This document shows, one piece after another, positions 1 through 64,000 of a DNA stretch of 64,000 bases. The stretch is from Pseudomonadota bacterium (lineage in GTDB: Bacteria; Pseudomonadota; Gammaproteobacteria; Ga0077536), in NCBI GenBank assembly GCA_018668255.1, contig JABISZ010000035.1:1-64000 (forward strand), written 5' to 3'. Position numbers and translations under genes: made by a program. Every line of letters starts with the position of its first letter. Positions within the stretch are counted from its first letter, which is position 1. Below the pieces are notes generated by a model, which saw only the letters and a program-made list of their open reading frames with translations, was not told the DNA's origin and made no database searches.

Positions 1-47
1 AATGCATTTGACGCACAAGTTGAAATACAGAAGATCGGTTAGCCTAT

Positions 48-53
48 TATAAT
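48..53 (+). promoter_or_regulatory. Candidate -10 box (TATAAT) ahead of the first gene
   Basis: A perfect TATAAT hexamer lies about 45 bp upstream of the ATG at 99, in AT-rich DNA. No convincing -35 box sits 16-18 bp upstream, so the assignment rests on the -10 and its position only. The rest of bases 1-98 holds no gene that I can see. Confidence 0.3.
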
Positions 54-98
54 TGATTGTGAAGCAGACACTAAAACACGCTCAGGAAGAGAAAAAAA

Positions 99-1145
99 AT
101 GACCGAAAAAAATGAATACTATAGCGAAGAAAAACACGGACTCCATGAATACTTTGAGCTAGGAGATTTTTCTCTGGTATCAGATGAGGTGTTGTTAGGA
201 GCGCGAATAGCATACAAAACTGCTGGGGTTTTAAACGAAGCTAAAGACAACGCCGTTCTTTTCCCTCACATGTGGTCGGGCACGTCAGCTTCAATGGAGT
301 CGTTTGTAGGATCAGATCGTCCTCTAGATCCCTCCAAGTATTTCATTATCTTTCCTGGACAATTTGCCAACGGATTCTCCACCTCGCCTAGTAATGCGGC
401 AACTCCGCAAAGTGGCGGTAATTTTCCTAATATCATGATCGGTGACGACGTGATAGCGCAGCATCGATTAGTAACCGAAAAATTCGGGATCTCTCAACTC
501 CAGTTGGTCACCGGCTGGTCAATGGGTGCTGAGCAAACTTATGAATGGGCAGTTCGTTATCCCGATATGGTGAAACGAGCAGTGCCTATCGCCGGTACAG
601 CTAAAACCACACCACACAATTACATCTTCGTTCGGTCACACGAGAATGCCATAAAGTCCGACCCCGCATGGGCAGGAGGGCTTTACAGTAAATCCTCCGA
701 CGTCCATGTCGGCCTGCAGCGACATGCCGAAACTTGGTCGGTAATGGGTCTATGTTCTGATTTCTACAAACAAGAGATTTGGCGAGAGATTGGTTTTGAC
801 TCTCTTGAGGGGTTTTTAACCGGTTTTTGGGGCGCTTACTTCGCACCAATGGACCCTAATAATCTTATTTGGATGGGTTGGAAGTGGCGTCATGGAGATG
901 TGAGCCTCAACACCGAAAATGATTTAGACGTCGCACTATCTAGCATTAAAGCTAAAGTAACAGCCGTCGCATTTTCCAACGACATGTTTTTCCCACCAAC
1001 GGATATTGCAGCTGAGGTAAATAAAATCCCTAACGCTCAATATGAAGAAATTGAATCTTTATGGGCGCATTTTGCAATGTTTTGTATGAACGATAGAGAC
1101 AAAAATGCCATCGATGACGTGTATAGAAGAGTGCTGGCTAGTTAA
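99..1145 (+). CDS. Alpha/beta-fold hydrolase, homoserine O-acetyltransferase (MetX)-like
   Basis: A 348-residue alpha/beta-hydrolase related to the MetX acyltransferase family. The nucleophile elbow reads GWSMG around residue 142, followed by an EWAVRYP helix as in MetX. A late NDMFFPP segment and a WAHFAMF segment are the likely Asp and His of the triad. MetX proper has GGSxGG at the elbow, so this is a divergent member whose acyl donor and acceptor cannot be assigned. No signal peptide is seen, so it should be cytoplasmic. The ATG at 99 follows a GGAAGAG ribosome site. It is the only plus-strand gene in the first 10 kb and converges on the AlkB-like gene. True homoserine acetyltransferase activity is possible but not favoured. 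Confidence 0.8.
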   Translation: MTEKNEYYSEEKHGLHEYFELGDFSLVSDEVLLGARIAYKTAGVLNEAKDNAVLFPHMWSGTSASMESFVGSDRPLDPSKYFIIFPGQFANGFSTSPSNAATPQSGGNFPNIMIGDDVIAQHRLVTEKFGISQLQLVTGWSMGAEQTYEWAVRYPDMVKRAVPIAGTAKTTPHNYIFVRSHENAIKSDPAWAGGLYSKSSDVHVGLQRHAETWSVMGLCSDFYKQEIWREIGFDSLEGFLTGFWGAYFAPMDPNNLIWMGWKWRHGDVSLNTENDLDVALSSIKAKVTAVAFSNDMFFPPTDIAAEVNKIPNAQYEEIESLWAHFAMFCMNDRDKNAIDDVYRRVLAS

Positions 1146-1204
1146 CCGGAGTAGGGCGCTACACTCGATTTTGACTACACGGAAGTAAATAACCTAAGCT
1201 TATA

Positions 1205-2380
1205 CTAGGTCATTAATTGCTCTATTCCTGACTCTCGATTGTGCTCGCTGATTATTTCAAATTCAGCTTGGGTCGCCCATTTCTCGTCCCAGTCGCGCAG
1301 CATAGGAATCATTTCTTTCCAAAACCAAAATGGGATCCAAGAAATCAATGTCATAGTGATATAGCCGTATGGGCTCTCAGGCATTGGTTTCCATTGGAAT
1401 TTGTAATGAGGTAAATGAGCACTTTCATGGTGCGTACCATGCCGACCAAGATTGAAAGTGAAATAGTTGCCGACAGGATTACAGCTGGAGAAGGTGTTAC
1501 GAGACGTTATAGGCTCTCCGTCCAGTCTGATTAGCCCATAATGGGAAAAGAAGTTCAGACCCTCTAGAATGTATTTAGATACTAGAGCAGATATAAACCA
1601 AATACCAAATCCTATCCATCCGCTAGCTAGAAATACGAGAGAGATTACTAAGCCACCCCTTAGCCAGGCGTGAATCACCCTGTTATGGATAGATAAAGAA
1701 TTTTTCCCAGCCGCTTCCAATCGTGTTTTTTCTATACCAAAACCATTTCGCCATTGTTCCAGCTGTCCGTCAGTTAGAAATGTATAGAACCCTGTGCCAC
1801 GCTTTGGAGATACCGGATCCCGCCCAACGAGACCTAGGTTTTTGTGGTGCCCATATACGTGCTCAGTCGCGAAATTGGTGCCAAACGAAAGAGCAAAATC
1901 CCATCGCCCAAGCCACAAATCAAAGGGGCTATTTACTCTGTGAGTAAGTTCATGGCACGATCCGGTTCCACTCACGCCCAATAAAGCGCCCAACGAAATT
2001 CCAATACCAATTAGCGATATTAGCCCGTTTGCATCCTTAGCAACCAACACATTATGTTCTAGGCCGATAGCACTAAGGTAACTGTTGACGAATGCTCCAT
2101 ACCCTAACAAATCAACAGAGCTCACAGCCCATAAAGCGACAAACAATACGAAAAAATGGCATGCTACGACGGAGTAAATTATTAGATCGTGGATAATTGG
2201 AAACCGATATTCCGGATTAGTTTCGTCCCGCCAATTCTTTGTGACTATTTCTCCTCCGACTCCGAAGATAAACAAGAATGCGACTCCGGTCCATGTCCAA
2301 GGTCCACCAGCAAGAAGTCCTGTTACTAAAAAAGAACTCCATATCCAATGTATATAACCAAATCTTAGATATTTCCACAT
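1205..2380 (-). CDS. AlkB-like integral-membrane non-haem diiron monooxygenase
   Basis: A 391-residue multi-pass membrane protein of the fatty-acid desaturase/AlkB superfamily. It carries the expected histidine boxes: HELTH at 143-147, EHVYGHH with His174, 178 and 179, and the RHGTHH box with His314, 317 and 318. His280 lies in a FFSHYG motif equivalent to the NYIEHYG signature of AlkB. Family members hydroxylate alkanes or methyl groups, or epoxidise alkenes, using O2 and electrons usually delivered by rubredoxin. No rubredoxin or rubredoxin reductase gene is nearby. It lies 250 bp downstream of the SDR on the same strand, with a StyC-like isomerase beyond, which hints at epoxide or alcohol formation. 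The boxes diverge from true alkane hydroxylases, so the substrate is unknown. Confidence 0.85.
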   Translation of the reverse strand: MWKYLRFGYIHWIWSSFLVTGLLAGGPWTWTGVAFLFIFGVGGEIVTKNWRDETNPEYRFPIIHDLIIYSVVACHFFVLFVALWAVSSVDLLGYGAFVNSYLSAIGLEHNVLVAKDANGLISLIGIGISLGALLGVSGTGSCHELTHRVNSPFDLWLGRWDFALSFGTNFATEHVYGHHKNLGLVGRDPVSPKRGTGFYTFLTDGQLEQWRNGFGIEKTRLEAAGKNSLSIHNRVIHAWLRGGLVISLVFLASGWIGFGIWFISALVSKYILEGLNFFSHYGLIRLDGEPITSRNTFSSCNPVGNYFTFNLGRHGTHHESAHLPHYKFQWKPMPESPYGYITMTLISWIPFWFWKEMIPMLRDWDEKWATQAEFEIISEHNRESGIEQLMT

Positions 2381-2517
2381 TTCTTACCGTTTCCCTAAAA
2401 ACAGAGCTGAGGATTCATAGTAAATGCTAGTAAGACCGCATGCAAATTTGGGCAGAGGCCACTTAGTAGGCAGAGAAATGGTAACAAGGTGCGATACCTA
2501 CCTCATCATTTACTTCG

Positions 2518-2533
2518 CATAATGTATATTATG
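2518..2533. promoter_or_regulatory. Inverted repeat in the alkB-like upstream region
   Basis: CATAAT and ATTATG form perfect 6-bp arms around GTAT. It lies in the 252-bp gap between the SDR stop and the AlkB-like start, about 140 bp upstream of that start. The gap holds no gene I can see. Such a site could bind a regulator, but a short AT-rich palindrome can arise by chance. Confidence 0.25.
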
Positions 2534-2632
2534 TTAAATTTAGGAGCCGAACACTTCAACACTGAGAACCAGATAGCAAGGTTATACATCGCATAGTTTG
2601 AAATTGTCAGAAGTTATCGTTTTGTAGAGGGC

Positions 2633-3397
2633 TTACTCACCATCGCCATCCCAGCCTCCATCCACTCTTAAAGTAGCGCCAGTCGTGTAACTAGATGCCT
2701 TACTTGCAAAGTACAGGGCTGCACCAATTATCTCTTCTGGCTGTCCACCACGTCTAATTGCCGCTCGTTCTGCACGTTGCTCAAAAGAAGGCATATCCCA
2801 AGCCTTGGAAATATCTGTTAGAAACGGACCTGCAATAATACAGTTGACTCGGACAGCATCACCGTATGCATGGGCATAGGCTCCTGTCAAAGCATTTAAC
2901 CCAGCTTTAGCAGCTCCATATGGTTGCGAACTAGGTGAAGGTGCTTCAGAGGCCGTAGAAGAAATATTAATAATAGAGCCTCCACCAGATGATTTCATTC
3001 TGGAGCCCACCAAGGCCATAAGTCTGAAGGGTGCTTTTAAATTAATTGCAATAACTTTGTCGAATAACTCTTCGGACACTTGTTCCAACGATGGGTATAA
3101 AGGAGACATCCCCGCGTTGTTTACAAGGATGTCTATTTTTCCTAATGCACTTTCAACTTGGTTAACCATCGGTTCAAGTTGATTCCAATTTCCCACATGG
3201 CACGCAAAGGGGAAAGCCTTTGTTCCAATGTCTCTGATTTCGGTAGCTACAGATTCGCAAGACTCAAGCTTTCTACTGACAATGGCTATATTGGCACCTT
3301 CTTTCGCAAATGCTAGCGCCATAGCGCGACCCAGTCCCCTACTCCCGCCTGTGATTAAGACAGTTTTACCTGCTAATTGTTTGCTAGTCTCAGTCAT
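2633..3397 (-). CDS. Short-chain dehydrogenase/reductase (SDR)
   Basis: A classical 254-residue SDR. It has the Rossmann cofactor motif TGGSRGLG near residue 16, the NNAG motif, and a catalytic Ser-Tyr-Lys set (ISSTAS, then the YGAAK motif). The end of the fold (VDGG) is intact. SDRs of this type oxidise or reduce alcohols, ketones or 3-oxoacyl compounds with NAD(P). Its start overlaps the end of the StyC-like gene by 8 bp, so the two are translationally coupled. In context it may process an alcohol or aldehyde made by the neighbouring oxygenase/isomerase pair. The substrate cannot be read from the sequence. Confidence 0.88.
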   Translation of the reverse strand: MTETSKQLAGKTVLITGGSRGLGRAMALAFAKEGANIAIVSRKLESCESVATEIRDIGTKAFPFACHVGNWNQLEPMVNQVESALGKIDILVNNAGMSPLYPSLEQVSEELFDKVIAINLKAPFRLMALVGSRMKSSGGGSIINISSTASEAPSPSSQPYGAAKAGLNALTGAYAHAYGDAVRVNCIIAGPFLTDISKAWDMPSFEQRAERAAIRRGGQPEEIIGAALYFASKASSYTTGATLRVDGGWDGDGE

Positions 3398-3869
3398 TTT
3401 TTGGTCGTCCTAATAAAGAATTTATACCGATCGCTAATAAGACTACCACTACTAAGACGCTCGGGAGTCCTGGCAAAAATCCCAATACACTTAGAAAGCT
3501 GCTTTCTCCGAGTGGATTGTCTCCCAGTGTCAGTGCGCGGTTGGCAACGGCGTTGCCTATCCAATAAAAGAGTGTGAATGACCACGCCGCATAACTGAAG
3601 CCGTAAACCATAAACTTATTTTTCAGCTCTGATAATTCCAACATGGGTAATGATAGAGCCACAACCATCACTAGCAGTCCATTAAGGATCCCACCAGTAT
3701 GCGCCCTGACCCAACCTTCAGTTGTGCCGTAACTCGGTAACTCTATAATCTGTCCAGGCCAGACTTCTAGCCCTCCCACAAGGTGAAAGAGCAACATGAA
3801 ACCGGCAAACATAGCTATAAGGACCACAAGCATGCCATTAATCATCATAATCCGTTGTAATTCTTTCAT
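3390..3869 (-). CDS. Styrene-oxide isomerase (StyC)-like membrane protein
   Basis: A 159-residue protein with four predicted membrane helices. It aligns end to end with the styrene-oxide isomerases as I recall them. The shared block HLVGG.E..PG.IIE, then EGW.RAH.G..LNG, is near-identical, and NR.LT.G recurs later. His57, Asn63 and Tyr102 fall where StyC has His58, Asn64 and Tyr103, the haem ligand and active-site residues reported for that enzyme. StyC converts epoxides to aldehydes by Meinwald rearrangement. The usual StyAB flavin epoxidase is absent; an AlkB-like oxygenase and an SDR lie downstream instead. Substrate preference (aryl or alkyl epoxide) is open, and a related membrane protein without isomerase activity remains possible. 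Confidence 0.72.
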   Translation of the reverse strand: MKELQRIMMINGMLVVLIAMFAGFMLLFHLVGGLEVWPGQIIELPSYGTTEGWVRAHTGGILNGLLVMVVALSLPMLELSELKNKFMVYGFSYAAWSFTLFYWIGNAVANRALTLGDNPLGESSFLSVLGFLPGLPSVLVVVVLLAIGINSLLGRPKND

Positions 3870-3946
3870 ATTAATAAAGCTCCATCAGTAAGAGATTAGC
3901 AGATGCCCTTGAGAGCATCTAACTCCGTTTTTAACGTATTTATTGC

Positions 3947-4801
3947 CTAGAAAGGGATCGGCATAACCGGATCTGAAGTGTCTACTAAGGGCTGCTTGAG
4001 GGGGTCGCTAGCTGGATAGGCTTTGATCCACTGGCTAAACCACTCAGGCTCTTTCGAGTTCCGCGGGTCATGCCACGGTAGAAGAGCATTCAGAAAATAA
4101 GGACCTATATTCCAAATAATCAACCCTATTAAACTGGCAATACCGATCTGCCCTTTCAAAGTCCAAAGTAATTTGTCTTTTTTCATGGCGGCGAGCATTC
4201 CTGCAAAAGAGTATCCTAAAACATGGAAGCTACCGTGGAACACTCCTAAAGCTCTAGTCAAATATGACCCTGAGCACGCCATATAGACGTCAAACGCTAC
4301 GGTTTTATGCTCTGCCTCCTCTATCATGTGCATTAACCAAAAAGAAGAGATATAGGGGCAAGCATTTTTAAATAATTTAGTTCTCTTTCCCAGAAGCCAC
4401 TTCGTGAAGCCCTGCGTCATAGTTTCAAATCCAGCACTGTAAGCGAGTTTCACCGGCAAAGATCTTCCGGATAGTTCTTGATAGGCAAAGCGAATTTTCT
4501 CTTCAATTTCTTTGAATTCGGGGTAACCATTTTTATTGAGTAAAACATTTAAACGCTTATGACATTCGTGGTGTCGATACTCTTGGCCATTGAATTGCTT
4601 AATATCGTGTAAAAGCTCGGGGTCTCGTATCTGTTTCCGAGCTTCGTCATTCGTTCGGCACAAATATGGCTCCAGATAAGGCATAGTCAGAGATACGCCG
4701 TTGAAAAAATGGGCGAAGACAGGATTATTTGAGTTCCACTTAGGATTTAGATCGTCGGGAAAATCGAAGCTGAATGCCCGAAGTACAATATTATTTTTCA
4801 C
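3947..4801 (-). CDS. PF10118-type putative metal-dependent hydrolase
   Basis: About 284 residues, resembling the PF10118 family: an FFNGVSLTMPYLEPY segment near the start, a QEYRHHECH helix, and an EEAEHKTVAFDVY helix rich in Glu and His. This fits a helical diiron or metal-binding fold of ferritin type, though the family's chemistry is not established to my knowledge. Two hydrophobic segments occur in the C-terminal half. An upstream GTG at 4843 would add 14 residues. I prefer the GTG at 4801 because GGGGAG lies six bases before it and the family homology begins there. It sits between korB and the StyC-like gene on the same strand. Confidence 0.7.
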   Translation of the reverse strand: MKNNIVLRAFSFDFPDDLNPKWNSNNPVFAHFFNGVSLTMPYLEPYLCRTNDEARKQIRDPELLHDIKQFNGQEYRHHECHKRLNVLLNKNGYPEFKEIEEKIRFAYQELSGRSLPVKLAYSAGFETMTQGFTKWLLGKRTKLFKNACPYISSFWLMHMIEEAEHKTVAFDVYMACSGSYLTRALGVFHGSFHVLGYSFAGMLAAMKKDKLLWTLKGQIGIASLIGLIIWNIGPYFLNALLPWHDPRNSKEPEWFSQWIKAYPASDPLKQPLVDTSDPVMPIPF

Positions 4802-4981
4802 GTCGATCTCCCCAAACCGATTTCTGTGGTAGGTAAGGATCACTCTAACTACCCACAGTTCTATTAAAAAATCTTAAAGATATTTTCTCAAAAAAATTTT
4901 CACAGGTGCACTAAAGCTTTCAGGCACAGGGGGAAGATTACACTAGTTGTATTATCCGTGCTAGGCTCTCCCTCTAATGTT

Positions 4982-5845
4982 CTATCTTATAAACGACTGC
5001 AGCGCATCGTTACAAATCCCAGAGAGGTCAGGACGTCCTATGTCTTGCAAGGCTGGTGGAGGAAAGTCTTTGTTCAAGGCCACTGATTCCAGCGCATGCC
5101 TTTCCCCTTTAAATATAAGACCTAAAGGTAATCTCTTGTCTTCACGTAACTCTTGCATTCGTGTGAATGCGGCAGCCCGGTTTGTAGGGTCATACCCTTC
5201 CTCTGCATCCACGTCGTAGACACTAGTCCTCCAATCTCTGTAGGTATCGTTGTACGTTACGCAGGGAGACAACACTTCTAGGTATGACATACCTCTACCT
5301 TCAGCGGTGTGCTTAAGCGCGGCTAAAGTTAGTTCAAGTAGTTGAGCAGGCTGTCCGCTATAAGCTCTGGCAAGAAAAGTGGAACCGGGAATACTTAATC
5401 CCAACATAATCGGGTCAAGATCTTCCTCCAGATTATCTTGGTAGCCAGTGGGTGCTGTTGGAGAGGCTTGTCCTTTGGTCAAACCATAAGTGCCGTTGTT
5501 CATGACTATATAGGTCACTCCGGGATTACGTTTGAAAGCATGCACTAAGTGCCCACCTCCGATAGCGTAACCATCCCCGTCACCACCAACGCCAACGACA
5601 GTCAGTTCAGGATTAGCCAACTTCGAACCCGTTACAGTCGGCAAGACTCGTCCATGCAAAGTATGGTAGCCGTAACAAGAAAGATTGTTCTGTAAAGATC
5701 CTGAACAGCCAATCCCAGCGACAACCATTCTTTCATGGGGAGGAATTTTTAGTTCTTCTAATGCGCTGACCAGTGCCTGCAGGACACCGAAATCTCCGCA
5801 GCCTGCACACCAGATAGGTCGTGAGGGAGTAAATGTTTTTGTCAT
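4982..5845 (-). CDS. korB: 2-oxoacid:ferredoxin oxidoreductase, beta subunit (KorB-like)
   Basis: A 287-residue thiamine-diphosphate-binding beta subunit. It starts with a WCAGCGDFG motif (Cys13, Cys16) and an AGIGCSG segment. The ThDP/Mg signature GDGDGYAIGGGH is followed by NNGTYGLTKGQ, a sequence typical of 2-oxoglutarate-type enzymes. It would decarboxylate a 2-oxoacid to its acyl-CoA and pass two electrons through the iron-sulfur cluster to ferredoxin. Its start overlaps korA by 4 bp. The 2-oxoglutarate assignment is by motif resemblance; pyruvate or aryl-pyruvate use is not excluded. Confidence 0.87.
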   Translation of the reverse strand: MTKTFTPSRPIWCAGCGDFGVLQALVSALEELKIPPHERMVVAGIGCSGSLQNNLSCYGYHTLHGRVLPTVTGSKLANPELTVVGVGGDGDGYAIGGGHLVHAFKRNPGVTYIVMNNGTYGLTKGQASPTAPTGYQDNLEEDLDPIMLGLSIPGSTFLARAYSGQPAQLLELTLAALKHTAEGRGMSYLEVLSPCVTYNDTYRDWRTSVYDVDAEEGYDPTNRAAAFTRMQELREDKRLPLGLIFKGERHALESVALNKDFPPPALQDIGRPDLSGICNDALQSFIR

Positions 5846-7629
5846 GCGACTTCATCCTCTTTGAGATTCAGCTTACTAATAACGCTATTCACTAAGTCCT
5901 GCGCTTGCATTGGAATACCATCATAACGAAGTATATTATTGATGTTTTCTTCTTCACCGCCATGCGCAATGATTAACTTAGCTAGTTGAGCGGTAGCATT
6001 ATATTCAACAATGAAGATATTAGGGCAGCGCTTTGTGAACGCTGGCGTATCATCTAACATCGGCCATAACGTTCTTACTTGGTGATATTGCGCAAAAATA
6101 CCCTTCTCGCCCAGTAGATCTATTGCTTCAAGAATCACGCCATAACACATCCCAACACCAATAAACCCAATATCAGCAGTCTCCACTCCATGGTTTATAG
6201 CTAAGGGTAGCTCAGGTTTCATAGACACCATCTTATGCTGTCGCTTGGCAACCATCTTGTTCCTATTTAGGGGGTCTGTTGATACTAGGCCAAACTCATC
6301 ATGCTCGTTTCCAGTAACCAACCCCATACCACCAGGTGTGCCTGGCGGTGCAAAGTCGGAGGCACCACTATCTGTATGCAAATAGCGTTTGTATACTTCT
6401 AGCTTAGAAACTTGCTCTGCATCTAACCGTCCGCCTCGGTCTATAACTACGGATGTGAGATCTATCGGATCAACCGTTGCAGTGTTTTGAGACAAGCCTT
6501 GATCCAAGCACATAAAGACTGGAACTTGATATTTTTCAGCTATGTTGCATGCCGTCACAGTTAAGTGAAAGCATTCTTCAGGATTCCCTGGAGCCAACAC
6601 GACTCTTGGAAAATCCCCAGCACCACCGTAACAAAGTAAATTAATATCGCTTTGCTCGGGCTTAGTTGGCATCCCGGTACTTGGCCCGCTTCGTTGAGCA
6701 TCAACAATAACCATCGGTATTTCTGCCATACCCAGTTGACCAATGCCTTCTTGCATTAAAGCTATGCCCGGTCCACAGGTCGCAGTCATGGTCCTAGTGC
6801 CGGTAATTGCGGCACCGATAGACATGTTTATCGCAGACAGCTCGTCTTCAGCCTGCTTTACGACACCCCCAAACTTAGGAAGCCATTTGACTAACCATTC
6901 CATCACATCAGTTGAGGGAGTAATAGGGTAACCAGCAAAAAATCTTCCGCCAGCGACTGCAAACCCAAAAGCAACGGCCTCATTTCCAGTGATTAACATA
7001 TGGGCCTTCGAGTCTGTTGCAACTATTTCGAACAATCCTTCACCTATCGTCAAGCCTGCGTCGTCAGCAAGTGTGCACCCAACGTTCAACGCATCCAAAT
7101 TATACTTGAGCGCTTGTGCACCCCTTCTTCCAAAACGTTTCTCAAAAGCGATCTTCATTTGACCGTCATCAAGGCCTATCAATCTCCCTATCACCGCAAA
7201 CGAAATACTATTTTTATAAATATCTCTTCTAAAATTTTTAACAGCATATCTACTCAGTGGGACACCAATCAGCCGCACCCCTTCGGGTAATTTAGATTCA
7301 GCCGTCAAATCTCCATTTGAGCTATCGTAAATAACAATACTTTTCGCATTTAATCGGAAGGCATATTTTGGTATCGCCGCCTGATCAAAGGCCACCATTA
7401 AATCGATATGACTACTAATACACAGTCGCTCCCCGTTGTAGGCACGCAAAGTAGCAGCAGTGATTCCACCTTTGATTCGTGAGAGGACGTCTCTTTCAGT
7501 GTAAACTCTCAAACCTGACGTGCGAAGTACGTCCGCAAGAATATTAACCACTGTCAGCGATCCATCTCCACCCTGTCCAGCTACAATTACATTGAGGTCT
7601 TCTAACCGAGGCTTCGAACTATTGTTCAT
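5842..7629 (-). CDS. korA: 2-oxoacid:ferredoxin oxidoreductase, fused gamma-alpha subunit (KorA-like)
   Basis: A 595-residue fusion. Residues 1 to about 190 form the gamma (CoA-binding) domain, opening with AGQGGDGS. The alpha domain follows, with GYPITPS near residue 238 and RSGPSTGMPTKPEQSD, both diagnostic of the OFOR alpha subunit. With KorB this makes a complete two-subunit oxidoreductase lacking a delta ferredoxin domain. The FrhB-like protein encoded immediately upstream, overlapping by 4 bp, has two 4Fe-4S motifs and could take over that electron-transfer role. Such enzymes are best known from anaerobes, but oxygen-tolerant Kor types occur in aerobes. Confidence 0.88.
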   Translation of the reverse strand: MNNSSKPRLEDLNVIVAGQGGDGSLTVVNILADVLRTSGLRVYTERDVLSRIKGGITAATLRAYNGERLCISSHIDLMVAFDQAAIPKYAFRLNAKSIVIYDSSNGDLTAESKLPEGVRLIGVPLSRYAVKNFRRDIYKNSISFAVIGRLIGLDDGQMKIAFEKRFGRRGAQALKYNLDALNVGCTLADDAGLTIGEGLFEIVATDSKAHMLITGNEAVAFGFAVAGGRFFAGYPITPSTDVMEWLVKWLPKFGGVVKQAEDELSAINMSIGAAITGTRTMTATCGPGIALMQEGIGQLGMAEIPMVIVDAQRSGPSTGMPTKPEQSDINLLCYGGAGDFPRVVLAPGNPEECFHLTVTACNIAEKYQVPVFMCLDQGLSQNTATVDPIDLTSVVIDRGGRLDAEQVSKLEVYKRYLHTDSGASDFAPPGTPGGMGLVTGNEHDEFGLVSTDPLNRNKMVAKRQHKMVSMKPELPLAINHGVETADIGFIGVGMCYGVILEAIDLLGEKGIFAQYHQVRTLWPMLDDTPAFTKRCPNIFIVEYNATAQLAKLIIAHGGEEENINNILRYDGIPMQAQDLVNSVISKLNLKEDEVA

Positions 7630-8951
7630 TTCCCTTCTCCATCATTTGTTTGGAGGATCTTCTTCTTTTTGCGGGGCGGCGGCGGCAATGGGCGCCAGTT
7701 TTTTGCAGAAGCTCCATCTTCCCAACCACGGTAGTAATTTTTAGGATCGAGATTTCCAATTTCAGCGCGCTCTCCTAATGATGGCATCAAGGCGGGCAAT
7801 GGACGATTGCGCTTATATTCAGACAGTCTAATGACTAGGTCTTTACCTAAAGGAGCTTCTTCAAACTCCTTCGTCTCTACCCAACCGTCTTTAACTAGAG
7901 CTTGAAAAGCTTTGTGCCCTGCCTCAGTTCTTATGATAGTAAAAGTCCATTTATCCATGCCGATGCCACCTAGTGCTATATCCGCATTGTCAGCAGAATA
8001 ATCCATACAGTAAAGGCAAGCTGGTCGAGCGTACTTTCCGAAAGCCTTAAGCGATTTCACTTCCTCTCGACCATCTCTCAATTTTATTTCAACTCGACCC
8101 TTGATATTAATGTTCATAATATCTTTTTTAGGAACGTCTAAATCTTGAGCTAACCAGTCAATACCTTCTTCAGTGAAAGCCTCTGAGCATAACAGCCCTA
8201 CGACCAAAGAAATGTTATCTTGGTACCACTCGGCGACGTCAAGACGAATACTAGAAAACTGCTGTTGCCGCACACCATTTACTTGGCAAGGAACCCCCAC
8301 AACGGCAAGAGGAGAGAGATCTTTTTTCATGGCCTCTACAAGTGCTAATGTGTTCGGTTGGTAAGTGTAGCGGGAGCGAGCCCCTTTTATTACTTCTTCA
8401 GGACTTGTCTGTAGCATGGAGCTGCCCATTTGAGGATTGTCCGCATGCTCCTCTCCTGCAACGGCAGCCTTAATCGTGCCATTTTTCATCCCATGTAAAA
8501 GAAGAGCCGTACAAACGCCACCATCTTGGCCTTGATCAACAGTCGCCTTATCAGTAGCTCGTGCATAGACTCCATAATTATAGGGGCCGAACCCTTCATC
8601 TTTTACGGGCTCTTTTAGTTGGATCTGATCTTTCATGTCTCGATCAGTCGGTCTAAGTACTGGACAAACATCGACGCATAATTCGCAAAACACACATGCG
8701 TTATGTCTAGTGTCGAGAGGGATTTCGTCTTTGTAGTCGAAAACGTCCACTGGACATATCGTGACACAGGCTGCACACCCGATACATTTTCCCGGAGCGA
8801 CGACTTCTTCCATAAGAAGATCAACTGCTTTAAATCCACCTCGGTTATATTCGGATCTCCAAGCGTAGGCCCATTCGTTCGGATCAGCCCCTTGATCAAC
8901 CAAACGGTGATAACGACCTTGAACTTCTTTAGTTAAATTATCTAGATCCAA
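7626..8951 (-). CDS. FrhB-like flavin/iron-sulfur oxidoreductase (coenzyme F420 hydrogenase/dehydrogenase beta-subunit family)
   Basis: 441 residues. An N-terminal dicluster ferredoxin segment carries Cys56/59/62/66 and Cys86/89/92/96. FrhB-type N and C domains follow: a GVYARATDKATVDQGQDGG segment and a VGVPCQVNG motif. The C-terminus is rich in Pro and Lys. FrhB-family proteins bind FAD and move electrons between iron-sulfur centres and a two-electron carrier, F420 in archaea. No F420 synthesis gene is in the window, so the acceptor is unknown. The first codon is a TTG, eight bases after GGAGG. As first gene of the korAB operon it is probably the electron outlet or inlet of that enzyme. Confidence 0.8.
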   Translation of the reverse strand: MDLDNLTKEVQGRYHRLVDQGADPNEWAYAWRSEYNRGGFKAVDLLMEEVVAPGKCIGCAACVTICPVDVFDYKDEIPLDTRHNACVFCELCVDVCPVLRPTDRDMKDQIQLKEPVKDEGFGPYNYGVYARATDKATVDQGQDGGVCTALLLHGMKNGTIKAAVAGEEHADNPQMGSSMLQTSPEEVIKGARSRYTYQPNTLALVEAMKKDLSPLAVVGVPCQVNGVRQQQFSSIRLDVAEWYQDNISLVVGLLCSEAFTEEGIDWLAQDLDVPKKDIMNINIKGRVEIKLRDGREEVKSLKAFGKYARPACLYCMDYSADNADIALGGIGMDKWTFTIIRTEAGHKAFQALVKDGWVETKEFEEAPLGKDLVIRLSEYKRNRPLPALMPSLGERAEIGNLDPKNYYRGWEDGASAKNWRPLPPPPRKKKKILQTNDGEGK

Positions 8952-9189
8952 CTCTGCTCCCTCCGGCTATTTGAAACTTCTTGATAAACATAAGGACGTT
9001 CCTCGATACGTACTGACATTCTCAAACTCACACCTCTCGGCAGGCCGCAATTGACTGTCAGCGAACGGTACCTAGTCTATCGAGTCTGGCAAGTGCAAAT
9101 CTTAAGGACCCGCCGCGGTATCTAATTTTATTATCTAATGCCAGTAAATACAATAAGTTACTGCATTGCCTAATGTCCTGAGAACTTGC

Positions 9190-10416
9190 TTAAAAGAATC
9201 TGATTATTTCCAATTGTATCGAGTCATCTTCTCTAACTGGGTAAAAAGCATCATGATCTGCCGTGTCGTAGGTAAAACGTGCCTCTAACTCCATTTTCCA
9301 ATGATTCCCAAACCGACGGCTGGCTTCTAAATTTGTAAAATATCCACCATTATTCATATCTGCCCCAATTCCGCCTAGTAATTGGGTGTCCGCGGCATCG
9401 TTCATGGCAACTCTCATTCCAGTGAAAATATCGTTATTAAAAGCACCTGAAGACTTAAAGCCTCTTTCATCCCAATGGTATTCACTTAATAGACCTATAT
9501 CTATCGCAGTGCCCGCAATTCCTACAACCGTGTATTCAAAACCACTTACAGAGGCAAAGTACGTCTTATCCTGTCCCTGCCGCCTCATAAGCTCTAACTT
9601 CAGCAACCAATTTTGAAGAGTGGCTTGCAAATCTATGCTAGTTTGATGAATTAGATCGTAATAAGGTACCAAACTTAATTCTCCCTGTACTGACTTTCGC
9701 GCCAAAAATCGAGGCATTCTACTCGTTCCCCAGAAATGACTCAGACCCAAGTCGAGTGGGCCTAAGTAACCGGAAAAACGTACCGCGTAATCAATATGCT
9801 TCTCCTCCGCGGCAGATTGGTACATGGCGGAGCTTTGATCAATTTTTATACTCGAACGAAATCGTGCATCTTTATCCGGAAAGGCTCTCTCTCTAAAACC
9901 CGGCAAGACAAAAAAGTCGGCAGTGCCCCAGTCCCGTACTAGTGTTAAATTGACCATTGGCTGGCCCAGTTTATCTTCCAGGTCTGTGTTTTCGACCGCA
10001 TCGCTTTGATTAATGATGTCTATTAGGTGGTTCGACTCGGCGACACCCCAGAATACTTTTCCTATTCCCGCCCTAAGTTCCCAGGATGCGCTGTTATAAT
10101 TGTAAATGAACTCCCGCAGATCTACATGGGTGCGCCTTGAGTCGTGTTGGTCAAGCCGAGCAAACGGAACCAACAAAACGCTATGCGCCTCCTCACCCCA
10201 CGTTTTGTAAAATTCAGGTTGAAAAGCTAACGACACGCTCTCGCTTTTCTGATTGTCATGAAGTCCTTTATTCGGGAAAGCTCTTAATTCTAAAGACAGA
10301 TATCCTGATATCTCGGTATTTTCGGCCCCTAGTACTTCAGCAATGTAGAAAAAGCCGATCACAGCGATGGTTGCTAAATAGAAGGGTTTAGTAAACGGTC
10401 GTTGTATTATGGTCAT
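9190..10416 (-). CDS. Predicted outer-membrane beta-barrel protein
   Basis: 408 residues with an N-terminal hydrophobic segment typical of a signal peptide, ending near a VLGAEN site. Alternating amphipathic strands follow, and the protein ends in Phe-Phe, the usual C-terminal signature for outer-membrane insertion. A central GKVFWGVAESNHLIDIINQ segment resembles the WGE..G...DVINP segment of DUF1302 proteins such as that at 48540. No enzymatic motif is visible. It precedes the frhB/korAB operon on the same strand with a 239-bp gap that holds no gene I can see. Uptake of a hydrophobic substrate is a guess from context only. Confidence 0.72.
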   Translation of the reverse strand: MTIIQRPFTKPFYLATIAVIGFFYIAEVLGAENTEISGYLSLELRAFPNKGLHDNQKSESVSLAFQPEFYKTWGEEAHSVLLVPFARLDQHDSRRTHVDLREFIYNYNSASWELRAGIGKVFWGVAESNHLIDIINQSDAVENTDLEDKLGQPMVNLTLVRDWGTADFFVLPGFRERAFPDKDARFRSSIKIDQSSAMYQSAAEEKHIDYAVRFSGYLGPLDLGLSHFWGTSRMPRFLARKSVQGELSLVPYYDLIHQTSIDLQATLQNWLLKLELMRRQGQDKTYFASVSGFEYTVVGIAGTAIDIGLLSEYHWDERGFKSSGAFNNDIFTGMRVAMNDAADTQLLGGIGADMNNGGYFTNLEASRRFGNHWKMELEARFTYDTADHDAFYPVREDDSIQLEIIRFF

Positions 10417-10443
10417 AACGTTAATTGTACAACGAATACCGGT

Positions 10444-10463
10444 GAATATTAAAAATAATATTC
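10444..10463. promoter_or_regulatory. Perfect 20-bp palindrome upstream of the beta-barrel gene
   Basis: GAATATTA and TAATATTC form perfect 8-bp arms around AAAA, 28 bp upstream of the beta-barrel gene's start codon. The position suits an operator or an AT-rich promoter element. The remainder of the 275-bp gap (10417-10691) has no gene I can support. Confidence 0.35.
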
Positions 10464-10691
10464 ATTATTCAGAGACAAACATTTCTAGACGGAGATATAC
10501 GATTATAGATCCAAAGACAAGACCTTTGCGTGACTGACACACCTCATCCGCTACTCTACTGATCGGGAGCATCGCACAACATTGGTAGCCGATGGATAGT
10601 GTTTGCCATTTTTGATCTGCTATACAACGGTGGATCGTAGACGAGTGTTGAGGAAAGTAGTGTCTCTTTTTATTGAACTTTAAATTAAGGA

Positions 10692-11117
10692 TTATATCGA
10701 AAGTTCCATAGCTATATGATCTATGTTCGCGTCCACGAATACATTTCCATAGGCGACAAAGCCGACACGTTCATAAAACGCTCGTGCAGGGAGTTGCGCG
10801 TGTAGGAATATTTTGCTCATTTTGGTTTCATGCGCAAAATCTAAAACAGCCAAAATTAACATCCGGCCAATACCCTGCCGCCGATGTTCTTTGAGAACCG
10901 CCATGCGGCCGACGTGACCATCAGCTAACAGTCGGACTGTTGCGACTGGATATATATTCTTGCTATAAGCTATCCAATGGCTTGCTACTGGATCAAACTC
11001 ATCAAAATCGAGATCGTAAGGAACATTCTGTTCTTCAACAAACACAGGAATCCGTATAGCTTTTATTAAGCTTTCATTGGTGCCCCACTCTACTGTTTTG
11101 ATCGTGACCTTAGGCAT
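10692..11117 (-). CDS. GNAT-family N-acetyltransferase (ElaA/YjcF-like)
   Basis: 141 residues. The N-terminal IRIPVFVEEQNVPYDLDFD block is typical of the ElaA/YjcF branch of GNAT enzymes. The acetyl-CoA loop reads RRQGIGR around residues 85-91, and the late AFYERVGF motif is the usual GNAT end. The substrate is unknown. It lies 30 bp downstream of roxA on the same strand, likely the last gene of the xdhC-mocA-roxA transcription unit. No membrane or export signal is present. Confidence 0.85.
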   Translation of the reverse strand: MPKVTIKTVEWGTNESLIKAIRIPVFVEEQNVPYDLDFDEFDPVASHWIAYSKNIYPVATVRLLADGHVGRMAVLKEHRRQGIGRMLILAVLDFAHETKMSKIFLHAQLPARAFYERVGFVAYGNVFVDANIDHIAMELSI

Positions 11118-11147
11118 ATTTAGAGCGTCTTCCCCTAAACTTAATCT

Positions 11148-12110
11148 TCACTTATCAACTTTATGACCATTTACAAAGTGCGTATAGCTCGGGGGGCTGC
11201 CCTGCCCGGACTCATTCTGCAGAATTGCTTCTCTTCTTTCTTCGGTCATTTCTACCAAAGCAGGATATTTTGGTCGTGTCATGAATCGAGCAAACCACTC
11301 ACCTAGCATTTGGTCGTCCTCTAAGAGATTTAACAACATAACTTTAATTTGGTGGATATATTCTTTGGAAATCGGCTGCGCAAATCCCCTTGAGGTAAGA
11401 GGAGGGTCACTCAAATGTTCCGGCAGTAGATCGCGACTCAATAATTCTGTGGCTAAGTCATCAAGCATTTCGATTGAGGTGGGGGCCCTAAATCCAATTG
11501 AAAAAGTAGTACATTCCCCTATCGCAACCCCATGATGGGCCGTCTTAGGCGGCAAATATAACATGTCGCCCGGATTCAAAACCCACTCATCTGTGGCAAA
11601 AAACTGGTCCAAAATCTTGAGCGACGTGGCACTTTTCAAGGTAGCTTCACCAATATCTGACTCGCATATCTGCCAGCGACGGCTCCCTGGCCCTTGTAGC
11701 AAAAAGACATCGTAATTGTCCTTATGGGGTCCGACATTCCCACCATCCTCAGCATAGCTAATCATAATGTCGTCAATTCGCCAAGAAGGTAAAAAGTTAA
11801 AATAGTCACGTAATTTTGCTACTTCTGGAACCCATAGATCTACAGCTTGAACTAGTAGCGTCCAGTTATCTTCTGGTAGCTCTTGAAAGCGTGTCTCATC
11901 GAAAGGCCCATGCTCCAATTGATAGTCATCCCCAATGATAAGGCGCGATTCAACTTCAGGCTCTAATGACATAGCGGCAAGGTCATTGCCATCGACCGGT
12001 GACACGAAATCAGGAATGGCATTGCGGATGACCAGCGGTTTTTTTTGCCAATAATTGGCTAAAAAATAATCTGCACTCAGGTCACCAAGAATTAAATGTT
12101 CGTTACTCAT
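11148..12110 (-). CDS. roxA: Ribosomal oxygenase RoxA (YcfD-type, JmjC/cupin arginine hydroxylase)
   Basis: A 320-residue 2-oxoglutarate/Fe(II) oxygenase. The iron-binding triad is visible as His129 and Asp131 (GPHKDNYDVF) and His192 (KTAHHG). The stretch from ESRLI through NWTLLVQAV to WRIDDIMIS matches E. coli YcfD closely. YcfD hydroxylates an arginine of ribosomal protein uL16. The C-terminal winged-helix region of the family is present, so the protein is full length. It is transcribed after xdhC and mocA, with only 6 bp between the mocA stop and this start, although no functional link to those genes is known. Confidence 0.9.
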   Translation of the reverse strand: MSNEHLILGDLSADYFLANYWQKKPLVIRNAIPDFVSPVDGNDLAAMSLEPEVESRLIIGDDYQLEHGPFDETRFQELPEDNWTLLVQAVDLWVPEVAKLRDYFNFLPSWRIDDIMISYAEDGGNVGPHKDNYDVFLLQGPGSRRWQICESDIGEATLKSATSLKILDQFFATDEWVLNPGDMLYLPPKTAHHGVAIGECTTFSIGFRAPTSIEMLDDLATELLSRDLLPEHLSDPPLTSRGFAQPISKEYIHQIKVMLLNLLEDDQMLGEWFARFMTRPKYPALVEMTEERREAILQNESGQGSPPSYTHFVNGHKVDK

Positions 12111-12116
12111 TTAGGA

Positions 12117-12698
12117 CTACCTAGGTTCAAGGTCTGCACGCGTGTCGATATCCTTAACGACACCATCGTTATTTATTTCGATAAAAGCCACATTAGATGA
12201 ATGACGCTGGATAATTTCCTTAGCCCCAGTATCTCCCTTTAAGTTAGTTAGTTCTTCTCTGTAGATCGCTGGAAATCCCACTGGATGTCCCATTTCCCCG
12301 CAAAACAGAGGCACAGTAATCTTGTTGGTCGAAGCCATCAGGCAAAGAATTTTATTAACTATAGTTTCTGTGACGAACGGCATGTCTGAGAGGACTATAA
12401 GGAAGTCAGTCCCCAGTGGAGCAGCCTGGACCCCATCGCTCAAAGTATGGGCCATACCTTTTATAGCATTTTCGGAATGAGTCACAGAAAAACCGTAGGA
12501 ATTAAGAACTGCACTCGTATCATTCTTTGGTTCTTCAACCATGATTAACATTTTACTGACAAAAGGGGCAATCACCGTTGCTACCCGCACGCAGATGGGA
12601 GTGTCTGAATCAGGAAGTACTGCGACTAATTTGTTACCACCGAATCTTCTAGACTTCCCTCCCGCGAGTAAAATTGCCGTGACTAGGTTGGTTTTCAT
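12117..12698 (-). CDS. mocA: Molybdenum cofactor cytidylyltransferase (MocA-type)
   Basis: A nucleotidyltransferase of about 193 residues beginning with LLAGGKSRRFGGNKL, the signature shared by MocA and MobA. Later DMPFV and GHPVGFP motifs fit MocA. MocA joins CMP to molybdopterin to give the dinucleotide used by xanthine oxidase-family enzymes. A matching enzyme is encoded at 41042-44822. The ATG at 12698 is favoured because it sits 7 bp after the xdhC stop; an in-frame TTG at 12734 would overlap xdhC. The separate MobA gene at 47921 has the GTP-type variant. Confidence 0.82.
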   Translation of the reverse strand: MKTNLVTAILLAGGKSRRFGGNKLVAVLPDSDTPICVRVATVIAPFVSKMLIMVEEPKNDTSAVLNSYGFSVTHSENAIKGMAHTLSDGVQAAPLGTDFLIVLSDMPFVTETIVNKILCLMASTNKITVPLFCGEMGHPVGFPAIYREELTNLKGDTGAKEIIQRHSSNVAFIEINNDGVVKDIDTRADLEPR

Positions 12699-12705
12699 TC
12701 TTAAT

Positions 12706-13671
12706 TCACTCAAGTCGACTGGATTTAATCTCAACTCGATTTCTAACGGCGGTTATCTCTGTGATGATGGAGAGTGCTATTTCCTGCGGCTTCCGGGTAT
12801 TGAGGTCGAGACCAATGGGCGCATGCAGGCGTCGTATGTCCTTATCCTTCATTCCAAAGTGAGTTTTCAAGCGGTCAGCTCTATTATAGGTTGTTCTTTT
12901 TGAGCCAAGCGCTCCTACATAAAAGGCGTCAGTTATTAACGCTTCCATAATAGCCATGTCATCTATTTTAGGATCGTGTGTTAAAGCCAAAACACAAGTC
13001 TGACGATCTGGCTTGGCTAATCGAACAAAATCATCAGGATAGTCAGTACAGATCTTACTTTCACCAAAAGGCCATGATTCTCTATAGTCCTCTCTAGGCT
13101 CGCAGACTTTGACTTCATAATCCATTAAGTTAGCAACTTGATAAACCCATTGTGATAATTCGCCCATACCGACAATTAAAATTTGCCAGTTCCTTTCGTA
13201 AAGAATGTCATAGGCCGCTGAAGAAAAGCCAGTTTTATCGTCATCTGTAGCCGCCCGCCAGGAAATTTCTAGCGTAGGAAGCGTGACACTACGAACAATG
13301 CTAATGCCATTTTTCAGTTGTTTCACCATTTCATCAAGGGCGTCAATAGAGTCTAGAGGTTCCAAAAGCAACAAGAGCGTCCCTCCACAAGGCAGTGTGC
13401 GTGTAGTTTCGGAGGAATACTCGATAAGCACGGCTTCTGTTGGAAATTCATTTTGAATGAGGCCTATTAATTCGTCCTCGATGCATCCTCCGGACACTGA
13501 CCCTACGAATTTCCTTGATTCAGATATTGCCATCACAGCGCCAATGGGCCGAGGTGAAGAACCCCACGTTTTTAACACTGTAGCAAGAACAACACGTTCT
13601 CCGGCAAGTTTGAAGGAAATCGCATCCTCAATAGTTTTCGCTTCACGTTGCATTACAGACCGCGGCTCCAT
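12706..13671 (-). CDS. xdhC: XdhC/CoxI-family molybdenum hydroxylase maturation factor
   Basis: A 321-residue XdhC/CoxI protein. The N-terminal domain has the VLKTWGSSPRPIGA and GSVSGGCIEDEL motifs and a conserved LPCGG. The C-terminal Rossmann domain has ILIVGMGELSQW and the GALGSKRT motif. XdhC proteins bind the molybdenum cofactor, help install its terminal sulfido ligand and deliver it to xanthine dehydrogenase-like enzymes. Together with mocA directly downstream, it should serve the CoxL-like enzyme 28 kb away. Its upstream neighbour mlaC is 105 bp away, so this gene probably starts a transcription unit. Confidence 0.88.
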   Translation of the reverse strand: MEPRSVMQREAKTIEDAISFKLAGERVVLATVLKTWGSSPRPIGAVMAISESRKFVGSVSGGCIEDELIGLIQNEFPTEAVLIEYSSETTRTLPCGGTLLLLLEPLDSIDALDEMVKQLKNGISIVRSVTLPTLEISWRAATDDDKTGFSSAAYDILYERNWQILIVGMGELSQWVYQVANLMDYEVKVCEPREDYRESWPFGESKICTDYPDDFVRLAKPDRQTCVLALTHDPKIDDMAIMEALITDAFYVGALGSKRTTYNRADRLKTHFGMKDKDIRRLHAPIGLDLNTRKPQEIALSIITEITAVRNRVEIKSSRLE

Positions 13672-13776
13672 AACTACCCTTTTATTTTTATATGATAATT
13701 AAAGTCTCAGAAAACTTATCTTCGAGAAACCAGATACTTTGTCAAGACTCATATGAACAAGCCACACAATTTTGAG

Positions 13777-14403
13777 CTAAGGCAGGTCTCCGTATTTGGA
13801 TTTATAGATCTTCACTCTATTTTCTAAATCACTTTTCAAACCTTCCAAGCCTTCCGCTTTGACAATAGCATCAAACAACTCTCGAGATTCTGTGACCACA
13901 CTTTCACCGCGAATGAGCACATCATATACGTACCACTTCCTATCATTATTTTTAAGTCTATAAGTCACTAATATAGGTCGTCCGTCACCCAGTATTCGCG
14001 TCTCGACAATAGCCCGGTCTTTTCGAATTTGCTCACTCGTTATGATGCTCGATTGCTGTTTATAGCGTCGAAATTTTCGTCTGTAAGTATCTTCAAGATA
14101 TTGGGCTAAATAATCCACAAACAACTTACGCTCTTCCCCATTAGCAACTTTCCAATCCTCTGACAAAGCGCTTTGAGACATACTTCTGAAATCGAAGGAA
14201 CGGTCGATTAATTGGCCAATTTCAGACCACTGCTGTTGTTGATTAAGCGAAATGTTCTGTAAAATAGAAAGTGCTAGCTGTGTTGTCGTTTTTATTGTGT
14301 CGCTAGGCGATATACTATTTTTAGCAAGTGATGGCTGCATAGAGGCTAGTGCCCAAAGAGCTACGGTAAAAACCAATGTAGTAAGTTTAACGCTCACTTT
14401 CAA
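13777..14403 (-). CDS. MlaC/Ttg2D-family periplasmic phospholipid-binding protein
   Basis: 208 residues with an N-terminal signal peptide that ends after PSLA. The mature protein has the MlaC fold signature: FDFRSMSQSALSEDW, a FVDYLAQYLEDTYRRKF helix and a WYVYDVLIRGESVV segment. MlaC carries phospholipid between the outer-membrane MlaA and inner-membrane MlaFEDB complexes. No mlaA, mlaE, mlaD or mlaF is adjacent, so this is an orphan copy. It lies 27 bp downstream of ileS on the same strand and may be co-transcribed with it. Confidence 0.8.
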   Translation of the reverse strand: MKVSVKLTTLVFTVALWALASMQPSLAKNSISPSDTIKTTTQLALSILQNISLNQQQQWSEIGQLIDRSFDFRSMSQSALSEDWKVANGEERKLFVDYLAQYLEDTYRRKFRRYKQQSSIITSEQIRKDRAIVETRILGDGRPILVTYRLKNNDRKWYVYDVLIRGESVVTESRELFDAIVKAEGLEGLKSDLENRVKIYKSKYGDLP

Positions 14404-14430
14404 AACACCTAGCCTTTCTAATGCAATTTT

Positions 14431-17400
14431 CTATTTTACAGTACTTACCCCAATAGTCACAGCATCGCCGTTGATTGTAAACGTGTCATTCCAAGTACTT
14501 GTCTTGCTTTGAAGAGACGTATTGATTTCATCTGCAAGAGTCTCTCTTTTAATGAAGCCCGTATGTTCTTCTATAGCTCTATAGGTTTCGCCAGCAGTAT
14601 TAACGATTACCATAACTCTATCTGTAAGATTAAGATCTGCAGATTTGCGCATTGATTGGATGCGGTTCACCAGTTCTCTAGCACAACCTTGCAACCTGAG
14701 TTCCTCGGTTAGCTCGGTATCAATCGCTATTGTAAGACTGCCGTCCTGCTCCACGCTCCAATCACCGACCTCTTCGCTTATTATTTCCACATCACTAATA
14801 TCGATCCGTATGGCTTCTTTATTAACCATTACATTTAATGTCCCACCCTCTACCAAAGTACTAATCTCAGCTGGAGATAGCTCAGTTATGGAAGATGCCA
14901 GCGTCTTCATTTTACTTCCGAATTTTGGACCCAACGACTTGTAATTTGCTTTTGCTCTGCGTGTGACAATTCCAGAAGAGCTACTAATGAACTCAATACT
15001 TTTTATATTGACCTCTTCAAGAATAATTGATTCCATGGCTTGAACACTGGACTCGTCAATGTCTGGGGCAGTCACTACAAGTAGCCTAGAAAGCGGTTGT
15101 CTGACATTGATATTACTTCGATTTCTCAGCAAAAGAACAAGCTGGACGATTTGTCTCGCAAGACTCATTTTATGCTCAAGGTCGGGCAATTTCTGCCCTT
15201 CTGTAGTTGCAGGAAACGAGGCACAGTGCACTGATTCGTGGACTTCTTGAGACGTCAGGTCATTTAGGTTTTTATATAACCAATCGCCAAAGAAAGGTGC
15301 GATAGGGCTAATTAATTTGGCCAGCCCAAGAAGGCAATCGTATGTCGTTTGATAAGCACATTCTTTTTGATGGACAGCATCGCTGTCCCCTCCCCCTTGA
15401 GCCACCTGCTTCGCGGACCAAAATCGAGGACGCGACCGACGTATGTACCAGTTGGACAGCTCTTCTACAAACTTCTCAAGCTCACGTGCCGCTCTGGTAA
15501 CATCATAATTATCGAGCGCATGATCAACGGTACCGATTGTCGAATCCAAACGACTTAGAATCCATTGGTCAAGCTCACTCCTTTCGCACACCGGAATAAC
15601 TGCTAATTGGTATGAAAAACCGTCAATGTTTGCGTAGCTGGACATAAAACGATAGACATTTTCTATAGTCCCGAAAAATTTTCCTCTAACTTCGGAAAGC
15701 GCAGACTCAGAAAATTTCATACTGTCCCACGGGCTAGAGTTGCTCATCATATACCAACGCACAACGTCAGCTCCGTACTTATTAACTATATCGAAAGGGT
15801 TTACAGTATTCCCTTTCGATTTGGACATTTTTTCGCCTTTCTCATCTAAAACAAGACCGTTCACTATCACATTTTTAAATGCAACATTCTTTTGAACCAA
15901 AGTTGCGATTGCATGTAACGTATAGAACCATCCTCTTGTCTGATCCACCCCTTCGCAAATAAAATCCGCAGGAAAATGCTTTTCGAACAGTTCTTCATTT
16001 TCAAACGGATAATGCCACTGAGCATAGGGCATCGCTCCAGAATCGAACCAGACATCAAGCACGTCAGTTACTCGTCGCATAGTCCCGCCATCAGGCGCCG
16101 CCCAGGTGATCTCATCAACGAAAGGACGATGAAGGTCAAGCTCATCAGGCGCAGTATTCAAATCAGATTTTTCTCTTAATTCCGCTATTGAACCTATCAC
16201 TTCAAAGTATTCAGACCCCTCTTTATCCGAGACCCAAATAGGGAGAGGAGTTCCCCAGTATCGTTTTCGACTTAACGCCCAATCGACATTATTTTCTAAC
16301 CAATTCCCAAATCTACCATCCTGAATAGATGGGGGGTACCAATTAATAGTCTTATTTCTTGCGACAAGATCATCTTTTACAGTAGTAGTTTTGATGAACC
16401 AACTATCCACCGGATAACTCATCAAAGGAGTACCTTTTCGCCAATCGTGCGGGTAATTGTGAGTATAATTAAGTCGCTTATACAAAAACCCTTTCTCTTT
16501 AAGATCTCTGATTATTATTTTATCAGCATCTTTGAACCATAGCCCACCTACTAAAGGCGTTTCATCAGTAAAGTGTCCGTTCGGCAGAACCGGGTTTACT
16601 AAAGGTAGCCCGAGTTTCGCCCCGACTACTGAATCATCCGCACCGAATGCTGGAGCCATATGAACGATCCCAGTTCCGTCTTCCACTGTCACAAAGTCAG
16701 CCGAACATACTTTCCAACAGTCATCGGTGTACTCAACGGTAGGGATAGTGAAGAGCGGGGTGTATGCCATACCCACTAATTCTTTTCCTTCCTGCTCTCT
16801 AATAATTGAGTAATTTTCGTCAGTCAAAATCTTCAAACAATCTTCGGCAAGAATGAGTTTTTCTTCGCCCATATCGATTGTTACGTACTTCACCCGAGGG
16901 TTGATAGCAAGAGAAAGATTTGCCATAAGTGTCCAAGGTGTGGTCGTCCAAGCCAGTAGATAAGTGTCGTCAAAATCAACACATGGGAAGCGAACAAATA
17001 CACTGGGATCAGTTACTTCTTTGTATCCAAGAGAAACTTCATGAGAAGATAATACTGTCCCCGTTCCTGGGCTGTACCATTGTACTTTGTGGCCTTTGTA
17101 TAAAAAGCCATTATCGTAAATTTTCTTGATTAACCACCACACTGTCTCTATGTAATTATTATGATACGTGACATATGGATCATCTAAATCAACCCAGTAA
17201 CCTATTCTCCGAGTTAACTCGTCCCATTCTTTTTTGTAGCGCACGACACTCGCTTTACAAGCCGTGTTAAACTCCTCAATGCCAAACGCTTCAACTTCTT
17301 CTCTCCCGTTCAAGCCTAATTGTTTTTCTACTTCTATCTCTACAGGAAGTCCATGGGTGTCCCATCCTCCCTTCCGAAGGACTTGGTAGCCTTTCAAGGA

Positions 17401-17622
17401 CTTATATCGACAAAAAGAGTCCTTGATAGTGCGGCCTACTACATGATGTATCCCAGGACGACCATTAGCGGTAGGAGGGCCTTCGAAGAAAGTGAATATC
17501 GGAGCATTCTTACGCGTGTCCTCACTTTTCTTAAGTATCTCAGCGTCGTCCCAGAACTCCAGGATTTCGTTCTCGATATCAGGAAGATTTAGAGTTTTTG
17601 TTTCGAGGAATTTCTTAGTCAT
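14431..17622 (-). CDS. ileS: Isoleucyl-tRNA synthetase, type 2 (eukaryote-like), with GIHH signature
   Basis: A class I synthetase of about 1063 residues. The HIGH-equivalent motif is PGIHHVVGR, with Gly57-Ile58-His59-His60, so His and Gly are swapped relative to HxGH. KMSKS is at residues 598-602. The tryptophan-rich editing and anticodon regions match type 2 enzymes, which are common in Bacteroidetes and eukaryotes. Most gammaproteobacteria have type 1 with ribF and lspA as neighbours; here the neighbours are sufE and mlaC. Type 2 enzymes resist mupirocin, and the GxHH variant has been reported as strongly resistant. The ATG at 17622 is chosen because homology begins there; an in-frame ATG at 17667 overlaps sufE. 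Confidence 0.93.
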   Translation of the reverse strand: MTKKFLETKTLNLPDIENEILEFWDDAEILKKSEDTRKNAPIFTFFEGPPTANGRPGIHHVVGRTIKDSFCRYKSLKGYQVLRKGGWDTHGLPVEIEVEKQLGLNGREEVEAFGIEEFNTACKASVVRYKKEWDELTRRIGYWVDLDDPYVTYHNNYIETVWWLIKKIYDNGFLYKGHKVQWYSPGTGTVLSSHEVSLGYKEVTDPSVFVRFPCVDFDDTYLLAWTTTPWTLMANLSLAINPRVKYVTIDMGEEKLILAEDCLKILTDENYSIIREQEGKELVGMAYTPLFTIPTVEYTDDCWKVCSADFVTVEDGTGIVHMAPAFGADDSVVGAKLGLPLVNPVLPNGHFTDETPLVGGLWFKDADKIIIRDLKEKGFLYKRLNYTHNYPHDWRKGTPLMSYPVDSWFIKTTTVKDDLVARNKTINWYPPSIQDGRFGNWLENNVDWALSRKRYWGTPLPIWVSDKEGSEYFEVIGSIAELREKSDLNTAPDELDLHRPFVDEITWAAPDGGTMRRVTDVLDVWFDSGAMPYAQWHYPFENEELFEKHFPADFICEGVDQTRGWFYTLHAIATLVQKNVAFKNVIVNGLVLDEKGEKMSKSKGNTVNPFDIVNKYGADVVRWYMMSNSSPWDSMKFSESALSEVRGKFFGTIENVYRFMSSYANIDGFSYQLAVIPVCERSELDQWILSRLDSTIGTVDHALDNYDVTRAARELEKFVEELSNWYIRRSRPRFWSAKQVAQGGGDSDAVHQKECAYQTTYDCLLGLAKLISPIAPFFGDWLYKNLNDLTSQEVHESVHCASFPATTEGQKLPDLEHKMSLARQIVQLVLLLRNRSNINVRQPLSRLLVVTAPDIDESSVQAMESIILEEVNIKSIEFISSSSGIVTRRAKANYKSLGPKFGSKMKTLASSITELSPAEISTLVEGGTLNVMVNKEAIRIDISDVEIISEEVGDWSVEQDGSLTIAIDTELTEELRLQGCARELVNRIQSMRKSADLNLTDRVMVIVNTAGETYRAIEEHTGFIKRETLADEINTSLQSKTSTWNDTFTINGDAVTIGVSTVK

Positions 17623-17629
17623 TTTGTTT

Positions 17630-18115
17630 CTACTTGTCCTGCCCCATGTTTTGCTTAACCATTGCATCCACAGCGAAATGCCTTATTCTCTGGATCATCG
17701 CATGAAGACCATTACTTCTGGTTGGTGACAAATGTCCTGACAGGTCTAGTTCCTCAATGAATTTCGGTGGAGTTGACAAAATATCAGCAGGCTTACGTCC
17801 TGAATAAACCATCAACATCATTGCGATGAGTCCTGCAACTATAGTGCTATCGCTAGTAGCGTAATAATTAAGTCTTTCTCCAGTTTTCTCCGTAACCACC
17901 CATACCTGAGACTGGCAACCATCTAGCTTGTGCTCGTCAGTTTTCCATTCCTCAGGAAACGGAGGCGCTTCCCTACCTAAGTCAATGATACATTGATACC
18001 GATCGGTCCAGTCATCAAACATGCTGAAGGTTTCGATTATATCTTTTTGGGCAAGCATTATCTCATCCGACACACTAAGCGTCCCACTCGATTGCTTATT
18101 TATTTCATTCTCCAT
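17630..18115 (-). CDS. sufE: SufE-family sulfur acceptor protein
   Basis: 161 residues. The active-site loop LDGCQSQVWV places Cys67 where SufE accepts the persulfide sulfur from the cysteine desulfurase SufS. The remaining fold, including the YSGRKPADI segment, is intact. No sufS, sufB, sufC or sufD is adjacent. The closely related CsdE is the alternative name. The gene overlaps the end of cysS by 16 bp and is followed by ileS 7 bp later, so the three form one unit. Confidence 0.88.
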   Translation of the reverse strand: MENEINKQSSGTLSVSDEIMLAQKDIIETFSMFDDWTDRYQCIIDLGREAPPFPEEWKTDEHKLDGCQSQVWVVTEKTGERLNYYATSDSTIVAGLIAMMLMVYSGRKPADILSTPPKFIEELDLSGHLSPTRSNGLHAMIQRIRHFAVDAMVKQNMGQDK

Positions 18116-19485
18116 TCGGTTCCTTTTTCGGTATCTAAGATTTGCACACCCAGATCTATCAGCGCATCTCTTGCTGCGTCAGCTTGAACCCATTTTTTGT
18201 TTTTTCGAGCTATATTCCTTTCAAGAATAAGCTCTTCAATGCGCGCCACATCTCTTGTTACTCGACTTCGCCCTTTTTTAAACCAGTCTTGCGGGTTCTC
18301 TTGAAGTATTCCTAATTGTTGACCTGCGGCTAAAAGTGATGCTTTTAGACGCATTTTATCATGAGCCCCTTCAGCTTTATTTGCAGCAGCTACAATATGC
18401 ATGAGTTCTGACAATGCCAAAGGAGTGTTTAAGTCATCATCAATAGCATTCCAAAAAGACTCCATATTATCAAGCTGAAGGTCTTCCGAAACTTCTTCAT
18501 TGCCAAGGCGATCTAATGCTCCATATATTCGATCTAATTGTTCACGGGCATTTTGCAACAACTGCTCATTCCAATTTATAGGTTCCCTATATCGCGTCTT
18601 AAGCAATGCGAGTCTTATAGCCTCTCCGGGGTTATCTTTCAGTAAGTCTCTCACAAGCAGTACGTTTCCAATTGATTTAGACATTTTTTCTTTATCAATT
18701 TCAACAAATCCATTATGAACCCAATAATTAGCTAGAGATGTTGCCCCGTTAGCACAGCATGACTGAGCAATTTCGTTGTCATGATGCGGAAACTTCAAAT
18801 CGTTGCCACCTCCATGGATGTCAATATTTGAACCGAGATGCTCTCTTATCATCGCGGAACACTCTAAATGCCACCCAGGCCTTCCTCTGCCCCAGCGACT
18901 TTCCCAGCCGGGTTGATCCGTTGTTGAGGGCTTCCACAAAATAAAATCAAAGGGATTTTTTTTATAGCCGGCAACACTGACACGGGAGCCCACTTTCAAA
19001 TCGTCCAGCTTTCTTCCCGATAAAGACCCATATTGCGAAAATGACGAAACATTGAACAGTACATGGTTTTCAGATTCGTAAGCATGCCCCTTGAGAAGCA
19101 ACTCTTCTATCATGACGATCATCGCGTTTATATGTTCTGTCGCTTTAGGTTCTAAAGTGGGGCTCAGAGTTTTTAGAGCCCAAACATCTTGGTGATACTG
19201 CTTGGTATACTTTGAAGTTATCTCCGTGATCGGCACTTTCAACTTACTTGCAGCCTCATAAATTTTATCGTCCAGATCAGTAATATTTCTGACATAAACA
19301 ACTTTTTGGTAATGCCTATTCAAAACCCTGTAGAGTAAATCAAATACTACAGCAGCTCTGGCATTTCCAATATGAGGCGAGTTATAAACCGTCGGGCCGC
19401 ATGCGTACATAGTCACTTGTTCTGCGGAAATCGGAACAAACAGCTCTTTAGCGCCGCTCATCGAATTATAAAGTTTTAGAGACAC
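18100..19485 (-). CDS. cysS: Cysteinyl-tRNA synthetase
   Basis: 461 residues, a full-length class I synthetase. Visible are the zinc and substrate region MYACGPTVYNSPHIGNARA (HIGN as the HIGH motif), a GRPGWHLECSAM segment, the FPHHDNEIAQS motif, and KMSKS in EKMSKSIGN. It charges tRNA-Cys. It is the first gene of the cysS-sufE-ileS run. The 165-bp gap upstream to ahcY contains only a 21-codon ORF on the plus strand at 19545, which I do not support as a gene. Confidence 0.95.
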   Translation of the reverse strand: MSLKLYNSMSGAKELFVPISAEQVTMYACGPTVYNSPHIGNARAAVVFDLLYRVLNRHYQKVVYVRNITDLDDKIYEAASKLKVPITEITSKYTKQYHQDVWALKTLSPTLEPKATEHINAMIVMIEELLLKGHAYESENHVLFNVSSFSQYGSLSGRKLDDLKVGSRVSVAGYKKNPFDFILWKPSTTDQPGWESRWGRGRPGWHLECSAMIREHLGSNIDIHGGGNDLKFPHHDNEIAQSCCANGATSLANYWVHNGFVEIDKEKMSKSIGNVLLVRDLLKDNPGEAIRLALLKTRYREPINWNEQLLQNAREQLDRIYGALDRLGNEEVSEDLQLDNMESFWNAIDDDLNTPLALSELMHIVAAANKAEGAHDKMRLKASLLAAGQQLGILQENPQDWFKKGRSRVTRDVARIEELILERNIARKNKKWVQADAARDALIDLGVQILDTEKGTEWRMK

Positions 19486-19650
19486 AGAAATTTCCGCCCC
19501 TTGTTCATCATTTAAGGCGCTATTATATGTCCTAGAAGAGTCAAATGCTCAAAGACATGGACCAAATATTCGCTACACTTTTTTACAGTCACAAAAGCGA
19601 GCGCATCTAAGCCATGTCTTTTCTATAGAAACATCTCCGTTTAACTTGGA

Positions 19651-21093
19651 CTAGTAGCGATAGTGGTTAGGTTTATAAGGGCCGGTAACCGGAACACCAA
19701 TATACTTAGCCTGTTTCTTTGATAGAACATCTAATTCCACCCCAAGCTTTTCAAGATGCAAACGTGCAACTTTTTCGTCTAAGTGCTTAGGCAACACATA
19801 AACACCTAGAGGATAGTCCTCTGGGTGGTTATACATTTCAATTTGGGCAATCGTTTGATTAGTGAAGCTCGCAGACATTACAAAGCTTGGGTGCCCTGTA
19901 GCGCACCCTAAGTTTACGAGCCGACCTTCTGCAAGCAGAATAATACTTTTCCCTGGCTTAATCGTTATCTTGTGCACCTGAGGTTTAATCTCTGTCCAAG
20001 TGTATTTTTTCATTTTCTCAACTTGTACTTCGCTATCGAAATGGCCAATGTTACAGACAATAGCTAAGTCTTTCATTTTCCTCATATGCCGTTCGGTGAT
20101 AACATCCGCATTACCAGTTGTAGTTACAAAGATATCTCCTTCTAGACATGCTTTGTCCATGCTCATAACTTCATAGCCTTCCATTGCAGCTTGCAAAGCA
20201 CAAATCGGGTCGATTTCTGTAACGATTACTCTAGCGCCTTGCCCTTTAAGTGACTGGCAACTGCCTTTCCCTACATCGCCATAGCCCGCTACTACTGCAA
20301 CTTTCCCCGATATCATTACATCAGTTGCCCTGAATATTGCATCGACAAGTGAGTGCCGACATCCGTAAAGGTTATCGAACTTAGACTTCGTAACCGAATC
20401 ATTAACGTTCATTGCAGGGAATAGAAGTGCCCCAGATTCCATAAGTTGGTATAACCGATGGACACCTGTCGTCGTCTCTTCAGTCACACCTTTTATATGT
20501 GGTGCGATTCTATGGAACCGCTGAGGATCTTTCTTTATGGAGGCTTTAAGTTGAGTGTAAAGCATAGCCTCTTCAGGGTTGTCAGGAGTCTTGTTAAGAA
20601 TAGACGGATCTTCCTCTGCTTGATAACCAAGTAAAACGAAAAGTGTCGCATCTCCACCGTCATCTAGGATCATGTTTGGGCCCTTTCCATTGCCCCAATC
20701 AAGTATAGCGTCCGTGTACTTCCAGTAATCCTTAATCGATTCGCCCTTCACCGCAAACACTGGAGTACCTGTCTTAGCAATTGCGGCTGCGGCATGGTCC
20801 TGCGTGGAAAAAATATTGCAACTAGCCCAGCGAACTTGGGCACCTAATTCTTGGAGTGTCTCTATCAATACTGCAGTCTGAATTGTCATATGCAAAGAGC
20901 CCGTAATTCTAGCCCCTTTTAGAGGCTTACTCTTACCGAACTCTTTCCTCATAGACATGAGTCCCGGCATTTCTTGCTCAGCCAGCTCAATTTCTTTTCG
21001 GCCAAAGTCAGCCAATTTCATATCTGCGACAACACATTCCGAGTTTTTCTTGGCAACTGAGCGCGATGTATTTTTTTTAGTTTTTTGTAACAC
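19651..21093 (-). CDS. ahcY: S-adenosylhomocysteine hydrolase
   Basis: 480 residues. It has the substrate-domain motifs [16 protein letters not shown] and [13 protein letters not shown], the catalytic [20 protein letters not shown] segment, and the NAD loop [10 protein letters not shown]. The C-terminus KPNHYRY is the canonical end. It splits S-adenosylhomocysteine into adenosine and homocysteine and closes the methyl cycle with MetK, encoded 67 bp upstream. The N-terminus is some 15-20 residues longer than common forms and Lys/Ser rich, so a later internal start is possible. No riboswitch is recognisable in the short metK-ahcY gap. Confidence 0.95.
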
Positions 21094-21160
21094 TTTTCAT
21101 TCCTTTAATGTTTTACTGTAGTATCAAACTAGCTATGCAGAAATATATACGTTTCGGTTA

Positions 21161-22327
21161 CTAAGAAAGTTCAGCTTTCAGAGAATCAACCAAGTCAGTC
21201 CTCTCCCAGGAAAACCCCCCGTCGTCTTCAGGGATTCGACCAAAATGGCCGTAAGCCGCTGTACGCTCATAAATAGGCCTGCTTAAATTTAAATGTTCCC
21301 GTATGCCTCTAGGGCTAAGATTCATAACGTTCACTAGCGCCTTTTCCAAAATTGATTCAGAGATAGAGCCAGTCCCATGCATGTCGACATACACTGATAG
21401 TGGTTTTGCCACGCCGATAGCATAAGCTAACTGAATCGTACACTTATCAGCGTACCCGGCCGCAACCACATTTTTAGCAAGGTAACGCGCCGCATAGGCT
21501 GCAGACCGATCAACTTTAGTAGGGTCTTTCCCCGAAAAGGCCCCTCCACCATGCGGAGCTGCTCCTCCATAAGTATCAACAATAATTTTCCGCCCAGTTA
21601 GACCTGCATCACCGTCGGGGCCACCGATAACAAACCGACCTGTGGGATTCACATAGAATTCGTCCTCAGGGCACATCCAGCCTTCTGGGATCGAATTAAT
21701 CACGTAAGGCCGAACGATATCTCTCACTTCCTGTTGGTCTAAGCCTTCATCATGCTGAGTTGAAACCACAATTGAGGCCGCGCCGACTGGTTGCCCATTC
21801 TCATATTTCAAGGTGACTTGGCTTTTAGAATCGGGACCCAAGCCAATTATTTCTCGAGAATGTCGAGCAGTGGCTAACGCTTCAAGAATTCGATGCGAAT
21901 AATGTATTGGCGCTGGCATAAGCACGTCAGTTTCGCGACAGGCATAACCAAACATAATCCCTTGATCGCCTGCTCCTTCGTCTTTATTTGAAGAACTATC
22001 CACACCTTGCGCTATATCAACGGATTGATTATGCACATAACAACTCACTTCCGCGTGTTCCCAATGGAACCCAGATTGCTCGTACCCTATATTCTTCACT
22101 GCATTCCTAGCAAGGCTTTCTATATGGGCCACGTCTATGCTTTGTGGCCCTCTAGTTTCGCCTGCAACAACTATTCGGTTTGTCGTAGTTAACGTTTCCA
22201 CCGCAACTCTGGAAACCGGATCAGCTTGAAGATAGGCGTCAACAATCGCATCAGATATACGATCACATATTTTATCCGGATGTCCCTCAGACACTGACTC
22301 GCTGGTAAATAAATAACTAGATCTCAC
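21161..22327 (-). CDS. metK: S-adenosylmethionine synthetase
   Basis: 388 residues with all three repeats of the family. Seen are [20 protein letters not shown] at the N-terminus, [12 protein letters not shown], and [16 protein letters not shown]. It makes S-adenosylmethionine from methionine and ATP. The start is a GTG preceded by GGAGGG at good spacing. ahcY follows on the same strand. No SAM riboswitch fits the 79 bp upstream. Confidence 0.96.
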
Positions 22328-22351
22328 TTTAGCCCTCCACTTTAACAGTTG

Positions 22352-22368
22352 TTCTATTTTTAATAGAA
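22352..22368. repeat. AT-rich hairpin in the metK leader
   Basis: TTCTATT and AATAGAA form 7-bp arms around TTT, between the qor stop and the metK start. It is not followed by a T run on the minus strand, so it is not a standard terminator. It may be a minor leader structure or chance. Confidence 0.25.
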
Positions 22369-22391
22369 AAAATCATTATGAATTGCGCAAT

Positions 22392-22397
22392 ATTATA
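22392..22397 (-). promoter_or_regulatory. Candidate metK -10 box
   Basis: A perfect TATAAT (minus strand) lies about 65 bp upstream of the metK GTG. TTCTTA about 17 bp further upstream is a weak -35 that falls inside the end of qor. The palindrome ATTGCGCAAT sits at the expected transcription start. Confidence 0.4.
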
Positions 22398-22406
22398 CCC
22401 TAATTC

Positions 22407-23414
22407 TTATTCCCTAAGAACTTTTAATGCTATTTTCCCCATGTGCTTGCTGCTCTCCATGAGGATATGAGCATCTCTTGCGCCCGAGAGCGGGTATGTC
22501 TTAAATACATGACTCTTGATTTTTCCTGATGTCACATGCGGCCAAATATCATCTAGCACATTTTTTGCTATGGCCGCTTTATTAGATACGCTCTGTGGCC
22601 GCAAAGTGCTGCCCAAGATAGAAATCCTTTTTCCTAAAACATGTCCAAAGTTAACTTCTGCTTGCGCGCCTCCTAAAAACGCTATCATCACGTAGCGACC
22701 ATCCATCGCCAAAAGTCTAATATTTTTTTTCACATAGTCTCCCGCCACCATATCTAGTACAACGTCAATTCCATTAGGTCCAACAAGATCTTTTACCACC
22801 ACCTCAAAGTCATCAACTTTATAATTGATGATATGATCCGCCCCTAAAGATAAGCAATAATCACATTTCTCAACACTTCCGGCAGTCGCTATGATTTTTG
22901 CTCCAAAAATCTTTGCGACTTGAATTGCGGTAGTTCCAATACCACTACTCCCTCCATGAATTAAAACAGTTTGCTTATTTAACAAGCGTCCTCTGTCAAG
23001 CAGATTATGGTGTACGGTAAAGCAAGTTTCAGGAAGAGTTGCTGCTTCTTCAGCAGATAAATTCCTAGGCCAAGGCAAGCAATGATCTGCATGGGCAGTG
23101 CAGTATTCGGCGTAACCTCCACCATGAGTCAAAGCAACTACTCTCTCTCCTAATTTCCACTCAGATGTTCCATCTCCTATTTCCACGATCTCTCCTGCCA
23201 CTTCCAAGCCAGGTAACGGGCTAGCATCTGGAGGCACAGGATACAATCCGGCACGTTGGAGACAATCAGGTCGATTGATTCCAGCAGCATGTACTTTAAT
23301 CAGAATTTCATTTGCTTTACATAGTGGCAACTTCGTCTCACTTTCAACCAAGACCTCAGGGCCACCAGGACGTTTAACTTCTACACAAACCATGCTCTTT
23401 GGTAATCTAATCAT
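22407..23414 (-). CDS. Zinc-free quinone oxidoreductase-like medium-chain dehydrogenase
   Basis: 335 residues of the NADPH:quinone oxidoreductase (QOR) branch of medium-chain dehydrogenases. The N-terminal GroES-like domain contains AAGINRPDCLQRAGLYP and PGLEVAGEI. The cofactor domain has LIHGGSSGIGTTAIQVAK, the QOR nucleotide motif. The Cys-rich structural zinc loop of alcohol dehydrogenases is missing. The family includes PIG3-type quinone reductases; the substrate is not determined. It precedes metK on the same strand and is divergent from trxB, 100 bp away. Confidence 0.88.
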   Translation of the reverse strand: MIRLPKSMVCVEVKRPGGPEVLVESETKLPLCKANEILIKVHAAGINRPDCLQRAGLYPVPPDASPLPGLEVAGEIVEIGDGTSEWKLGERVVALTHGGGYAEYCTAHADHCLPWPRNLSAEEAATLPETCFTVHHNLLDRGRLLNKQTVLIHGGSSGIGTTAIQVAKIFGAKIIATAGSVEKCDYCLSLGADHIINYKVDDFEVVVKDLVGPNGIDVVLDMVAGDYVKKNIRLLAMDGRYVMIAFLGGAQAEVNFGHVLGKRISILGSTLRPQSVSNKAAIAKNVLDDIWPHVTSGKIKSHVFKTYPLSGARDAHILMESSKHMGKIALKVLRE

Positions 23415-23478
23415 CTAGCCTAATGCTCCTCTGAATTTACATTTATGGACAACCAGCAAAGTCTTTTCCACACAATAG

Positions 23479-24465
<987 letters not shown>

Positions 24466-24480
24466 CTGTATCAAACTGTT

Positions 24481-25113
24481 TCATTTGCCTGGATAAAGAT
24501 TTTCTAGCTCCCGATACAAAATCTCTTTAAAATCCAATGCATCGCTGTCGGTATCCTCCAGCACTATTGCCAAAATTTCATTGTCTTCTTTTCCGTTCCA
24601 CATCTTTACATAGCTCCCATCTTTGTAGCCGTGGTCTTGGCGAAAGACATTAAGCACATTTTTTGCCACGTAAGTCTGATACAAAATATTGAAATCTGCA
24701 CTGCAGTCTTCAAGTAAATTACGTATAGAAGCTATGGCAAAATTTTTATCTCTTAATGCATATAAAGCGACAGACTCAACTTCTTCCAGGAAAGTATTTT
24801 TCTCAGTTCTGTTGCGCCATTTTTTTGCTATCTCAGAAGACAATGACTGTATCGATTCACCTCGACACAACTCCATACTCAAGCCGAAATGCCATATATC
24901 AACAATCTCCAGGATTACTTGAGGGAGATCAGTCGTTGTATGTTTCCACCATTTCCATTGTCCATAATGATCCATCAACTCTCCACATTCGATCCATAGA
25001 GCTCGGTACCACTCTCGGTCATGCTCTAGCCAATCTTTGTCCACTCTAGAATTCATATCGTATTGCATGCCAAGCATAATAGTAATTTTCTTCTCGAGTA
25101 ATCTGTCATCCAT
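24481..25113 (-). CDS. Dimeric-type dUTP diphosphatase (PF08761-like)
   Basis: About 210 residues, all-alpha. The metal-binding signature of dimeric dUTPases is visible: EWYRALWIECGELMDHYG, then an ILEIVDIWHFGLS helix that gives the ExxE and ExxD acidic sets. It hydrolyses dUTP to dUMP, keeping uracil out of DNA. This is unrelated to the trimeric Dut of E. coli. Dimeric forms occur in trypanosomatids, epsilonproteobacteria, phages and some marine gammaproteobacteria. The start is uncertain between the ATG at 25113 and a GTG at 25122. Whether a trimeric Dut is also present elsewhere cannot be told. Confidence 0.82.
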   Translation of the reverse strand: MDDRLLEKKITIMLGMQYDMNSRVDKDWLEHDREWYRALWIECGELMDHYGQWKWWKHTTTDLPQVILEIVDIWHFGLSMELCRGESIQSLSSEIAKKWRNRTEKNTFLEEVESVALYALRDKNFAIASIRNLLEDCSADFNILYQTYVAKNVLNVFRQDHGYKDGSYVKMWNGKEDNEILAIVLEDTDSDALDFKEILYRELENLYPGK

Positions 25114-25189
25114 TTCTAACACAAAGTCCTTGATTCCTAATTCAGCAAATAATAATTGATTTTTAAGATTCTCACATTACAGTGTATTG

Positions 25190-27106
25190 TTAGGTGAAGA
25201 AGATCTCCACATCATCTATATCACTGGTATGCGCCATAGGAGGAAGGGACCGTATAAATACTTCTCCGTAAGAACTACCGGTTAACCTATTGTCCCCTAT
25301 CATTAGAACGCCTCTATCTCCCACATCTCTTATTAAGCGTCCTGCACCCTGCTTCAATACTGTTATGGCATGTGGGACTTGCAAGTCCGTGAACGCATTT
25401 TGGCCTCTTTCTATTGAAGCTGCTATTTTAGCTTTAACCAGTGGATCACTTGGAACGGCAAACGGTAACTTATCTATAATTACACACCTTAACTGCGCAC
25501 CACGTACGTCTACTCCCTCCCAAAATGTTGACGTACCTAACAACACTGCATTTTTCGTCCGTTTAAATTGTTCGAGAAGCTCTCCCCTTGGGGACTCTCC
25601 CTGCACAAATAACGGGTAGGTTGATTTTTCACGTATAAGCGCTGCGGCCTTGTTTAATGACCGGAAACTAGTGAATAACAGAAAGGCATGCCCTTTAGTG
25701 AAAGCCAGAACTAATAAAGCTTCATCAATTAAGCGCTCTTCGTAGCTCTCATGACTAGGTGGCACATTAAACTCTGGCGTATACAACACTGCTTGCGTTT
25801 TATAGTCGAATGGACTCGCCAACAAACACTCCGTGGCTTTTTCTATACCTAAACTTGCCTTAAAATAATCAAAAGTAGCATCTACAGCGAGGGTAGCTGA
25901 TGTCATTATCCAAGCAATCTGAATTTTTTCCATATACTTAGAAAATTCTGGACCCACAGATACTGGAGTATCATAAAGTGTAAAATTCCGATTAGTCGCC
26001 TCAACCCAATGTATATGTCCGCTAATGGGTTCATTCTTAAAAAGTCCCCATTTCCCCACTAGCTCCGCTGACCTTTTCAGGCAATTATCCATCTCCACGC
26101 CTCGCCCTTCAGCCACCAAAAAATAGTCATTAACCGATTTCAAAAAATCTTCTATCTCGTTTACCGATTCATTCACGGAAGATTGCACTCTCAACGGTAG
26201 CCAATCTGCCCGTGAGGCAATCGACCCGAAGCGTGGTCTCAATCCTTCCACCACGGCCAGGAGTTGGCCAACGATACTTTTCAATTCAACCATATCGGGA
26301 GCTTCTTGATCTATCGCATCTATAGAATCTTGGCAAAAAACAGCAATTTGTCGACCAGATATTGAACGACTGAAAAACAATGAGGCTATGTCCGGGACCC
26401 TATGAGCTTCATCCAGCACAATTGTTCCTGCGTCAGGCAGCAGCTCAGCAAACCCTGTTTCCCGCAGCACCATATCAGCAAACAGTAAGTGATGATTAAC
26501 CACCACGATATCCGAAGATGCCGCTTCTTTTCTCGCGTTCACTACATGGCAATTCTTATAACTAGGGCAATCCGCTCCCAAACAATTCTCCGCAGTGGAT
26601 GTTATGGCTTGCCTAATGAAAGAATTATCAGGAAAGTTTCGGATCTCTTCTAAATCTCCTGTTTTAGTCAACTTGGACCAGCTTTTTATTTTGTTCTTCC
26701 ATGGATTGAGGTGTTGTGAAACCCGAGGATCGTTCCCATTTATCTCAAACCGATGGGTACACAAATAGTTTTGCCTACCCTTCAGCAGAGCCACTGTTTT
26801 CCCTGATGACAACGCCGTCTTCACTAAGGGGATATCCTGTCGGAAAAGCTGATCTTGTAGTGTTTTTGTTGCCGTCGAGACGATTGTCTTTGTTTCCGAA
26901 AGAAAAACCGGTATCAGATAGCCCAGCGTCTTACCGGTTCCTGTACCTGCCTCACAAACAAGGGTTTGTTTATTCTCTATAGCCGTTGCCACCTCGTCCG
27001 CCATTATCTGCTGCTCTATTCGAGCTTGAAATCCTGTCAATACTCCGGCGATCGGACCCGCATTAGACAGCAAGTCAAAAGCAGAAAGCTCATTTTCATT
27101 CGGCAT
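25190..27106 (-). CDS. yoaA: DinG/YoaA-family iron-sulfur DNA helicase
   Basis: 638 residues of an XPD-like superfamily 2 helicase. Walker A reads EAGTGTGKTLGYL near residue 55. The iron-sulfur domain is marked by CLGADCPSYKNC. The DEAH box is in VLDEAHRVPD, motif V/VI in GTSTFWEGVDVRG, and QGAGRLIRD at the end. Length and lack of an exonuclease domain fit YoaA rather than DinG. YoaA acts in DNA repair with the polymerase clamp-loader protein HolC in E. coli. It is followed by epmA on the same strand. Confidence 0.88.
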   Translation of the reverse strand: MPNENELSAFDLLSNAGPIAGVLTGFQARIEQQIMADEVATAIENKQTLVCEAGTGTGKTLGYLIPVFLSETKTIVSTATKTLQDQLFRQDIPLVKTALSSGKTVALLKGRQNYLCTHRFEINGNDPRVSQHLNPWKNKIKSWSKLTKTGDLEEIRNFPDNSFIRQAITSTAENCLGADCPSYKNCHVVNARKEAASSDIVVVNHHLLFADMVLRETGFAELLPDAGTIVLDEAHRVPDIASLFFSRSISGRQIAVFCQDSIDAIDQEAPDMVELKSIVGQLLAVVEGLRPRFGSIASRADWLPLRVQSSVNESVNEIEDFLKSVNDYFLVAEGRGVEMDNCLKRSAELVGKWGLFKNEPISGHIHWVEATNRNFTLYDTPVSVGPEFSKYMEKIQIAWIMTSATLAVDATFDYFKASLGIEKATECLLASPFDYKTQAVLYTPEFNVPPSHESYEERLIDEALLVLAFTKGHAFLLFTSFRSLNKAAALIREKSTYPLFVQGESPRGELLEQFKRTKNAVLLGTSTFWEGVDVRGAQLRCVIIDKLPFAVPSDPLVKAKIAASIERGQNAFTDLQVPHAITVLKQGAGRLIRDVGDRGVLMIGDNRLTGSSYGEVFIRSLPPMAHTSDIDDVEIFFT

Positions 27107-27168
27107 TGCACTCTCTCAATCTAATGTTGTTTCTAACAATATTCCCATAAATTGTTGTATTTGCTAGA

Positions 27169-28086
27169 TTAGATGTTAATTTTTTCATCCAATACCATCT
27201 GCAGTCGTTCCAGTCCTACCGCTACTCCGGCACAAGCGGGCATTCCCTTCTTGAGAGCAGCTATCCAGCCCTTGTCTATCTTTGTAGCAGTTAACCCCCT
27301 TCGTAAGCGGGTTTCGTTATCAATTTCGAAGCAGTGCTGTTGCTCAATGGGATCGATGACTTCATGATAGCCATTGGCTACTTCAACTCCATTAATGATC
27401 AACTCGAACCGCTGGGCGGAACAATATTTATCGTCAGATAATCGAGCGTAAGCTCGAAGTTCTTTAGGGAAATCAGTCAAGAAGAAAGCCCCATAGGCTT
27501 TAATGTTAGGCTCTACACCCAGGACATACAGACAGGTCAACAAGTAGTCCCTATCTTCTTTCTCAGTGTCGTTCAATTTTAAACCAAACCGAACAATAGC
27601 TCGAGAAAGTTCAGCATTGCTGGTCGAATGGGGGTTTAATCCAACATGCTCTACGAACAACTCCATAAACGTAATTTGCCTAAACTCAAATCGCCCACCG
27701 CAATAATCGACCAACAATTCGACGTCTCTTATCAACTTTTTGTGATCATAGCCTAGTCTGTACCACTCTAACATAGTGAACTCATTTAGATGGATCGGGC
27801 TCTCTTCTCCTTTTCTGAAAACAGGCCCAACTTCAAAAATATCTCCAATTCTTGACGCTACTAGTTTCTTTAGTGAGGACTCCGGCGACGTTCTGAGATA
27901 GCGACATTTTTCAGCGTTTTCAATAACGAAATTCTCAATACTTGGCTCACTGGTTGGGTACTCATTAAGAACCGGCGTCTGAACTTCCAGCACATTATGA
28001 AAATTAAAGTACTGTCTAATTGAGGACAACAGTTTTGCACGCTGACGAAGGTAACTATTTTTACTCTGTTTTGACTGCTTATACAA
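27169..28086 (-). CDS. epmA: EF-P lysine ligase EpmA (GenX/PoxA)
   Basis: 305 residues, a class II lysyl-tRNA synthetase paralogue lacking the anticodon-binding domain. Motif 2 is seen in FEVGPVFRKGEESPIHLNEFTMLEWYR and motif 3 in the GVAVGLERLQM end; both are diagnostic. EpmA attaches (R)-beta-lysine to a lysine of EF-P. Its substrate protein EF-P is encoded 32 bp upstream on the same strand, and the beta-lysine-forming EpmB is divergent next to it, giving the whole modification set in 2.6 kb. Confidence 0.93.
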   Translation of the reverse strand: MYKQSKQSKNSYLRQRAKLLSSIRQYFNFHNVLEVQTPVLNEYPTSEPSIENFVIENAEKCRYLRTSPESSLKKLVASRIGDIFEVGPVFRKGEESPIHLNEFTMLEWYRLGYDHKKLIRDVELLVDYCGGRFEFRQITFMELFVEHVGLNPHSTSNAELSRAIVRFGLKLNDTEKEDRDYLLTCLYVLGVEPNIKAYGAFFLTDFPKELRAYARLSDDKYCSAQRFELIINGVEVANGYHEVIDPIEQQHCFEIDNETRLRRGLTATKIDKGWIAALKKGMPACAGVAVGLERLQMVLDEKINI

Positions 28087-28118
28087 CGAATCTGACGAAA
28101 AGTTCGCCTCGATTGAAT

Positions 28119-28691
28119 TTATGTTTCTTTTGATCGAGACACGTACTCACCAGTACGTGTATCAATTTTTAAAAGATCGCCAGTTTCAATAAAAAGAGGC
28201 ACTTTAACAGATGTACCAGTTTCTAATAAGGCCGGTTTAGTGCCTCCAGATGCTGTATCACCCCTAAGGCCCGGATCAGTTTCTGAGACTTCCAGTATGG
28301 CAAAGTTCGGGGCCACAACAGCGATAGGTACGTCGTTCCAGATAGTGACATTACACATTTCCTGCCCTTTCAACCACTTACTCGCGTCTCCTACCGACGC
28401 CATTGGTGCTGACAACTGTTCGAATGACGTAGTGTCCATGAAAAACCAATCGATACTATCATTATACAGATACTGTAACTCTATCTCCATTACATCAGCC
28501 GCTTCAATACTTTCTCCGGACTTCAATGTTTTTTCTATGACTCTTCCGTTTTTTAAATTTCTTACTTTAATTCGGTTAAAGGCCTGCCCTTTCCCAGGCT
28601 TGACGATATCGTTAAGCACGATAGTGTAGGGGTCGCCATCTATTAATATCTTCAAACCCAGCTTAAACTGGCTAGTACTGAATGTGGTCAT
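28119..28691 (-). CDS. efp: Translation elongation factor P
   Basis: 190 residues from the ATG at 28691, where family homology begins; an upstream in-frame start at 28748 would add 19 residues overlapping epmB's leader. The KPGKGQAF loop puts Lys34 at the position modified in E. coli. All three beta-barrel domains are present, ending in [13 protein letters not shown] relieves ribosome stalling at polyproline. Retention of Lys34 together with epmA and epmB supports beta-lysylation. Confidence 0.94.
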
Positions 28692-28726
28692 GTGATTTAT
28701 GTCGCTCAGCAGGTAATAATGACAAT

Positions 28727-29746
28727 ATGATAACTCAAAAAGATGCAATAAGGGGGCAACATTCTTGGCAGTCAGAACTAAAGAACTCGTTTCTTTCTTT
28801 AGACGAATTCCTTCATCAGATTGAAATAAAAGCAGACCAATTGTCAGGGAGTATTTTGAGAGGAGCTAATTTTCAGTTTAGAGTCACCAAACAGTATGCT
28901 TCAAGGATAAAAAAAGGTGATCCAACAGATCCATTACTCCTACAAGTTTTGCCATCTGTTATCGAGAACTATTCAAGTTCAGCCTATACCTCTGATCCTG
29001 TCGGAGAGCTTCTTTTACTTTCACAGCAAACAAAAGTATTAAAAAAATACAATGCCCGCGGACTAATTGTTATGACCGGAGCGTGTGCAATTAACTGCCG
29101 TTACTGTTTTCGTAAAAATTATCCCTACAGCGGAAATGTAGGACAAGTGGCAATAGCTGCTGCACTTGGTGAAATTGCCGACGATTCATCTATATCTGAA
29201 GTCATACTGAGCGGTGGAGACCCCCTGTTTTTAAATGATGTCCAACTAAGCTCAGTTTTTTCTCAGCTTGCTGAGATAAAGCACGTTAAACGCCTACGAA
29301 TACACACCCGCTTGCCAGTCGTATTCCCGGAACGTCTGACTCAGAAATTCGTAAGCACCCTTTCCGACTTACCCTACCTACTATGCGTGGTAATACATGC
29401 AAATCATCCAAACGAACTGGACGATGAAGTTTTAAAGAAATTATCCAATTGCAAAAGAGCGGGCATTACACTTCTCAATCAATCGGTCTTACTCAAAGGT
29501 ATCAACGATAGCCCTCAGATTTTAGCTAAACTCTCAGAGCGTTTATTCGAAGGAGGCGTTCTTCCTTACTATGTCCATCTTTTAGACAAAGTTTCTGGAG
29601 CAGAACATTTCGACGTCTCCTTAAAAGAAGCTTTAATGATAGAACAAAAGCTTCGTCAAATATTGAGTGGTTATCTAGTGCCCAAATTTGTTAAAGAAGT
29701 AGCTGGGGCTGATTCCAAAACTCCTATTTCAGAGTTAGGGTTATAA
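28727..29746 (+). CDS. epmB: Lysine 2,3-aminomutase EpmB (radical SAM)
   Basis: 339 residues from the ATG at 28727. The radical SAM cluster is formed by Cys120, Cys124 and Cys127 in [10 protein letters not shown]. The SGGDPLF motif and the [11 protein letters not shown] motif match KamA/EpmB, and its short length fits EpmB. It converts (S)-alpha-lysine to (R)-beta-lysine for EpmA. It is divergent from efp, with only 35 bp between the start codons, so the two promoters must overlap. Confidence 0.93.
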
Positions 29747-29754
29747 TCGTAATG

Positions 29755-32016
29755 TCAGGGTTTACCTCGAAGAGTACTTAAACTAGCGATAGTGTTATAA
29801 CCTCGCTTTTTCTCCAGCTTCTTTCCTCTTAATGCCCTATCTCCAACATAAGGCTCTTGTTCTGTTGGTTTTAAGATTCGAGTTTTCCCATTACTGTAGT
29901 TTACTGACAAGGAATCCTGAGCGGAAAGAATAGCTATACCCACCAGATATTCTTCGTTTGTCTGAAACTTTTTCCCTGGGATTTTTATAAGCTTTTGACC
30001 TTTCCCTTTGCCTAGAATAGGAAGCTCTGCGACAGGAAAAATAAGAAGGTTTCCAATATTTGTTACGCAAGCGACCCACTGCTCATCAATGTTGTCGATG
30101 AGCACCGGCTTGAGGAGAGAGCCCTGCTCAGCCACTGTCATTACAGCTTTCCCCGCTCGATTTTTTGTAGCAACTTTATTCGCGTCCACGACAAACCCGT
30201 ACCCTTGGGAACTGCTCATCATAAGGAAGCAAATACTTTCTAATATCGTAACACTTAAGAAATGCGCGCCATCGGGTGGCGACAATCGGCTAGAAAGAGG
30301 CTCACCCAATCCTCGAGCCGAAGGCAACGTGTGAGTATTCGTGGTGTAAGCCCTACCCGTTGTGTCAAAAAATACTGCACTTTGGTTACTTTTCCCTTGA
30401 GCAAAATCTTGGTACTCATCTCCCGGTTTGAAAGCCATATCTTCTGGATTAACTTCATGGCCTTTAGCAGCACGTACCCAGCCTTTTGTAGACAAAACCA
30501 CTGTTATAGGCTCTGTCGTTACAAGTTCGGTTTCCGAAAATGCTTGGGCCGATCCTCTCTCCACGATGGGACATAACCTAGTATCTCCGTGAGCCTCTGC
30601 ATCGGCGGCTATTTCTTTCTTTATTAGTGTTTTAAGCCGTGCTTGGGAACCTAGAGTTTTCTCCAGAGCAACACATTCCTCATTTAAAGTTTTTTGCTCT
30701 TCAACAATCCGTACTTCTTCTAACCGCGCAATAAATCTTAGTCGTAAATCTAAAATAGCATTGGCTTGAGCTTCAGACAGCGAGAACCTTTCCACCAGCG
30801 CAGCCTTAGGATCCTCTTCATTTCGAATTATCCTGATAATCTCGTCAATATTGAGGAACGCGATCAAATATCCGTCAAGAATATGAAGCCTTGCTTTTAC
30901 TTTCGACAAACGATGCTCTAGACGTCTCGTTACCGTTGATGCTCTGAATTGAAGCCATTCAACCAACAGCGTTTTCAAATTCTTTACTGCCGGCAATCCA
31001 TTTAAACCAATTATATTAAGATTTACTCGGTAGCTTTTTTCCAGGTCCGTTTTGGCAAAAAGGTGAGACATCAATGCATCGCAATCTACTCTGCTCGAAC
31101 GCGGAATGAGAACAATCCTCACAGGGTTTTCGTGATCTGACTCATCTCTCAGATCGTCAATCATAGGAAGCTTTTTAGCGTTCATTTGAGAAGCAATTTG
31201 TTCAAGAATTTTGGAGCTCGCACTTTGATATGGCAACGCATACACAATAATATTACCGTCTTCAATCATATAGCGGGCTCGAAGTTTGACGCTACCCAAA
31301 CCATCCTTGTACATTTGCTTCATGTCGGCAGGGGATGACACAATTTCACTAGCCCCAGGAAAATCAGGTGCTGGCACAAATTCACATAAGTCATCCACAG
31401 TTGCCCTTGAATTTTCGAGCAAATAAATACAAGCTGATGCTATTTCACGTAAGTTATGAGGGGGGATATCAGTCGCCATACCAACAGCAATGCCGGTAGT
31501 CCCATTAAGTAGAATGTTTGGGAGCCTAGCCGGAAGGACAACGGGTTCTTCCAAAGTGCCATCAAAGTTTAGCGTCCAATTCACCGTTTCAAAAGGGAGC
31601 TCAGATAACAGTGTGTCCGCATAGGGAGTTAATCTGGATTCAGTGTATCTCATAGCCGCGAATGATTTAGGATCGTCAATAGACCCCCAGTTGCCCTGGC
31701 CATCTATCAATGGATAACGGTAACTGAAAGGCTGAGCCATCAAAACCATTGCGTCATAACATGCCGTATCGCCGTGTGGATGAAATTTACCTAAAACGTC
31801 CCCTACCGTTCTGGCCGATTTTTTGAATTTTGCTGTCGCATTCAAACCTAGCTCTGACATAGAGTAGACGATACGTCTTTGCACTGGCTTAAGGCCATCT
31901 CCGATGTGAGGCAACGCTCGGTCTAATATCACATACATCGAATAGTCCAAGTAAGCCTGCTCAGTAAACGTGCTTAAGGCTATCTGCTCAGTGTCGAAGA
32001 TGTCATTTGAGTTCAT
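29755..32016 (-). CDS. parC: DNA topoisomerase IV subunit A
   Basis: 753 residues. The catalytic tyrosine is Tyr124 in AAMRYTES. The quinolone-resistance-determining loop reads [12 protein letters not shown], with Thr84 and Asp88 at the positions of Ser80 and Glu84 in E. coli ParC. The C-terminal beta-pinwheel has degenerate repeats as in ParC rather than the GyrA box. It overlaps parE by 4 bp. It decatenates daughter chromosomes together with ParE. Confidence 0.95.
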
Positions 32017-33920
32017 AGGACAGTATCTCCTCTATGCACCGTAGCTAAATTACCTTTATTCTCTAACCAATCACGACGCTCACTTGATCTTCGCTTGGCT
32101 AAGAGCATATCCATAAACTTTTCCGTTGCTCCTTCATCATCGATAGTCAGTTGCACTAAGCGTCGACTGCCTGGCACCATTGTTGTTTCACGCAGCTGCA
32201 AAGGGTTCATTTCCCCCAATCCTTTAAACCGTTGGACGTTTACCTTGCCTTTGATTTTTTCTGACGAAATACGGTTTAACACGTCATCCTTTTCTGCATC
32301 ATCAAGCGCGTAAAACACTACCTTACCGACATCAATTCTATAGAGCGGAGGCATCGCTACATAAACATGTCCATGAGCCACTAGCTCCCTAAAATGTTTG
32401 ACGAAAAGTGCACAAAGAAGTGTCGCAATGTGTAAACCATCGGAATCCGCATCCGCTAATATACATATTTTCCCATAACGTAACTTAGATAAATCCTGAT
32501 TGCCGGGCTCCATTCCGATCGCTACCGAGATATCGTGAACTTCTGTTGATGCAAGAACTTGCTCCGAATCAACTTCCCAAGTATTTAAAATTTTACCTCT
32601 TAAAGGTAAGATAGCTTGAACAGTTCTATCTCTAGCTTGCTTTGCAGATCCACCGGCAGAATCTCCTTCCACCAAAAAAAGTTCTGTAACATCAATGTTT
32701 TGAGAAGAGCAATCAGATAGCTTCCCAGGTAAAGCAGGACCAGCTCCAGCTATTTTTTTTCTGACAACCTTCGATGCTTTTAGCCTATCTTGAGCTCTAG
32801 AGACACAAATCTCCGCGATCCGTTCTCCAAGCTCCACATGTTGGTGCAGCCACAAGCTAAAAGAGTCTCGAACCGCAACGGTGATATAATTGGAACAATG
32901 TCGCGACGATAACCGTTCTTTCGTTTGTCCCGAGAACTGAGGTTCTTGAAGCTTTACAGACACAATGTAAGAGCATCTTTCGAATACATCGTCTCCGTTG
33001 ATTTTCACACCTCTGGGCAGTAAATTCCGGTTGTCACAGAACTCTCTCATAGCCTCCAACAATCCCTGCCTCAACCCAGATACATGCGTTCCGCCTTGGG
33101 CGGTCGGCACTAGATTGACATAACTCTCCGTTATTGGGTTGCTATCATCGGCGACCCAATGAAGAGCCCATGTGACTTGTATCTCATCACTTTCTTGCTC
33201 TCCCAGAAACGGTTCAACTGGGATTAAATCTGAATCGCCCATTGACTCCCGAATGTAATTTTTCAAGCCATCCGAAAAATACCATTCCTCTTTCTCATTA
33301 GTGAGCTCGTCCAGGTATTCAAGCTTTAGTCCGGCACAAAGAACTGCTTTAGCTTTCAAAACGTGCTTAAGTTTAGCTGTGGAAATTTTTACTGTATCGA
33401 AATAGGTTTCGTCAGGGAGAAATGTGATGGTAGTCCCCGTCAGATTTCGCTTAACTTTCCCTACATTAGTCAATTCAGATACTTTGTCCCCTCCGCGAAA
33501 AGACATTTGATATTGGGCATTCTTTCGATTAACAGTAACATCAAGATACTCTGACAAGGCGTTTACCACGGAAACCCCTACCCCATGCAACCCCCCTGAA
33601 AACTGGTAATTTTTATCTGAAAATTTGCCGCCAGCGTGGAGACGGGTCATAATTACCTCAACGCCTGTCACCTGCTCTTCAGGGTGAATGTCTACCGGCA
33701 TCCCTCTGCCATTATCAGCCACAGAAATAGATCCGTCAGCGTGAAGCGTTACATTAATTTGCGAGCAGTACCCGGCTAAAGCTTCATCGACGCTGTTGTC
33801 TATAACTTCTTGGATTAAATGGTTAGGCCGTGCAGTATCTGTATACATCCCAGGCCGTTTGCGCACCGGATCTAGACCGGCAAGTACCTCTATAGCAGAA
33901 GCGTCATAGTTCTCCGTCAA
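32013..33920 (-). CDS. parE: DNA topoisomerase IV subunit B
   Basis: 635 residues. GHKL ATPase motifs are present ([43 protein letters not shown]), as is the TOPRIM set [16 protein letters not shown] place the start at a TTG (33920), because the protein from there aligns residue for residue with E. coli ParE, and AGGA sits eight bases upstream. A farther TTG at 33953 would add 11 residues. Gene order parE-parC in one operon is common in this group. Confidence 0.94.
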
Positions 33921-33959
33921 TGAATCAGTCCTATATAAATTATTTAAACCCAATCACAA

Positions 33960-33965
33960 ATTATA
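33960..33965 (-). promoter_or_regulatory. Candidate parE -10 box
   Basis: TATAAT on the minus strand lies about 40 bp upstream of the chosen parE start, in the gap after the DUF3501 gene. No strong -35 is visible at 16-18 bp. Confidence 0.3.
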
Positions 33966-34012
33966 GAGACAACTGCGAGTAAAAGCTTGGATCATTGGCA
34001 TAGAGTTTTACG

Positions 34013-34600
34013 TTAATCAAAATCTAAGAGCAGGGATTTCTGTTTCATATCAGGGAGGTTGTCGATAGAAAATTCGTAATCTTCATGGCAGACACCTAAT
34101 GAAAGCCGTCCACCGCCTCTCAACCTATCGATCTGGCCTGGATTAAACTCAAACCTCAAGAAGTGGACCGCCGATGTCTTGTTATCGTTGCTCCGTTCTA
34201 GGTCCTCATCAGCGAAGCATTTGATTTGTTCTCCACCGTCTACACGAAAAAATACTTTTTCTTCTATGCCTTTAAGTGTAATTAGAGCTGCACGTCTCTC
34301 CACTTCATCCGTGTATTGAAGCATCATAGTTGCTTTAAGGTTCATTCCATCTGGAATCAACGGATTATAAGTATCTAGTTCATCAGCGATCCCTACCGAG
34401 TCAAAAACCTTTTCTATCCGGAGCATTTCTTGTATTTGGTACTGAACTGTTTGACTGTCTTCAAAGTACAGCCCCAAGTGTTCACCTAGAAATATAGTGC
34501 GTAATGCTTTGTGTTCTATGAAATTTTCTCGCAATACCTTTCTTTTTTCGGAGTATTCTTCTAGGGTAAAAAGATCTTCTTTTCTCAGTTTTTTAGACAT
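34013..34600 (-). CDS. DUF3501 family protein
   Basis: 195 residues. It starts LRKEDLFTLEEYSEKR and has the LGEHLGLYFEDSQTVQYQIQEML segment characteristic of DUF3501. No catalytic motif is known to me. It is the last gene of a rubrerythrin / Fe-S oxidoreductase / DUF3501 set that recurs in proteobacteria. The gap to the preceding gene is 3 bp, so the two are translated together. The role is probably oxidative-stress related by association. Confidence 0.82.
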   Translation of the reverse strand: MSKKLRKEDLFTLEEYSEKRKVLRENFIEHKALRTIFLGEHLGLYFEDSQTVQYQIQEMLRIEKVFDSVGIADELDTYNPLIPDGMNLKATMMLQYTDEVERRAALITLKGIEEKVFFRVDGGEQIKCFADEDLERSNDNKTSAVHFLRFEFNPGQIDRLRGGGRLSLGVCHEDYEFSIDNLPDMKQKSLLLDFD

Positions 34601-34603
34601 AAA

Positions 34604-35923
34604 TTATATCTCATATGCATTACGTAATAATGTAAAAGCCGAGCCCGCATGGGTCGCGTCTCCTAACCCGTGCTGTATCAATTCCCCGGCCATAGGGCAG
34701 TCACTTAAATAGTGGTCCACTTCTCCTGCCTGTATTCTTTTAACAACAGGTCGGCAGATCTTCTGAGCGGTATGGTAATGTTCTTTCTTCACAGCATAGG
34801 TACCATCATGTCCGGAACATCTTTCAATCACTAGTACTGAGCTATCTGGAACTAGCTCAAGTAACTGTTTAGTCTTCAAACCAATGTTCTGAACTCTTTG
34901 ATGGCACGGCACATGATAGGCGACTTTACCGATAGGGTTTTTAAAGCTTGTGTTCAATAAACCTAACTTATGCCTACTCATAAGAAACTCAAACGGATCC
35001 ACAAATGCCCGCTGCACATCTCGCACCGTTTCATCGCTTGGGAATAATAAAGGCAGCTCTTGCCTGTACATAAGTACACAGCTTGGTATGGGGGCAGTAA
35101 TCCTTAACCCTTTGTTAACTAATTTCATAAGATTAGGGATATTGAATTTTTTTAACTTTTCGAGTGCTTTAAGATCGCCCAATTCAAACTTAGGCATACC
35201 GCAACATTTTTCGTTGGTAAGAATCTCAACGCCTACTCCATTGTGCTCAAAGACTGCAATCATATCTTCAACAATTTGAGGTGAGTTTTTATCACCATAA
35301 CAGGTTACAAATAATCCTATTTTCTCTTTAAAAACAGTGTCTTGTTTATTTTTATTAATTCTTTTTCTAGCAGTATTGGAATTGAATTTTGGCAACGGCG
35401 CTTCTGCGTGTATTCCTAACAAAGACTCCATCCCTTTGCGGATGGGTTTAGTTTTGTTTGCCAGATTAACTGCTTGGGCAACCACTGGGATGGCTGCCAG
35501 TTTACCGACCGCATCCGTACTAGTAAGTACCCGATCCCTAATGCTGGCGCCTTTTCTTTCGAATTTTTGTACTTTCCCCCTAAGCATGAGGTGAGGAAAG
35601 TCAATATTCCATTCGTGTGGAGGAACGTATGGACATTTCGTCATATAACACAAGTCACACAAATAGCAGTCATCAACGACCTTCTCAAAATCTACTTTAT
35701 CTACTGTATCCAGCTCCATACTTGGAGACTCGTCAATCAAATCAAACAAACGGGGAAATGAGTTACACAAGCTCACGCAACGACGACATGTGTGACATAC
35801 GTCAAAGACTCTTTCCAATTCACCAGTGAGGGCATCAGGATCATTAAATTCGTCTGATTTCCAGTCTAGCTCATGCCGAGTTGGGGCCTCAAGACTACCC
35901 TCCCGACGTTCAATATCAGCCAT
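34604..35923 (-). CDS. GlpC/HdrD-like iron-sulfur oxidoreductase
   Basis: About 439 residues. An N-terminal dicluster ferredoxin part has CHTCRRCVSLC and CYLCDLCYMTKCPY. Two C-terminal CCG-type cysteine-rich domains follow (NEKCCGMPKFELGD and the AYHVPCHQR, RCSGHDG region), though the second set is varied. The architecture matches GlpC and heterodisulfide reductase D subunits. The repeated association with rubrerythrin suggests it delivers electrons to that peroxide-reducing protein. Start: the ATG at 35923 is preferred over a GTG at 35938. Confidence 0.82.
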   Translation of the reverse strand: MADIERREGSLEAPTRHELDWKSDEFNDPDALTGELERVFDVCHTCRRCVSLCNSFPRLFDLIDESPSMELDTVDKVDFEKVVDDCYLCDLCYMTKCPYVPPHEWNIDFPHLMLRGKVQKFERKGASIRDRVLTSTDAVGKLAAIPVVAQAVNLANKTKPIRKGMESLLGIHAEAPLPKFNSNTARKRINKNKQDTVFKEKIGLFVTCYGDKNSPQIVEDMIAVFEHNGVGVEILTNEKCCGMPKFELGDLKALEKLKKFNIPNLMKLVNKGLRITAPIPSCVLMYRQELPLLFPSDETVRDVQRAFVDPFEFLMSRHKLGLLNTSFKNPIGKVAYHVPCHQRVQNIGLKTKQLLELVPDSSVLVIERCSGHDGTYAVKKEHYHTAQKICRPVVKRIQAGEVDHYLSDCPMAGELIQHGLGDATHAGSAFTLLRNAYEI

Positions 35924-35955
35924 ATTGTGAGGTCTCACATAAACAAAAGAAATGA

Positions 35956-35973
35956 GGCTGGTTGTAACCAGCC
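35956..35973 (-). terminator. Intrinsic terminator or attenuator after the rubrerythrin gene
   Basis: An 8-bp perfect stem (GGCTGGTT with AACCAGCC) around a 2-base loop is followed on the minus strand by a T-rich tract reading TCATTTCTTTTGTTT. It lies between the rubrerythrin stop and the GlpC-like start. It may cut most transcripts after rubrerythrin and let a minority read through to the downstream pair. Confidence 0.65.
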
Positions 35974-35991
35974 CCTAGCATCAATTTCTAC

Positions 35992-36408
35992 TTAAGCCAT
36001 ACTGTCTAGAGCCTTTTGAAAACGATTAGCATGCGATCTTTCAGCTTTTGCCAAAGTTTCAAACCACTCAGCGATCTCATCAAAACCCTCTTCACGAGCA
36101 GCTTTTGCCATTCCTGGGTACATATCTGAATACTCATGAGTCTCGCCAGCGATTGCTGCTTTAAGGTTGAGATCTGTAGTACCTATCGGTTCACCTGTAG
36201 CAGGATCTCCAACTGATTCGAGATACTCTAGATGACCATGAGCATGGCCAGTTTCACCTTCTGCCGTAGAACGAAACACCGCAGACACATCGTTGTATCC
36301 TTCGATATCGGCTTTCTGGGCAAAATATAGGTAACGTCGGTTTGCCTGTGATTCTCCAGCAAACGCCGCTTTTAAATTCTCTTCAGTTTTACTGCCTTTT
36401 AAAGACAT
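35992..36408 (-). CDS. Rubrerythrin-type diiron protein without rubredoxin domain
   Basis: 138 residues of a four-helix ferritin-like domain. Two ExxH-type and carboxylate motifs are seen: [11 protein letters not shown] with [11 protein letters not shown], and [12 protein letters not shown] with [10 protein letters not shown]. These give the diiron ligands of rubrerythrin. There is no C-terminal CxxC rubredoxin domain, so electrons must come from another protein, plausibly the GlpC-like one encoded downstream. It should reduce hydrogen peroxide. GGGAG precedes the ATG by nine bases. Two palindromes and a TTGACT -35 box lie upstream, pointing to regulated expression. Confidence 0.88.
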
Positions 36409-36440
36409 AATGGATAGCTCCCTAAGATTAGTTTACAAGT

Positions 36441-36459
36441 TTTTAGACTAGGTCTAAAA
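36441..36459. promoter_or_regulatory. 19-bp perfect palindrome, operator 1 of the rubrerythrin promoter
   Basis: TTTTAGAC and GTCTAAAA form perfect 8-bp arms around TAG. The centre is 58 bp upstream of the start codon. The core TAGAC-N3-GTCTA recurs 17 bp away in operator 2, which argues for a specific DNA-binding protein, possibly of Rrf2 or another stress-responsive family. Confidence 0.6.
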
Positions 36460-36460
36460 C

Positions 36461-36473
36461 TAGACTCAGTCTA
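36461..36473. promoter_or_regulatory. 13-bp palindrome, operator 2 of the rubrerythrin promoter
   Basis: TAGAC and GTCTA flank TCA, the same core as operator 1. It overlaps the proposed -10 box (TAGACT at 36468-36473), so binding there should block transcription. Confidence 0.6.
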
Positions 36474-36497
36474 AATGCTAAAGGAGAGAAAAGTCAA
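36468..36497 (-). promoter_or_regulatory. Candidate promoter of the rubrerythrin operon
   Basis: On the minus strand TTGACT (36492-36497) serves as -35, and TAGACT (36468-36473) serves as a weak -10 after an 18-bp spacer. The -10 lies within operator 2. Confidence 0.4.
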
Positions 36498-36582
36498 TAG
36501 TTCCAGAAGAATTTCGATTCAGGTCAGTTTAGTGGATAATAGCTCAAAATTATTAACCGCCTAGACGGTTTGCGGAAAATTT

Positions 36583-36828
36583 ATGACAAAAAAAACTACT
36601 CCCCTATTCAACTTTGAAAATGCTATGAAAGAGCTTGAGGCTATAGTAGAAAATATGGAGCATGGAGAATTTAATCTTGAGGAATCAATTAAACAATTCG
36701 AACATGGTGTCAGCCTAACAAAGAAATGTCAGGAAGCGCTTCAAGAGGCCGAACAGAAAGTTTTGCAGTTATCATCAAACGATGATGATGATTTAACTCC
36801 CTTTGTCACGCCACCTGATCAAAATTAA
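36583..36828 (+). CDS. xseB: Exodeoxyribonuclease VII small subunit
   Basis: 81 residues with the whole XseB motif set: FENAMKELEAIVENMEHGE, LEESIKQFEHG and a CQEALQEAEQKV helix. The tail is acidic (DDDD). It binds the XseA nuclease subunit, which is not in this window. ispA follows 4 bp later, the conserved xseB-ispA arrangement. Its start is 174 bp from the divergent rubrerythrin gene. Confidence 0.93.
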   Translation: MTKKTTPLFNFENAMKELEAIVENMEHGEFNLEESIKQFEHGVSLTKKCQEALQEAEQKVLQLSSNDDDDLTPFVTPPDQN

Positions 36829-36832
36829 ACCC

Positions 36833-37723
36833 ATGACTATAGACAACATACTTAAACCGTTACAGTCCAGAATAAATACTACTTTGGAAAAATTTTTACC
36901 CCTCGAGAATCAGGAGCCGCACTTCCTCAGTAATGCAATGCGTTATTCTGTTCTCGCTCCCGGAAAACGTTTACGTCCCGTGTTAACTTATTTAACCGGC
37001 CAAGTTTTCGGCGCACCTCTTTCAGTATTAGATGTACCGGCTGCCGCAGTAGAGTTAATACATGCCTATTCTTTGATCCACGACGATCTTCCTGCGATGG
37101 ATGACGATGACCTGCGCCGAGGAAGACCAACCTGTCATAAACAATATGACGAGGCCACGGCTATTTTAGCCGGCGATGCATTGCAAGCGTTGGCAGTTGA
37201 AGTGTTGTTAAAAAACCAAGATATTTCACTTAGTGACAAATCGCTCCTCGACATGTTGCGGGTCCTCATGAGTGCCAGTGGTTCAGATGGTATGGTTGCC
37301 GGACAGGCACTTGATCTCGCCGCGGTCGGCAGAGTACTTACCATAGAAGAATTAGAGAATATACATCGACACAAAACGGGAGACTTGATCAGTGCTAGCG
37401 TAATCCTTGGTTATCTTGCATCAGGCCAAAAAGACTCCATCGTTCTCGAACATTTGAAGCGATATGCCATGTGCATAGGTTTGGCTTTTCAAGTGCAAGA
37501 CGACATTTTGGATGTTGAAGGGACGACGGAAGAAATGGGCAAACCTCAGGGTTCGGATGCGGGGTTAAGCAAGCCAACATACCCCAATATTTTGGGCATA
37601 CCCAAAGCTAAAGAAACAGCACTAAATTTGCGAAACGAAGCGATTAACGCGCTAGATTTTTTACCAGAAGACACTTCTATACTTGCCCAGATCGCAGATT
37701 TTATAATTTATAGGAAGAAATAG
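36833..37723 (+). CDS. ispA: Polyprenyl (farnesyl) diphosphate synthase
   Basis: 296 residues. The first aspartate-rich motif is HDDLPAMDDDDLRRG and the second QDDILDVEG. GKRLRPVL and the later KPTYPNILG region complete the family pattern. It condenses isopentenyl diphosphate to farnesyl diphosphate for quinone and wall lipid carriers. The ATG at 36833 is chosen over a TTG at 36803, which would overlap xseB. The usual dxs neighbour is not downstream; mazG converges instead. Confidence 0.93.
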   Translation: MTIDNILKPLQSRINTTLEKFLPLENQEPHFLSNAMRYSVLAPGKRLRPVLTYLTGQVFGAPLSVLDVPAAAVELIHAYSLIHDDLPAMDDDDLRRGRPTCHKQYDEATAILAGDALQALAVEVLLKNQDISLSDKSLLDMLRVLMSASGSDGMVAGQALDLAAVGRVLTIEELENIHRHKTGDLISASVILGYLASGQKDSIVLEHLKRYAMCIGLAFQVQDDILDVEGTTEEMGKPQGSDAGLSKPTYPNILGIPKAKETALNLRNEAINALDFLPEDTSILAQIADFIIYRKK

Positions 37724-37729
37724 AGATCG

Positions 37730-38515
37730 TTAACGCGTCGTAGGCTCTGAAAGTTTTACCAACTCCCAAACTGACTCCAGTTCTTCCGCTGAAGCCTGAT
37801 CAATAGCTACCCCTCTCTCGGATAATTTATTTTCTACGGCACGAATCCGCCTCTCAAACTTTCCCACTGCTTTTCTCAGCGCAGATTCCGAATCTATACC
37901 TAAATGTCTGCCAAGGTTTACCATTGTAAACAGTACGTCACCAAACTCCTCCTCTGCACGTCTTTCGCCGTGATTTTGATCAATAACTTCTATGAGCTCC
38001 CCAAACTCTTCCTCTACTTTCCTCAATACTGGGTTTACATCAGGCCAATCAAAACCAAAACTTGAAGCGCGATTTTGTATTTTGTCTGCTCTTAGAAGAG
38101 CTGGATAACTGATCGGAATGTCATCAAACTTACTCAAAAAACCTCTGCCCTTGCGCTCGTTATTTTTCAATTCTTGCCAATTTTCTTTTGTCTCATTTAG
38201 GGGGGAATTCAAGTCAAACACTTTCGGGTGCCTGTTTTTTATTTTTTCTTTTAATTTAAAGATTACTAAGTTGATATCAAACTGTCGTTGCTTATCTCCG
38301 ATATCACAATGAAGAAGAACATGAAAAAGCAAGTCACCAATTTCTTCCGGAACATGATCCAGACAGCCGCTTTCGATAGCATCAGCTAATTCATAGGCCT
38401 CCTCTATCGTATACTTAGCTAAAGACTGATGTGTCTGTTGCGTGTGCCAGACGGAACCGGTTTCAGCTTCTCTTAACTGCCTTACTAATTTGCATAATTC
38501 ATTTAGACTAGACAT
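37730..38515 (-). CDS. mazG: Nucleoside triphosphate pyrophosphohydrolase MazG
   Basis: About 261 residues, two MazG domains as in E. coli. The first has WHTQQTHQSLAKYTIEEAYELADAI with EEIGDLLFHVLLH. The second has VEEEFGELIEVI and EEEFGDVLFTMVNLGRHL. Such acidic ExxE/ExxD sets bind Mg. It removes pyrophosphate from NTPs, including damaged ones. The ATG at 38515 is preferred over a TTG at 38524. It converges with ispA, six bases apart. Confidence 0.92.
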   Translation of the reverse strand: MSSLNELCKLVRQLREAETGSVWHTQQTHQSLAKYTIEEAYELADAIESGCLDHVPEEIGDLLFHVLLHCDIGDKQRQFDINLVIFKLKEKIKNRHPKVFDLNSPLNETKENWQELKNNERKGRGFLSKFDDIPISYPALLRADKIQNRASSFGFDWPDVNPVLRKVEEEFGELIEVIDQNHGERRAEEEFGDVLFTMVNLGRHLGIDSESALRKAVGKFERRIRAVENKLSERGVAIDQASAEELESVWELVKLSEPTTR

Positions 38516-38714
38516 ATTTCTCAACTACCGCCTCATTTTCAGAGTATTTATATAATACAGATAGCATATCTTTTGACTCTAAAATCCCTTGGAATATCCA
38601 TTCGCAAACAATGGGAAAATCTTACCTTGCGTGTGTGCCTCAAATACATCATTATCCTCAATATAGAATTAATTTTTGTATATCCTAAAGTGTCAGCAAG
38701 CGGAGCACAGTATA

Positions 38715-38957
38715 ATGTCAGAATCCTTTCTCTCTCTAAAACCTCTAATTGCTTTGAGTTTTTGTGTCGTAGCCTTATTTGGGTGCGCCTCACAACCTAG
38801 CACATCCGAAGCTAAGGCGACTACTGCTATTGCGGAAGCTAGAAAAGCTTCCAGCGAAGCAACTACTGCATTACGACTGGCTCAGAAAGCGCAGGCAACT
38901 GCCGAAGCAAACACTGCCCGTATTGAGCGCATGTTCAAACAAACTATGCAAAAATAA
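38715..38957 (+). CDS. OprI/Lpp-like small alanine-rich lipoprotein
   Basis: 80 residues. A signal peptide ends in the lipobox ALFGC, with Cys24 the lipidated residue. The mature 57 residues are an Ala-rich coiled coil with the LAQKAQATAEANTARIERM repeat of OprI, ending in Lys. Braun-type lipoproteins are anchored in the outer membrane and joined to peptidoglycan by that terminal lysine. The next gene, convergent and 10 bp away, encodes an L,D-transpeptidase of the type that makes this bond. Confidence 0.82.
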   Translation: MSESFLSLKPLIALSFCVVALFGCASQPSTSEAKATTAIAEARKASSEATTALRLAQKAQATAEANTARIERMFKQTMQK

Positions 38958-38967
38958 ACTCCTTTGC

Positions 38968-39945
38968 CTAATATACATGGCCTCCAGTGACGCCTATTGA
39001 GATTGGAATGCCATTTTCCAGCCTCAAAGTGTTTTGGACGTCAAGATATCTGAGCTTAAACTTGTCACTGCCGAACTGCAGATCAAGCAAGCGCATGGTT
39101 TCTGCATATCTAGAAGCTAGATCATCAGGATTCTCCTTCAGTGAAGGATGAACCTCGAGATAAATGATTCCCGCATCTACCCCTACTTTTATAGGTTGAT
39201 TGACTATTAAAACTTTCGTTCCGTTTTTTGTATTGGCAAATAGCTTTTTTATGTGCTTTGGATACATTCGTATGCATCCATGAGTCACTCTCATGCCAAT
39301 TCCATAGGGCTTATTAGTTCCGTGGATCAAATAGCCTTTTTCACTGAGAAGCATTGCAAATTTACCCAAAGGATTTTTGGGTCCTGCCACAACGACTTTA
39401 GGTAAAGGATCCCCATTCGCCGCGTGTTCAGCTAATATCGAATCCGGTGGGTACCAAGCTGGGTCTTCTAGCTTCATAGTTACTGTCATAGCCCCATGAG
39501 GCGTACCCCATTCTTGTCGCCCCACACTTACCGGATATGTGGACATCTCAGAAGAGTTATCTCGTATTGAAGTTCCAAACACATACATACGCATCTCCGG
39601 AACATTTATAACTATTCCAGCCGCCTTTACCCTCGGCAGAATGTAAAGGCTAGGTATTATCACCTCTGCTCCTACTTCAGGCAGCCACGGATCGATTACT
39701 GGGTTAGCAAGACGCATTGCTGTATACCCTTGATTATAAGCACGAGCTATATCAGATAGCGTGTCGCCTTCTTCCACAAAAGAAAGCATCAGTTCGCCCA
39801 CCAAATCACTTTTCATGTTAGCAGCTACACTGCTAGGAAAAACTATTACGAGTAAAAGCAAAAAGGAAAAAGAGCTACGAGCGCAGGACCTCAACAACAA
39901 AACTAGCGCTCTAGTAGTCGGGGCATAAGTTCTACAAGATTGCAT
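38968..39945 (-). CDS. LysM-YkuD L,D-transpeptidase
   Basis: About 325 residues. A signal peptide-like stretch rich in Leu ends near FPSSVAA. A LysM-like domain (FVEEGDTLSDIARAYNQGY) precedes the YkuD catalytic domain, with SVGRQEWGTPHGAMTV and the HGCIRM active-site motif holding the nucleophilic cysteine. Such enzymes of the ErfK/YbiS group link Braun lipoprotein to peptidoglycan or make 3-3 crosslinks. The ATG at 39945 overlaps the end of moaB by 43 bp. An upstream codon at 40002 lies deeper in moaB. Confidence 0.87.
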   Translation of the reverse strand: MQSCRTYAPTTRALVLLLRSCARSSFSFLLLLVIVFPSSVAANMKSDLVGELMLSFVEEGDTLSDIARAYNQGYTAMRLANPVIDPWLPEVGAEVIIPSLYILPRVKAAGIVINVPEMRMYVFGTSIRDNSSEMSTYPVSVGRQEWGTPHGAMTVTMKLEDPAWYPPDSILAEHAANGDPLPKVVVAGPKNPLGKFAMLLSEKGYLIHGTNKPYGIGMRVTHGCIRMYPKHIKKLFANTKNGTKVLIVNQPIKVGVDAGIIYLEVHPSLKENPDDLASRYAETMRLLDLQFGSDKFKLRYLDVQNTLRLENGIPISIGVTGGHVY

Positions 39946-40421
39946 GGCTTTGTCCGACTGTCCAGCTGAAAGGATATTAAGGACTCCCACGCAAGTTTGC
40001 ATGCGCCGGTTGAGCCAGGCAAAGAAAAAACATAGGTCCTGTTAGCAACACCAGCTACTGCTCTAGACTGCATTGTCGAAGTTTTGATGTCCGCATAGGA
40101 GAGAGCGCGAAAAGTCTCACCAAAACCTTCTAAAGTTTTATCAAAAAGTACTGAAACAGCCTCTGGTGTCCCATCTCTGCCTGTTACGCCAGTGCCTCCT
40201 GTTATGAGAACAACATCTAGCTCCGCAGTGTCTATCCACCCTGACACAATAGCGCGAATAGAATATATGCTGTCTTTGCACATCACTCTTTCAACTAAAT
40301 TATGTCCTGCTTCAGCAATTTTTCTTGCTAATAAGTCTCCAGATCTGTCATCTTTTAACACACGCGTATCCGATACCGTCAGAACAGCTATCGATAAAGG
40401 AATAAATTCAGAATTCGACAT
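39903..40421 (-). CDS. moaB: Molybdopterin adenylyltransferase MoaB/MogA family
   Basis: 172 residues. The MPT-binding motif ITGGTGVTGRDGTPEA and the ending GSTGACKLAWESLISFQLDSRTKPCNL match MoaB. In organisms without MogA, MoaB adenylates molybdopterin before metal insertion by MoeA. It lies apart from the other cofactor genes and partly overlaps the transpeptidase gene downstream. Confidence 0.9.
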   Translation of the reverse strand: MSNSEFIPLSIAVLTVSDTRVLKDDRSGDLLARKIAEAGHNLVERVMCKDSIYSIRAIVSGWIDTAELDVVLITGGTGVTGRDGTPEAVSVLFDKTLEGFGETFRALSYADIKTSTMQSRAVAGVANRTYVFSLPGSTGACKLAWESLISFQLDSRTKPCNLVELMPRLLER

Positions 40422-40487
40422 CCTACTTCTCCGTAACTAAAACATATAATTAGGTTAATATGCTCTCTTTAGCCCTAAACATACAAC

Positions 40488-40892
40488 ATGCACCCAATTG
40501 TAAACGCTGAAACTATAAAAATGCGGCTTGATGTCTGGCTCTGGTGTGCACGATTTTATAAAACACGTCAAGTGGCTAACAGAGCCATACAATTGGGCCG
40601 AGTACTAATCCAAGGCAGCAAAGTAAAGCCGTCTAGAATGATAACTCTTGGCACTTGCCTTACTATTCGCCGAGAACAAATCGTCCAAACAGTAACGATT
40701 AAAGATTTGTCCGCAAGACGAGTGTCCGCCCCTTTAGCAGTCCAGCTCTATATAGAAGACCCAAACAGCATTGCACTCAATAATGATATCAAAGAAAAAT
40801 TAAAACTGAGTGCTTTGTCTACATACTATGCCGAGAAGCCAAGTAAGCAAGACAGAAAGCAGCGTATTAAAATCAAACGCCTTGGCGGTTGA
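40488..40892 (+). CDS. hslR: Heat-shock protein 15, S4-domain RNA-binding protein
   Basis: Up to 134 residues. The S4 domain (MRLDVWLWCARFYKTRQVANRAI, broken here only for length by GRVLIQG) matches E. coli Hsp15, which binds stalled 50S subunits with nascent chains. The C-terminus is Lys/Arg rich, typical of the family. A second ATG at 40521 starts exactly where homology begins and could be the real start. It is divergent from moaB, with 66 bp between start codons. Confidence 0.88.
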   Translation: MHPIVNAETIKMRLDVWLWCARFYKTRQVANRAIQLGRVLIQGSKVKPSRMITLGTCLTIRREQIVQTVTIKDLSARRVSAPLAVQLYIEDPNSIALNNDIKEKLKLSALSTYYAEKPSKQDRKQRIKIKRLGG

Positions 40893-40956
40893 GAAGATTG
40901 TGTGTAATACTTTTCAAAGACATCTGCGGATCGAAAACCAGACCCTTAAACCGCGG

Positions 40957-40986
40957 GGTGGGTAGAGACATATATGCTTACCCCCC
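40957..40986. promoter_or_regulatory. Imperfect G-rich/C-rich hairpin in the coxM-like leader
   Basis: GGTGGGTA (40957-40964) can pair with TACCCCCC (40979-40986) with one mismatch, around a loop that itself contains the palindrome CATATATG. It lies about 56 bp before the coxM-like start. It could be an operator or leader structure; it does not match the molybdenum-cofactor riboswitch as far as I can judge. The rest of the 149-bp gap holds no gene. Confidence 0.25.
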
Positions 40987-41041
40987 ATTATTGTGAATAG
41001 ACGCGTTTCTAATTGATAGCAGCGGCCTATAGAGTAAAGCC

Positions 41042-41920
41042 ATGTATCCAGCACCTATAGAACAATATTCTAGACCCTCAACATTAGAAGAGCTGTACAG
41101 TCTTCTAAATTCTAATGAAGAAGATATTTTAGTCCTTGCAGGAGGGCAAAGCGCCATGCAAGCTGTAAAATCTCGCATACTCAGGCCTGCTCACGTCATC
41201 GATCTACAAGCGCTCTCTGAATTAAAATTCGTTAAGGCTGAAAAAGGCCTTCTTACAGTTGGAGCGATGACCAGGTACGTTGATATTGTATCTTCCGATT
41301 CAATCCCACTAGAACTGATCGCTTTGAAGGATGCGGCAAGTCGCGTTGGTGATAGACAAGTTCGTAACAGAGGAACTCTCGGAGGAAGCTTGTGCTGGAA
41401 CTATAGCGCCGCATGCACTCCGGCTGCTGTCTTAGCTTTAGACGGCGCAATGAACCTAATATCCCCTGATGGTTCAACTAGACAAGTCGCTGCCGATGAT
41501 TTCTTTCTAGGCCCTTTAGAGACTGCTCGAAAAGAATTTGAGATATTACTGTCTGTTGATTTCAAATTGACAGACTCTAAGTCTGGGAGTGCATATAAAA
41601 AATGGGGGCTAGTGACCGATGCATTGCCGGTTATAGGGATAGCGGCATGCTTGCACTTCAGTAATATGGACTGTTGCGACTACGCACGGATAACTTTAAC
41701 AGGTCTATCCGGAGCTCAACGTTGCCTGGGAGCAGAAGCGTCGCTCGTAAGCACCAGCGCGAATACAGAACAAATTACTGAGGCCATGATGATTGCTTGC
41801 AGTGAAATATCGACGTATACGGATTCCATAGCCACTGAGGATTATCGCTATCAGCTTATAAAAACAATCGGCTTGGAAGTTATAGAGACAGCAAAAAAAC
41901 GAGCTTTCAGCTTAGCATAA
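41042..41920 (+). CDS. Molybdenum hydroxylase FAD subunit (CoxM-like)
   Basis: 292 residues of the FAD-binding PCMH fold. The flavin motif AGGQSAM is near residue 40, and a second motif with TLGGSLCWNYSAACTPAA is near residue 122. The C-terminal CO dehydrogenase flavoprotein domain follows. It passes electrons from the iron-sulfur subunit to an acceptor. It is the first gene of the unit, with the small and large subunits after it in the order M-S-L. Confidence 0.92.
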   Translation: MYPAPIEQYSRPSTLEELYSLLNSNEEDILVLAGGQSAMQAVKSRILRPAHVIDLQALSELKFVKAEKGLLTVGAMTRYVDIVSSDSIPLELIALKDAASRVGDRQVRNRGTLGGSLCWNYSAACTPAAVLALDGAMNLISPDGSTRQVAADDFFLGPLETARKEFEILLSVDFKLTDSKSGSAYKKWGLVTDALPVIGIAACLHFSNMDCCDYARITLTGLSGAQRCLGAEASLVSTSANTEQITEAMMIACSEISTYTDSIATEDYRYQLIKTIGLEVIETAKKRAFSLA

Positions 41921-41933
41921 ATGGGGGGCCGGT

Positions 41934-42416
41934 ATGGTGGCTAAAGTTGCAATTAATATTAACGGAAGACTGTTTCAAGAAGAAGTGCCAGAGAGGATGC
42001 TATTGGTAGATTTCATTAGAGAGCGTGCCCATCTCACAGGCACCCATATCGGATGTACCTATGAAGGAGTATGTGGCGCATGTACAGTACATTTGGATGG
42101 CGAGGCTGTTAAAAGCTGTATGCTGCTGGCCGCACAAGCTGATGAACATAAGGTTACAACAGTGGAAGGCTTGGCACCGGATGGAGAACTCACGCCATTG
42201 CAAGAGGCTTTCAAATCTGAACATGGTTTGCAATGTGGATTTTGCACAGCGGGCATTTTGATGAACATGACTGATTTCTTGAAAAGATATCCCAACCCAA
42301 GTGAGCAAGAAATCAGGGAAGGTCTGATTGGCAATTTATGCAGATGCACTGGCTATGTGCATATCATCAATGCTGTCCGCAAAGTTGTGCAAGAAAACCA
42401 ATCAAGAAAAACGTAG
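41934..42416 (+). CDS. Molybdenum hydroxylase 2Fe-2S subunit (CoxS-like)
   Basis: 160 residues. The plant-type cluster is bound by Cys41, Cys47, Cys50 and Cys62. The second cluster, nearest the molybdenum, is bound by Cys101, Cys104, Cys136 and Cys138. All eight ligands are intact. It relays electrons from the molybdenum centre to FAD. The gene starts 13 bp after the FAD-subunit stop and ends 12 bp before the large subunit. Confidence 0.94.
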   Translation: MVAKVAININGRLFQEEVPERMLLVDFIRERAHLTGTHIGCTYEGVCGACTVHLDGEAVKSCMLLAAQADEHKVTTVEGLAPDGELTPLQEAFKSEHGLQCGFCTAGILMNMTDFLKRYPNPSEQEIREGLIGNLCRCTGYVHIINAVRKVVQENQSRKT

Positions 42417-42428
42417 GAGACATAAGAC

Positions 42429-44822
42429 ATGTCCCAGAGAAAAAATGACGACTGGATGGGAACCCCGCTTCCCCGAAAAGAAGATCGCAGACTACTCACC
42501 GGGAAAGGAAAATATGTCAGCGACATCGTCATTCCCGGCGCACTTCATGCCGTTTTTGTCCGTAGCGAATATGCGCACGCAAAAATATTGTCTATCGACA
42601 CATCTGAAGCCGAAGAATTGGCAGGTGTTGAACGGATATATACAGGGGACCAGATCAAACACCTAATAAAATCTATGCCACAACCAATTGTTCAACCGGC
42701 TCTTCCTGCTCACTACCCCACTTTTTGGCCATTAGCTGTTGATAAAGTCACATTCCACGGAGAGCCAGTAGCACTTGTTATCGCACGCGATAAATATGTT
42801 GCAGAAGATGCTGCTGAATTAGTGTTCGTTGATTACGAAGAACTAGAGCCGGTTTTAGACCCGGAAGAAGCCCTCAAACCTGAATCGGCGATTATCCATG
42901 AAAAAGATGGCACGAATGAAATATTTTCGATGACCTTCACCGGTGGAGATACAGAAGCAAGTCAAGCCAAAAATGCCGCTGAAGTAGAAAAAATCTTCCA
43001 AAACGCACCTATAGTGGTCAAAGACAGATTTAAAACCCATCGCACTGGAGTCACGCCAATGGAGCCCAGGGCGATCTTGTGTGATTGGGATGATTCCGAT
43101 GGCTTGCTCGCATACATTACGACACAACGGCCTCATATCGATAGATTAGCATTATCCGACATACTGGATATCTCTGCAGAAAAAGTCCAAGTCATCGCGC
43201 CTCGTGATCAAGGAGGCGGCTTCGGAGTCAAAGCACCCTTCTACAGAGAAAACATAATTATTGCTCACGCGGCACGCGACTTAAAACAGCCAGTGAGATG
43301 GGTTGAATCTCGATATGAAAGCTTGATGAATGTAGGGCAAGAAAGAGATCAAATTAATGACATGGAAATTGCTGCGGATCTAGAAGGCAATATGCTGGCA
43401 CTGCGTAATTTTGGTCTCGCTGACAATGGCGTTGGAACGACAGGCGTATACTGGGGTTTCGTCATGCCTTTCTTGGGCGCGATAGAGCTACCAAACGGAT
43501 ACAAATGGCCAAAGGCTGATATCCGTCTCAAAGTCGCAACTACCAACAAGGCTTGTTTAACACCCTCAAGAGCCTTTGGGCATTTCCCGACTCGTTTCGC
43601 AATTGAACGTTGTATCGATATGGTCGCCCATAAGATTGGGATGGAACCCAGTGCGTTTCGTAGAAAGAATTTAGTAGCTGACCTACCTTACACCAGCATA
43701 ACAAACGAATACTTTGACAGTGGCGATTTCCTAAAAGTCTGGGATACACTAATGGAAAAAGCCAATCTTCCTGACTTCAGAGTCCAACAGAAAAATGCAC
43801 TATCAGAAGGAAAATACATTGGGATAGGATTCGGGTGCGGAGTAGAACTGTCAGGAGTCGCTTCAGAGCTATTTGTGCCCATGGAAAATCAACCCGGATA
43901 CGGGGCTGCGACTGTGCGGCTCGATCCCAGAGGCAAAGTCCAGGTCTTTGGTGGCGATGCGCCGGGAGGGCAGGGTCATGAAACAACGACTGCACAAGTC
44001 GTCGCTTCTGAATTCGGCATTTCTCCTGAAGATGTCATAATAACAACGGGAAACACAGGTAGTACTCCGTTTGGCTCTGGTTCAGTTGGAGCTCGCATGG
44101 GGTCTTATTTCATCAGCGCGGTGGCTGAAGCCTGTAGAGAATTAAAAACCAAAATTGCTAAATTCTTAGCACATGACTTACAACTAGAAGCATCAGTTGA
44201 ACATTTTGAATTCAAAAATGGAGAGGTTGTCTATTTAGGCGACGATTCCCAGCGTAGCTCTTTCATGTCTATTGTTGAACGTATCATCATGTTTCCGATC
44301 AATATGCCAGAGGGAGAAACCGGCGGATTAGACGCTACGACTTTTTTCGAGGCTGCCAAGCCTATGATTTGCTTTAATGCTGATTGTTGCGTGGTTGAAG
44401 TGTCTTTGGAAACCGGTGATTTCAAAATATTAAAGTGGATAACAGCCGAAGATGTAGGAAACGTAATAAATCCATTAATTGTTAACGGCCAAATGCACGG
44501 AGCTATTGTTCAGGGCATATCTAACACTGTGTTCGAAGAATTTGTTTACGACGAACAAGGCCAACAATTGACTGCTGATTTTGAACATTACAAAATGGCT
44601 AATGCTGCAGACGTTCCCAACATTGATCTCAACTATGCCACCACGCCTTGTCCTCATACGCCTTTAGGCACTAGAGGTATTGGGGAAGGAAGACCTAGCT
44701 CTGTGCCAGGCGCGCTTACAAATGCGGTTTGTGATGCTCTAAAACCCTTTGAAATAGAGATCACCACTTTGCCACTTCGGCCAGATGCTATCTGGCAAAA
44801 AATACAAGATGCCACTCAGTAA
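42429..44822 (+). CDS. Molybdenum hydroxylase large subunit (CoxL-like), non-CO type
   Basis: 797 residues of the xanthine oxidase/CO dehydrogenase large-subunit family. Molybdopterin-binding motifs are seen in RDQGGGFGVKAPFY and GGDAPGGQGHETTT. The catalytic glutamate is Glu753 in TRGIGEGR. The loop at residues 379-385 reads PSRAFGH, replacing the AYRCSFR of form I CO dehydrogenase and AYRGAGR of form II. Ala382 aligns with the Cys388 that binds copper in true CO dehydrogenase. So CO oxidation is unlikely; hydroxylation of an aldehyde or heteroaromatic compound is the general alternative. The substrate is unknown. Confidence 0.9.
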   Translation: MSQRKNDDWMGTPLPRKEDRRLLTGKGKYVSDIVIPGALHAVFVRSEYAHAKILSIDTSEAEELAGVERIYTGDQIKHLIKSMPQPIVQPALPAHYPTFWPLAVDKVTFHGEPVALVIARDKYVAEDAAELVFVDYEELEPVLDPEEALKPESAIIHEKDGTNEIFSMTFTGGDTEASQAKNAAEVEKIFQNAPIVVKDRFKTHRTGVTPMEPRAILCDWDDSDGLLAYITTQRPHIDRLALSDILDISAEKVQVIAPRDQGGGFGVKAPFYRENIIIAHAARDLKQPVRWVESRYESLMNVGQERDQINDMEIAADLEGNMLALRNFGLADNGVGTTGVYWGFVMPFLGAIELPNGYKWPKADIRLKVATTNKACLTPSRAFGHFPTRFAIERCIDMVAHKIGMEPSAFRRKNLVADLPYTSITNEYFDSGDFLKVWDTLMEKANLPDFRVQQKNALSEGKYIGIGFGCGVELSGVASELFVPMENQPGYGAATVRLDPRGKVQVFGGDAPGGQGHETTTAQVVASEFGISPEDVIITTGNTGSTPFGSGSVGARMGSYFISAVAEACRELKTKIAKFLAHDLQLEASVEHFEFKNGEVVYLGDDSQRSSFMSIVERIIMFPINMPEGETGGLDATTFFEAAKPMICFNADCCVVEVSLETGDFKILKWITAEDVGNVINPLIVNGQMHGAIVQGISNTVFEEFVYDEQGQQLTADFEHYKMANAADVPNIDLNYATTPCPHTPLGTRGIGEGRPSSVPGALTNAVCDALKPFEIEITTLPLRPDAIWQKIQDATQ

Positions 44823-44842
44823 TTGGGTGTTAGGAGTAACCG

Positions 44843-45409
44843 TTGGAATTAAATGATGAAGTGCTTATTAAAGCTGAAAGAGAAAAGGTTTTCCTGGCGT
44901 TAAATGATCCAGATATTTTACAAAAAGCGATACCTGGATGCGAGCTGATTGAAAAGCTATCTGCGGATAAGTACAAGGCTACTATTGTATCAAAAATCGG
45001 TCCCTTGAAAATTCGTTTCAAAGGAGAAGCGACGATCTCAGAATCAAAGTTCCCTTCAAACTATAAAATTACTGGAGAAGGAAGAGGTGGTCCGGCCGGA
45101 CACGCTAAAGTGGTCGCAAATGTAGTGTTGCGTAAAGAAGAGTCATCCACTCGTCTAGCCTACACTGTACACGCCGACATTGGCGGGAAGCTGGCTCAAC
45201 TGGGAGGCCCCTTGGTGGAGAAGACAGCGCAAAAGCTATCCGCTAATTTTTTTGAGAATTTAGATACTCTTTTGTTAGCAAACACCCCAATGGAAACAGA
45301 CGATATGATTATCTCTTCGCCGGACAAAACCCCGTCATACTGGGACAAAGTTAGCGGTATATCAGTTGTTGTGGCAATAGGTATTCTGGCCTGGGCAATG
45401 CTTAAATAA
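44843..45409 (+). CDS. CoxG-like SRPBCC protein with C-terminal membrane anchor
   Basis: 188 residues. The SRPBCC domain (residues 1 to about 145) shows the CoxG signature FLALNDPDILQKAIPGCE and a GEGRGGPAGHAKV segment. The last 20 residues form a hydrophobic helix (VSGISVVVAIGILAWAML), which would anchor it in the membrane. CoxG recruits CO dehydrogenase to the membrane in carboxydotrophs and was recently tied to quinone delivery. It starts with TTG, with GGAG six bases upstream. Confidence 0.87.
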   Translation: MELNDEVLIKAEREKVFLALNDPDILQKAIPGCELIEKLSADKYKATIVSKIGPLKIRFKGEATISESKFPSNYKITGEGRGGPAGHAKVVANVVLRKEESSTRLAYTVHADIGGKLAQLGGPLVEKTAQKLSANFFENLDTLLLANTPMETDDMIISSPDKTPSYWDKVSGISVVVAIGILAWAMLK

Positions 45410-45479
45410 AGACATATAACAGAGGGGAAATTCTTTGTGGTAAGATTACGGAACATCCAAAAAAAAGCTTCATGAAAAG

Positions 45480-46493
45480 ATGAGTAGAGCGCCAGAGAGA
45501 TTCCCAGAGAAACTCGTCGACAAGTTCGGGCGAACAGTAGATTACGTGCGGATATCTGTGACTGACAGATGCGATTTCCGTTGTGTTTATTGCATGGATG
45601 AGGAGATGGAGTTTCTCCCTCGAGACCGTATCCTGACTTTAGAGGAACTAGAGTTAGTCGGGACAGCATTTGCAGAGTTGGGAGTAACAAAAATACGGCT
45701 TACTGGTGGCGAACCATTAGTACGAAAAGACGTCATCACGCTAATCGAAAATTTAGGAACAATACAAAGTCTAAAAGAGTTAGTAATAACTACAAACGGT
45801 TCACAATTAGTCAAATTAGCGTTGCCTTTAAAAAATGCTGGCGTGAAAAGAATCAATATCAGTTTAGATTCCCTAAATCCAAAAAAATTCAAAGAACTCA
45901 CAAGAACCGGTGAACTCAAACAGGTCCTTGACGGAATCAAAGCCGCTAAAGCAGCTAATTTCGAAAAAATAAAAATCAATGCCGTGATTTTAAAAAATAG
46001 AAACGATGATGAAGTTAAAGCATTAGTTGATTTCTCCGCAGACAATGACCTTGATATATCCTTCATTGAAGAAATGCCTTTGGGTGTTATAGGAGAACAT
46101 GATAGGGCCGAGGCATATTACTCTAGCGATAATATTAAAGCGGATTTGGAAAAGCATTACACATTAATACCTACTCCTGAAACTACGGCCGGTCCGTCAA
46201 AGTATTTCCGCGTCGCAGAAACTGGCGCTCGTATTGGTTTTATTTCTCCTCACAGCCATAACTTCTGTGACGACTGTAATAGAGTGCGTCTAACCGCAGA
46301 GGGAAGATTGCTCTTGTGTCTGGGGCAGGAACATTCGGTTGACCTCAGGGCTGTACTGAGAACCTACCCTGGCGATATCAATAAGCTGAAATCCGCAATC
46401 GTTGACTCTATGGATATAAAACCCAAAGGACATGACTTCGACCTAAGTGTGCAACCATTAATATTCCGTCATATGAGTCACACCGGCGGCTAA
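45480..46493 (+). CDS. moaA: GTP 3',8-cyclase (molybdenum cofactor biosynthesis)
   Basis: 337 residues. The radical SAM cluster ligands are Cys31, Cys35 and Cys38. The second, C-terminal cluster is seen in [19 protein letters not shown]. The protein ends in Gly-Gly, which is essential in MoaA. It converts GTP to the 3',8-cyclo intermediate; MoaC finishes precursor Z. It follows the CoxG-like gene by 70 bp on the same strand. Confidence 0.95.
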
Positions 46494-46569
46494 AAAGTAG
46501 AGCAGTGTGACAGCCTCGCCCTCGCCGAGCTGACTAACATTTCCCATAATTTTTATAGGCTAAAAGGTA

Positions 46570-47262
46570 TTGTTCGACTCTAACTCAGCTCTAATCTCTG
46601 CTTTTTCGATGCTCCTAACAGGGGATAGAGAAGTTTGGTCAGCTATCGGTGTTTCGTTTTCAGTCTCCTTGCGTGCAATTCTCATTGCGTCCCCTCCCGC
46701 AATTGCAATAGCATTCCTCCTCGCATACAAATCTTTTCCAGGAAGGCGATTAGTTCTGACTATAACCAACACTTTAATGTCGGTTCCTGCGGTTGTTGTT
46801 GGCCTCACTGTTTATCTTGCTTTGTCTAAAAATGGTATAGCAGCTGACCTCAGATTACTATATACCCAGCCAGCTATGATTATCGGCCAAGTTATTATTT
46901 GTTTTCCTCTGTTAGTTGCAATGGCTCATGCTACTTTCGTAGCTGGCGACAAACTAGCGTATGAAACTGCTCGTACCTTAGGAGCTAAACGCATCCCAGC
47001 AATGCTCACCGTCTTTCTCGAGTTGCGATTTGGTTTGCTGGCCGCAGTAATTGCTGGATTCAGCAGGATAATTGCAGAAATTGGCTGCTCTATGATGGTT
47101 GGTGGCAATATTTTAGATCACACAAGAAATATCCCGACAGCAATAGCCTTAGAAACCAGCAAAGGAGAATTTGCAATGGGAGTAGCGTTAGGCATCGTTT
47201 TGCTGTCACTCACTATGCTACTGAACGTACTGCTGGCGATGTTCCAAGGTGATGGCCAATGA
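46570..47262 (+). CDS. tupB: Tungstate-type ABC transporter permease (TupB-like)
   Basis: 230 residues and about six membrane helices. The motifs VVVGLTVYLALSKNG and EIGCSMMVGGNI, followed by TRNIPTAIALETSKGEFAMG, are those of TupB/WtpB tungstate permeases rather than ModB. The predicted start is TTG with AAGG upstream. Its stop overlaps the ATPase start by 4 bp. The periplasmic binding protein that sets specificity (TupA) is not in this window, so tungstate versus molybdate specificity is open. Confidence 0.83.
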   Translation: MFDSNSALISAFSMLLTGDREVWSAIGVSFSVSLRAILIASPPAIAIAFLLAYKSFPGRRLVLTITNTLMSVPAVVVGLTVYLALSKNGIAADLRLLYTQPAMIIGQVIICFPLLVAMAHATFVAGDKLAYETARTLGAKRIPAMLTVFLELRFGLLAAVIAGFSRIIAEIGCSMMVGGNILDHTRNIPTAIALETSKGEFAMGVALGIVLLSLTMLLNVLLAMFQGDGQ

Positions 47263-47924
47263 GCTTAGCTAATAGGGCACGGTCTCTCACGGCGAATAAG
47301 TTAACCTTTATACGCGACACTAGATTAATACTTGATTGCAAGAGTATGAAGATACAGAAAGGCGAACTTGTTCTATTAACTGGCCCAAACGGTTCTGGGA
47401 AAACGACTCTCCTTAAGATATTGGCTGGACTAATAACAGCGGATACCGGTGAGTTTATGCTAGGAGAGAAAAGTTTTACCAGCTTTAAAGCACCTAAGTA
47501 CTTAATCGGGAAATGTATTTATTTACACCAAACTCCCTACATGTTCCGCGGGACAGTCCTCCAGAATTTGAGTTATGGCTTGAGAAGAAAAGGATTGAAA
47601 AATAATGAAGTAAGGCCTTTGATAAATCAGGCCATCAGAAAGAATAAGCTTAGCCACTTGACTGAAAGAATGGCATCAACGCTCTCGGCTGGGGAGCAAC
47701 ATCAGGTAGCTTTAGTTAGAGCACAGATATTGAAGCCTCCTGTTTTGCTATTAGATGAAATCACCGCGCATATGGACCAGGAAGCGCGTGGTAGGACATT
47801 CGAAATAATAAAAACGCTACAGGAGGAAGAAATTTCTATTATTTTTGCAACCCATGACGATGAAACCATTAAAACATTACCCGGCACATTCCTTCATATA
47901 GACAACGGTTGTTTGGCTTTATGA
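47259..47924 (+). CDS. tupC: ABC transporter ATPase (TupC-like)
   Basis: 221 residues. Walker A is GPNGSGKT at 42-49, the Q-loop is in LHQTPYMF, the signature motif LSAGEQHQVAL, and Walker B LLLDEIT, with the ATHDD switch. The C-terminal regulatory TOBE domain of ModC is absent, which fits TupC. It powers the permease encoded upstream. Its stop overlaps the mobA start. Confidence 0.85.
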   Translation: MSLANRARSLTANKLTFIRDTRLILDCKSMKIQKGELVLLTGPNGSGKTTLLKILAGLITADTGEFMLGEKSFTSFKAPKYLIGKCIYLHQTPYMFRGTVLQNLSYGLRRKGLKNNEVRPLINQAIRKNKLSHLTERMASTLSAGEQHQVALVRAQILKPPVLLLDEITAHMDQEARGRTFEIIKTLQEEEISIIFATHDDETIKTLPGTFLHIDNGCLAL

Positions 47925-48556
47925 CCCCGGAACTGAAAAGTGACATTACTGGTTGTATTTTGGCTGGAGGACAGGGGATCCGTATAGGGGGAAAAGACAA
48001 AGGATTGATAACTCTAAATGGAAGATATTTATCTCAACACTGTATAGAACGTCTGTCTCCGCAGGTAGGTTCTATCATCATAAGCGCCAACAGGAACATA
48101 CCTGTTTACGAAAGCTTTGGATGCATTGTGGTACAAGATAAAACAGATAACAGCAATGGACCCCTAAGCGGCTTTCATGGTGCTTTAGAAGCAGCTACAA
48201 CAACTTTTGTGGCTTTCACTCCATGCGATGCACCATTTTTCCCGCAAAATCTTGTTGAGAAACTGGCTGAGCCTTTTTCTAATGATAAAGTTGAGATTGC
48301 AGTGGCAGTTGTTCGAACCAAACACCAACCGGTGTTCGCCATGGTTAAAAGTAATTTAGAGAATTCATTAGCTATATTCTTAGAAAACGGCGGGAGAAAA
48401 ATCCGCTCTTGGTTCGATTCCAGAACTTGCGTAACCGTCGAGTTCGATAACGAGAGTCAGTTCATGAATATCAATAGCCCGTCCGATCTCGAAGAAGCAG
48501 AACTATGGTCCAAGCAAAATCAAACTACTGCCAATGATGTTAAAACTGAAAGATGA
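47921..48556 (+). CDS. mobA: Molybdenum cofactor guanylyltransferase
   Basis: 211 residues. The N-terminal LAGGQGIRIGGKDKGL motif is the MobA nucleotide-binding signature, followed by QDKTDNSNGPLSGF and TPCDAPFFP. MobA attaches GMP to molybdopterin, giving the guanine dinucleotide used by DMSO reductase- and formate dehydrogenase-type enzymes. No such enzyme is in this window. It overlaps tupC by 4 bp and the convergent DUF1302 gene by 17 bp. Confidence 0.87.
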   Translation: MTPELKSDITGCILAGGQGIRIGGKDKGLITLNGRYLSQHCIERLSPQVGSIIISANRNIPVYESFGCIVVQDKTDNSNGPLSGFHGALEAATTTFVAFTPCDAPFFPQNLVEKLAEPFSNDKVEIAVAVVRTKHQPVFAMVKSNLENSLAIFLENGGRKIRSWFDSRTCVTVEFDNESQFMNINSPSDLEEAELWSKQNQTTANDVKTER

Positions 48557-50141
48557 TACTTAGATCCGTTTCATGTCGACTGTTCTCGCTAGTTTGCCCC
48601 CAGATATCACCCAAGCCCCACGGGCCGGGATCATTATTGAACGCCCGCCAATATATGTGCTGCTGAAAGCGCAATAATATATTATCTGACCAGAAGTAAT
48701 CGACTTTTAATTTGTTATAGGCCCCCGTTGATCTAGGGTCGAATGCCATTAAAAAACTTGGCTTTAGAAGCCCCGCCGCTCCGTATGCAGTGGATGCCGA
48801 AAACGTCATGACGAACTCATCACGATCGATACGATCAGTATTTTCGGCAATATATTTCCCAGACACGACTCGTCCGTCAAACGTTGCTTGCTTAACAGTC
48901 GACATGCCTCGGTAGTATGGGTTGTAATCGATATAGTGCCGCCAAAATATCTGCGAAGACAGGAATACAGTTCTTGTCTTATTCAAAGATCTAATCCATG
49001 TTGGTCTATCCGCCGCAATCATAACCACGGTGCGCCTGGCTGTATCATATTGATCCCTATCAGGATCAGCGGACATGGGGGCATCAGCCGATAATTTTAC
49101 GGGGATGCCTGTTGTAAATGTCGTTTCCATGCGCAAGACCGATTGCGTAAATCGCTCATCCGAATAATTCGCAGTAAACCCTAATACATGCGTTCGCGGA
49201 TTCACGATATCTTTAACCGTGTAAAAAGTATTGTCTATCGTTTGAGACAAGTTTTTCTGTACCTGAATGCCGGTATCGGCCGAAAAGCCGTAAAAATAAT
49301 TAAGGCTGAAGTCGATGTCTCCCCAGATAGCCTTAAACCTCACACCAGCTTGTCCATTTGTAAGCTTTTTATTTGGCCTACGATTCCTCATTTCAGTATC
49401 AAGGTCCAGTAGCAAGCCATCTTTATAAATAGCATTAGCTGTTTTGTTCAACCCATTCCCGGTGAACGCCCAAGGTTTTCGAGGGTCAGTAGATATGTTG
49501 TTTTCTCTAAAGTCCGTAGGGATCCAGATCCCTTCTACGAATGATTCATCAAACCATGCAAATTTTCCAATATCATAAATTCCTCGCGCCATCCAAAGCG
49601 GGATTCGTATATCTTCCCAGGATTCCCTACTCCAATGCCAACTCAAATCAAGCGGATTGATAACGTCTAAAGCTCTAAAACCATCTGTCTCTCCCCAAAC
49701 AACCTGTTGTCGGCCGAGCCTTAAAGTAACGGGAGGGAGAACAACATCCACGAATGCTTCACGAAGGCTTGCTTCGGTGCGACCATAACGCCCATCAGAT
49801 TTACTGAAAGCCTTGTCATAGGAACTTCGCACATCGTAGATGGAATCATAAACACCTCGCCCCGTAACCGTTAAGGTCGCCTCTTCTATGGGCCCCGTAT
49901 TGAAAAGTCCAAATGCCTGACTGTCCTTCAAAAAGTAATACTTACCTTCCAATTGCGCAGTATTACGTTGCATGATCGCTTCCGCATGTTTGAACTTAGG
50001 TGTTCGTAAAATATTTTGAAATTTAACAAACCCCTCAAACTCAAGTTCTGTTCCAACGGAGACAATTGCAGATAGATGAGTAGTGAAAAAAAATAAACAA
50101 ACGCCGGCTATAGCCAAATAAGGCCTAATATACTTTTCCAT
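48540..50141 (-). CDS. DUF1302 family outer-membrane beta-barrel protein
   Basis: 533 residues with an N-terminal signal sequence. The defining DUF1302 motif is present as LRLGRQQVVWGETDGFRALD followed by VINPLDLS. The chain ends in Phe, as outer-membrane barrels do. DUF1302 proteins commonly pair with DUF1329 lipocalin/LolB-like proteins, as here (5 bp apart), and occur near genes for oxidation of hydrophobic substrates. The function is not established. It lies inside the cofactor gene region but on the other strand. Confidence 0.85.
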   Translation of the reverse strand: MEKYIRPYLAIAGVCLFFFTTHLSAIVSVGTELEFEGFVKFQNILRTPKFKHAEAIMQRNTAQLEGKYYFLKDSQAFGLFNTGPIEEATLTVTGRGVYDSIYDVRSSYDKAFSKSDGRYGRTEASLREAFVDVVLPPVTLRLGRQQVVWGETDGFRALDVINPLDLSWHWSRESWEDIRIPLWMARGIYDIGKFAWFDESFVEGIWIPTDFRENNISTDPRKPWAFTGNGLNKTANAIYKDGLLLDLDTEMRNRRPNKKLTNGQAGVRFKAIWGDIDFSLNYFYGFSADTGIQVQKNLSQTIDNTFYTVKDIVNPRTHVLGFTANYSDERFTQSVLRMETTFTTGIPVKLSADAPMSADPDRDQYDTARRTVVMIAADRPTWIRSLNKTRTVFLSSQIFWRHYIDYNPYYRGMSTVKQATFDGRVVSGKYIAENTDRIDRDEFVMTFSASTAYGAAGLLKPSFLMAFDPRSTGAYNKLKVDYFWSDNILLRFQQHIYWRAFNNDPGPWGLGDIWGQTSENSRHETDLSIIFQF

Positions 50142-50146
50142 TGAGG

Positions 50147-51430
50147 CTACCTTCGTCCGCTAATCATATTTCGGAGACTGTAAAACTGTTTTGCTCGCGC
50201 TTCTGTGAATTCACGTTTTTTAACGTAACAATGCGTCATCGTGGCATGAGGCTTCTTAGCATTGATATCAGATTCACCCAAATGCAGAAAAACGTGATGA
50301 CCAACATTCTCAGAGAAATCTTGCTTTATATAAGGGGCTTGCTGTGGGGTTTCGTATGCGTAGCTCTCAGAATATTTAAGGTAATGCTGATTCATTCTTA
50401 ACAAGTGGTTATCTTCCCGGTCGAAAGCAAACATCCAAAGAGACCAGTTAGTATCGGCATCAATAAAAACGATGCGGCTGCTATAGGGATGATTATCGAC
50501 TGTAGGGTGCATAAGCACCACGTGCGCTTTACGCACCTCCCACCGCGTTTTATGTGGCACCCATAAGTGAGGGCCTCCGAATTCCGGATTGTCTGGCACA
50601 TTGATAGTAGCGAGGACGGATTTAGTTCCAAGATATGTCCACGAGTTTTCATAGACTTTACCGCCAAAGCCATTCATGTCTTCCCGAATCATATCCATCC
50701 CCATCAATTCGCTGGTGCGCTCCGAGGCAAGCGTCTTTCTGGGCTTCCGTTGTGAGGGCATATACATCCAGCCAGAGTTTTCTCTATCATGATCTACGTA
50801 AGAAATTGACATGTCTTTCGCCCCAGCCATGTCACGTGGCGACCTAAACTCCATGACCCGTTTTGTTTTAACTTCTTCATATCCTTCTACCAAACAGTGA
50901 TCTCCCCGGCTGTAAGTAGAAGCGATAGAAGTAAATTCCAATTTGCGGTCTAGCCTTCCCCCCTCGCCTCTTAACCAAGTTGTCATGGGCATTACGAAGT
51001 CAACTTGTCCCGGTCTCCAAAGCATATTCCATATCACTTTTTGGCCGGCAAATGGGTCTTCGTTTTTTATATCTTGAAAAGGAAATCCTCCCCCTTTGAA
51101 TCCCACTAAGACGCCTCGATCATCTAAGTGATAGTCGTCGTTCATGTGCTGCCCCCATTCTGGTGGAGCTGGGTACACACCAGTCGCAGCAATCTCCATA
51201 TCCATCCCATCGAAAATGTAATACTTCCAAGCAGATTGAGGTATCAAGGCCTCTAAATGGGAAGATCGATCTTCTAACCCAAGGTGGGTTCCAGTCTCAA
51301 TAGGTTCAAAAGGGATAGGGTTGGTTATCCAATCATAGAGACGATCATAACTCTGCTCATCGTTAGCCCAAGAAAAATGCGCAAACACACAGAGAACCAA
51401 AAAGAGTAATTTTTTTGGCACACCAAACAT
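50147..51430 (-). CDS. DUF1329 family periplasmic LolB-like protein
   Basis: 427 residues from the ATG at 51430, where a signal peptide ending in AHFSWA begins; an earlier in-frame codon at 51487 would place extra residues before it. The body matches DUF1329: DMDMEIAATG-like, RVMEFRSPRDMAGAKDMS and WMYMPSQRKPRKT segments. The domain has a LolB-like beta fold by family knowledge. It precedes the DUF1302 barrel gene on the same strand, suggesting a periplasm-to-outer-membrane pathway for a lipid or hydrocarbon. Confidence 0.85.
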   Translation of the reverse strand: MFGVPKKLLFLVLCVFAHFSWANDEQSYDRLYDWITNPIPFEPIETGTHLGLEDRSSHLEALIPQSAWKYYIFDGMDMEIAATGVYPAPPEWGQHMNDDYHLDDRGVLVGFKGGGFPFQDIKNEDPFAGQKVIWNMLWRPGQVDFVMPMTTWLRGEGGRLDRKLEFTSIASTYSRGDHCLVEGYEEVKTKRVMEFRSPRDMAGAKDMSISYVDHDRENSGWMYMPSQRKPRKTLASERTSELMGMDMIREDMNGFGGKVYENSWTYLGTKSVLATINVPDNPEFGGPHLWVPHKTRWEVRKAHVVLMHPTVDNHPYSSRIVFIDADTNWSLWMFAFDREDNHLLRMNQHYLKYSESYAYETPQQAPYIKQDFSENVGHHVFLHLGESDINAKKPHATMTHCYVKKREFTEARAKQFYSLRNMISGRR

Positions 51431-51649
51431 AAATAATCCCTCAGACTTAGAGGTTGTGAGAAAATTGAAGTCCGTCACGACCGACAAATTAGTAGTTAAA
51501 CATCATACTTTAGAAGCCCATAGACTTAAATCAGTTTTTAAACAAAAAAGAAATAATGACCCGTGACGTGATTCGATATTCGCGTAGGATAAAATAAGAC
51601 ACCCATTTTTAACTTGCGAATGACCTAAGGAAGAGGATAATTAGTTTCT

Positions 51650-52903
51650 ATGATTATCCAACAAAGCTGTAAAGACGATTCTGACCCTACTTCTCTATCA
51701 TGTGAGGAAGCTGTAGTTCGAATTTTAGAAAGCATGAGTTCCTTGACCCAAACTGAAATGATGCCTATTCGGGACAGTCTAGGCCGCGTGACTTCCTCTG
51801 ATGTTGTAGCCGCTGCCAACGTACCACCGCATAAAAACTCCGCTATGGATGGGTACGCTTTCCGTCAGGGAGAGCTGCAAGGTCTCAATAATCCCGTAAT
51901 AAAAATAATTGGTACCGCTTTTGCTGGTAAAGCTTTCACTCGGCCTATAGAAAAAAACGAAGCAGTCCGGATAATGACGGGAGCTGTAGTCCCTGAAAAC
52001 GCTGACACAATCGTCATCCAAGAGCACGTTAAAGCTGGTGGGAATGACCTCCAGATCCTAGAAATGCCCAACTTTGGAGAAAACATTCGTGCTGCTGGAG
52101 AGGATATTCGCGTAGGCGAAACTATTTTAAAATCCGGTCACACGGTCACACCCGCTGATTTAGGACTGATTGCATCTCTAGGAATAGCCGAGGTGCAAGT
52201 ATTTCAAAAACCCAGAGTTGCTTATTTTTCTACAGGTGATGAACTGAAGTCGCTAGGAACCACTTTGGAACCAGGGGAAATTTACGACAGTAACCGATAC
52301 ACGCTGTATGGGATGCTCCAACATTTAGGAGTCGAAATTATAGATATGGGTGTGGTGAAAGACACTTATGATGCTATAGAGGCTGCGTTACTTGATGCTA
52401 GCAAATCTGCCGACATGGTAATAACCTCCGGAGGCGTCTCAGTTGGAGACGCGGACTTTATCAAAGAAGCTTTGGCCAACGTGGGTCAAGTTAAATTTTG
52501 GAAAATCGCTATGAAGCCCGGGCGACCGCTTGCCTTTGGAAAAATAGGAAAGGCTCACTTTTTCGGCCTACCTGGCAACCCCGTATCTGTCATGGTCGGT
52601 TTCCACCAATTTGTTACCCCGGCATTACAAAAGATTTCAGGGGCTAAAACCAATAGGAATATAATTCTAGAAGCCTCAGTCACAGAACCACTGAAAAAGA
52701 GGCCAGGACGAGCTGAATATCAGAGAGGCATTTTGGCGCAAGAAGATGATGGCTCTTTAACGGTGCAACCAACAGGGGATCAAGGATCAGGGATATTAAA
52801 ATCTATGTCAGAGGCCAACTGCTTTATTTATCTGCCTATTGATGCTTCAGATATTCACGTAAATAAAGCGGTTAGAGTAATTCCTTTTAACAGTGCTATT
52901 TAA
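51650..52903 (+). CDS. moeA: Molybdopterin molybdenumtransferase
   Basis: 417 residues. The PPHKNSAMDGYAF motif near residue 62 and the MTGAVVPENADTIV motif are intact. A MogA-like central domain carries TSGGVSVGDADF, and GLPGNPVSVMVGF follows. MoeA inserts molybdate into adenylated molybdopterin. It starts with ATG after AAGAGG. It converges on pqqB, with 13 bp between stops. Confidence 0.94.
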   Translation: MIIQQSCKDDSDPTSLSCEEAVVRILESMSSLTQTEMMPIRDSLGRVTSSDVVAAANVPPHKNSAMDGYAFRQGELQGLNNPVIKIIGTAFAGKAFTRPIEKNEAVRIMTGAVVPENADTIVIQEHVKAGGNDLQILEMPNFGENIRAAGEDIRVGETILKSGHTVTPADLGLIASLGIAEVQVFQKPRVAYFSTGDELKSLGTTLEPGEIYDSNRYTLYGMLQHLGVEIIDMGVVKDTYDAIEAALLDASKSADMVITSGGVSVGDADFIKEALANVGQVKFWKIAMKPGRPLAFGKIGKAHFFGLPGNPVSVMVGFHQFVTPALQKISGAKTNRNIILEASVTEPLKKRPGRAEYQRGILAQEDDGSLTVQPTGDQGSGILKSMSEANCFIYLPIDASDIHVNKAVRVIPFNSAI

Positions 52904-52916
52904 CCAAGTCCCAGTT

Positions 52917-53843
52917 TCACAGCTTTATATCCATCCCGTCTTGAGCAACTTCCCAACCGGCTTCACTAACAAGTTTTCTTTCCATAGAATCAGAAGCCAG
53001 AATAGGGTTCGTTGTATTTATGTGGATGAAGATTTTACGTTTTACATTTAATGAGGCAAAAGATTGTAAAGTCCCTTCTTTTCCAGAAACGCTCATGTGT
53101 CCCATTCTCCCCCCTGTTTTCACTCCCACCTGCTCTTTAATCATTTCGTCGTCCACCCATAAAGTTCCATCAAAAAACACCAGCTCTGCATTTTTAAGTC
53201 GCTCTGAGAGCGATACAGTCATTTGTGCACAGGCCGGGACGTAGAAAAACTTAGACCCATCACGCGCAGCTATTTCGAGAGCTATCGTATCTTCATCAAC
53301 GGTTCCAAAATTATCTCCCGCTGTTTTATCTTCCAACCACAACGCAACTTTGCCAGGAACGGAAAATGGAGTGATAGTCAGGCCTATTTCGCTCCCATCG
53401 AAAGCAGAGAGTTCACAACGATCATCTAACATTACAGTTTTTCTAGCTACAAATTGTGGGTTCAAGACGTTAAAAATAGTGTTGTCCTTTAACACAGATA
53501 AAACTCTGTCTGTCCCATATAGATTTAGAGGTTGAGACTCACGCAAATTTAGCAGACCGGCAACATGATCGACATCAGCATTAGTTAAGACAATCGATTT
53601 AATCGGACTGTGTCGTAATCCCTTTTTCGGATGGAGTATTTCATTGTCGTTTATCTGTTGCCTTAAATCTGGAGACGCGTTAAGTAAGACCCAATTCTCG
53701 CCATCAGCACTTACGCACAAGGAAGATTGTGTCCTAGCAGTAGCATTGATATCGTTAGCCCGCGCACGTCGACTGTTAGGATGATTGCAATTCCATTGGG
53801 GGTAGCCTCCTCCTGCTGCAGAACCTAATACTCGTATTCTCAT
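52917..53843 (-). CDS. pqqB: PQQ biosynthesis protein PqqB
   Basis: 308 residues of a metallo-beta-lactamase fold. VLGSAAGGGYPQWNCNHPN at the start and NADVDHVAGLLNLRE are diagnostic. PqqB is thought to hydroxylate a tyrosine of the PqqE product. The ATG at 53843 is favoured. It lies 24 bp downstream of moaE in a moaD-moaE-pqqB run, separated from pqqCDE by about 2.5 kb. That placement is unusual. Confidence 0.94.
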   Translation of the reverse strand: MRIRVLGSAAGGGYPQWNCNHPNSRRARANDINATARTQSSLCVSADGENWVLLNASPDLRQQINDNEILHPKKGLRHSPIKSIVLTNADVDHVAGLLNLRESQPLNLYGTDRVLSVLKDNTIFNVLNPQFVARKTVMLDDRCELSAFDGSEIGLTITPFSVPGKVALWLEDKTAGDNFGTVDEDTIALEIAARDGSKFFYVPACAQMTVSLSERLKNAELVFFDGTLWVDDEMIKEQVGVKTGGRMGHMSVSGKEGTLQSFASLNVKRKIFIHINTTNPILASDSMERKLVSEAGWEVAQDGMDIKL

Positions 53844-53867
53844 CAAAACACCTCAAAAAAAATCGCA

Positions 53868-54320
53868 TTAAAAATCAGCACTGCTGCCAGATGTATTTTT
53901 CGTAACCCATCGTTCCCCATCTTCACGTTTTTCTCTCTTCCAGAAAGGAACGTTGGATTTCAAGGATTCCATAATATCTCTACACGCATCAAAAGAATGA
54001 GCTCGATGAGCTGACCATACTGCAACCAACACGATAGGGTCACTCGGATAAACCTCACCTATACGATGTATAACTAAAACGTGATCGAGAGACCATCGTT
54101 TCTCCGCTCGGTCAGTAATTTTCTCTAGTTCCTTAACAGTCATCTCGGGGTGATGTTCTAGGTACATTGACTCGACAGAGACACCATCATTGAAATCTCT
54201 CATACTTCCAATAAAAATCGAGGATGCACCGATTTTTTTTCTTCTGCCATCCAACTCTTTTTCGGTTTGCAACAATAGGTCGTATGGCGAAAATGGCTCT
54301 TTAGACAACCTAACCGTCAT
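53868..54320 (-). CDS. moaE: Molybdopterin synthase large subunit
   Basis: 150 residues. GASSIFIGSMRDFNDG and YLEHHPEMT match MoaE, and the catalytic Lys region VPFWKREKREDGERWV is present. With MoaD it adds two sulfurs to precursor Z. Only two bases separate it from moaD. Confidence 0.94.
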   Translation of the reverse strand: MTVRLSKEPFSPYDLLLQTEKELDGRRKKIGASSIFIGSMRDFNDGVSVESMYLEHHPEMTVKELEKITDRAEKRWSLDHVLVIHRIGEVYPSDPIVLVAVWSAHRAHSFDACRDIMESLKSNVPFWKREKREDGERWVTKNTSGSSADF

Positions 54321-54322
54321 AT

Positions 54323-54556
54323 TTAACCTCCTGTTAGAGGAGGGAAATAAGCAACTTCGTCTCCGTCTTTCAGCAGTTGATCCGGCTCACAATAATCATG
54401 GTTGATTGCATAAAGACAACCCACTGGCATTTGTGCAGTACCACAGACAGATTGCCATACATTAATGACGTTCAGCTGGCTCTCAAACTCAACATCTATC
54501 TCCTTCATACCAACCAAATCAGTTAAACTAGCGAAAAATTTCACTTTAATACTCAT
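54323..54556 (-). CDS. moaD: Molybdopterin synthase sulfur carrier
   Basis: 77 residues, ubiquitin-like fold, ending in FPPLTGG. The final Gly-Gly is adenylated by MoeB and then thiocarboxylated. moeB is not in this window. It starts the moaD-moaE-pqqB run and is divergent from moaC. Confidence 0.92.
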   Translation of the reverse strand: MSIKVKFFASLTDLVGMKEIDVEFESQLNVINVWQSVCGTAQMPVGCLYAINHDYCEPDQLLKDGDEVAYFPPLTGG

Positions 54557-54637
54557 ACGTAACCTCTAACAACACTATAAATTTATTCTATTTAGCGCTA
54601 TTTTAACCTAACAAACGAAAGGATTCATATTAACGAC

Positions 54638-55120
54638 ATGTCAAAACTAACCCACTTAGATAAAGATGGTAAAGCAAAAATGGTTGATGTGGGGGATAAA
54701 ACTCCGACCAAGAGGACCGCAATTGCCACAGGAAGAATTTCCATGAAGCCAGAGACACTTAATCTAGTTATATCTGGGACAAACAAAAAAGGAGATGTCT
54801 TAGCTGTCGCTCGAATCGCTGGAATCATGGCGGCCAAGAAAACAGCTGACTTGATTCCGTTGTGCCATCCATTAAGTATAACTAGGATTGACATTGATCT
54901 GGAACTAGACATAGAAAAATCCACCATAAATTGTACCGCTTTGGTTGAAACAATCGGACAAACTGGCGTTGAAATAGAAGCGCTAAATGCGACGCAAGTT
55001 GCTTTGTTGACTGTTTACGATATGTGTAAAGCGGCGGACAAAGGAATGGCTATTAGTGAGGTGATGCTCAAAGAAAAACGTGGTGGGAGATCAGGCCATT
55101 GGTCTCGAGAGGAAAGCTAG
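54638..55120 (+). CDS. moaC: Cyclic pyranopterin monophosphate synthase
   Basis: 160 residues. The catalytic region [34 protein letters not shown]-type segment and the [11 protein letters not shown] motif are intact. It converts the MoaA product to precursor Z. The FkbM methyltransferase gene starts 8 bp later. Confidence 0.94.
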
Positions 55121-55128
55121 GGGATTTA

Positions 55129-55893
55129 ATGAAGTCGGAAAAAATCAAGAACTGGTCTCCACCTTCAACATGGCAGGAAAAACTGAAAGGCATTCTGCCT
55201 GGTAGCTGGTATCTTAACCATTTACTTAAAAAGCACCTACGTAAAGGAGAACCTGAACTCAAACTACTTCCCTTCTTGGTCGATAAAGGAAAAGATGCGG
55301 TTGACGTTGGGGCGAACAAAGGAGTCTATAGCCGAGCTCTCTCTGAACTGACAAACACCGTCTATGCCTTTGAACCGAATCCAAAAATGTACAAAATACT
55401 GTGTTCGGGCAAGACAAAAAAAACAAAAGCTTACCAAGTAGCTTTGTCCAACCAAAGCGGAATAGCTAAACTCCTCATCCCACATAACTTAAAGAAAAAT
55501 ACTTATTCCAATCAGGGAGCCAGCCTTAGTTCTACAAAAGTGTCTGGTCACCACCAGGCAATAGAGATCGAGTCGAAGACGCTAGACTCTTATGCTCTTA
55601 AAAACATTGGCTTCCTGAAAATTGATGTGGAAGGCTTCGAGCTCTCCGTTATAGAAGGTGCCTCTCAGACAATTGCATTCAACAAACCCACTATGCTAGT
55701 GGAGCTTGAGGAGCGTCATACCGATATTCCAATAGAAAATCTTGTCGGCCGTATAGAAAAACTAGGCTATAAAGCCTATTTTCTTATCCACACTAATTTA
55801 ACCCCTTTTTCACAATTTAATGCTGAAAAAATGCATCGTGGCGCAGCAGGAACGAAACACTATGTTTATAATTTTATATTTCTACCCGTCTGA
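55129..55893 (+). CDS. FkbM-family methyltransferase
   Basis: 254 residues. The SAM-binding motif is AVDVGANKGVYSRAL, then YAFEPNP, and LKIDVEGFELSVIEGA is the FkbM signature. The ATG at 55129 is chosen because it follows the moaC stop by 8 bp; an in-frame GTG or ATG inside moaC is less likely. FkbM enzymes methylate sugar or polyketide hydroxyls. Nothing around it belongs to a glycan or polyketide pathway, so its substrate is obscure. Confidence 0.85.
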   Translation: MKSEKIKNWSPPSTWQEKLKGILPGSWYLNHLLKKHLRKGEPELKLLPFLVDKGKDAVDVGANKGVYSRALSELTNTVYAFEPNPKMYKILCSGKTKKTKAYQVALSNQSGIAKLLIPHNLKKNTYSNQGASLSSTKVSGHHQAIEIESKTLDSYALKNIGFLKIDVEGFELSVIEGASQTIAFNKPTMLVELEERHTDIPIENLVGRIEKLGYKAYFLIHTNLTPFSQFNAEKMHRGAAGTKHYVYNFIFLPV

Positions 55894-55906
55894 ACAGGGG
55901 AAATTC

Positions 55907-56296
55907 TCAGTTCTCTGAATCCCAGTAATCAAAGTTACTACCGGCAGGAATACCTTGCAAAGGAGAATCTGATTCTGTTGCAGGGTTCCAATCAAGTGCC
56001 TCATCAATTTTGATCGCAAGCGCAAAATCTTTCCCAGTAACTCCGCCGGCATCGTGGTTGGTAATTCGCACACCTACCTTCGCATACGAAACGCTTAAAT
56101 CAGGATGATGCCAGGCGATTTCAGCAAAATGTCCAATCACACCGACAACCATTAAAGTGCTCTTCCATCCTGAAGTTTTGTATTCGCGCCACAAGCTATT
56201 GTCCCGCAATTCCCAATGCGGCAAGTCAAGCATGAGTCGCTTTCGAATTTCGGCATAAGTGCAGACAGTATCCGTTTTCGTCCCAGAAGAGCTCAT
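55907..56296 (-). CDS. phhB: Pterin-4-alpha-carbinolamine dehydratase (PhhB-like)
   Basis: 129 residues. The conserved HHPDLSVSYAKVGVRI motif carries the His-His pair of the family, with THD/NHDAGGVTGKDF after it. The enzyme dehydrates 4a-hydroxytetrahydrobiopterin. Phenylalanine hydroxylase, its usual partner, is not in the window. Related proteins recur in molybdopterin-enzyme genomes. It lies between fkbM and pqqC, on the opposite strand to both. Confidence 0.85.
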   Translation of the reverse strand: MSSSGTKTDTVCTYAEIRKRLMLDLPHWELRDNSLWREYKTSGWKSTLMVVGVIGHFAEIAWHHPDLSVSYAKVGVRITNHDAGGVTGKDFALAIKIDEALDWNPATESDSPLQGIPAGSNFDYWDSEN

Positions 56297-56421
56297 AATA
56301 TCGTCTCCTTTTAATTAAACAGTAACCGAGTCCCTGCTTATATTGTTTAGATTAAAAAAATCTCGTAAGTATTTAATATTAATAGCATTATTTGAAATAT
56401 TTTTTTGGCGAAATAATAACT

Positions 56422-57303
56422 ATGTTATATTCTAAGGTCATAAATCTAACATATACAAACAAACAAACACACCAGTCGTATGCTAAGATTGTGTCTTATA
56501 CGCATAGCAAGCTGAGGTTTCACAGATTGGGATTATCTACTATTTATAGGCCAGCACGAAGTTCGGACGATGCCTGGACTGTACAGGAGTTTGAAAGAAA
56601 GCTGCGACAAAAAGAGCATTTTTATCATATAAACCACCCGTATCATGTACTCATGTCGGAAGGCAAAATGAATAAAGCGGGGATACGAGGTTGGGTAGCA
56701 AACCGATATTATTACCAAAAATCAATTCCAATTAAAGACGCTGCAATACTTTCTAACTGCAGCGACAGAGTGGCGCGTCGCCTTTGGATACAGAGACTCA
56801 TCGACCATGATGGCGACGAAAATGACACCGGCGGCATCAATGCATGGTTACAACTAGGATTATCGGTTGGGCTAACTGAGGAAGAGATTCTAGATGAAAG
56901 GCATGTCCTTCCAGGTGTTAAATTTGCTGTGGATGCTTACGTGAATTTTGCTCGGTCAGCAACATGGGAAGAAGCTGCCTGCTCGTCTCTAACTGAAATG
57001 TTTGCGCCTAAAATTCACCAAAACCGATTAGACAGCTGGCCGGAACACTATCCTTGGATTAAAGCTGATGGCTATGTCTACTTCAAAAAACGACTCGGTG
57101 AAGCTAGACGAGATGTCGAGCATGGACTGCGTGTTACGGTGTCTCACTTTGTCGAGCGGCATGAACAAGAGTTTGCCCTGAATATTTTGCAATTTAAATT
57201 AGACGTTCTTTGGACCATGCTCGATGCTATGTGGATGTCTTATGTAGCCGACATGCCGCCTTATTTTTCATGCAATAAGAAACCTAAACACAACGATGAT
57301 TAA
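56422..57303 (+). CDS. pqqC: PQQ synthase PqqC
   Basis: PqqC homology starts at [10 protein letters not shown] and shows [30 protein letters not shown] and the EMFAPKIH helix, all intact. PqqC carries out the final ring closure and oxidation of PQQ. The open frame runs about 45 residues upstream of the homologous part, through AT-rich low-complexity DNA. Possible starts are TTG 56392, ATG 56422 and TTG 56527; the last gives a protein of normal length. The start given here is therefore uncertain. The stop overlaps pqqD by 8 bp. Confidence 0.85.
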
Positions 57304-57556
57304 CCAGATGCCCTCTTTATCTTCTATGTACCGCTTTCAGTGGGAAGAAGCTCAAAGCGGCTATGTGTTGCTTTATCCCGAGGGAATGGTGAAACTGAGC
57401 CGCACAGCTGGGGAAATCTTAAAACGCGTTACCGGGAAAACTACTGTCAAACAGCTGGTTTCAGATCTAGAAACTGAGTTCCCAGGGTCTGATCTCGAAC
57501 CCGACGTCCTTAATTTTCTAACGGAGGCAAAAGAAAATGGCTGGATCTCTTTCTAG
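57296..57556 (+). CDS. pqqD: PQQ biosynthesis chaperone PqqD
   Basis: 86 residues with the PqqD signature [18 protein letters not shown] and a C-terminal LTEAKENGW. It presents the PqqA peptide to PqqE. It overlaps pqqC by 8 bp and pqqE by 20 bp. Confidence 0.92.
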
Positions 57557-58691
57557 TATCTCCGGAAAACCGCTTTGGTTACTGGCTGAACTTACTTATA
57601 AATGTCCTCTCCAGTGCCCCTATTGCTCCAATCCGCTGGAGATCAGTAAATATAGTAATGAATTAACAACCGACGATTGGTTTCGTGTCTTACGGGAAGC
57701 ACGAGCTTTAGGAGCTATGCAGCTGGGTTTGTCAGGTGGGGAGCCGCTGGTCAGGAAAGATCTTGAAGAAATAATTGCAGAAGCACACAGGTTAGGTTAT
57801 TACAGTAATCTCATTACTTCTGGCGTGGGGATGGATGCTGACCGAGTAGCCAAGTTCAAAACCTCAGGACTAGACCATATTCAGATAAGCTTCCAGGCAA
57901 GCGACAAGGAATTAAACGACTTTCTAGGAGGAACAAGTAGTTTTGCACATAAGTTAGAGATGGCGCGGGCTGTTAAAGACCAAGGCTACCCTATGGTTTT
58001 AAATATTGTGCTCCATCAAAAAAATATCGAACAATTAGAAGACATCATTAAAATGTGTGTTGAGTTAAAAGCGGATTTTGTCGAGCTTGCCAGCACACAG
58101 TACTACGGCTGGTCCAGATTGAATATCGATTATCTTCTTCCGACTAGAGAGCAAGTGACTAAAGCCGAAAGCATTGCAAAACGTTATCAAACTGAGTTAG
58201 AAGGAAAAATGAAAATTCTTTACGTAGTGCCGGACTATTATGAAAAGCGTCCTAAAGCCTGCATGAATGGGTGGGGCTCTATATTTCTGACAATAGCACC
58301 CGATGGACGAGCATTACCTTGCCACGCTGCTGCAACGTTACCTGATATAGAGTTTCCAAATGTGAGGGATAATTCCATAGAGACAATTTGGGATGATTCT
58401 AATGCCTTCAATAAATTTAGAGGGTTCGCATGGATGGAGGAGCCTTGTCGCTCGTGCCCTGAAAAAGAGAAAGATTTTGGAGGTTGCCGCTGTCAAGCCT
58501 ACATGATGACAGGGAATGCTGCGGCAGCCGATCCTGTGTGTGATAAATCACCTCACCACGCGGGTCTTCAAGCAGAGGTGGCATTAATAGAAAAGACTTC
58601 TGCCAACAAAAACGAGCCTTTGATTTTTCGAACCATGAAGAATTCAAAAAAATATCAGGCAGATAAAAAGCTTAATTTATCGCAAAACTAG
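57537..58691 (+). CDS. pqqE: PqqA peptide cyclase PqqE (radical SAM/SPASM)
   Basis: 384 residues. The radical SAM cluster is bound by Cys23, Cys27 and Cys30. The SPASM domain near the end carries a CHAAATLPD segment, then [19 protein letters not shown] and CDKS. It crosslinks the Glu and Tyr side chains of PqqA. Its end overlaps folP on the opposite strand by 20 bp. Confidence 0.95.
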
Positions 58692-59505
58692 TACAAACCG
58701 CTTGAAGATTCGCAGGCACATTGTGTACGCGAAAGATTTGAACGCCAGCCGTCACTCCTAAAACAGTGGTCGCACATGTTGCGCTATCAAGATTATCAGG
58801 GTTCGGGACATCGCAGAGAACACTTAAGAAGTTTTTCCTACTGGCTCCTAGTACCACTGTAAAACCAGTTTCAACAAACGTACGCAACATGCTTAAAATC
58901 ATTACATTGTGTTCCAGAGTTTTCCCAAATCCTATCCCAGGATCAATTGCAATTTTCTCTCGAGGGACGCCGTAAGAAATCGCTTGTTTTGTTTTCTCGA
59001 GCAAAGCCAGCTTTATTTCATCCACAGGGGCTGCATAAGTCGGGTTTGACTGCATCGTGTTCGGTTCCCCTTTCATATGCATCAAGATGATTGAGGCGCC
59101 AGTTTTGGCAACGAGTGGGAACATAGCAGGATCGTTTCCAGCCGAGACATCATTTACAATACAAGCACCGGCTTCAATCGCTTTTTCGGCAACTTCCGCG
59201 CTGCGGGTATCGACACTAATAAATCTATCTCGAGGCATTTGCTTGCTAATTTCTGAAAGTGGGACAATTACTCTCTCCATCTGTTCAGCAACAGTCACAC
59301 TACTCGCTCCTGGGCGCGTCGATTCGCCGCCAACATCTAATATAGCAGCGCCACTTCGAAGCATGCATAACCCTTCAGTTATTGCATTTTCCGGCCTAAG
59401 GAAACGACCTCCATCCGAAAAACTATCTGGAGTGATATTTAATATACCCATGAGCAGCGGCTGCTTAATTCCAACAAAAGGATAGCTGTCTCTAAACTTA
59501 CCCAT
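58672..59505 (-). CDS. folP: Dihydropteroate synthase
   Basis: About 277 residues. [14 protein letters not shown] is the pterin-binding signature; GGESTRPG follows, then IVNDVSAG and a C-terminal FRVHNV. It condenses p-aminobenzoate with dihydropterin diphosphate in folate synthesis and is the target of sulfonamides. The ATG at 59505 follows AGGTAAG; a GTG at 59514 is the alternative. The usual ftsH and glmM neighbours are absent here. Confidence 0.93.
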
Positions 59506-59514
59506 TAGCACCAC

Positions 59515-60492
59515 TTACCTAGAAAATAGCTCGGCGGCCATTTCATCAGAGGCCTCGATGAGCCCATAAATCATATCTTTTTCACTTGATAGGTGTCCCG
59601 CACTTCTCAAAAAATTGATAGAAGAGTTTGGAATTGATTTATGAAGCAACCAAGCTGACTCCGGCAAACACGTCAGATCTCTAGATCCATGTACGATCTT
59701 ACAAGACACCTTTGGAAGCTTATCAATGTCTTCGATCAATTGATTTTCCTTCATGAAATACCCATGCTTCGCATAATGGAATTCAATTTTTGCCTTGACG
59801 ATAGCTGATTTCATATTGACATTATGCGATTCTCCAGAACCTATCCCATCTATTGAGAACATGACCACTGAACCCGACCAAATTTCCCAAGCTCTGGCCG
59901 CCGCTTCCATTCGTTCTTGGTCCCCAGACATAATAGCATCGTAGAGAAAGTCAGAAATATTAGAAATGTCTTCCATGTTAAGAGACGATATAAATCTATC
60001 CCATTGCGCCGGTAAGAATCGATTAGCTCCGTTTCCAAAAAACCAATCTACATCTTTTCTTCTGGCTAAAAAAGAACCACGAAAAATCATGCCAGAAACA
60101 CTAGTAGGGAAAGCCTCAGCATAAGCAAGTGCCAACGTCACCCCCCATGAGCCTGCGAACAAAACGAACTTGTTTACGCTATAAAGTTTTCTTATCAATT
60201 CTAAATCTTTAATTAAATGATTCGTAGTGTTGGCAACTACGGAACCGTATGGTGTAGATCTACCTGAACCACGCTGATCAAGTAGAAATATATGATATTT
60301 TTTTGGATTGAAAAATTGACGATGGTCGCTCTTACACCCTCCTCCTGGTCCCCCATGAAGAAAAACGACAGGGATACCTTTTTTATTCCCGCACCTTTCA
60401 ACATATATTTGATGTCCGTCACCAACAGGTACTAGCTCTTCGGCGTAAGGCTCAATCTTCGGGTATAAGCCCTTCTTTTTTTCTGAACTCAT
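59515..60492 (-). CDS. pip: Prolyl iminopeptidase (S33 family)
   Basis: 325 residues. The oxyanion motif HGGPGGG and the nucleophile GSWGVTLALAYA identify the proline iminopeptidase group, with an AGHLSSE motif for the catalytic His. It removes N-terminal proline from peptides. It sits directly upstream of folP, one base separating the stop from the alternate GTG start. Confidence 0.88.
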   Translation of the reverse strand: MSSEKKKGLYPKIEPYAEELVPVGDGHQIYVERCGNKKGIPVVFLHGGPGGGCKSDHRQFFNPKKYHIFLLDQRGSGRSTPYGSVVANTTNHLIKDLELIRKLYSVNKFVLFAGSWGVTLALAYAEAFPTSVSGMIFRGSFLARRKDVDWFFGNGANRFLPAQWDRFISSLNMEDISNISDFLYDAIMSGDQERMEAAARAWEIWSGSVVMFSIDGIGSGESHNVNMKSAIVKAKIEFHYAKHGYFMKENQLIEDIDKLPKVSCKIVHGSRDLTCLPESAWLLHKSIPNSSINFLRSAGHLSSEKDMIYGLIEASDEMAAELFSR

Positions 60493-60519
60493 GACAGTCT
60501 TTCTAGCAACTTCACCGTA

Positions 60520-60834
60520 CTATCCTCCTCCTTTTTGAAAGCCTTGATGAAAAGTCTGCATATAGGATTTGACACAGGCTGGATTCATATTCTCAAACGT
60601 TAATTGTATGTCGATGATTGGGAATTTAAGGAACCCCAATGTTCGAGTTTTTTCCTTAGATAAACTGATGTCGACCTTTTCCCCAGTTTTCCAGCTACTA
60701 TGAGCACCATCAGACTTTAGAGCTATATTGGCATCGGGAAATAGCTTTGGATAAACTCGAAAGAAATCTGAGTAGCTAAGTCCCATATCACAACAAGAAA
60801 TGACCGTGGCTTTATTTAATTGTTCACTGTTCAC
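60520..60834 (-). CDS. Conserved hypothetical protein ending in GGG
   Basis: 104 residues, no named family recalled with certainty. The N-terminus has MGLSYSDFFRVYPKLF. The C-terminus reads FLKFPIIDIQLTFENM, then FHQGFQKGGG. That pattern, an FxRxFxRGGG-like end after a hydrophobic strand, recurs in small uncharacterised proteobacterial proteins as I remember them. There is no signal peptide or metal motif. It lies 27 bp upstream of pip on the same strand, so it is likely co-transcribed. Coding character (good codon bias, plausible start) supports a real gene. Confidence 0.6.
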   Translation of the reverse strand: MNSEQLNKATVISCCDMGLSYSDFFRVYPKLFPDANIALKSDGAHSSWKTGEKVDISLSKEKTRTLGFLKFPIIDIQLTFENMNPACVKSYMQTFHQGFQKGGG

Positions 60835-61039
60835 TAAGTAACAACGTTATAAGTCGAATCTAATGGGGACAAACGACTCTTTAAAATCAAGAGCCCAGCT
60901 CTAGTTTGACCAAAATAATTTGTACAGAAAGCGTAAATAGCCACAGAGGAGAGCTGGAGCCAAATAAGTTCCACGAGAGCTAAATTGACATTCAAGCTTA
61001 CCGACACCCTATATCACTACAAGTATAAATTGTAGCCGT

Positions 61040-61477
61040 CTATTCTTTTACAGTACAGACCTCTGAGCGAATCAAGAATCTTTTACCGGTACCATTGTCT
61101 AGTGAAAACATACCGCCCATTCCATCTACGAGATCAACAACTAAGTTTGTATGCTCCCACCGACTGTACTGATTACGATTCATATAAAAAGGTACATTAC
61201 ATATTGTACCTAATGAAATATCGCTGTCGCTAATCACAAATTCTTTCTTTTCAAAGAGCATAGGCGAACTTCCGTCGCAACATCCTCCAGATTGATGAAA
61301 GAGTAAATCTGCCCCATATCTGAGCTTCAATTCCTCTAAAAACTCCTGAGCAATTTTAGTGGCGCTTACTTTCTCCTTCAATGTATCGCTCCAATAACAA
61401 TCATCGACTAGCTGTGAAATGGTCAATATTGAGCTATAAATATTCCCGACTTCGAGTTCCTCGCGCGGCCAGAGCAA
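61040..61477 (-). CDS. DUF779 family protein
   Basis: Up to 145 residues. The DUF779 core is unmistakable: LLFHQSGGCCDGSSPM, FYMNRNQYSRWEHTNLV and GMGGMFSLDNGTGKRFL. The HQSGGCC cysteines may bind a metal. The gene is adjacent to the aldehyde dehydrogenase in many genomes, as here (84 bp upstream). The reaction is unknown. The N-terminal 35 residues exceed the usual length, so the true start may be a TTG near 61384. The 205-bp gap towards the hypothetical gene at 60834 shows no gene. Confidence 0.82.
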   Translation of the reverse strand: MLWPREELEVGNIYSSILTISQLVDDCYWSDTLKEKVSATKIAQEFLEELKLRYGADLLFHQSGGCCDGSSPMLFEKKEFVISDSDISLGTICNVPFYMNRNQYSRWEHTNLVVDLVDGMGGMFSLDNGTGKRFLIRSEVCTVKE

Positions 61478-61561
61478 CAGAATACTTCAGCCCCACTATC
61501 TCACAACAACAGCAATGAGGTCTGAGGCATAGTGTCGCTTGCAAAATAGTCGAACGGATGA

Positions 61562-63139
61562 CTAAAAGAATCCCAATGCATCAGGACTATAAGATACCAC
61601 CAAGTTTTTAGTCTGCCTGTAGTGATCCAACATCATTTTATGATTTTCACGACCAATTCCTGATTGCTTGTATCCACCAAATGCTGAGTGTGCACTATAG
61701 TCATGGTAGCAATTAGTCCAGACTCTGCCAGCTTGAATAGTCCTGCCCGCACGAAATGCCTGAGTCCCATCACGTGTCCAGACACCTGCACCTAGACCAT
61801 AAAGAGTATCATTTGCGATTTCTAATGCTTCAGCCTCATCCTTAAATGTAGTGACTGAAACTACCGGACCGAATATTTCTTCTTGGAATATACGCATTTT
61901 ATTGTGGCCCTTAAAAACAGTTGGTTGAATATAGTATCCTCCACCAAATTCGTCACCCATCACTTTTGAAGCACCTCCACCCGCCAACAATTCAGCGCCT
62001 TCTTCCTTACCTAGCTTCAAGTAAGATATGATTTTTTCCATTTGCTCGTTTGAAGTTTGAGCGCCAATCATTGTTTCCAGTTGTAAAGGGTTACCTTGTT
62101 TAATTGCCTCCACTCGAGGTAAAGCTTTTTCCATAAACCTTTCATAAATTGATTCTTGAATTAAAGCGCGACTAGGGCAAGTACAGACCTCTCCCGCATT
62201 TAGGGCGAACATAGTAAAACCTTCGAGTGCTTTATCTGGAAAAGCGTCATCTTCCGACATAACACTTTCAAAAAAGATATTAGGCGACTTTCCACCTAAT
62301 TCTAATGTTACCGGTATCAGGTTGTTCGCCGCATATTGCATGATCAAACGACCCGTAGTGGTTTCGCCTGTGAATGCAACTTTTGAAATGCGACTCGAGG
62401 ATGCTAGAGGTTTCCCAGCTTCTAAACCAAAACCATTTACGACATTTAGTACACCAGCTGGAATGACATCGGCAAGCAATTCCATTAACACCATTATTGA
62501 TGCTGGTGTTTGCTCCGCCGCTTTCAGCACCACGCAGTTGCCCGCCGCTAGTGCGGGCGCTATCTTCCAGATACCCATTAGTATAGGAAAATTCCAGGGA
62601 ATTATTTGTCCGACTACGCCAAGAGGTTCTTTATAATGATATGCATAGGTATCTGCATTCAATTCAGAAACGCTCCCCTCTTCAGCCCTGATACAACCAG
62701 CAAAGTACCTAAAGTGGTCAATCGCTAGAGGGATATCAGCTGCAACGGCCTCTCTTACTGCCTTTCCATTATCCAATGATTCTGCCGCTGCCAGTAAATG
62801 TAGATTCTCCTCCATCACATCTGCGATTTTATTCAAAACTTTGGCGCGATCTGTAGCAGAACTCTTACCCCATGACGGGAATGCGGCGTGCGCCGCTTCT
62901 AGAGCAGATTCGATATCGCTAGAATCAGAACGAGCAACTTCACATAGGAACTCTCCGGTTATGGGAGTGTGATTATCGAAGTAGCGACCTGCTTTAGGAG
63001 CTTGGAATTTCCCATTAATAAAATTGCCGTATCTAGATTTAAACGGAAAATCTATGCCCAAATGTTCTACGTTAAGCTCTTTACTGCGTTCTGAACCCGA
63101 AAAAGCTTTAGCCATTTTTCTTTTGGTTTTCTCAAGCAT
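61562..63139 (-). CDS. exaC: NAD-dependent aldehyde dehydrogenase (ExaC/AcoD type)
   Basis: 525 residues. The catalytic glutamate is in LELGGKSPN and the nucleophile is Cys319 in [11 protein letters not shown]. The NAD motif FTGETTTGR and the C-terminal YSPDALGFF are typical of ExaC/AcoD enzymes that oxidise acetaldehyde and other aldehydes after PQQ-dependent alcohol oxidation in Pseudomonas. The N-terminus is about 20 residues longer than common members. Placement near the pqq genes supports a role in alcohol catabolism, though no quinoprotein alcohol dehydrogenase is here. Confidence 0.88.
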
Positions 63140-63579
63140 AATTGGAACCTTTACTGATAATGTGTTTTCCTAATGAGGTATCTTCTACAAATCCACCTAG
63201 GGTAATTTTCTTGTTATTCAATCAGATTAGCACACAGGTCTAGGGATTAAAATATAATTAGTAATAATATTAATTATCATTGCTATTTAGATTTAATTAA
63301 AATAATGAGATTTTGGCGCCTTTTTACAAACAGTGAGATGACCAGAACCTCTGATAGAGCATCCAAAAGACAGCATTAATTAAGTTAAGAAGCGTCAACC
63401 ACTTAGGGCTCCGTTTGGAGCAGGAGACATCGTGAGCATTTAGGGATAATCGCCCTTAAACGAGCCATTAAGAACTTGGTAGCTGGTAGACGCAGTAAGT
63501 TTACGTTCAGTCAGACACAACTGTTGCCTTTAGGCCAAGGACACCTAGGTTTTACTCTGCACATCAAATGTCCGTGGCC
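63140..63579. other. 440-bp region without a supported gene
   Basis: Bases near 63240-63310 are very AT-rich (AATTA repeats), suitable for the aldehyde dehydrogenase promoter. A 24-codon ORF at 63305-63379 (plus strand) was considered and not accepted. Remaining sequence shows no domain. A short GC hairpin lies at the MoaD-like 3' end beside it. Confidence 0.5.
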
Positions 63580-63843
63580 TTACCCTCCCGCGACGGGAGG
63601 CCACACTGCTAAAACATCCTTATCACTTAGAAAGCTGGTTTTTCTTTTTTCGGGCGGGATGAAAAAGCCATTTACTAGCACTAAATGGGCTGACTCCAGT
63701 GGAACACTCTGTTGCTCGAGCACGCCGATTATTGAACGGTCGCCAGGAATAATGATATCAATTTTATTTTCTACAGCTTCTTTCGGAAGATATTGCGCCA
63801 GTGATGCGTATAGTTTAAATGTAATTGTTATCTTCAAAGGCAT
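63580..63843 (-). CDS. Second MoaD/ThiS-like sulfur carrier
   Basis: 87 residues, beta-grasp fold, ending VWPPVAGG with the terminal Gly-Gly needed for thiocarboxylation. It differs from MoaD at 54323: it is longer by ten residues and has a RKTSFLSDKDVLAVW tail. Such second carriers are often encoded beside tungsten aldehyde oxidoreductase genes or for other sulfur relays. The codons for PPVAGG form a hairpin (63588-63604). Confidence 0.75.
   Translation of the reverse strand: MPLKITITFKLYASLAQYLPKEAVENKIDIIIPGDRSIIGVLEQQSVPLESAHLVLVNGFFIPPEKRKTSFLSDKDVLAVWPPVAGG
63588..63604. repeat. Short perfect GC hairpin at the MoaD-like 3' end
   Basis: CCTCCCG and CGGGAGG, perfect 7-bp arms around a 3-base loop, lie within the last codons of the MoaD-like gene. 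No T-run follows, so it is not a standard terminator. It may be a byproduct of Pro-Pro-Val-Ala-Gly-Gly codons. Confidence 0.35.
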
Positions 63844-63905
63844 GAGTTTTTCGGACCATAAATCGTGAAAAAGCGAAACATATCACACTTTGCGGCTCCA
63901 GTTAG

Positions 63906-64000
63906 CTATTTCATCACATCCGCATTAAAGCCAATAGCTTGGGTTGCTCCTAAATATGCTTCCATGATTCGAGTCGGATCTTTCATGAGCCTCTCTTTCC
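63906..64000 (-). CDS. 3' end of an unidentified gene (truncated by the window edge)
   Basis: The last 31 codons are visible on the minus strand, ending LGATQAIGFNADVMK. They do not match a family I recognise. It lies 62 bp upstream of the MoaD-like gene, so a molybdenum or tungsten enzyme is conceivable from context, but nothing in these residues shows it. Confidence 0.5.
   Translation of the reverse strand, partial: KERLMKDPTRIMEAYLGATQAIGFNADVMK

Follow-up and report, generated by a model that had tools for sequence, protein, structure and literature searches.

The coxM-coxS-coxL-coxG unit

The window, that is the whole stretch of 64,000 nucleotides analysed here, carries a gene unit in the order coxM-coxS-coxL-coxG, which is intact according to Pfam domains and open reading frames. 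The genes of the unit and the diagnostic segments of its large subunit are the following:

41042..41920, plus strand: coxM-like FAD subunit, 292 aa (PF00941, 127.7 bits; AGGQS and NRGTLGG motifs)
41934..42416, plus strand: coxS-like subunit with two 2Fe-2S clusters, 160 aa (PF01799 and PF00111)
42429..44822, plus strand: coxL-like molybdopterin subunit, 797 aa (PF01315, PF02738 and PF20256, above gathering score)
43200..43226, plus strand: PRDQGGGFG, residues 258-266 of CoxL, with one additional residue ahead of the conserved GGGFG
43563..43583, plus strand: active-site loop PSRAFGH, residues 379-385 of CoxL, by alignment with reference loops
44685..44687, plus strand: codon of the catalytic Glu753, in a GIGEG motif aligned to the catalytic Glu of the references
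44843..45409, plus strand: coxG, 188 aa (PF06240, 103.4 bits; C-terminal membrane helix)

The 797-aa frame of coxL contains no internal stop. Purifying selection acts on the three subunits of the trimer and on CoxG, dN being well under dS both between two same-genus homologues (0.047 against 1.03) and in the comparison with a 99%-identical copy (0.004 against 0.16); the locus is thus a product neither of chance nor of decay. The deduced proteins carry the features of the xanthine oxidase family, namely a hammerhead and two molybdopterin domains with the GGGFG and GxGE motifs in the large subunit and, as regards cofactors, two 2Fe-2S clusters and an FAD subunit. The sequence-only reading of this DNA had reported a CoxG and a full 2Fe-2S subunit, and both are borne out by the PF06240 match and by CoxS, in which eight of eight cluster cysteines are present (41, 47, 50, 62, 101, 104, 136 and 138). 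The hydrophobic helix of CoxG corresponds to its last 19 residues, as it does in the homologous loci L009 and L012. An AlphaFold2 model of CoxL, built from a six-sequence alignment, has a mean pLDDT of 42.7, too low for any reading of the pocket.

The active-site loop and the relation to CO dehydrogenase

Translation and alignment place PSRAFGH at residues 379-385 of CoxL and the retained Glu753 within GIGEG, in agreement with what had been read from the sequence. When the protein is aligned with solved and characterised enzymes, whose loops read AYRCSFR, AYRGAGR, AYRGVG and AYRAPG, the segment PSRAFG falls on the active-site loop common to the family, A[YFM]RxxG; an AYR motif, whose appearance after realignment would have told against the earlier reading, did not emerge, and the loop stays PSRAFG. 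The loop Arg is conserved, the Cys of the copper position is absent, and the oddity consists of Pro-Ser where the family has Ala followed by Tyr, Phe or Met. Ala382 occupies the position of the copper-binding Cys of form I CO dehydrogenase (CODH), and therefore no Mo-Cu site like that of CODH is to be expected. Phe383 falls, in the published loop register, on Phe914 of bovine xanthine dehydrogenase, one of the two phenylalanines flanking bound aromatic rings (PMC3624778).

The form I loop, Cys included, is longer by one residue, so that the general A[YFM]RxxG loop is the proper term of comparison. This loop occurs throughout the family and varies with the substrate, as AYRGVG, AYRAPG, AYRCSF or AFRGFG, the last being that of bovine xanthine dehydrogenase and nicotinate dehydrogenase (PMC8305194). 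The contrast with the CODH loops drawn in the sequence-only reading stands in that neither the Cys nor AYRGAGR is present, and is less striking than it had seemed because such loops differ across the whole family (PMC8305194). In a survey of 9,462 CoxL-like genes only 329 were of form I (PMC13203968); a further CoxL-like clade distinct from CODH is hence expected and not surprising.

On a rival reading the enzyme would be a CODH, whether a form I enzyme whose loop has degenerated or one of form II. The best PDB match by sequence is the CoxL of M. smegmatis (426 bits), and the M-S-L gene order together with CoxG is that of form I. With the two form I enzymes of known structure (O. carboxidovorans 1n5w and M. 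smegmatis 8uem) the window enzyme shares the L-M-S trimer, the M-S-L order followed by coxG, the three molybdoprotein domains and the catalytic Glu; in contrast, it lacks the AYXCSFR Cys loop, its loop is one residue shorter, and it is not monophyletic with characterised CoxL proteins but lies on a separate branch. Moreover, its scores are half of the curated cut-offs or below (456 bits with TIGR02416, cut-off 991; 474 bits with NF040766, cut-off 950). As regards form II, the AYRGAGR group is the nearest phylum-wide by profile score and has a non-Cys loop of equal length; it differs in the sequence of the loop (AYRGAGRP vs PSRAFGHF), has no residue added before GGGFG and clusters with form I, apart from the PSRAFG proteins. 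The gene order coxS-coxL-coxM, used as a criterion for form II (PMC13203968), is not that of the window (M-S-L). With neither Cys nor AYRGAGR in the loop and a position outside the fully supported branch of form I and AYRGAGR proteins, membership in CODH was rejected, loop, score and tree all being against it, and a CO-oxidising function is extremely improbable.

 Quinoline 2-oxidoreductase (1t3q), the second-best solved match, has the same trimeric composition and loop length, but its loop is AYRGVG and it occupies its own 100/100 branch. 6-Hydroxypseudooxynicotine dehydrogenase KdhLMS (7dqx) is also a trimer and has an Ala after the loop Arg (AYRAPG vs PSRAFG), while its loop contains Tyr and Pro and its branch differs. 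The AFRGFG enzymes, bovine xanthine dehydrogenase and nicotinate dehydrogenase, share the R-x-F-G core with a Phe at the stacking position Phe914, and differ in having A-F ahead of the Arg, where P-S is found here, and in a distant overall similarity. The scores with XdhA and XdhB (309 and 203 bits) fall below the respective cut-offs of 780 and 849, and E. coli XdhA and XdhD branch apart from the PSRAFG clade.

Altogether, domain content, motifs, scores and tree position argue for an L-M-S heterotrimer that belongs with the molybdenum hydroxylases of the xanthine oxidase family and is distinct from CODH; it would act on an organic substrate and be linked to the membrane by CoxG; this is considered quite likely.

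An enzyme group seen here in one bacterial order

Orthologues of the window CoxL (68-99% identity, clade A) were found in 28 of the 36 genomes of the order, belonging to eight of its ten genera, and coxM is the first gene of the unit in these relatives; the genomes of the order are largely metagenome assemblies. The loop PSRAFGH is present in 26 genomes of the order, the sole variations being S to C or H to N. A paralogue group (clade B) with 44-47% identity occurs in six genomes of the order and displays the loops PSR[AS]FGS or PVRAFGS; at its loci (L070-L075) the genes are arranged as coxM-S-L and coxG was not detected, unlike in clade A; the long open frames that flank clade B on GC-rich contigs carry no weight in this account. 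The genome to which the window belongs (G000, 2.3 Mb) also encodes three further xanthine oxidase-family proteins on contigs C105, C89 and C15 (loci L002, L079 and L080), among which L002 is a CoxS fused to CoxL (967 aa) and L079 has the loop AYRAPG.

The phylogeny was examined by two maximum-likelihood trees from which the loop columns were excluded, with a small reference set that left out nicotinate dehydrogenase, bovine xanthine dehydrogenase and archaeal glyceraldehyde dehydrogenase as full sequences. Clade A and the paralogue group are united in one branch with 100/100 support; a second and separate branch, also at 100/100, holds form I CODH together with the AYRGAGR (form II) proteins. 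The deeper placement of the PSRAFG clade is supported at only 72.5/61. The proposal that the loop marks a clade is thus upheld with full support by trees that do not contain it; likewise, the clustering with characterised enzymes that would have contradicted the earlier reading was not observed for CO, quinoline, 6-hydroxypseudooxynicotine or E. coli xanthine-type enzymes, nicotinate dehydrogenase being outside the tree set.

The distribution was also followed at the DNA level by a degenerate pattern that covers the loop together with its flank and was run on 369 genomes of Gammaproteobacteria, representing about 255 families. All matches are confined to this order with the exception of one (G536), in which unrelated residues come after TPIRGFG; it is probably due to chance, according to the rate estimated from the information content of the pattern. 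A profile built from the clade scored 1476 bits against the window protein, nothing else sampled across the phylum (398 genomes) exceeded 646 bits, and all of the 29 closest phylum-wide relatives have the AYRGAGR loop without the extra residue before GGGFG. This residue is present in both clades A and B and absent from every reference or related sequence aligned; it is, as judged from the alignment, a second clade marker. The phylum-wide search was restricted to Pseudomonadota, and beyond the phylum it extended only to a plasmid collection and to a scan of genome contigs for close relatives: the 72,556 plasmid records contained no match that reached 60% identity (the best among the matches listed being 37%), and the contig scan found nothing outside this group. 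The proteins make up a well-delimited enzyme group, which came up here in a single bacterial order; they are best described as a new subfamily within the xanthine oxidase family.

Gene neighbours and candidate substrates

The part of the locus that is conserved across genera is coxM-S-L-G alone, the flanks varying by genus. In the window, candidate genes for molybdenum cofactor supply lie both directly downstream of the unit and at a distance from it:

45480..46493, plus strand: moaA, GTP 3',8-cyclase, 70 bp past coxG (TIGR02666, 365 bits, above cut-off)
46570..47262, plus strand: TupB-like permease of tungstate/molybdate type (NF038017, 193.6 bits, above cut-off; NF041773 TupB, 159.5 bits, below its cut-off of 320)
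47259..47924, plus strand: ABC ATPase, overlapping the permease gene (PF00005 and position)
47909..48556, plus strand: mobA-like gene, overlapping the ATPase gene (reading frame assigned by eye; syntenic in the genus)
12117..12734, minus strand: MobA/MocA-like NTP transferase, candidate for MCD synthesis (PF12804, 101.6 bits)
12706..13671, minus strand: XdhC/CoxI-family maturation factor (PF13478 and PF02625)

In the window genus the unit runs on one strand into moaA, the permease, the ATPase and the mobA-like gene with short or overlapping spacings, an arrangement which suggests a shared molybdenum cofactor supply; the order coxG-moaA recurs in two genomes of this genus, G004 and G005. No gene for a substrate-binding protein adjoins the permease-ATPase pair (46570-47924, plus strand). 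The distant MobA/MocA-like and XdhC/CoxI-family genes overlap each other (12117-13671, minus strand) and are candidates for MCD synthesis and sulfuration, the former being tentatively assigned as MocA because xdhC adjoins it. Between 39.9 and 58.7 kb of the window, on both strands, moaA and mobA-, moeA-, moaE- and moaC-like genes are interleaved with pqqB-, pqqC- and pqqE-like genes (52917-58691); HMM support concerns moaA, the others having been recognised by eye. A DUF1302 and DUF1329 pair (48540-51487, minus strand) is located between mobA and moeA, and its synteny is kept in the genus.

Outside the window genus, a gene for an SMP-30/gluconolactonase lies near coxM in eight of the 12 loci examined, and in 13 genomes the lactonase is within 6 kb of the unit. 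In two genera it is joined by histidinol dehydrogenase-like, acetoacetate decarboxylase-family and SDR-like genes and a TetR regulator, partly with a cupin. A close orthologue of the lactonase was found in 22 genomes, and each of these (22/22) also carries a clade-A coxL; six genomes have the clade-A coxL without the lactonase and eight have neither gene. For this co-occurrence the Fisher test gives p 1e-4 (p 0.02 in high-quality genomes alone), with the proviso that the genomes are related and the counts are not phylogenetically independent. In the window genus the lactonase gene is on another contig (in the window genome G000:C77:3281-4192, L139) and not beside the unit. Near L139 lie a gene for a regulator of LysR type, a DoxX-like gene and one that, as read by eye, probably encodes a Baeyer-Villiger monooxygenase; given the separate contig and this last neighbour, the lactonase of the window genus may serve another enzyme there. 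A literature search retrieved no molybdenum hydroxylase described together with a gluconolactonase and CoxG.

In the catalytic cycle expected from knowledge of the family, Mo-MCD in CoxL, with Glu753 as the base and the PSRAFG loop presumably at the active site in place of the usual A[YFM]RxxG, would hydroxylate the organic substrate, and the electrons would pass through the two 2Fe-2S clusters to the FAD of CoxM and from there to the quinone pool, CoxG acting as a membrane anchor or as a quinone carrier. CoxG is reported as the electron carrier from CODH to the quinone pool (PMC13240472, citing Kropp et al. 2025). In Sulfolobus, glycerol-3-phosphate dehydrogenase is anchored by CoxG-like proteins, which have also been proposed for 3-hydroxypyridine dehydrogenase (PMC11962113). 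The product might be a lactone or become one, starting from an O-heterocycle or from a lactol or aldehyde. A lactone-yielding reaction is the best guess, though a doubtful one; it is drawn from the SMP-30 linkage and from the precedent of the Mo-dependent 2-furoyl-CoA dehydrogenase, the product of which turns into a lactone that has no hydrolase assigned to it (PMC6678421).

Two narrower versions of the molybdenum hydroxylase reading can be considered. The enzyme may oxidise aldehydes or aldoses, as a dehydrogenase akin to the archaeal glyceraldehyde dehydrogenases, in a sugar-acid pathway with the lactonase, whose linkage would fit; the top NCBIfam model for each of the three subunits is indeed glyceraldehyde dehydrogenase alpha, beta or gamma. 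The scores with NF041018-20 are, however, 497, 184 and 204 bits against cut-offs of 790, 350 and 290, and the archaeal-type solved homologue 4zoh reaches 280 bits, below CODH and quinoline oxidoreductase. Membership among the glyceraldehyde dehydrogenases was rejected on the failure of the cut-offs for three of three subunits, and an enzyme of this general type is rather unlikely. Slightly more credit, still tentative, can be given to a hydroxylase of an N- or O-heteroaromatic ring, whose substrate would be of quinoline, pyridine or furan type and might be presented as a CoA thioester: quinoline 2-oxidoreductase scores 416 bits, Phe383 at the Phe914 position could stack a ring (PMC3624778), and both the proposed role of CoxG in 3-hydroxypyridine dehydrogenase (PMC11962113) and the lactone of furoyl-CoA dehydrogenase (PMC6678421) are in keeping with it. 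On the other hand, the PSRAFG clade does not cluster with quinoline enzymes and no gene for an acyl-CoA ligase or for ring cleavage is conserved next to the unit across genera. An acyl-CoA ligase was considered as a conserved neighbour and discarded, its close orthologue being found at only two loci of one genus.

A bolder version, and an unlikely one, even less favoured than the preceding two, is that of a molybdenum hydroxylase restricted to this order and acting on a new class of substrates: the PSRAFG loop and the extra residue of the GGGFG strand would reshape the pocket, a dedicated SMP-30 lactonase in series would open the oxygen ring, and the electrons would reach quinone via CoxG.

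Within the broader reading as a molybdenum hydroxylase of organic substrates, the clade bears on the annotation of the family, in which homology alone can count CoxL-like proteins as CO dehydrogenases: having the form I gene order and CoxG together with a loop devoid of the copper-binding Cys, its members could be miscounted as evidence of CO oxidation. If the substrate is found, the clade would also test to what extent the active-site loop governs which substrates the molybdenum hydroxylases accept, and whether these enzymes are in general linked to the membrane by CoxG.
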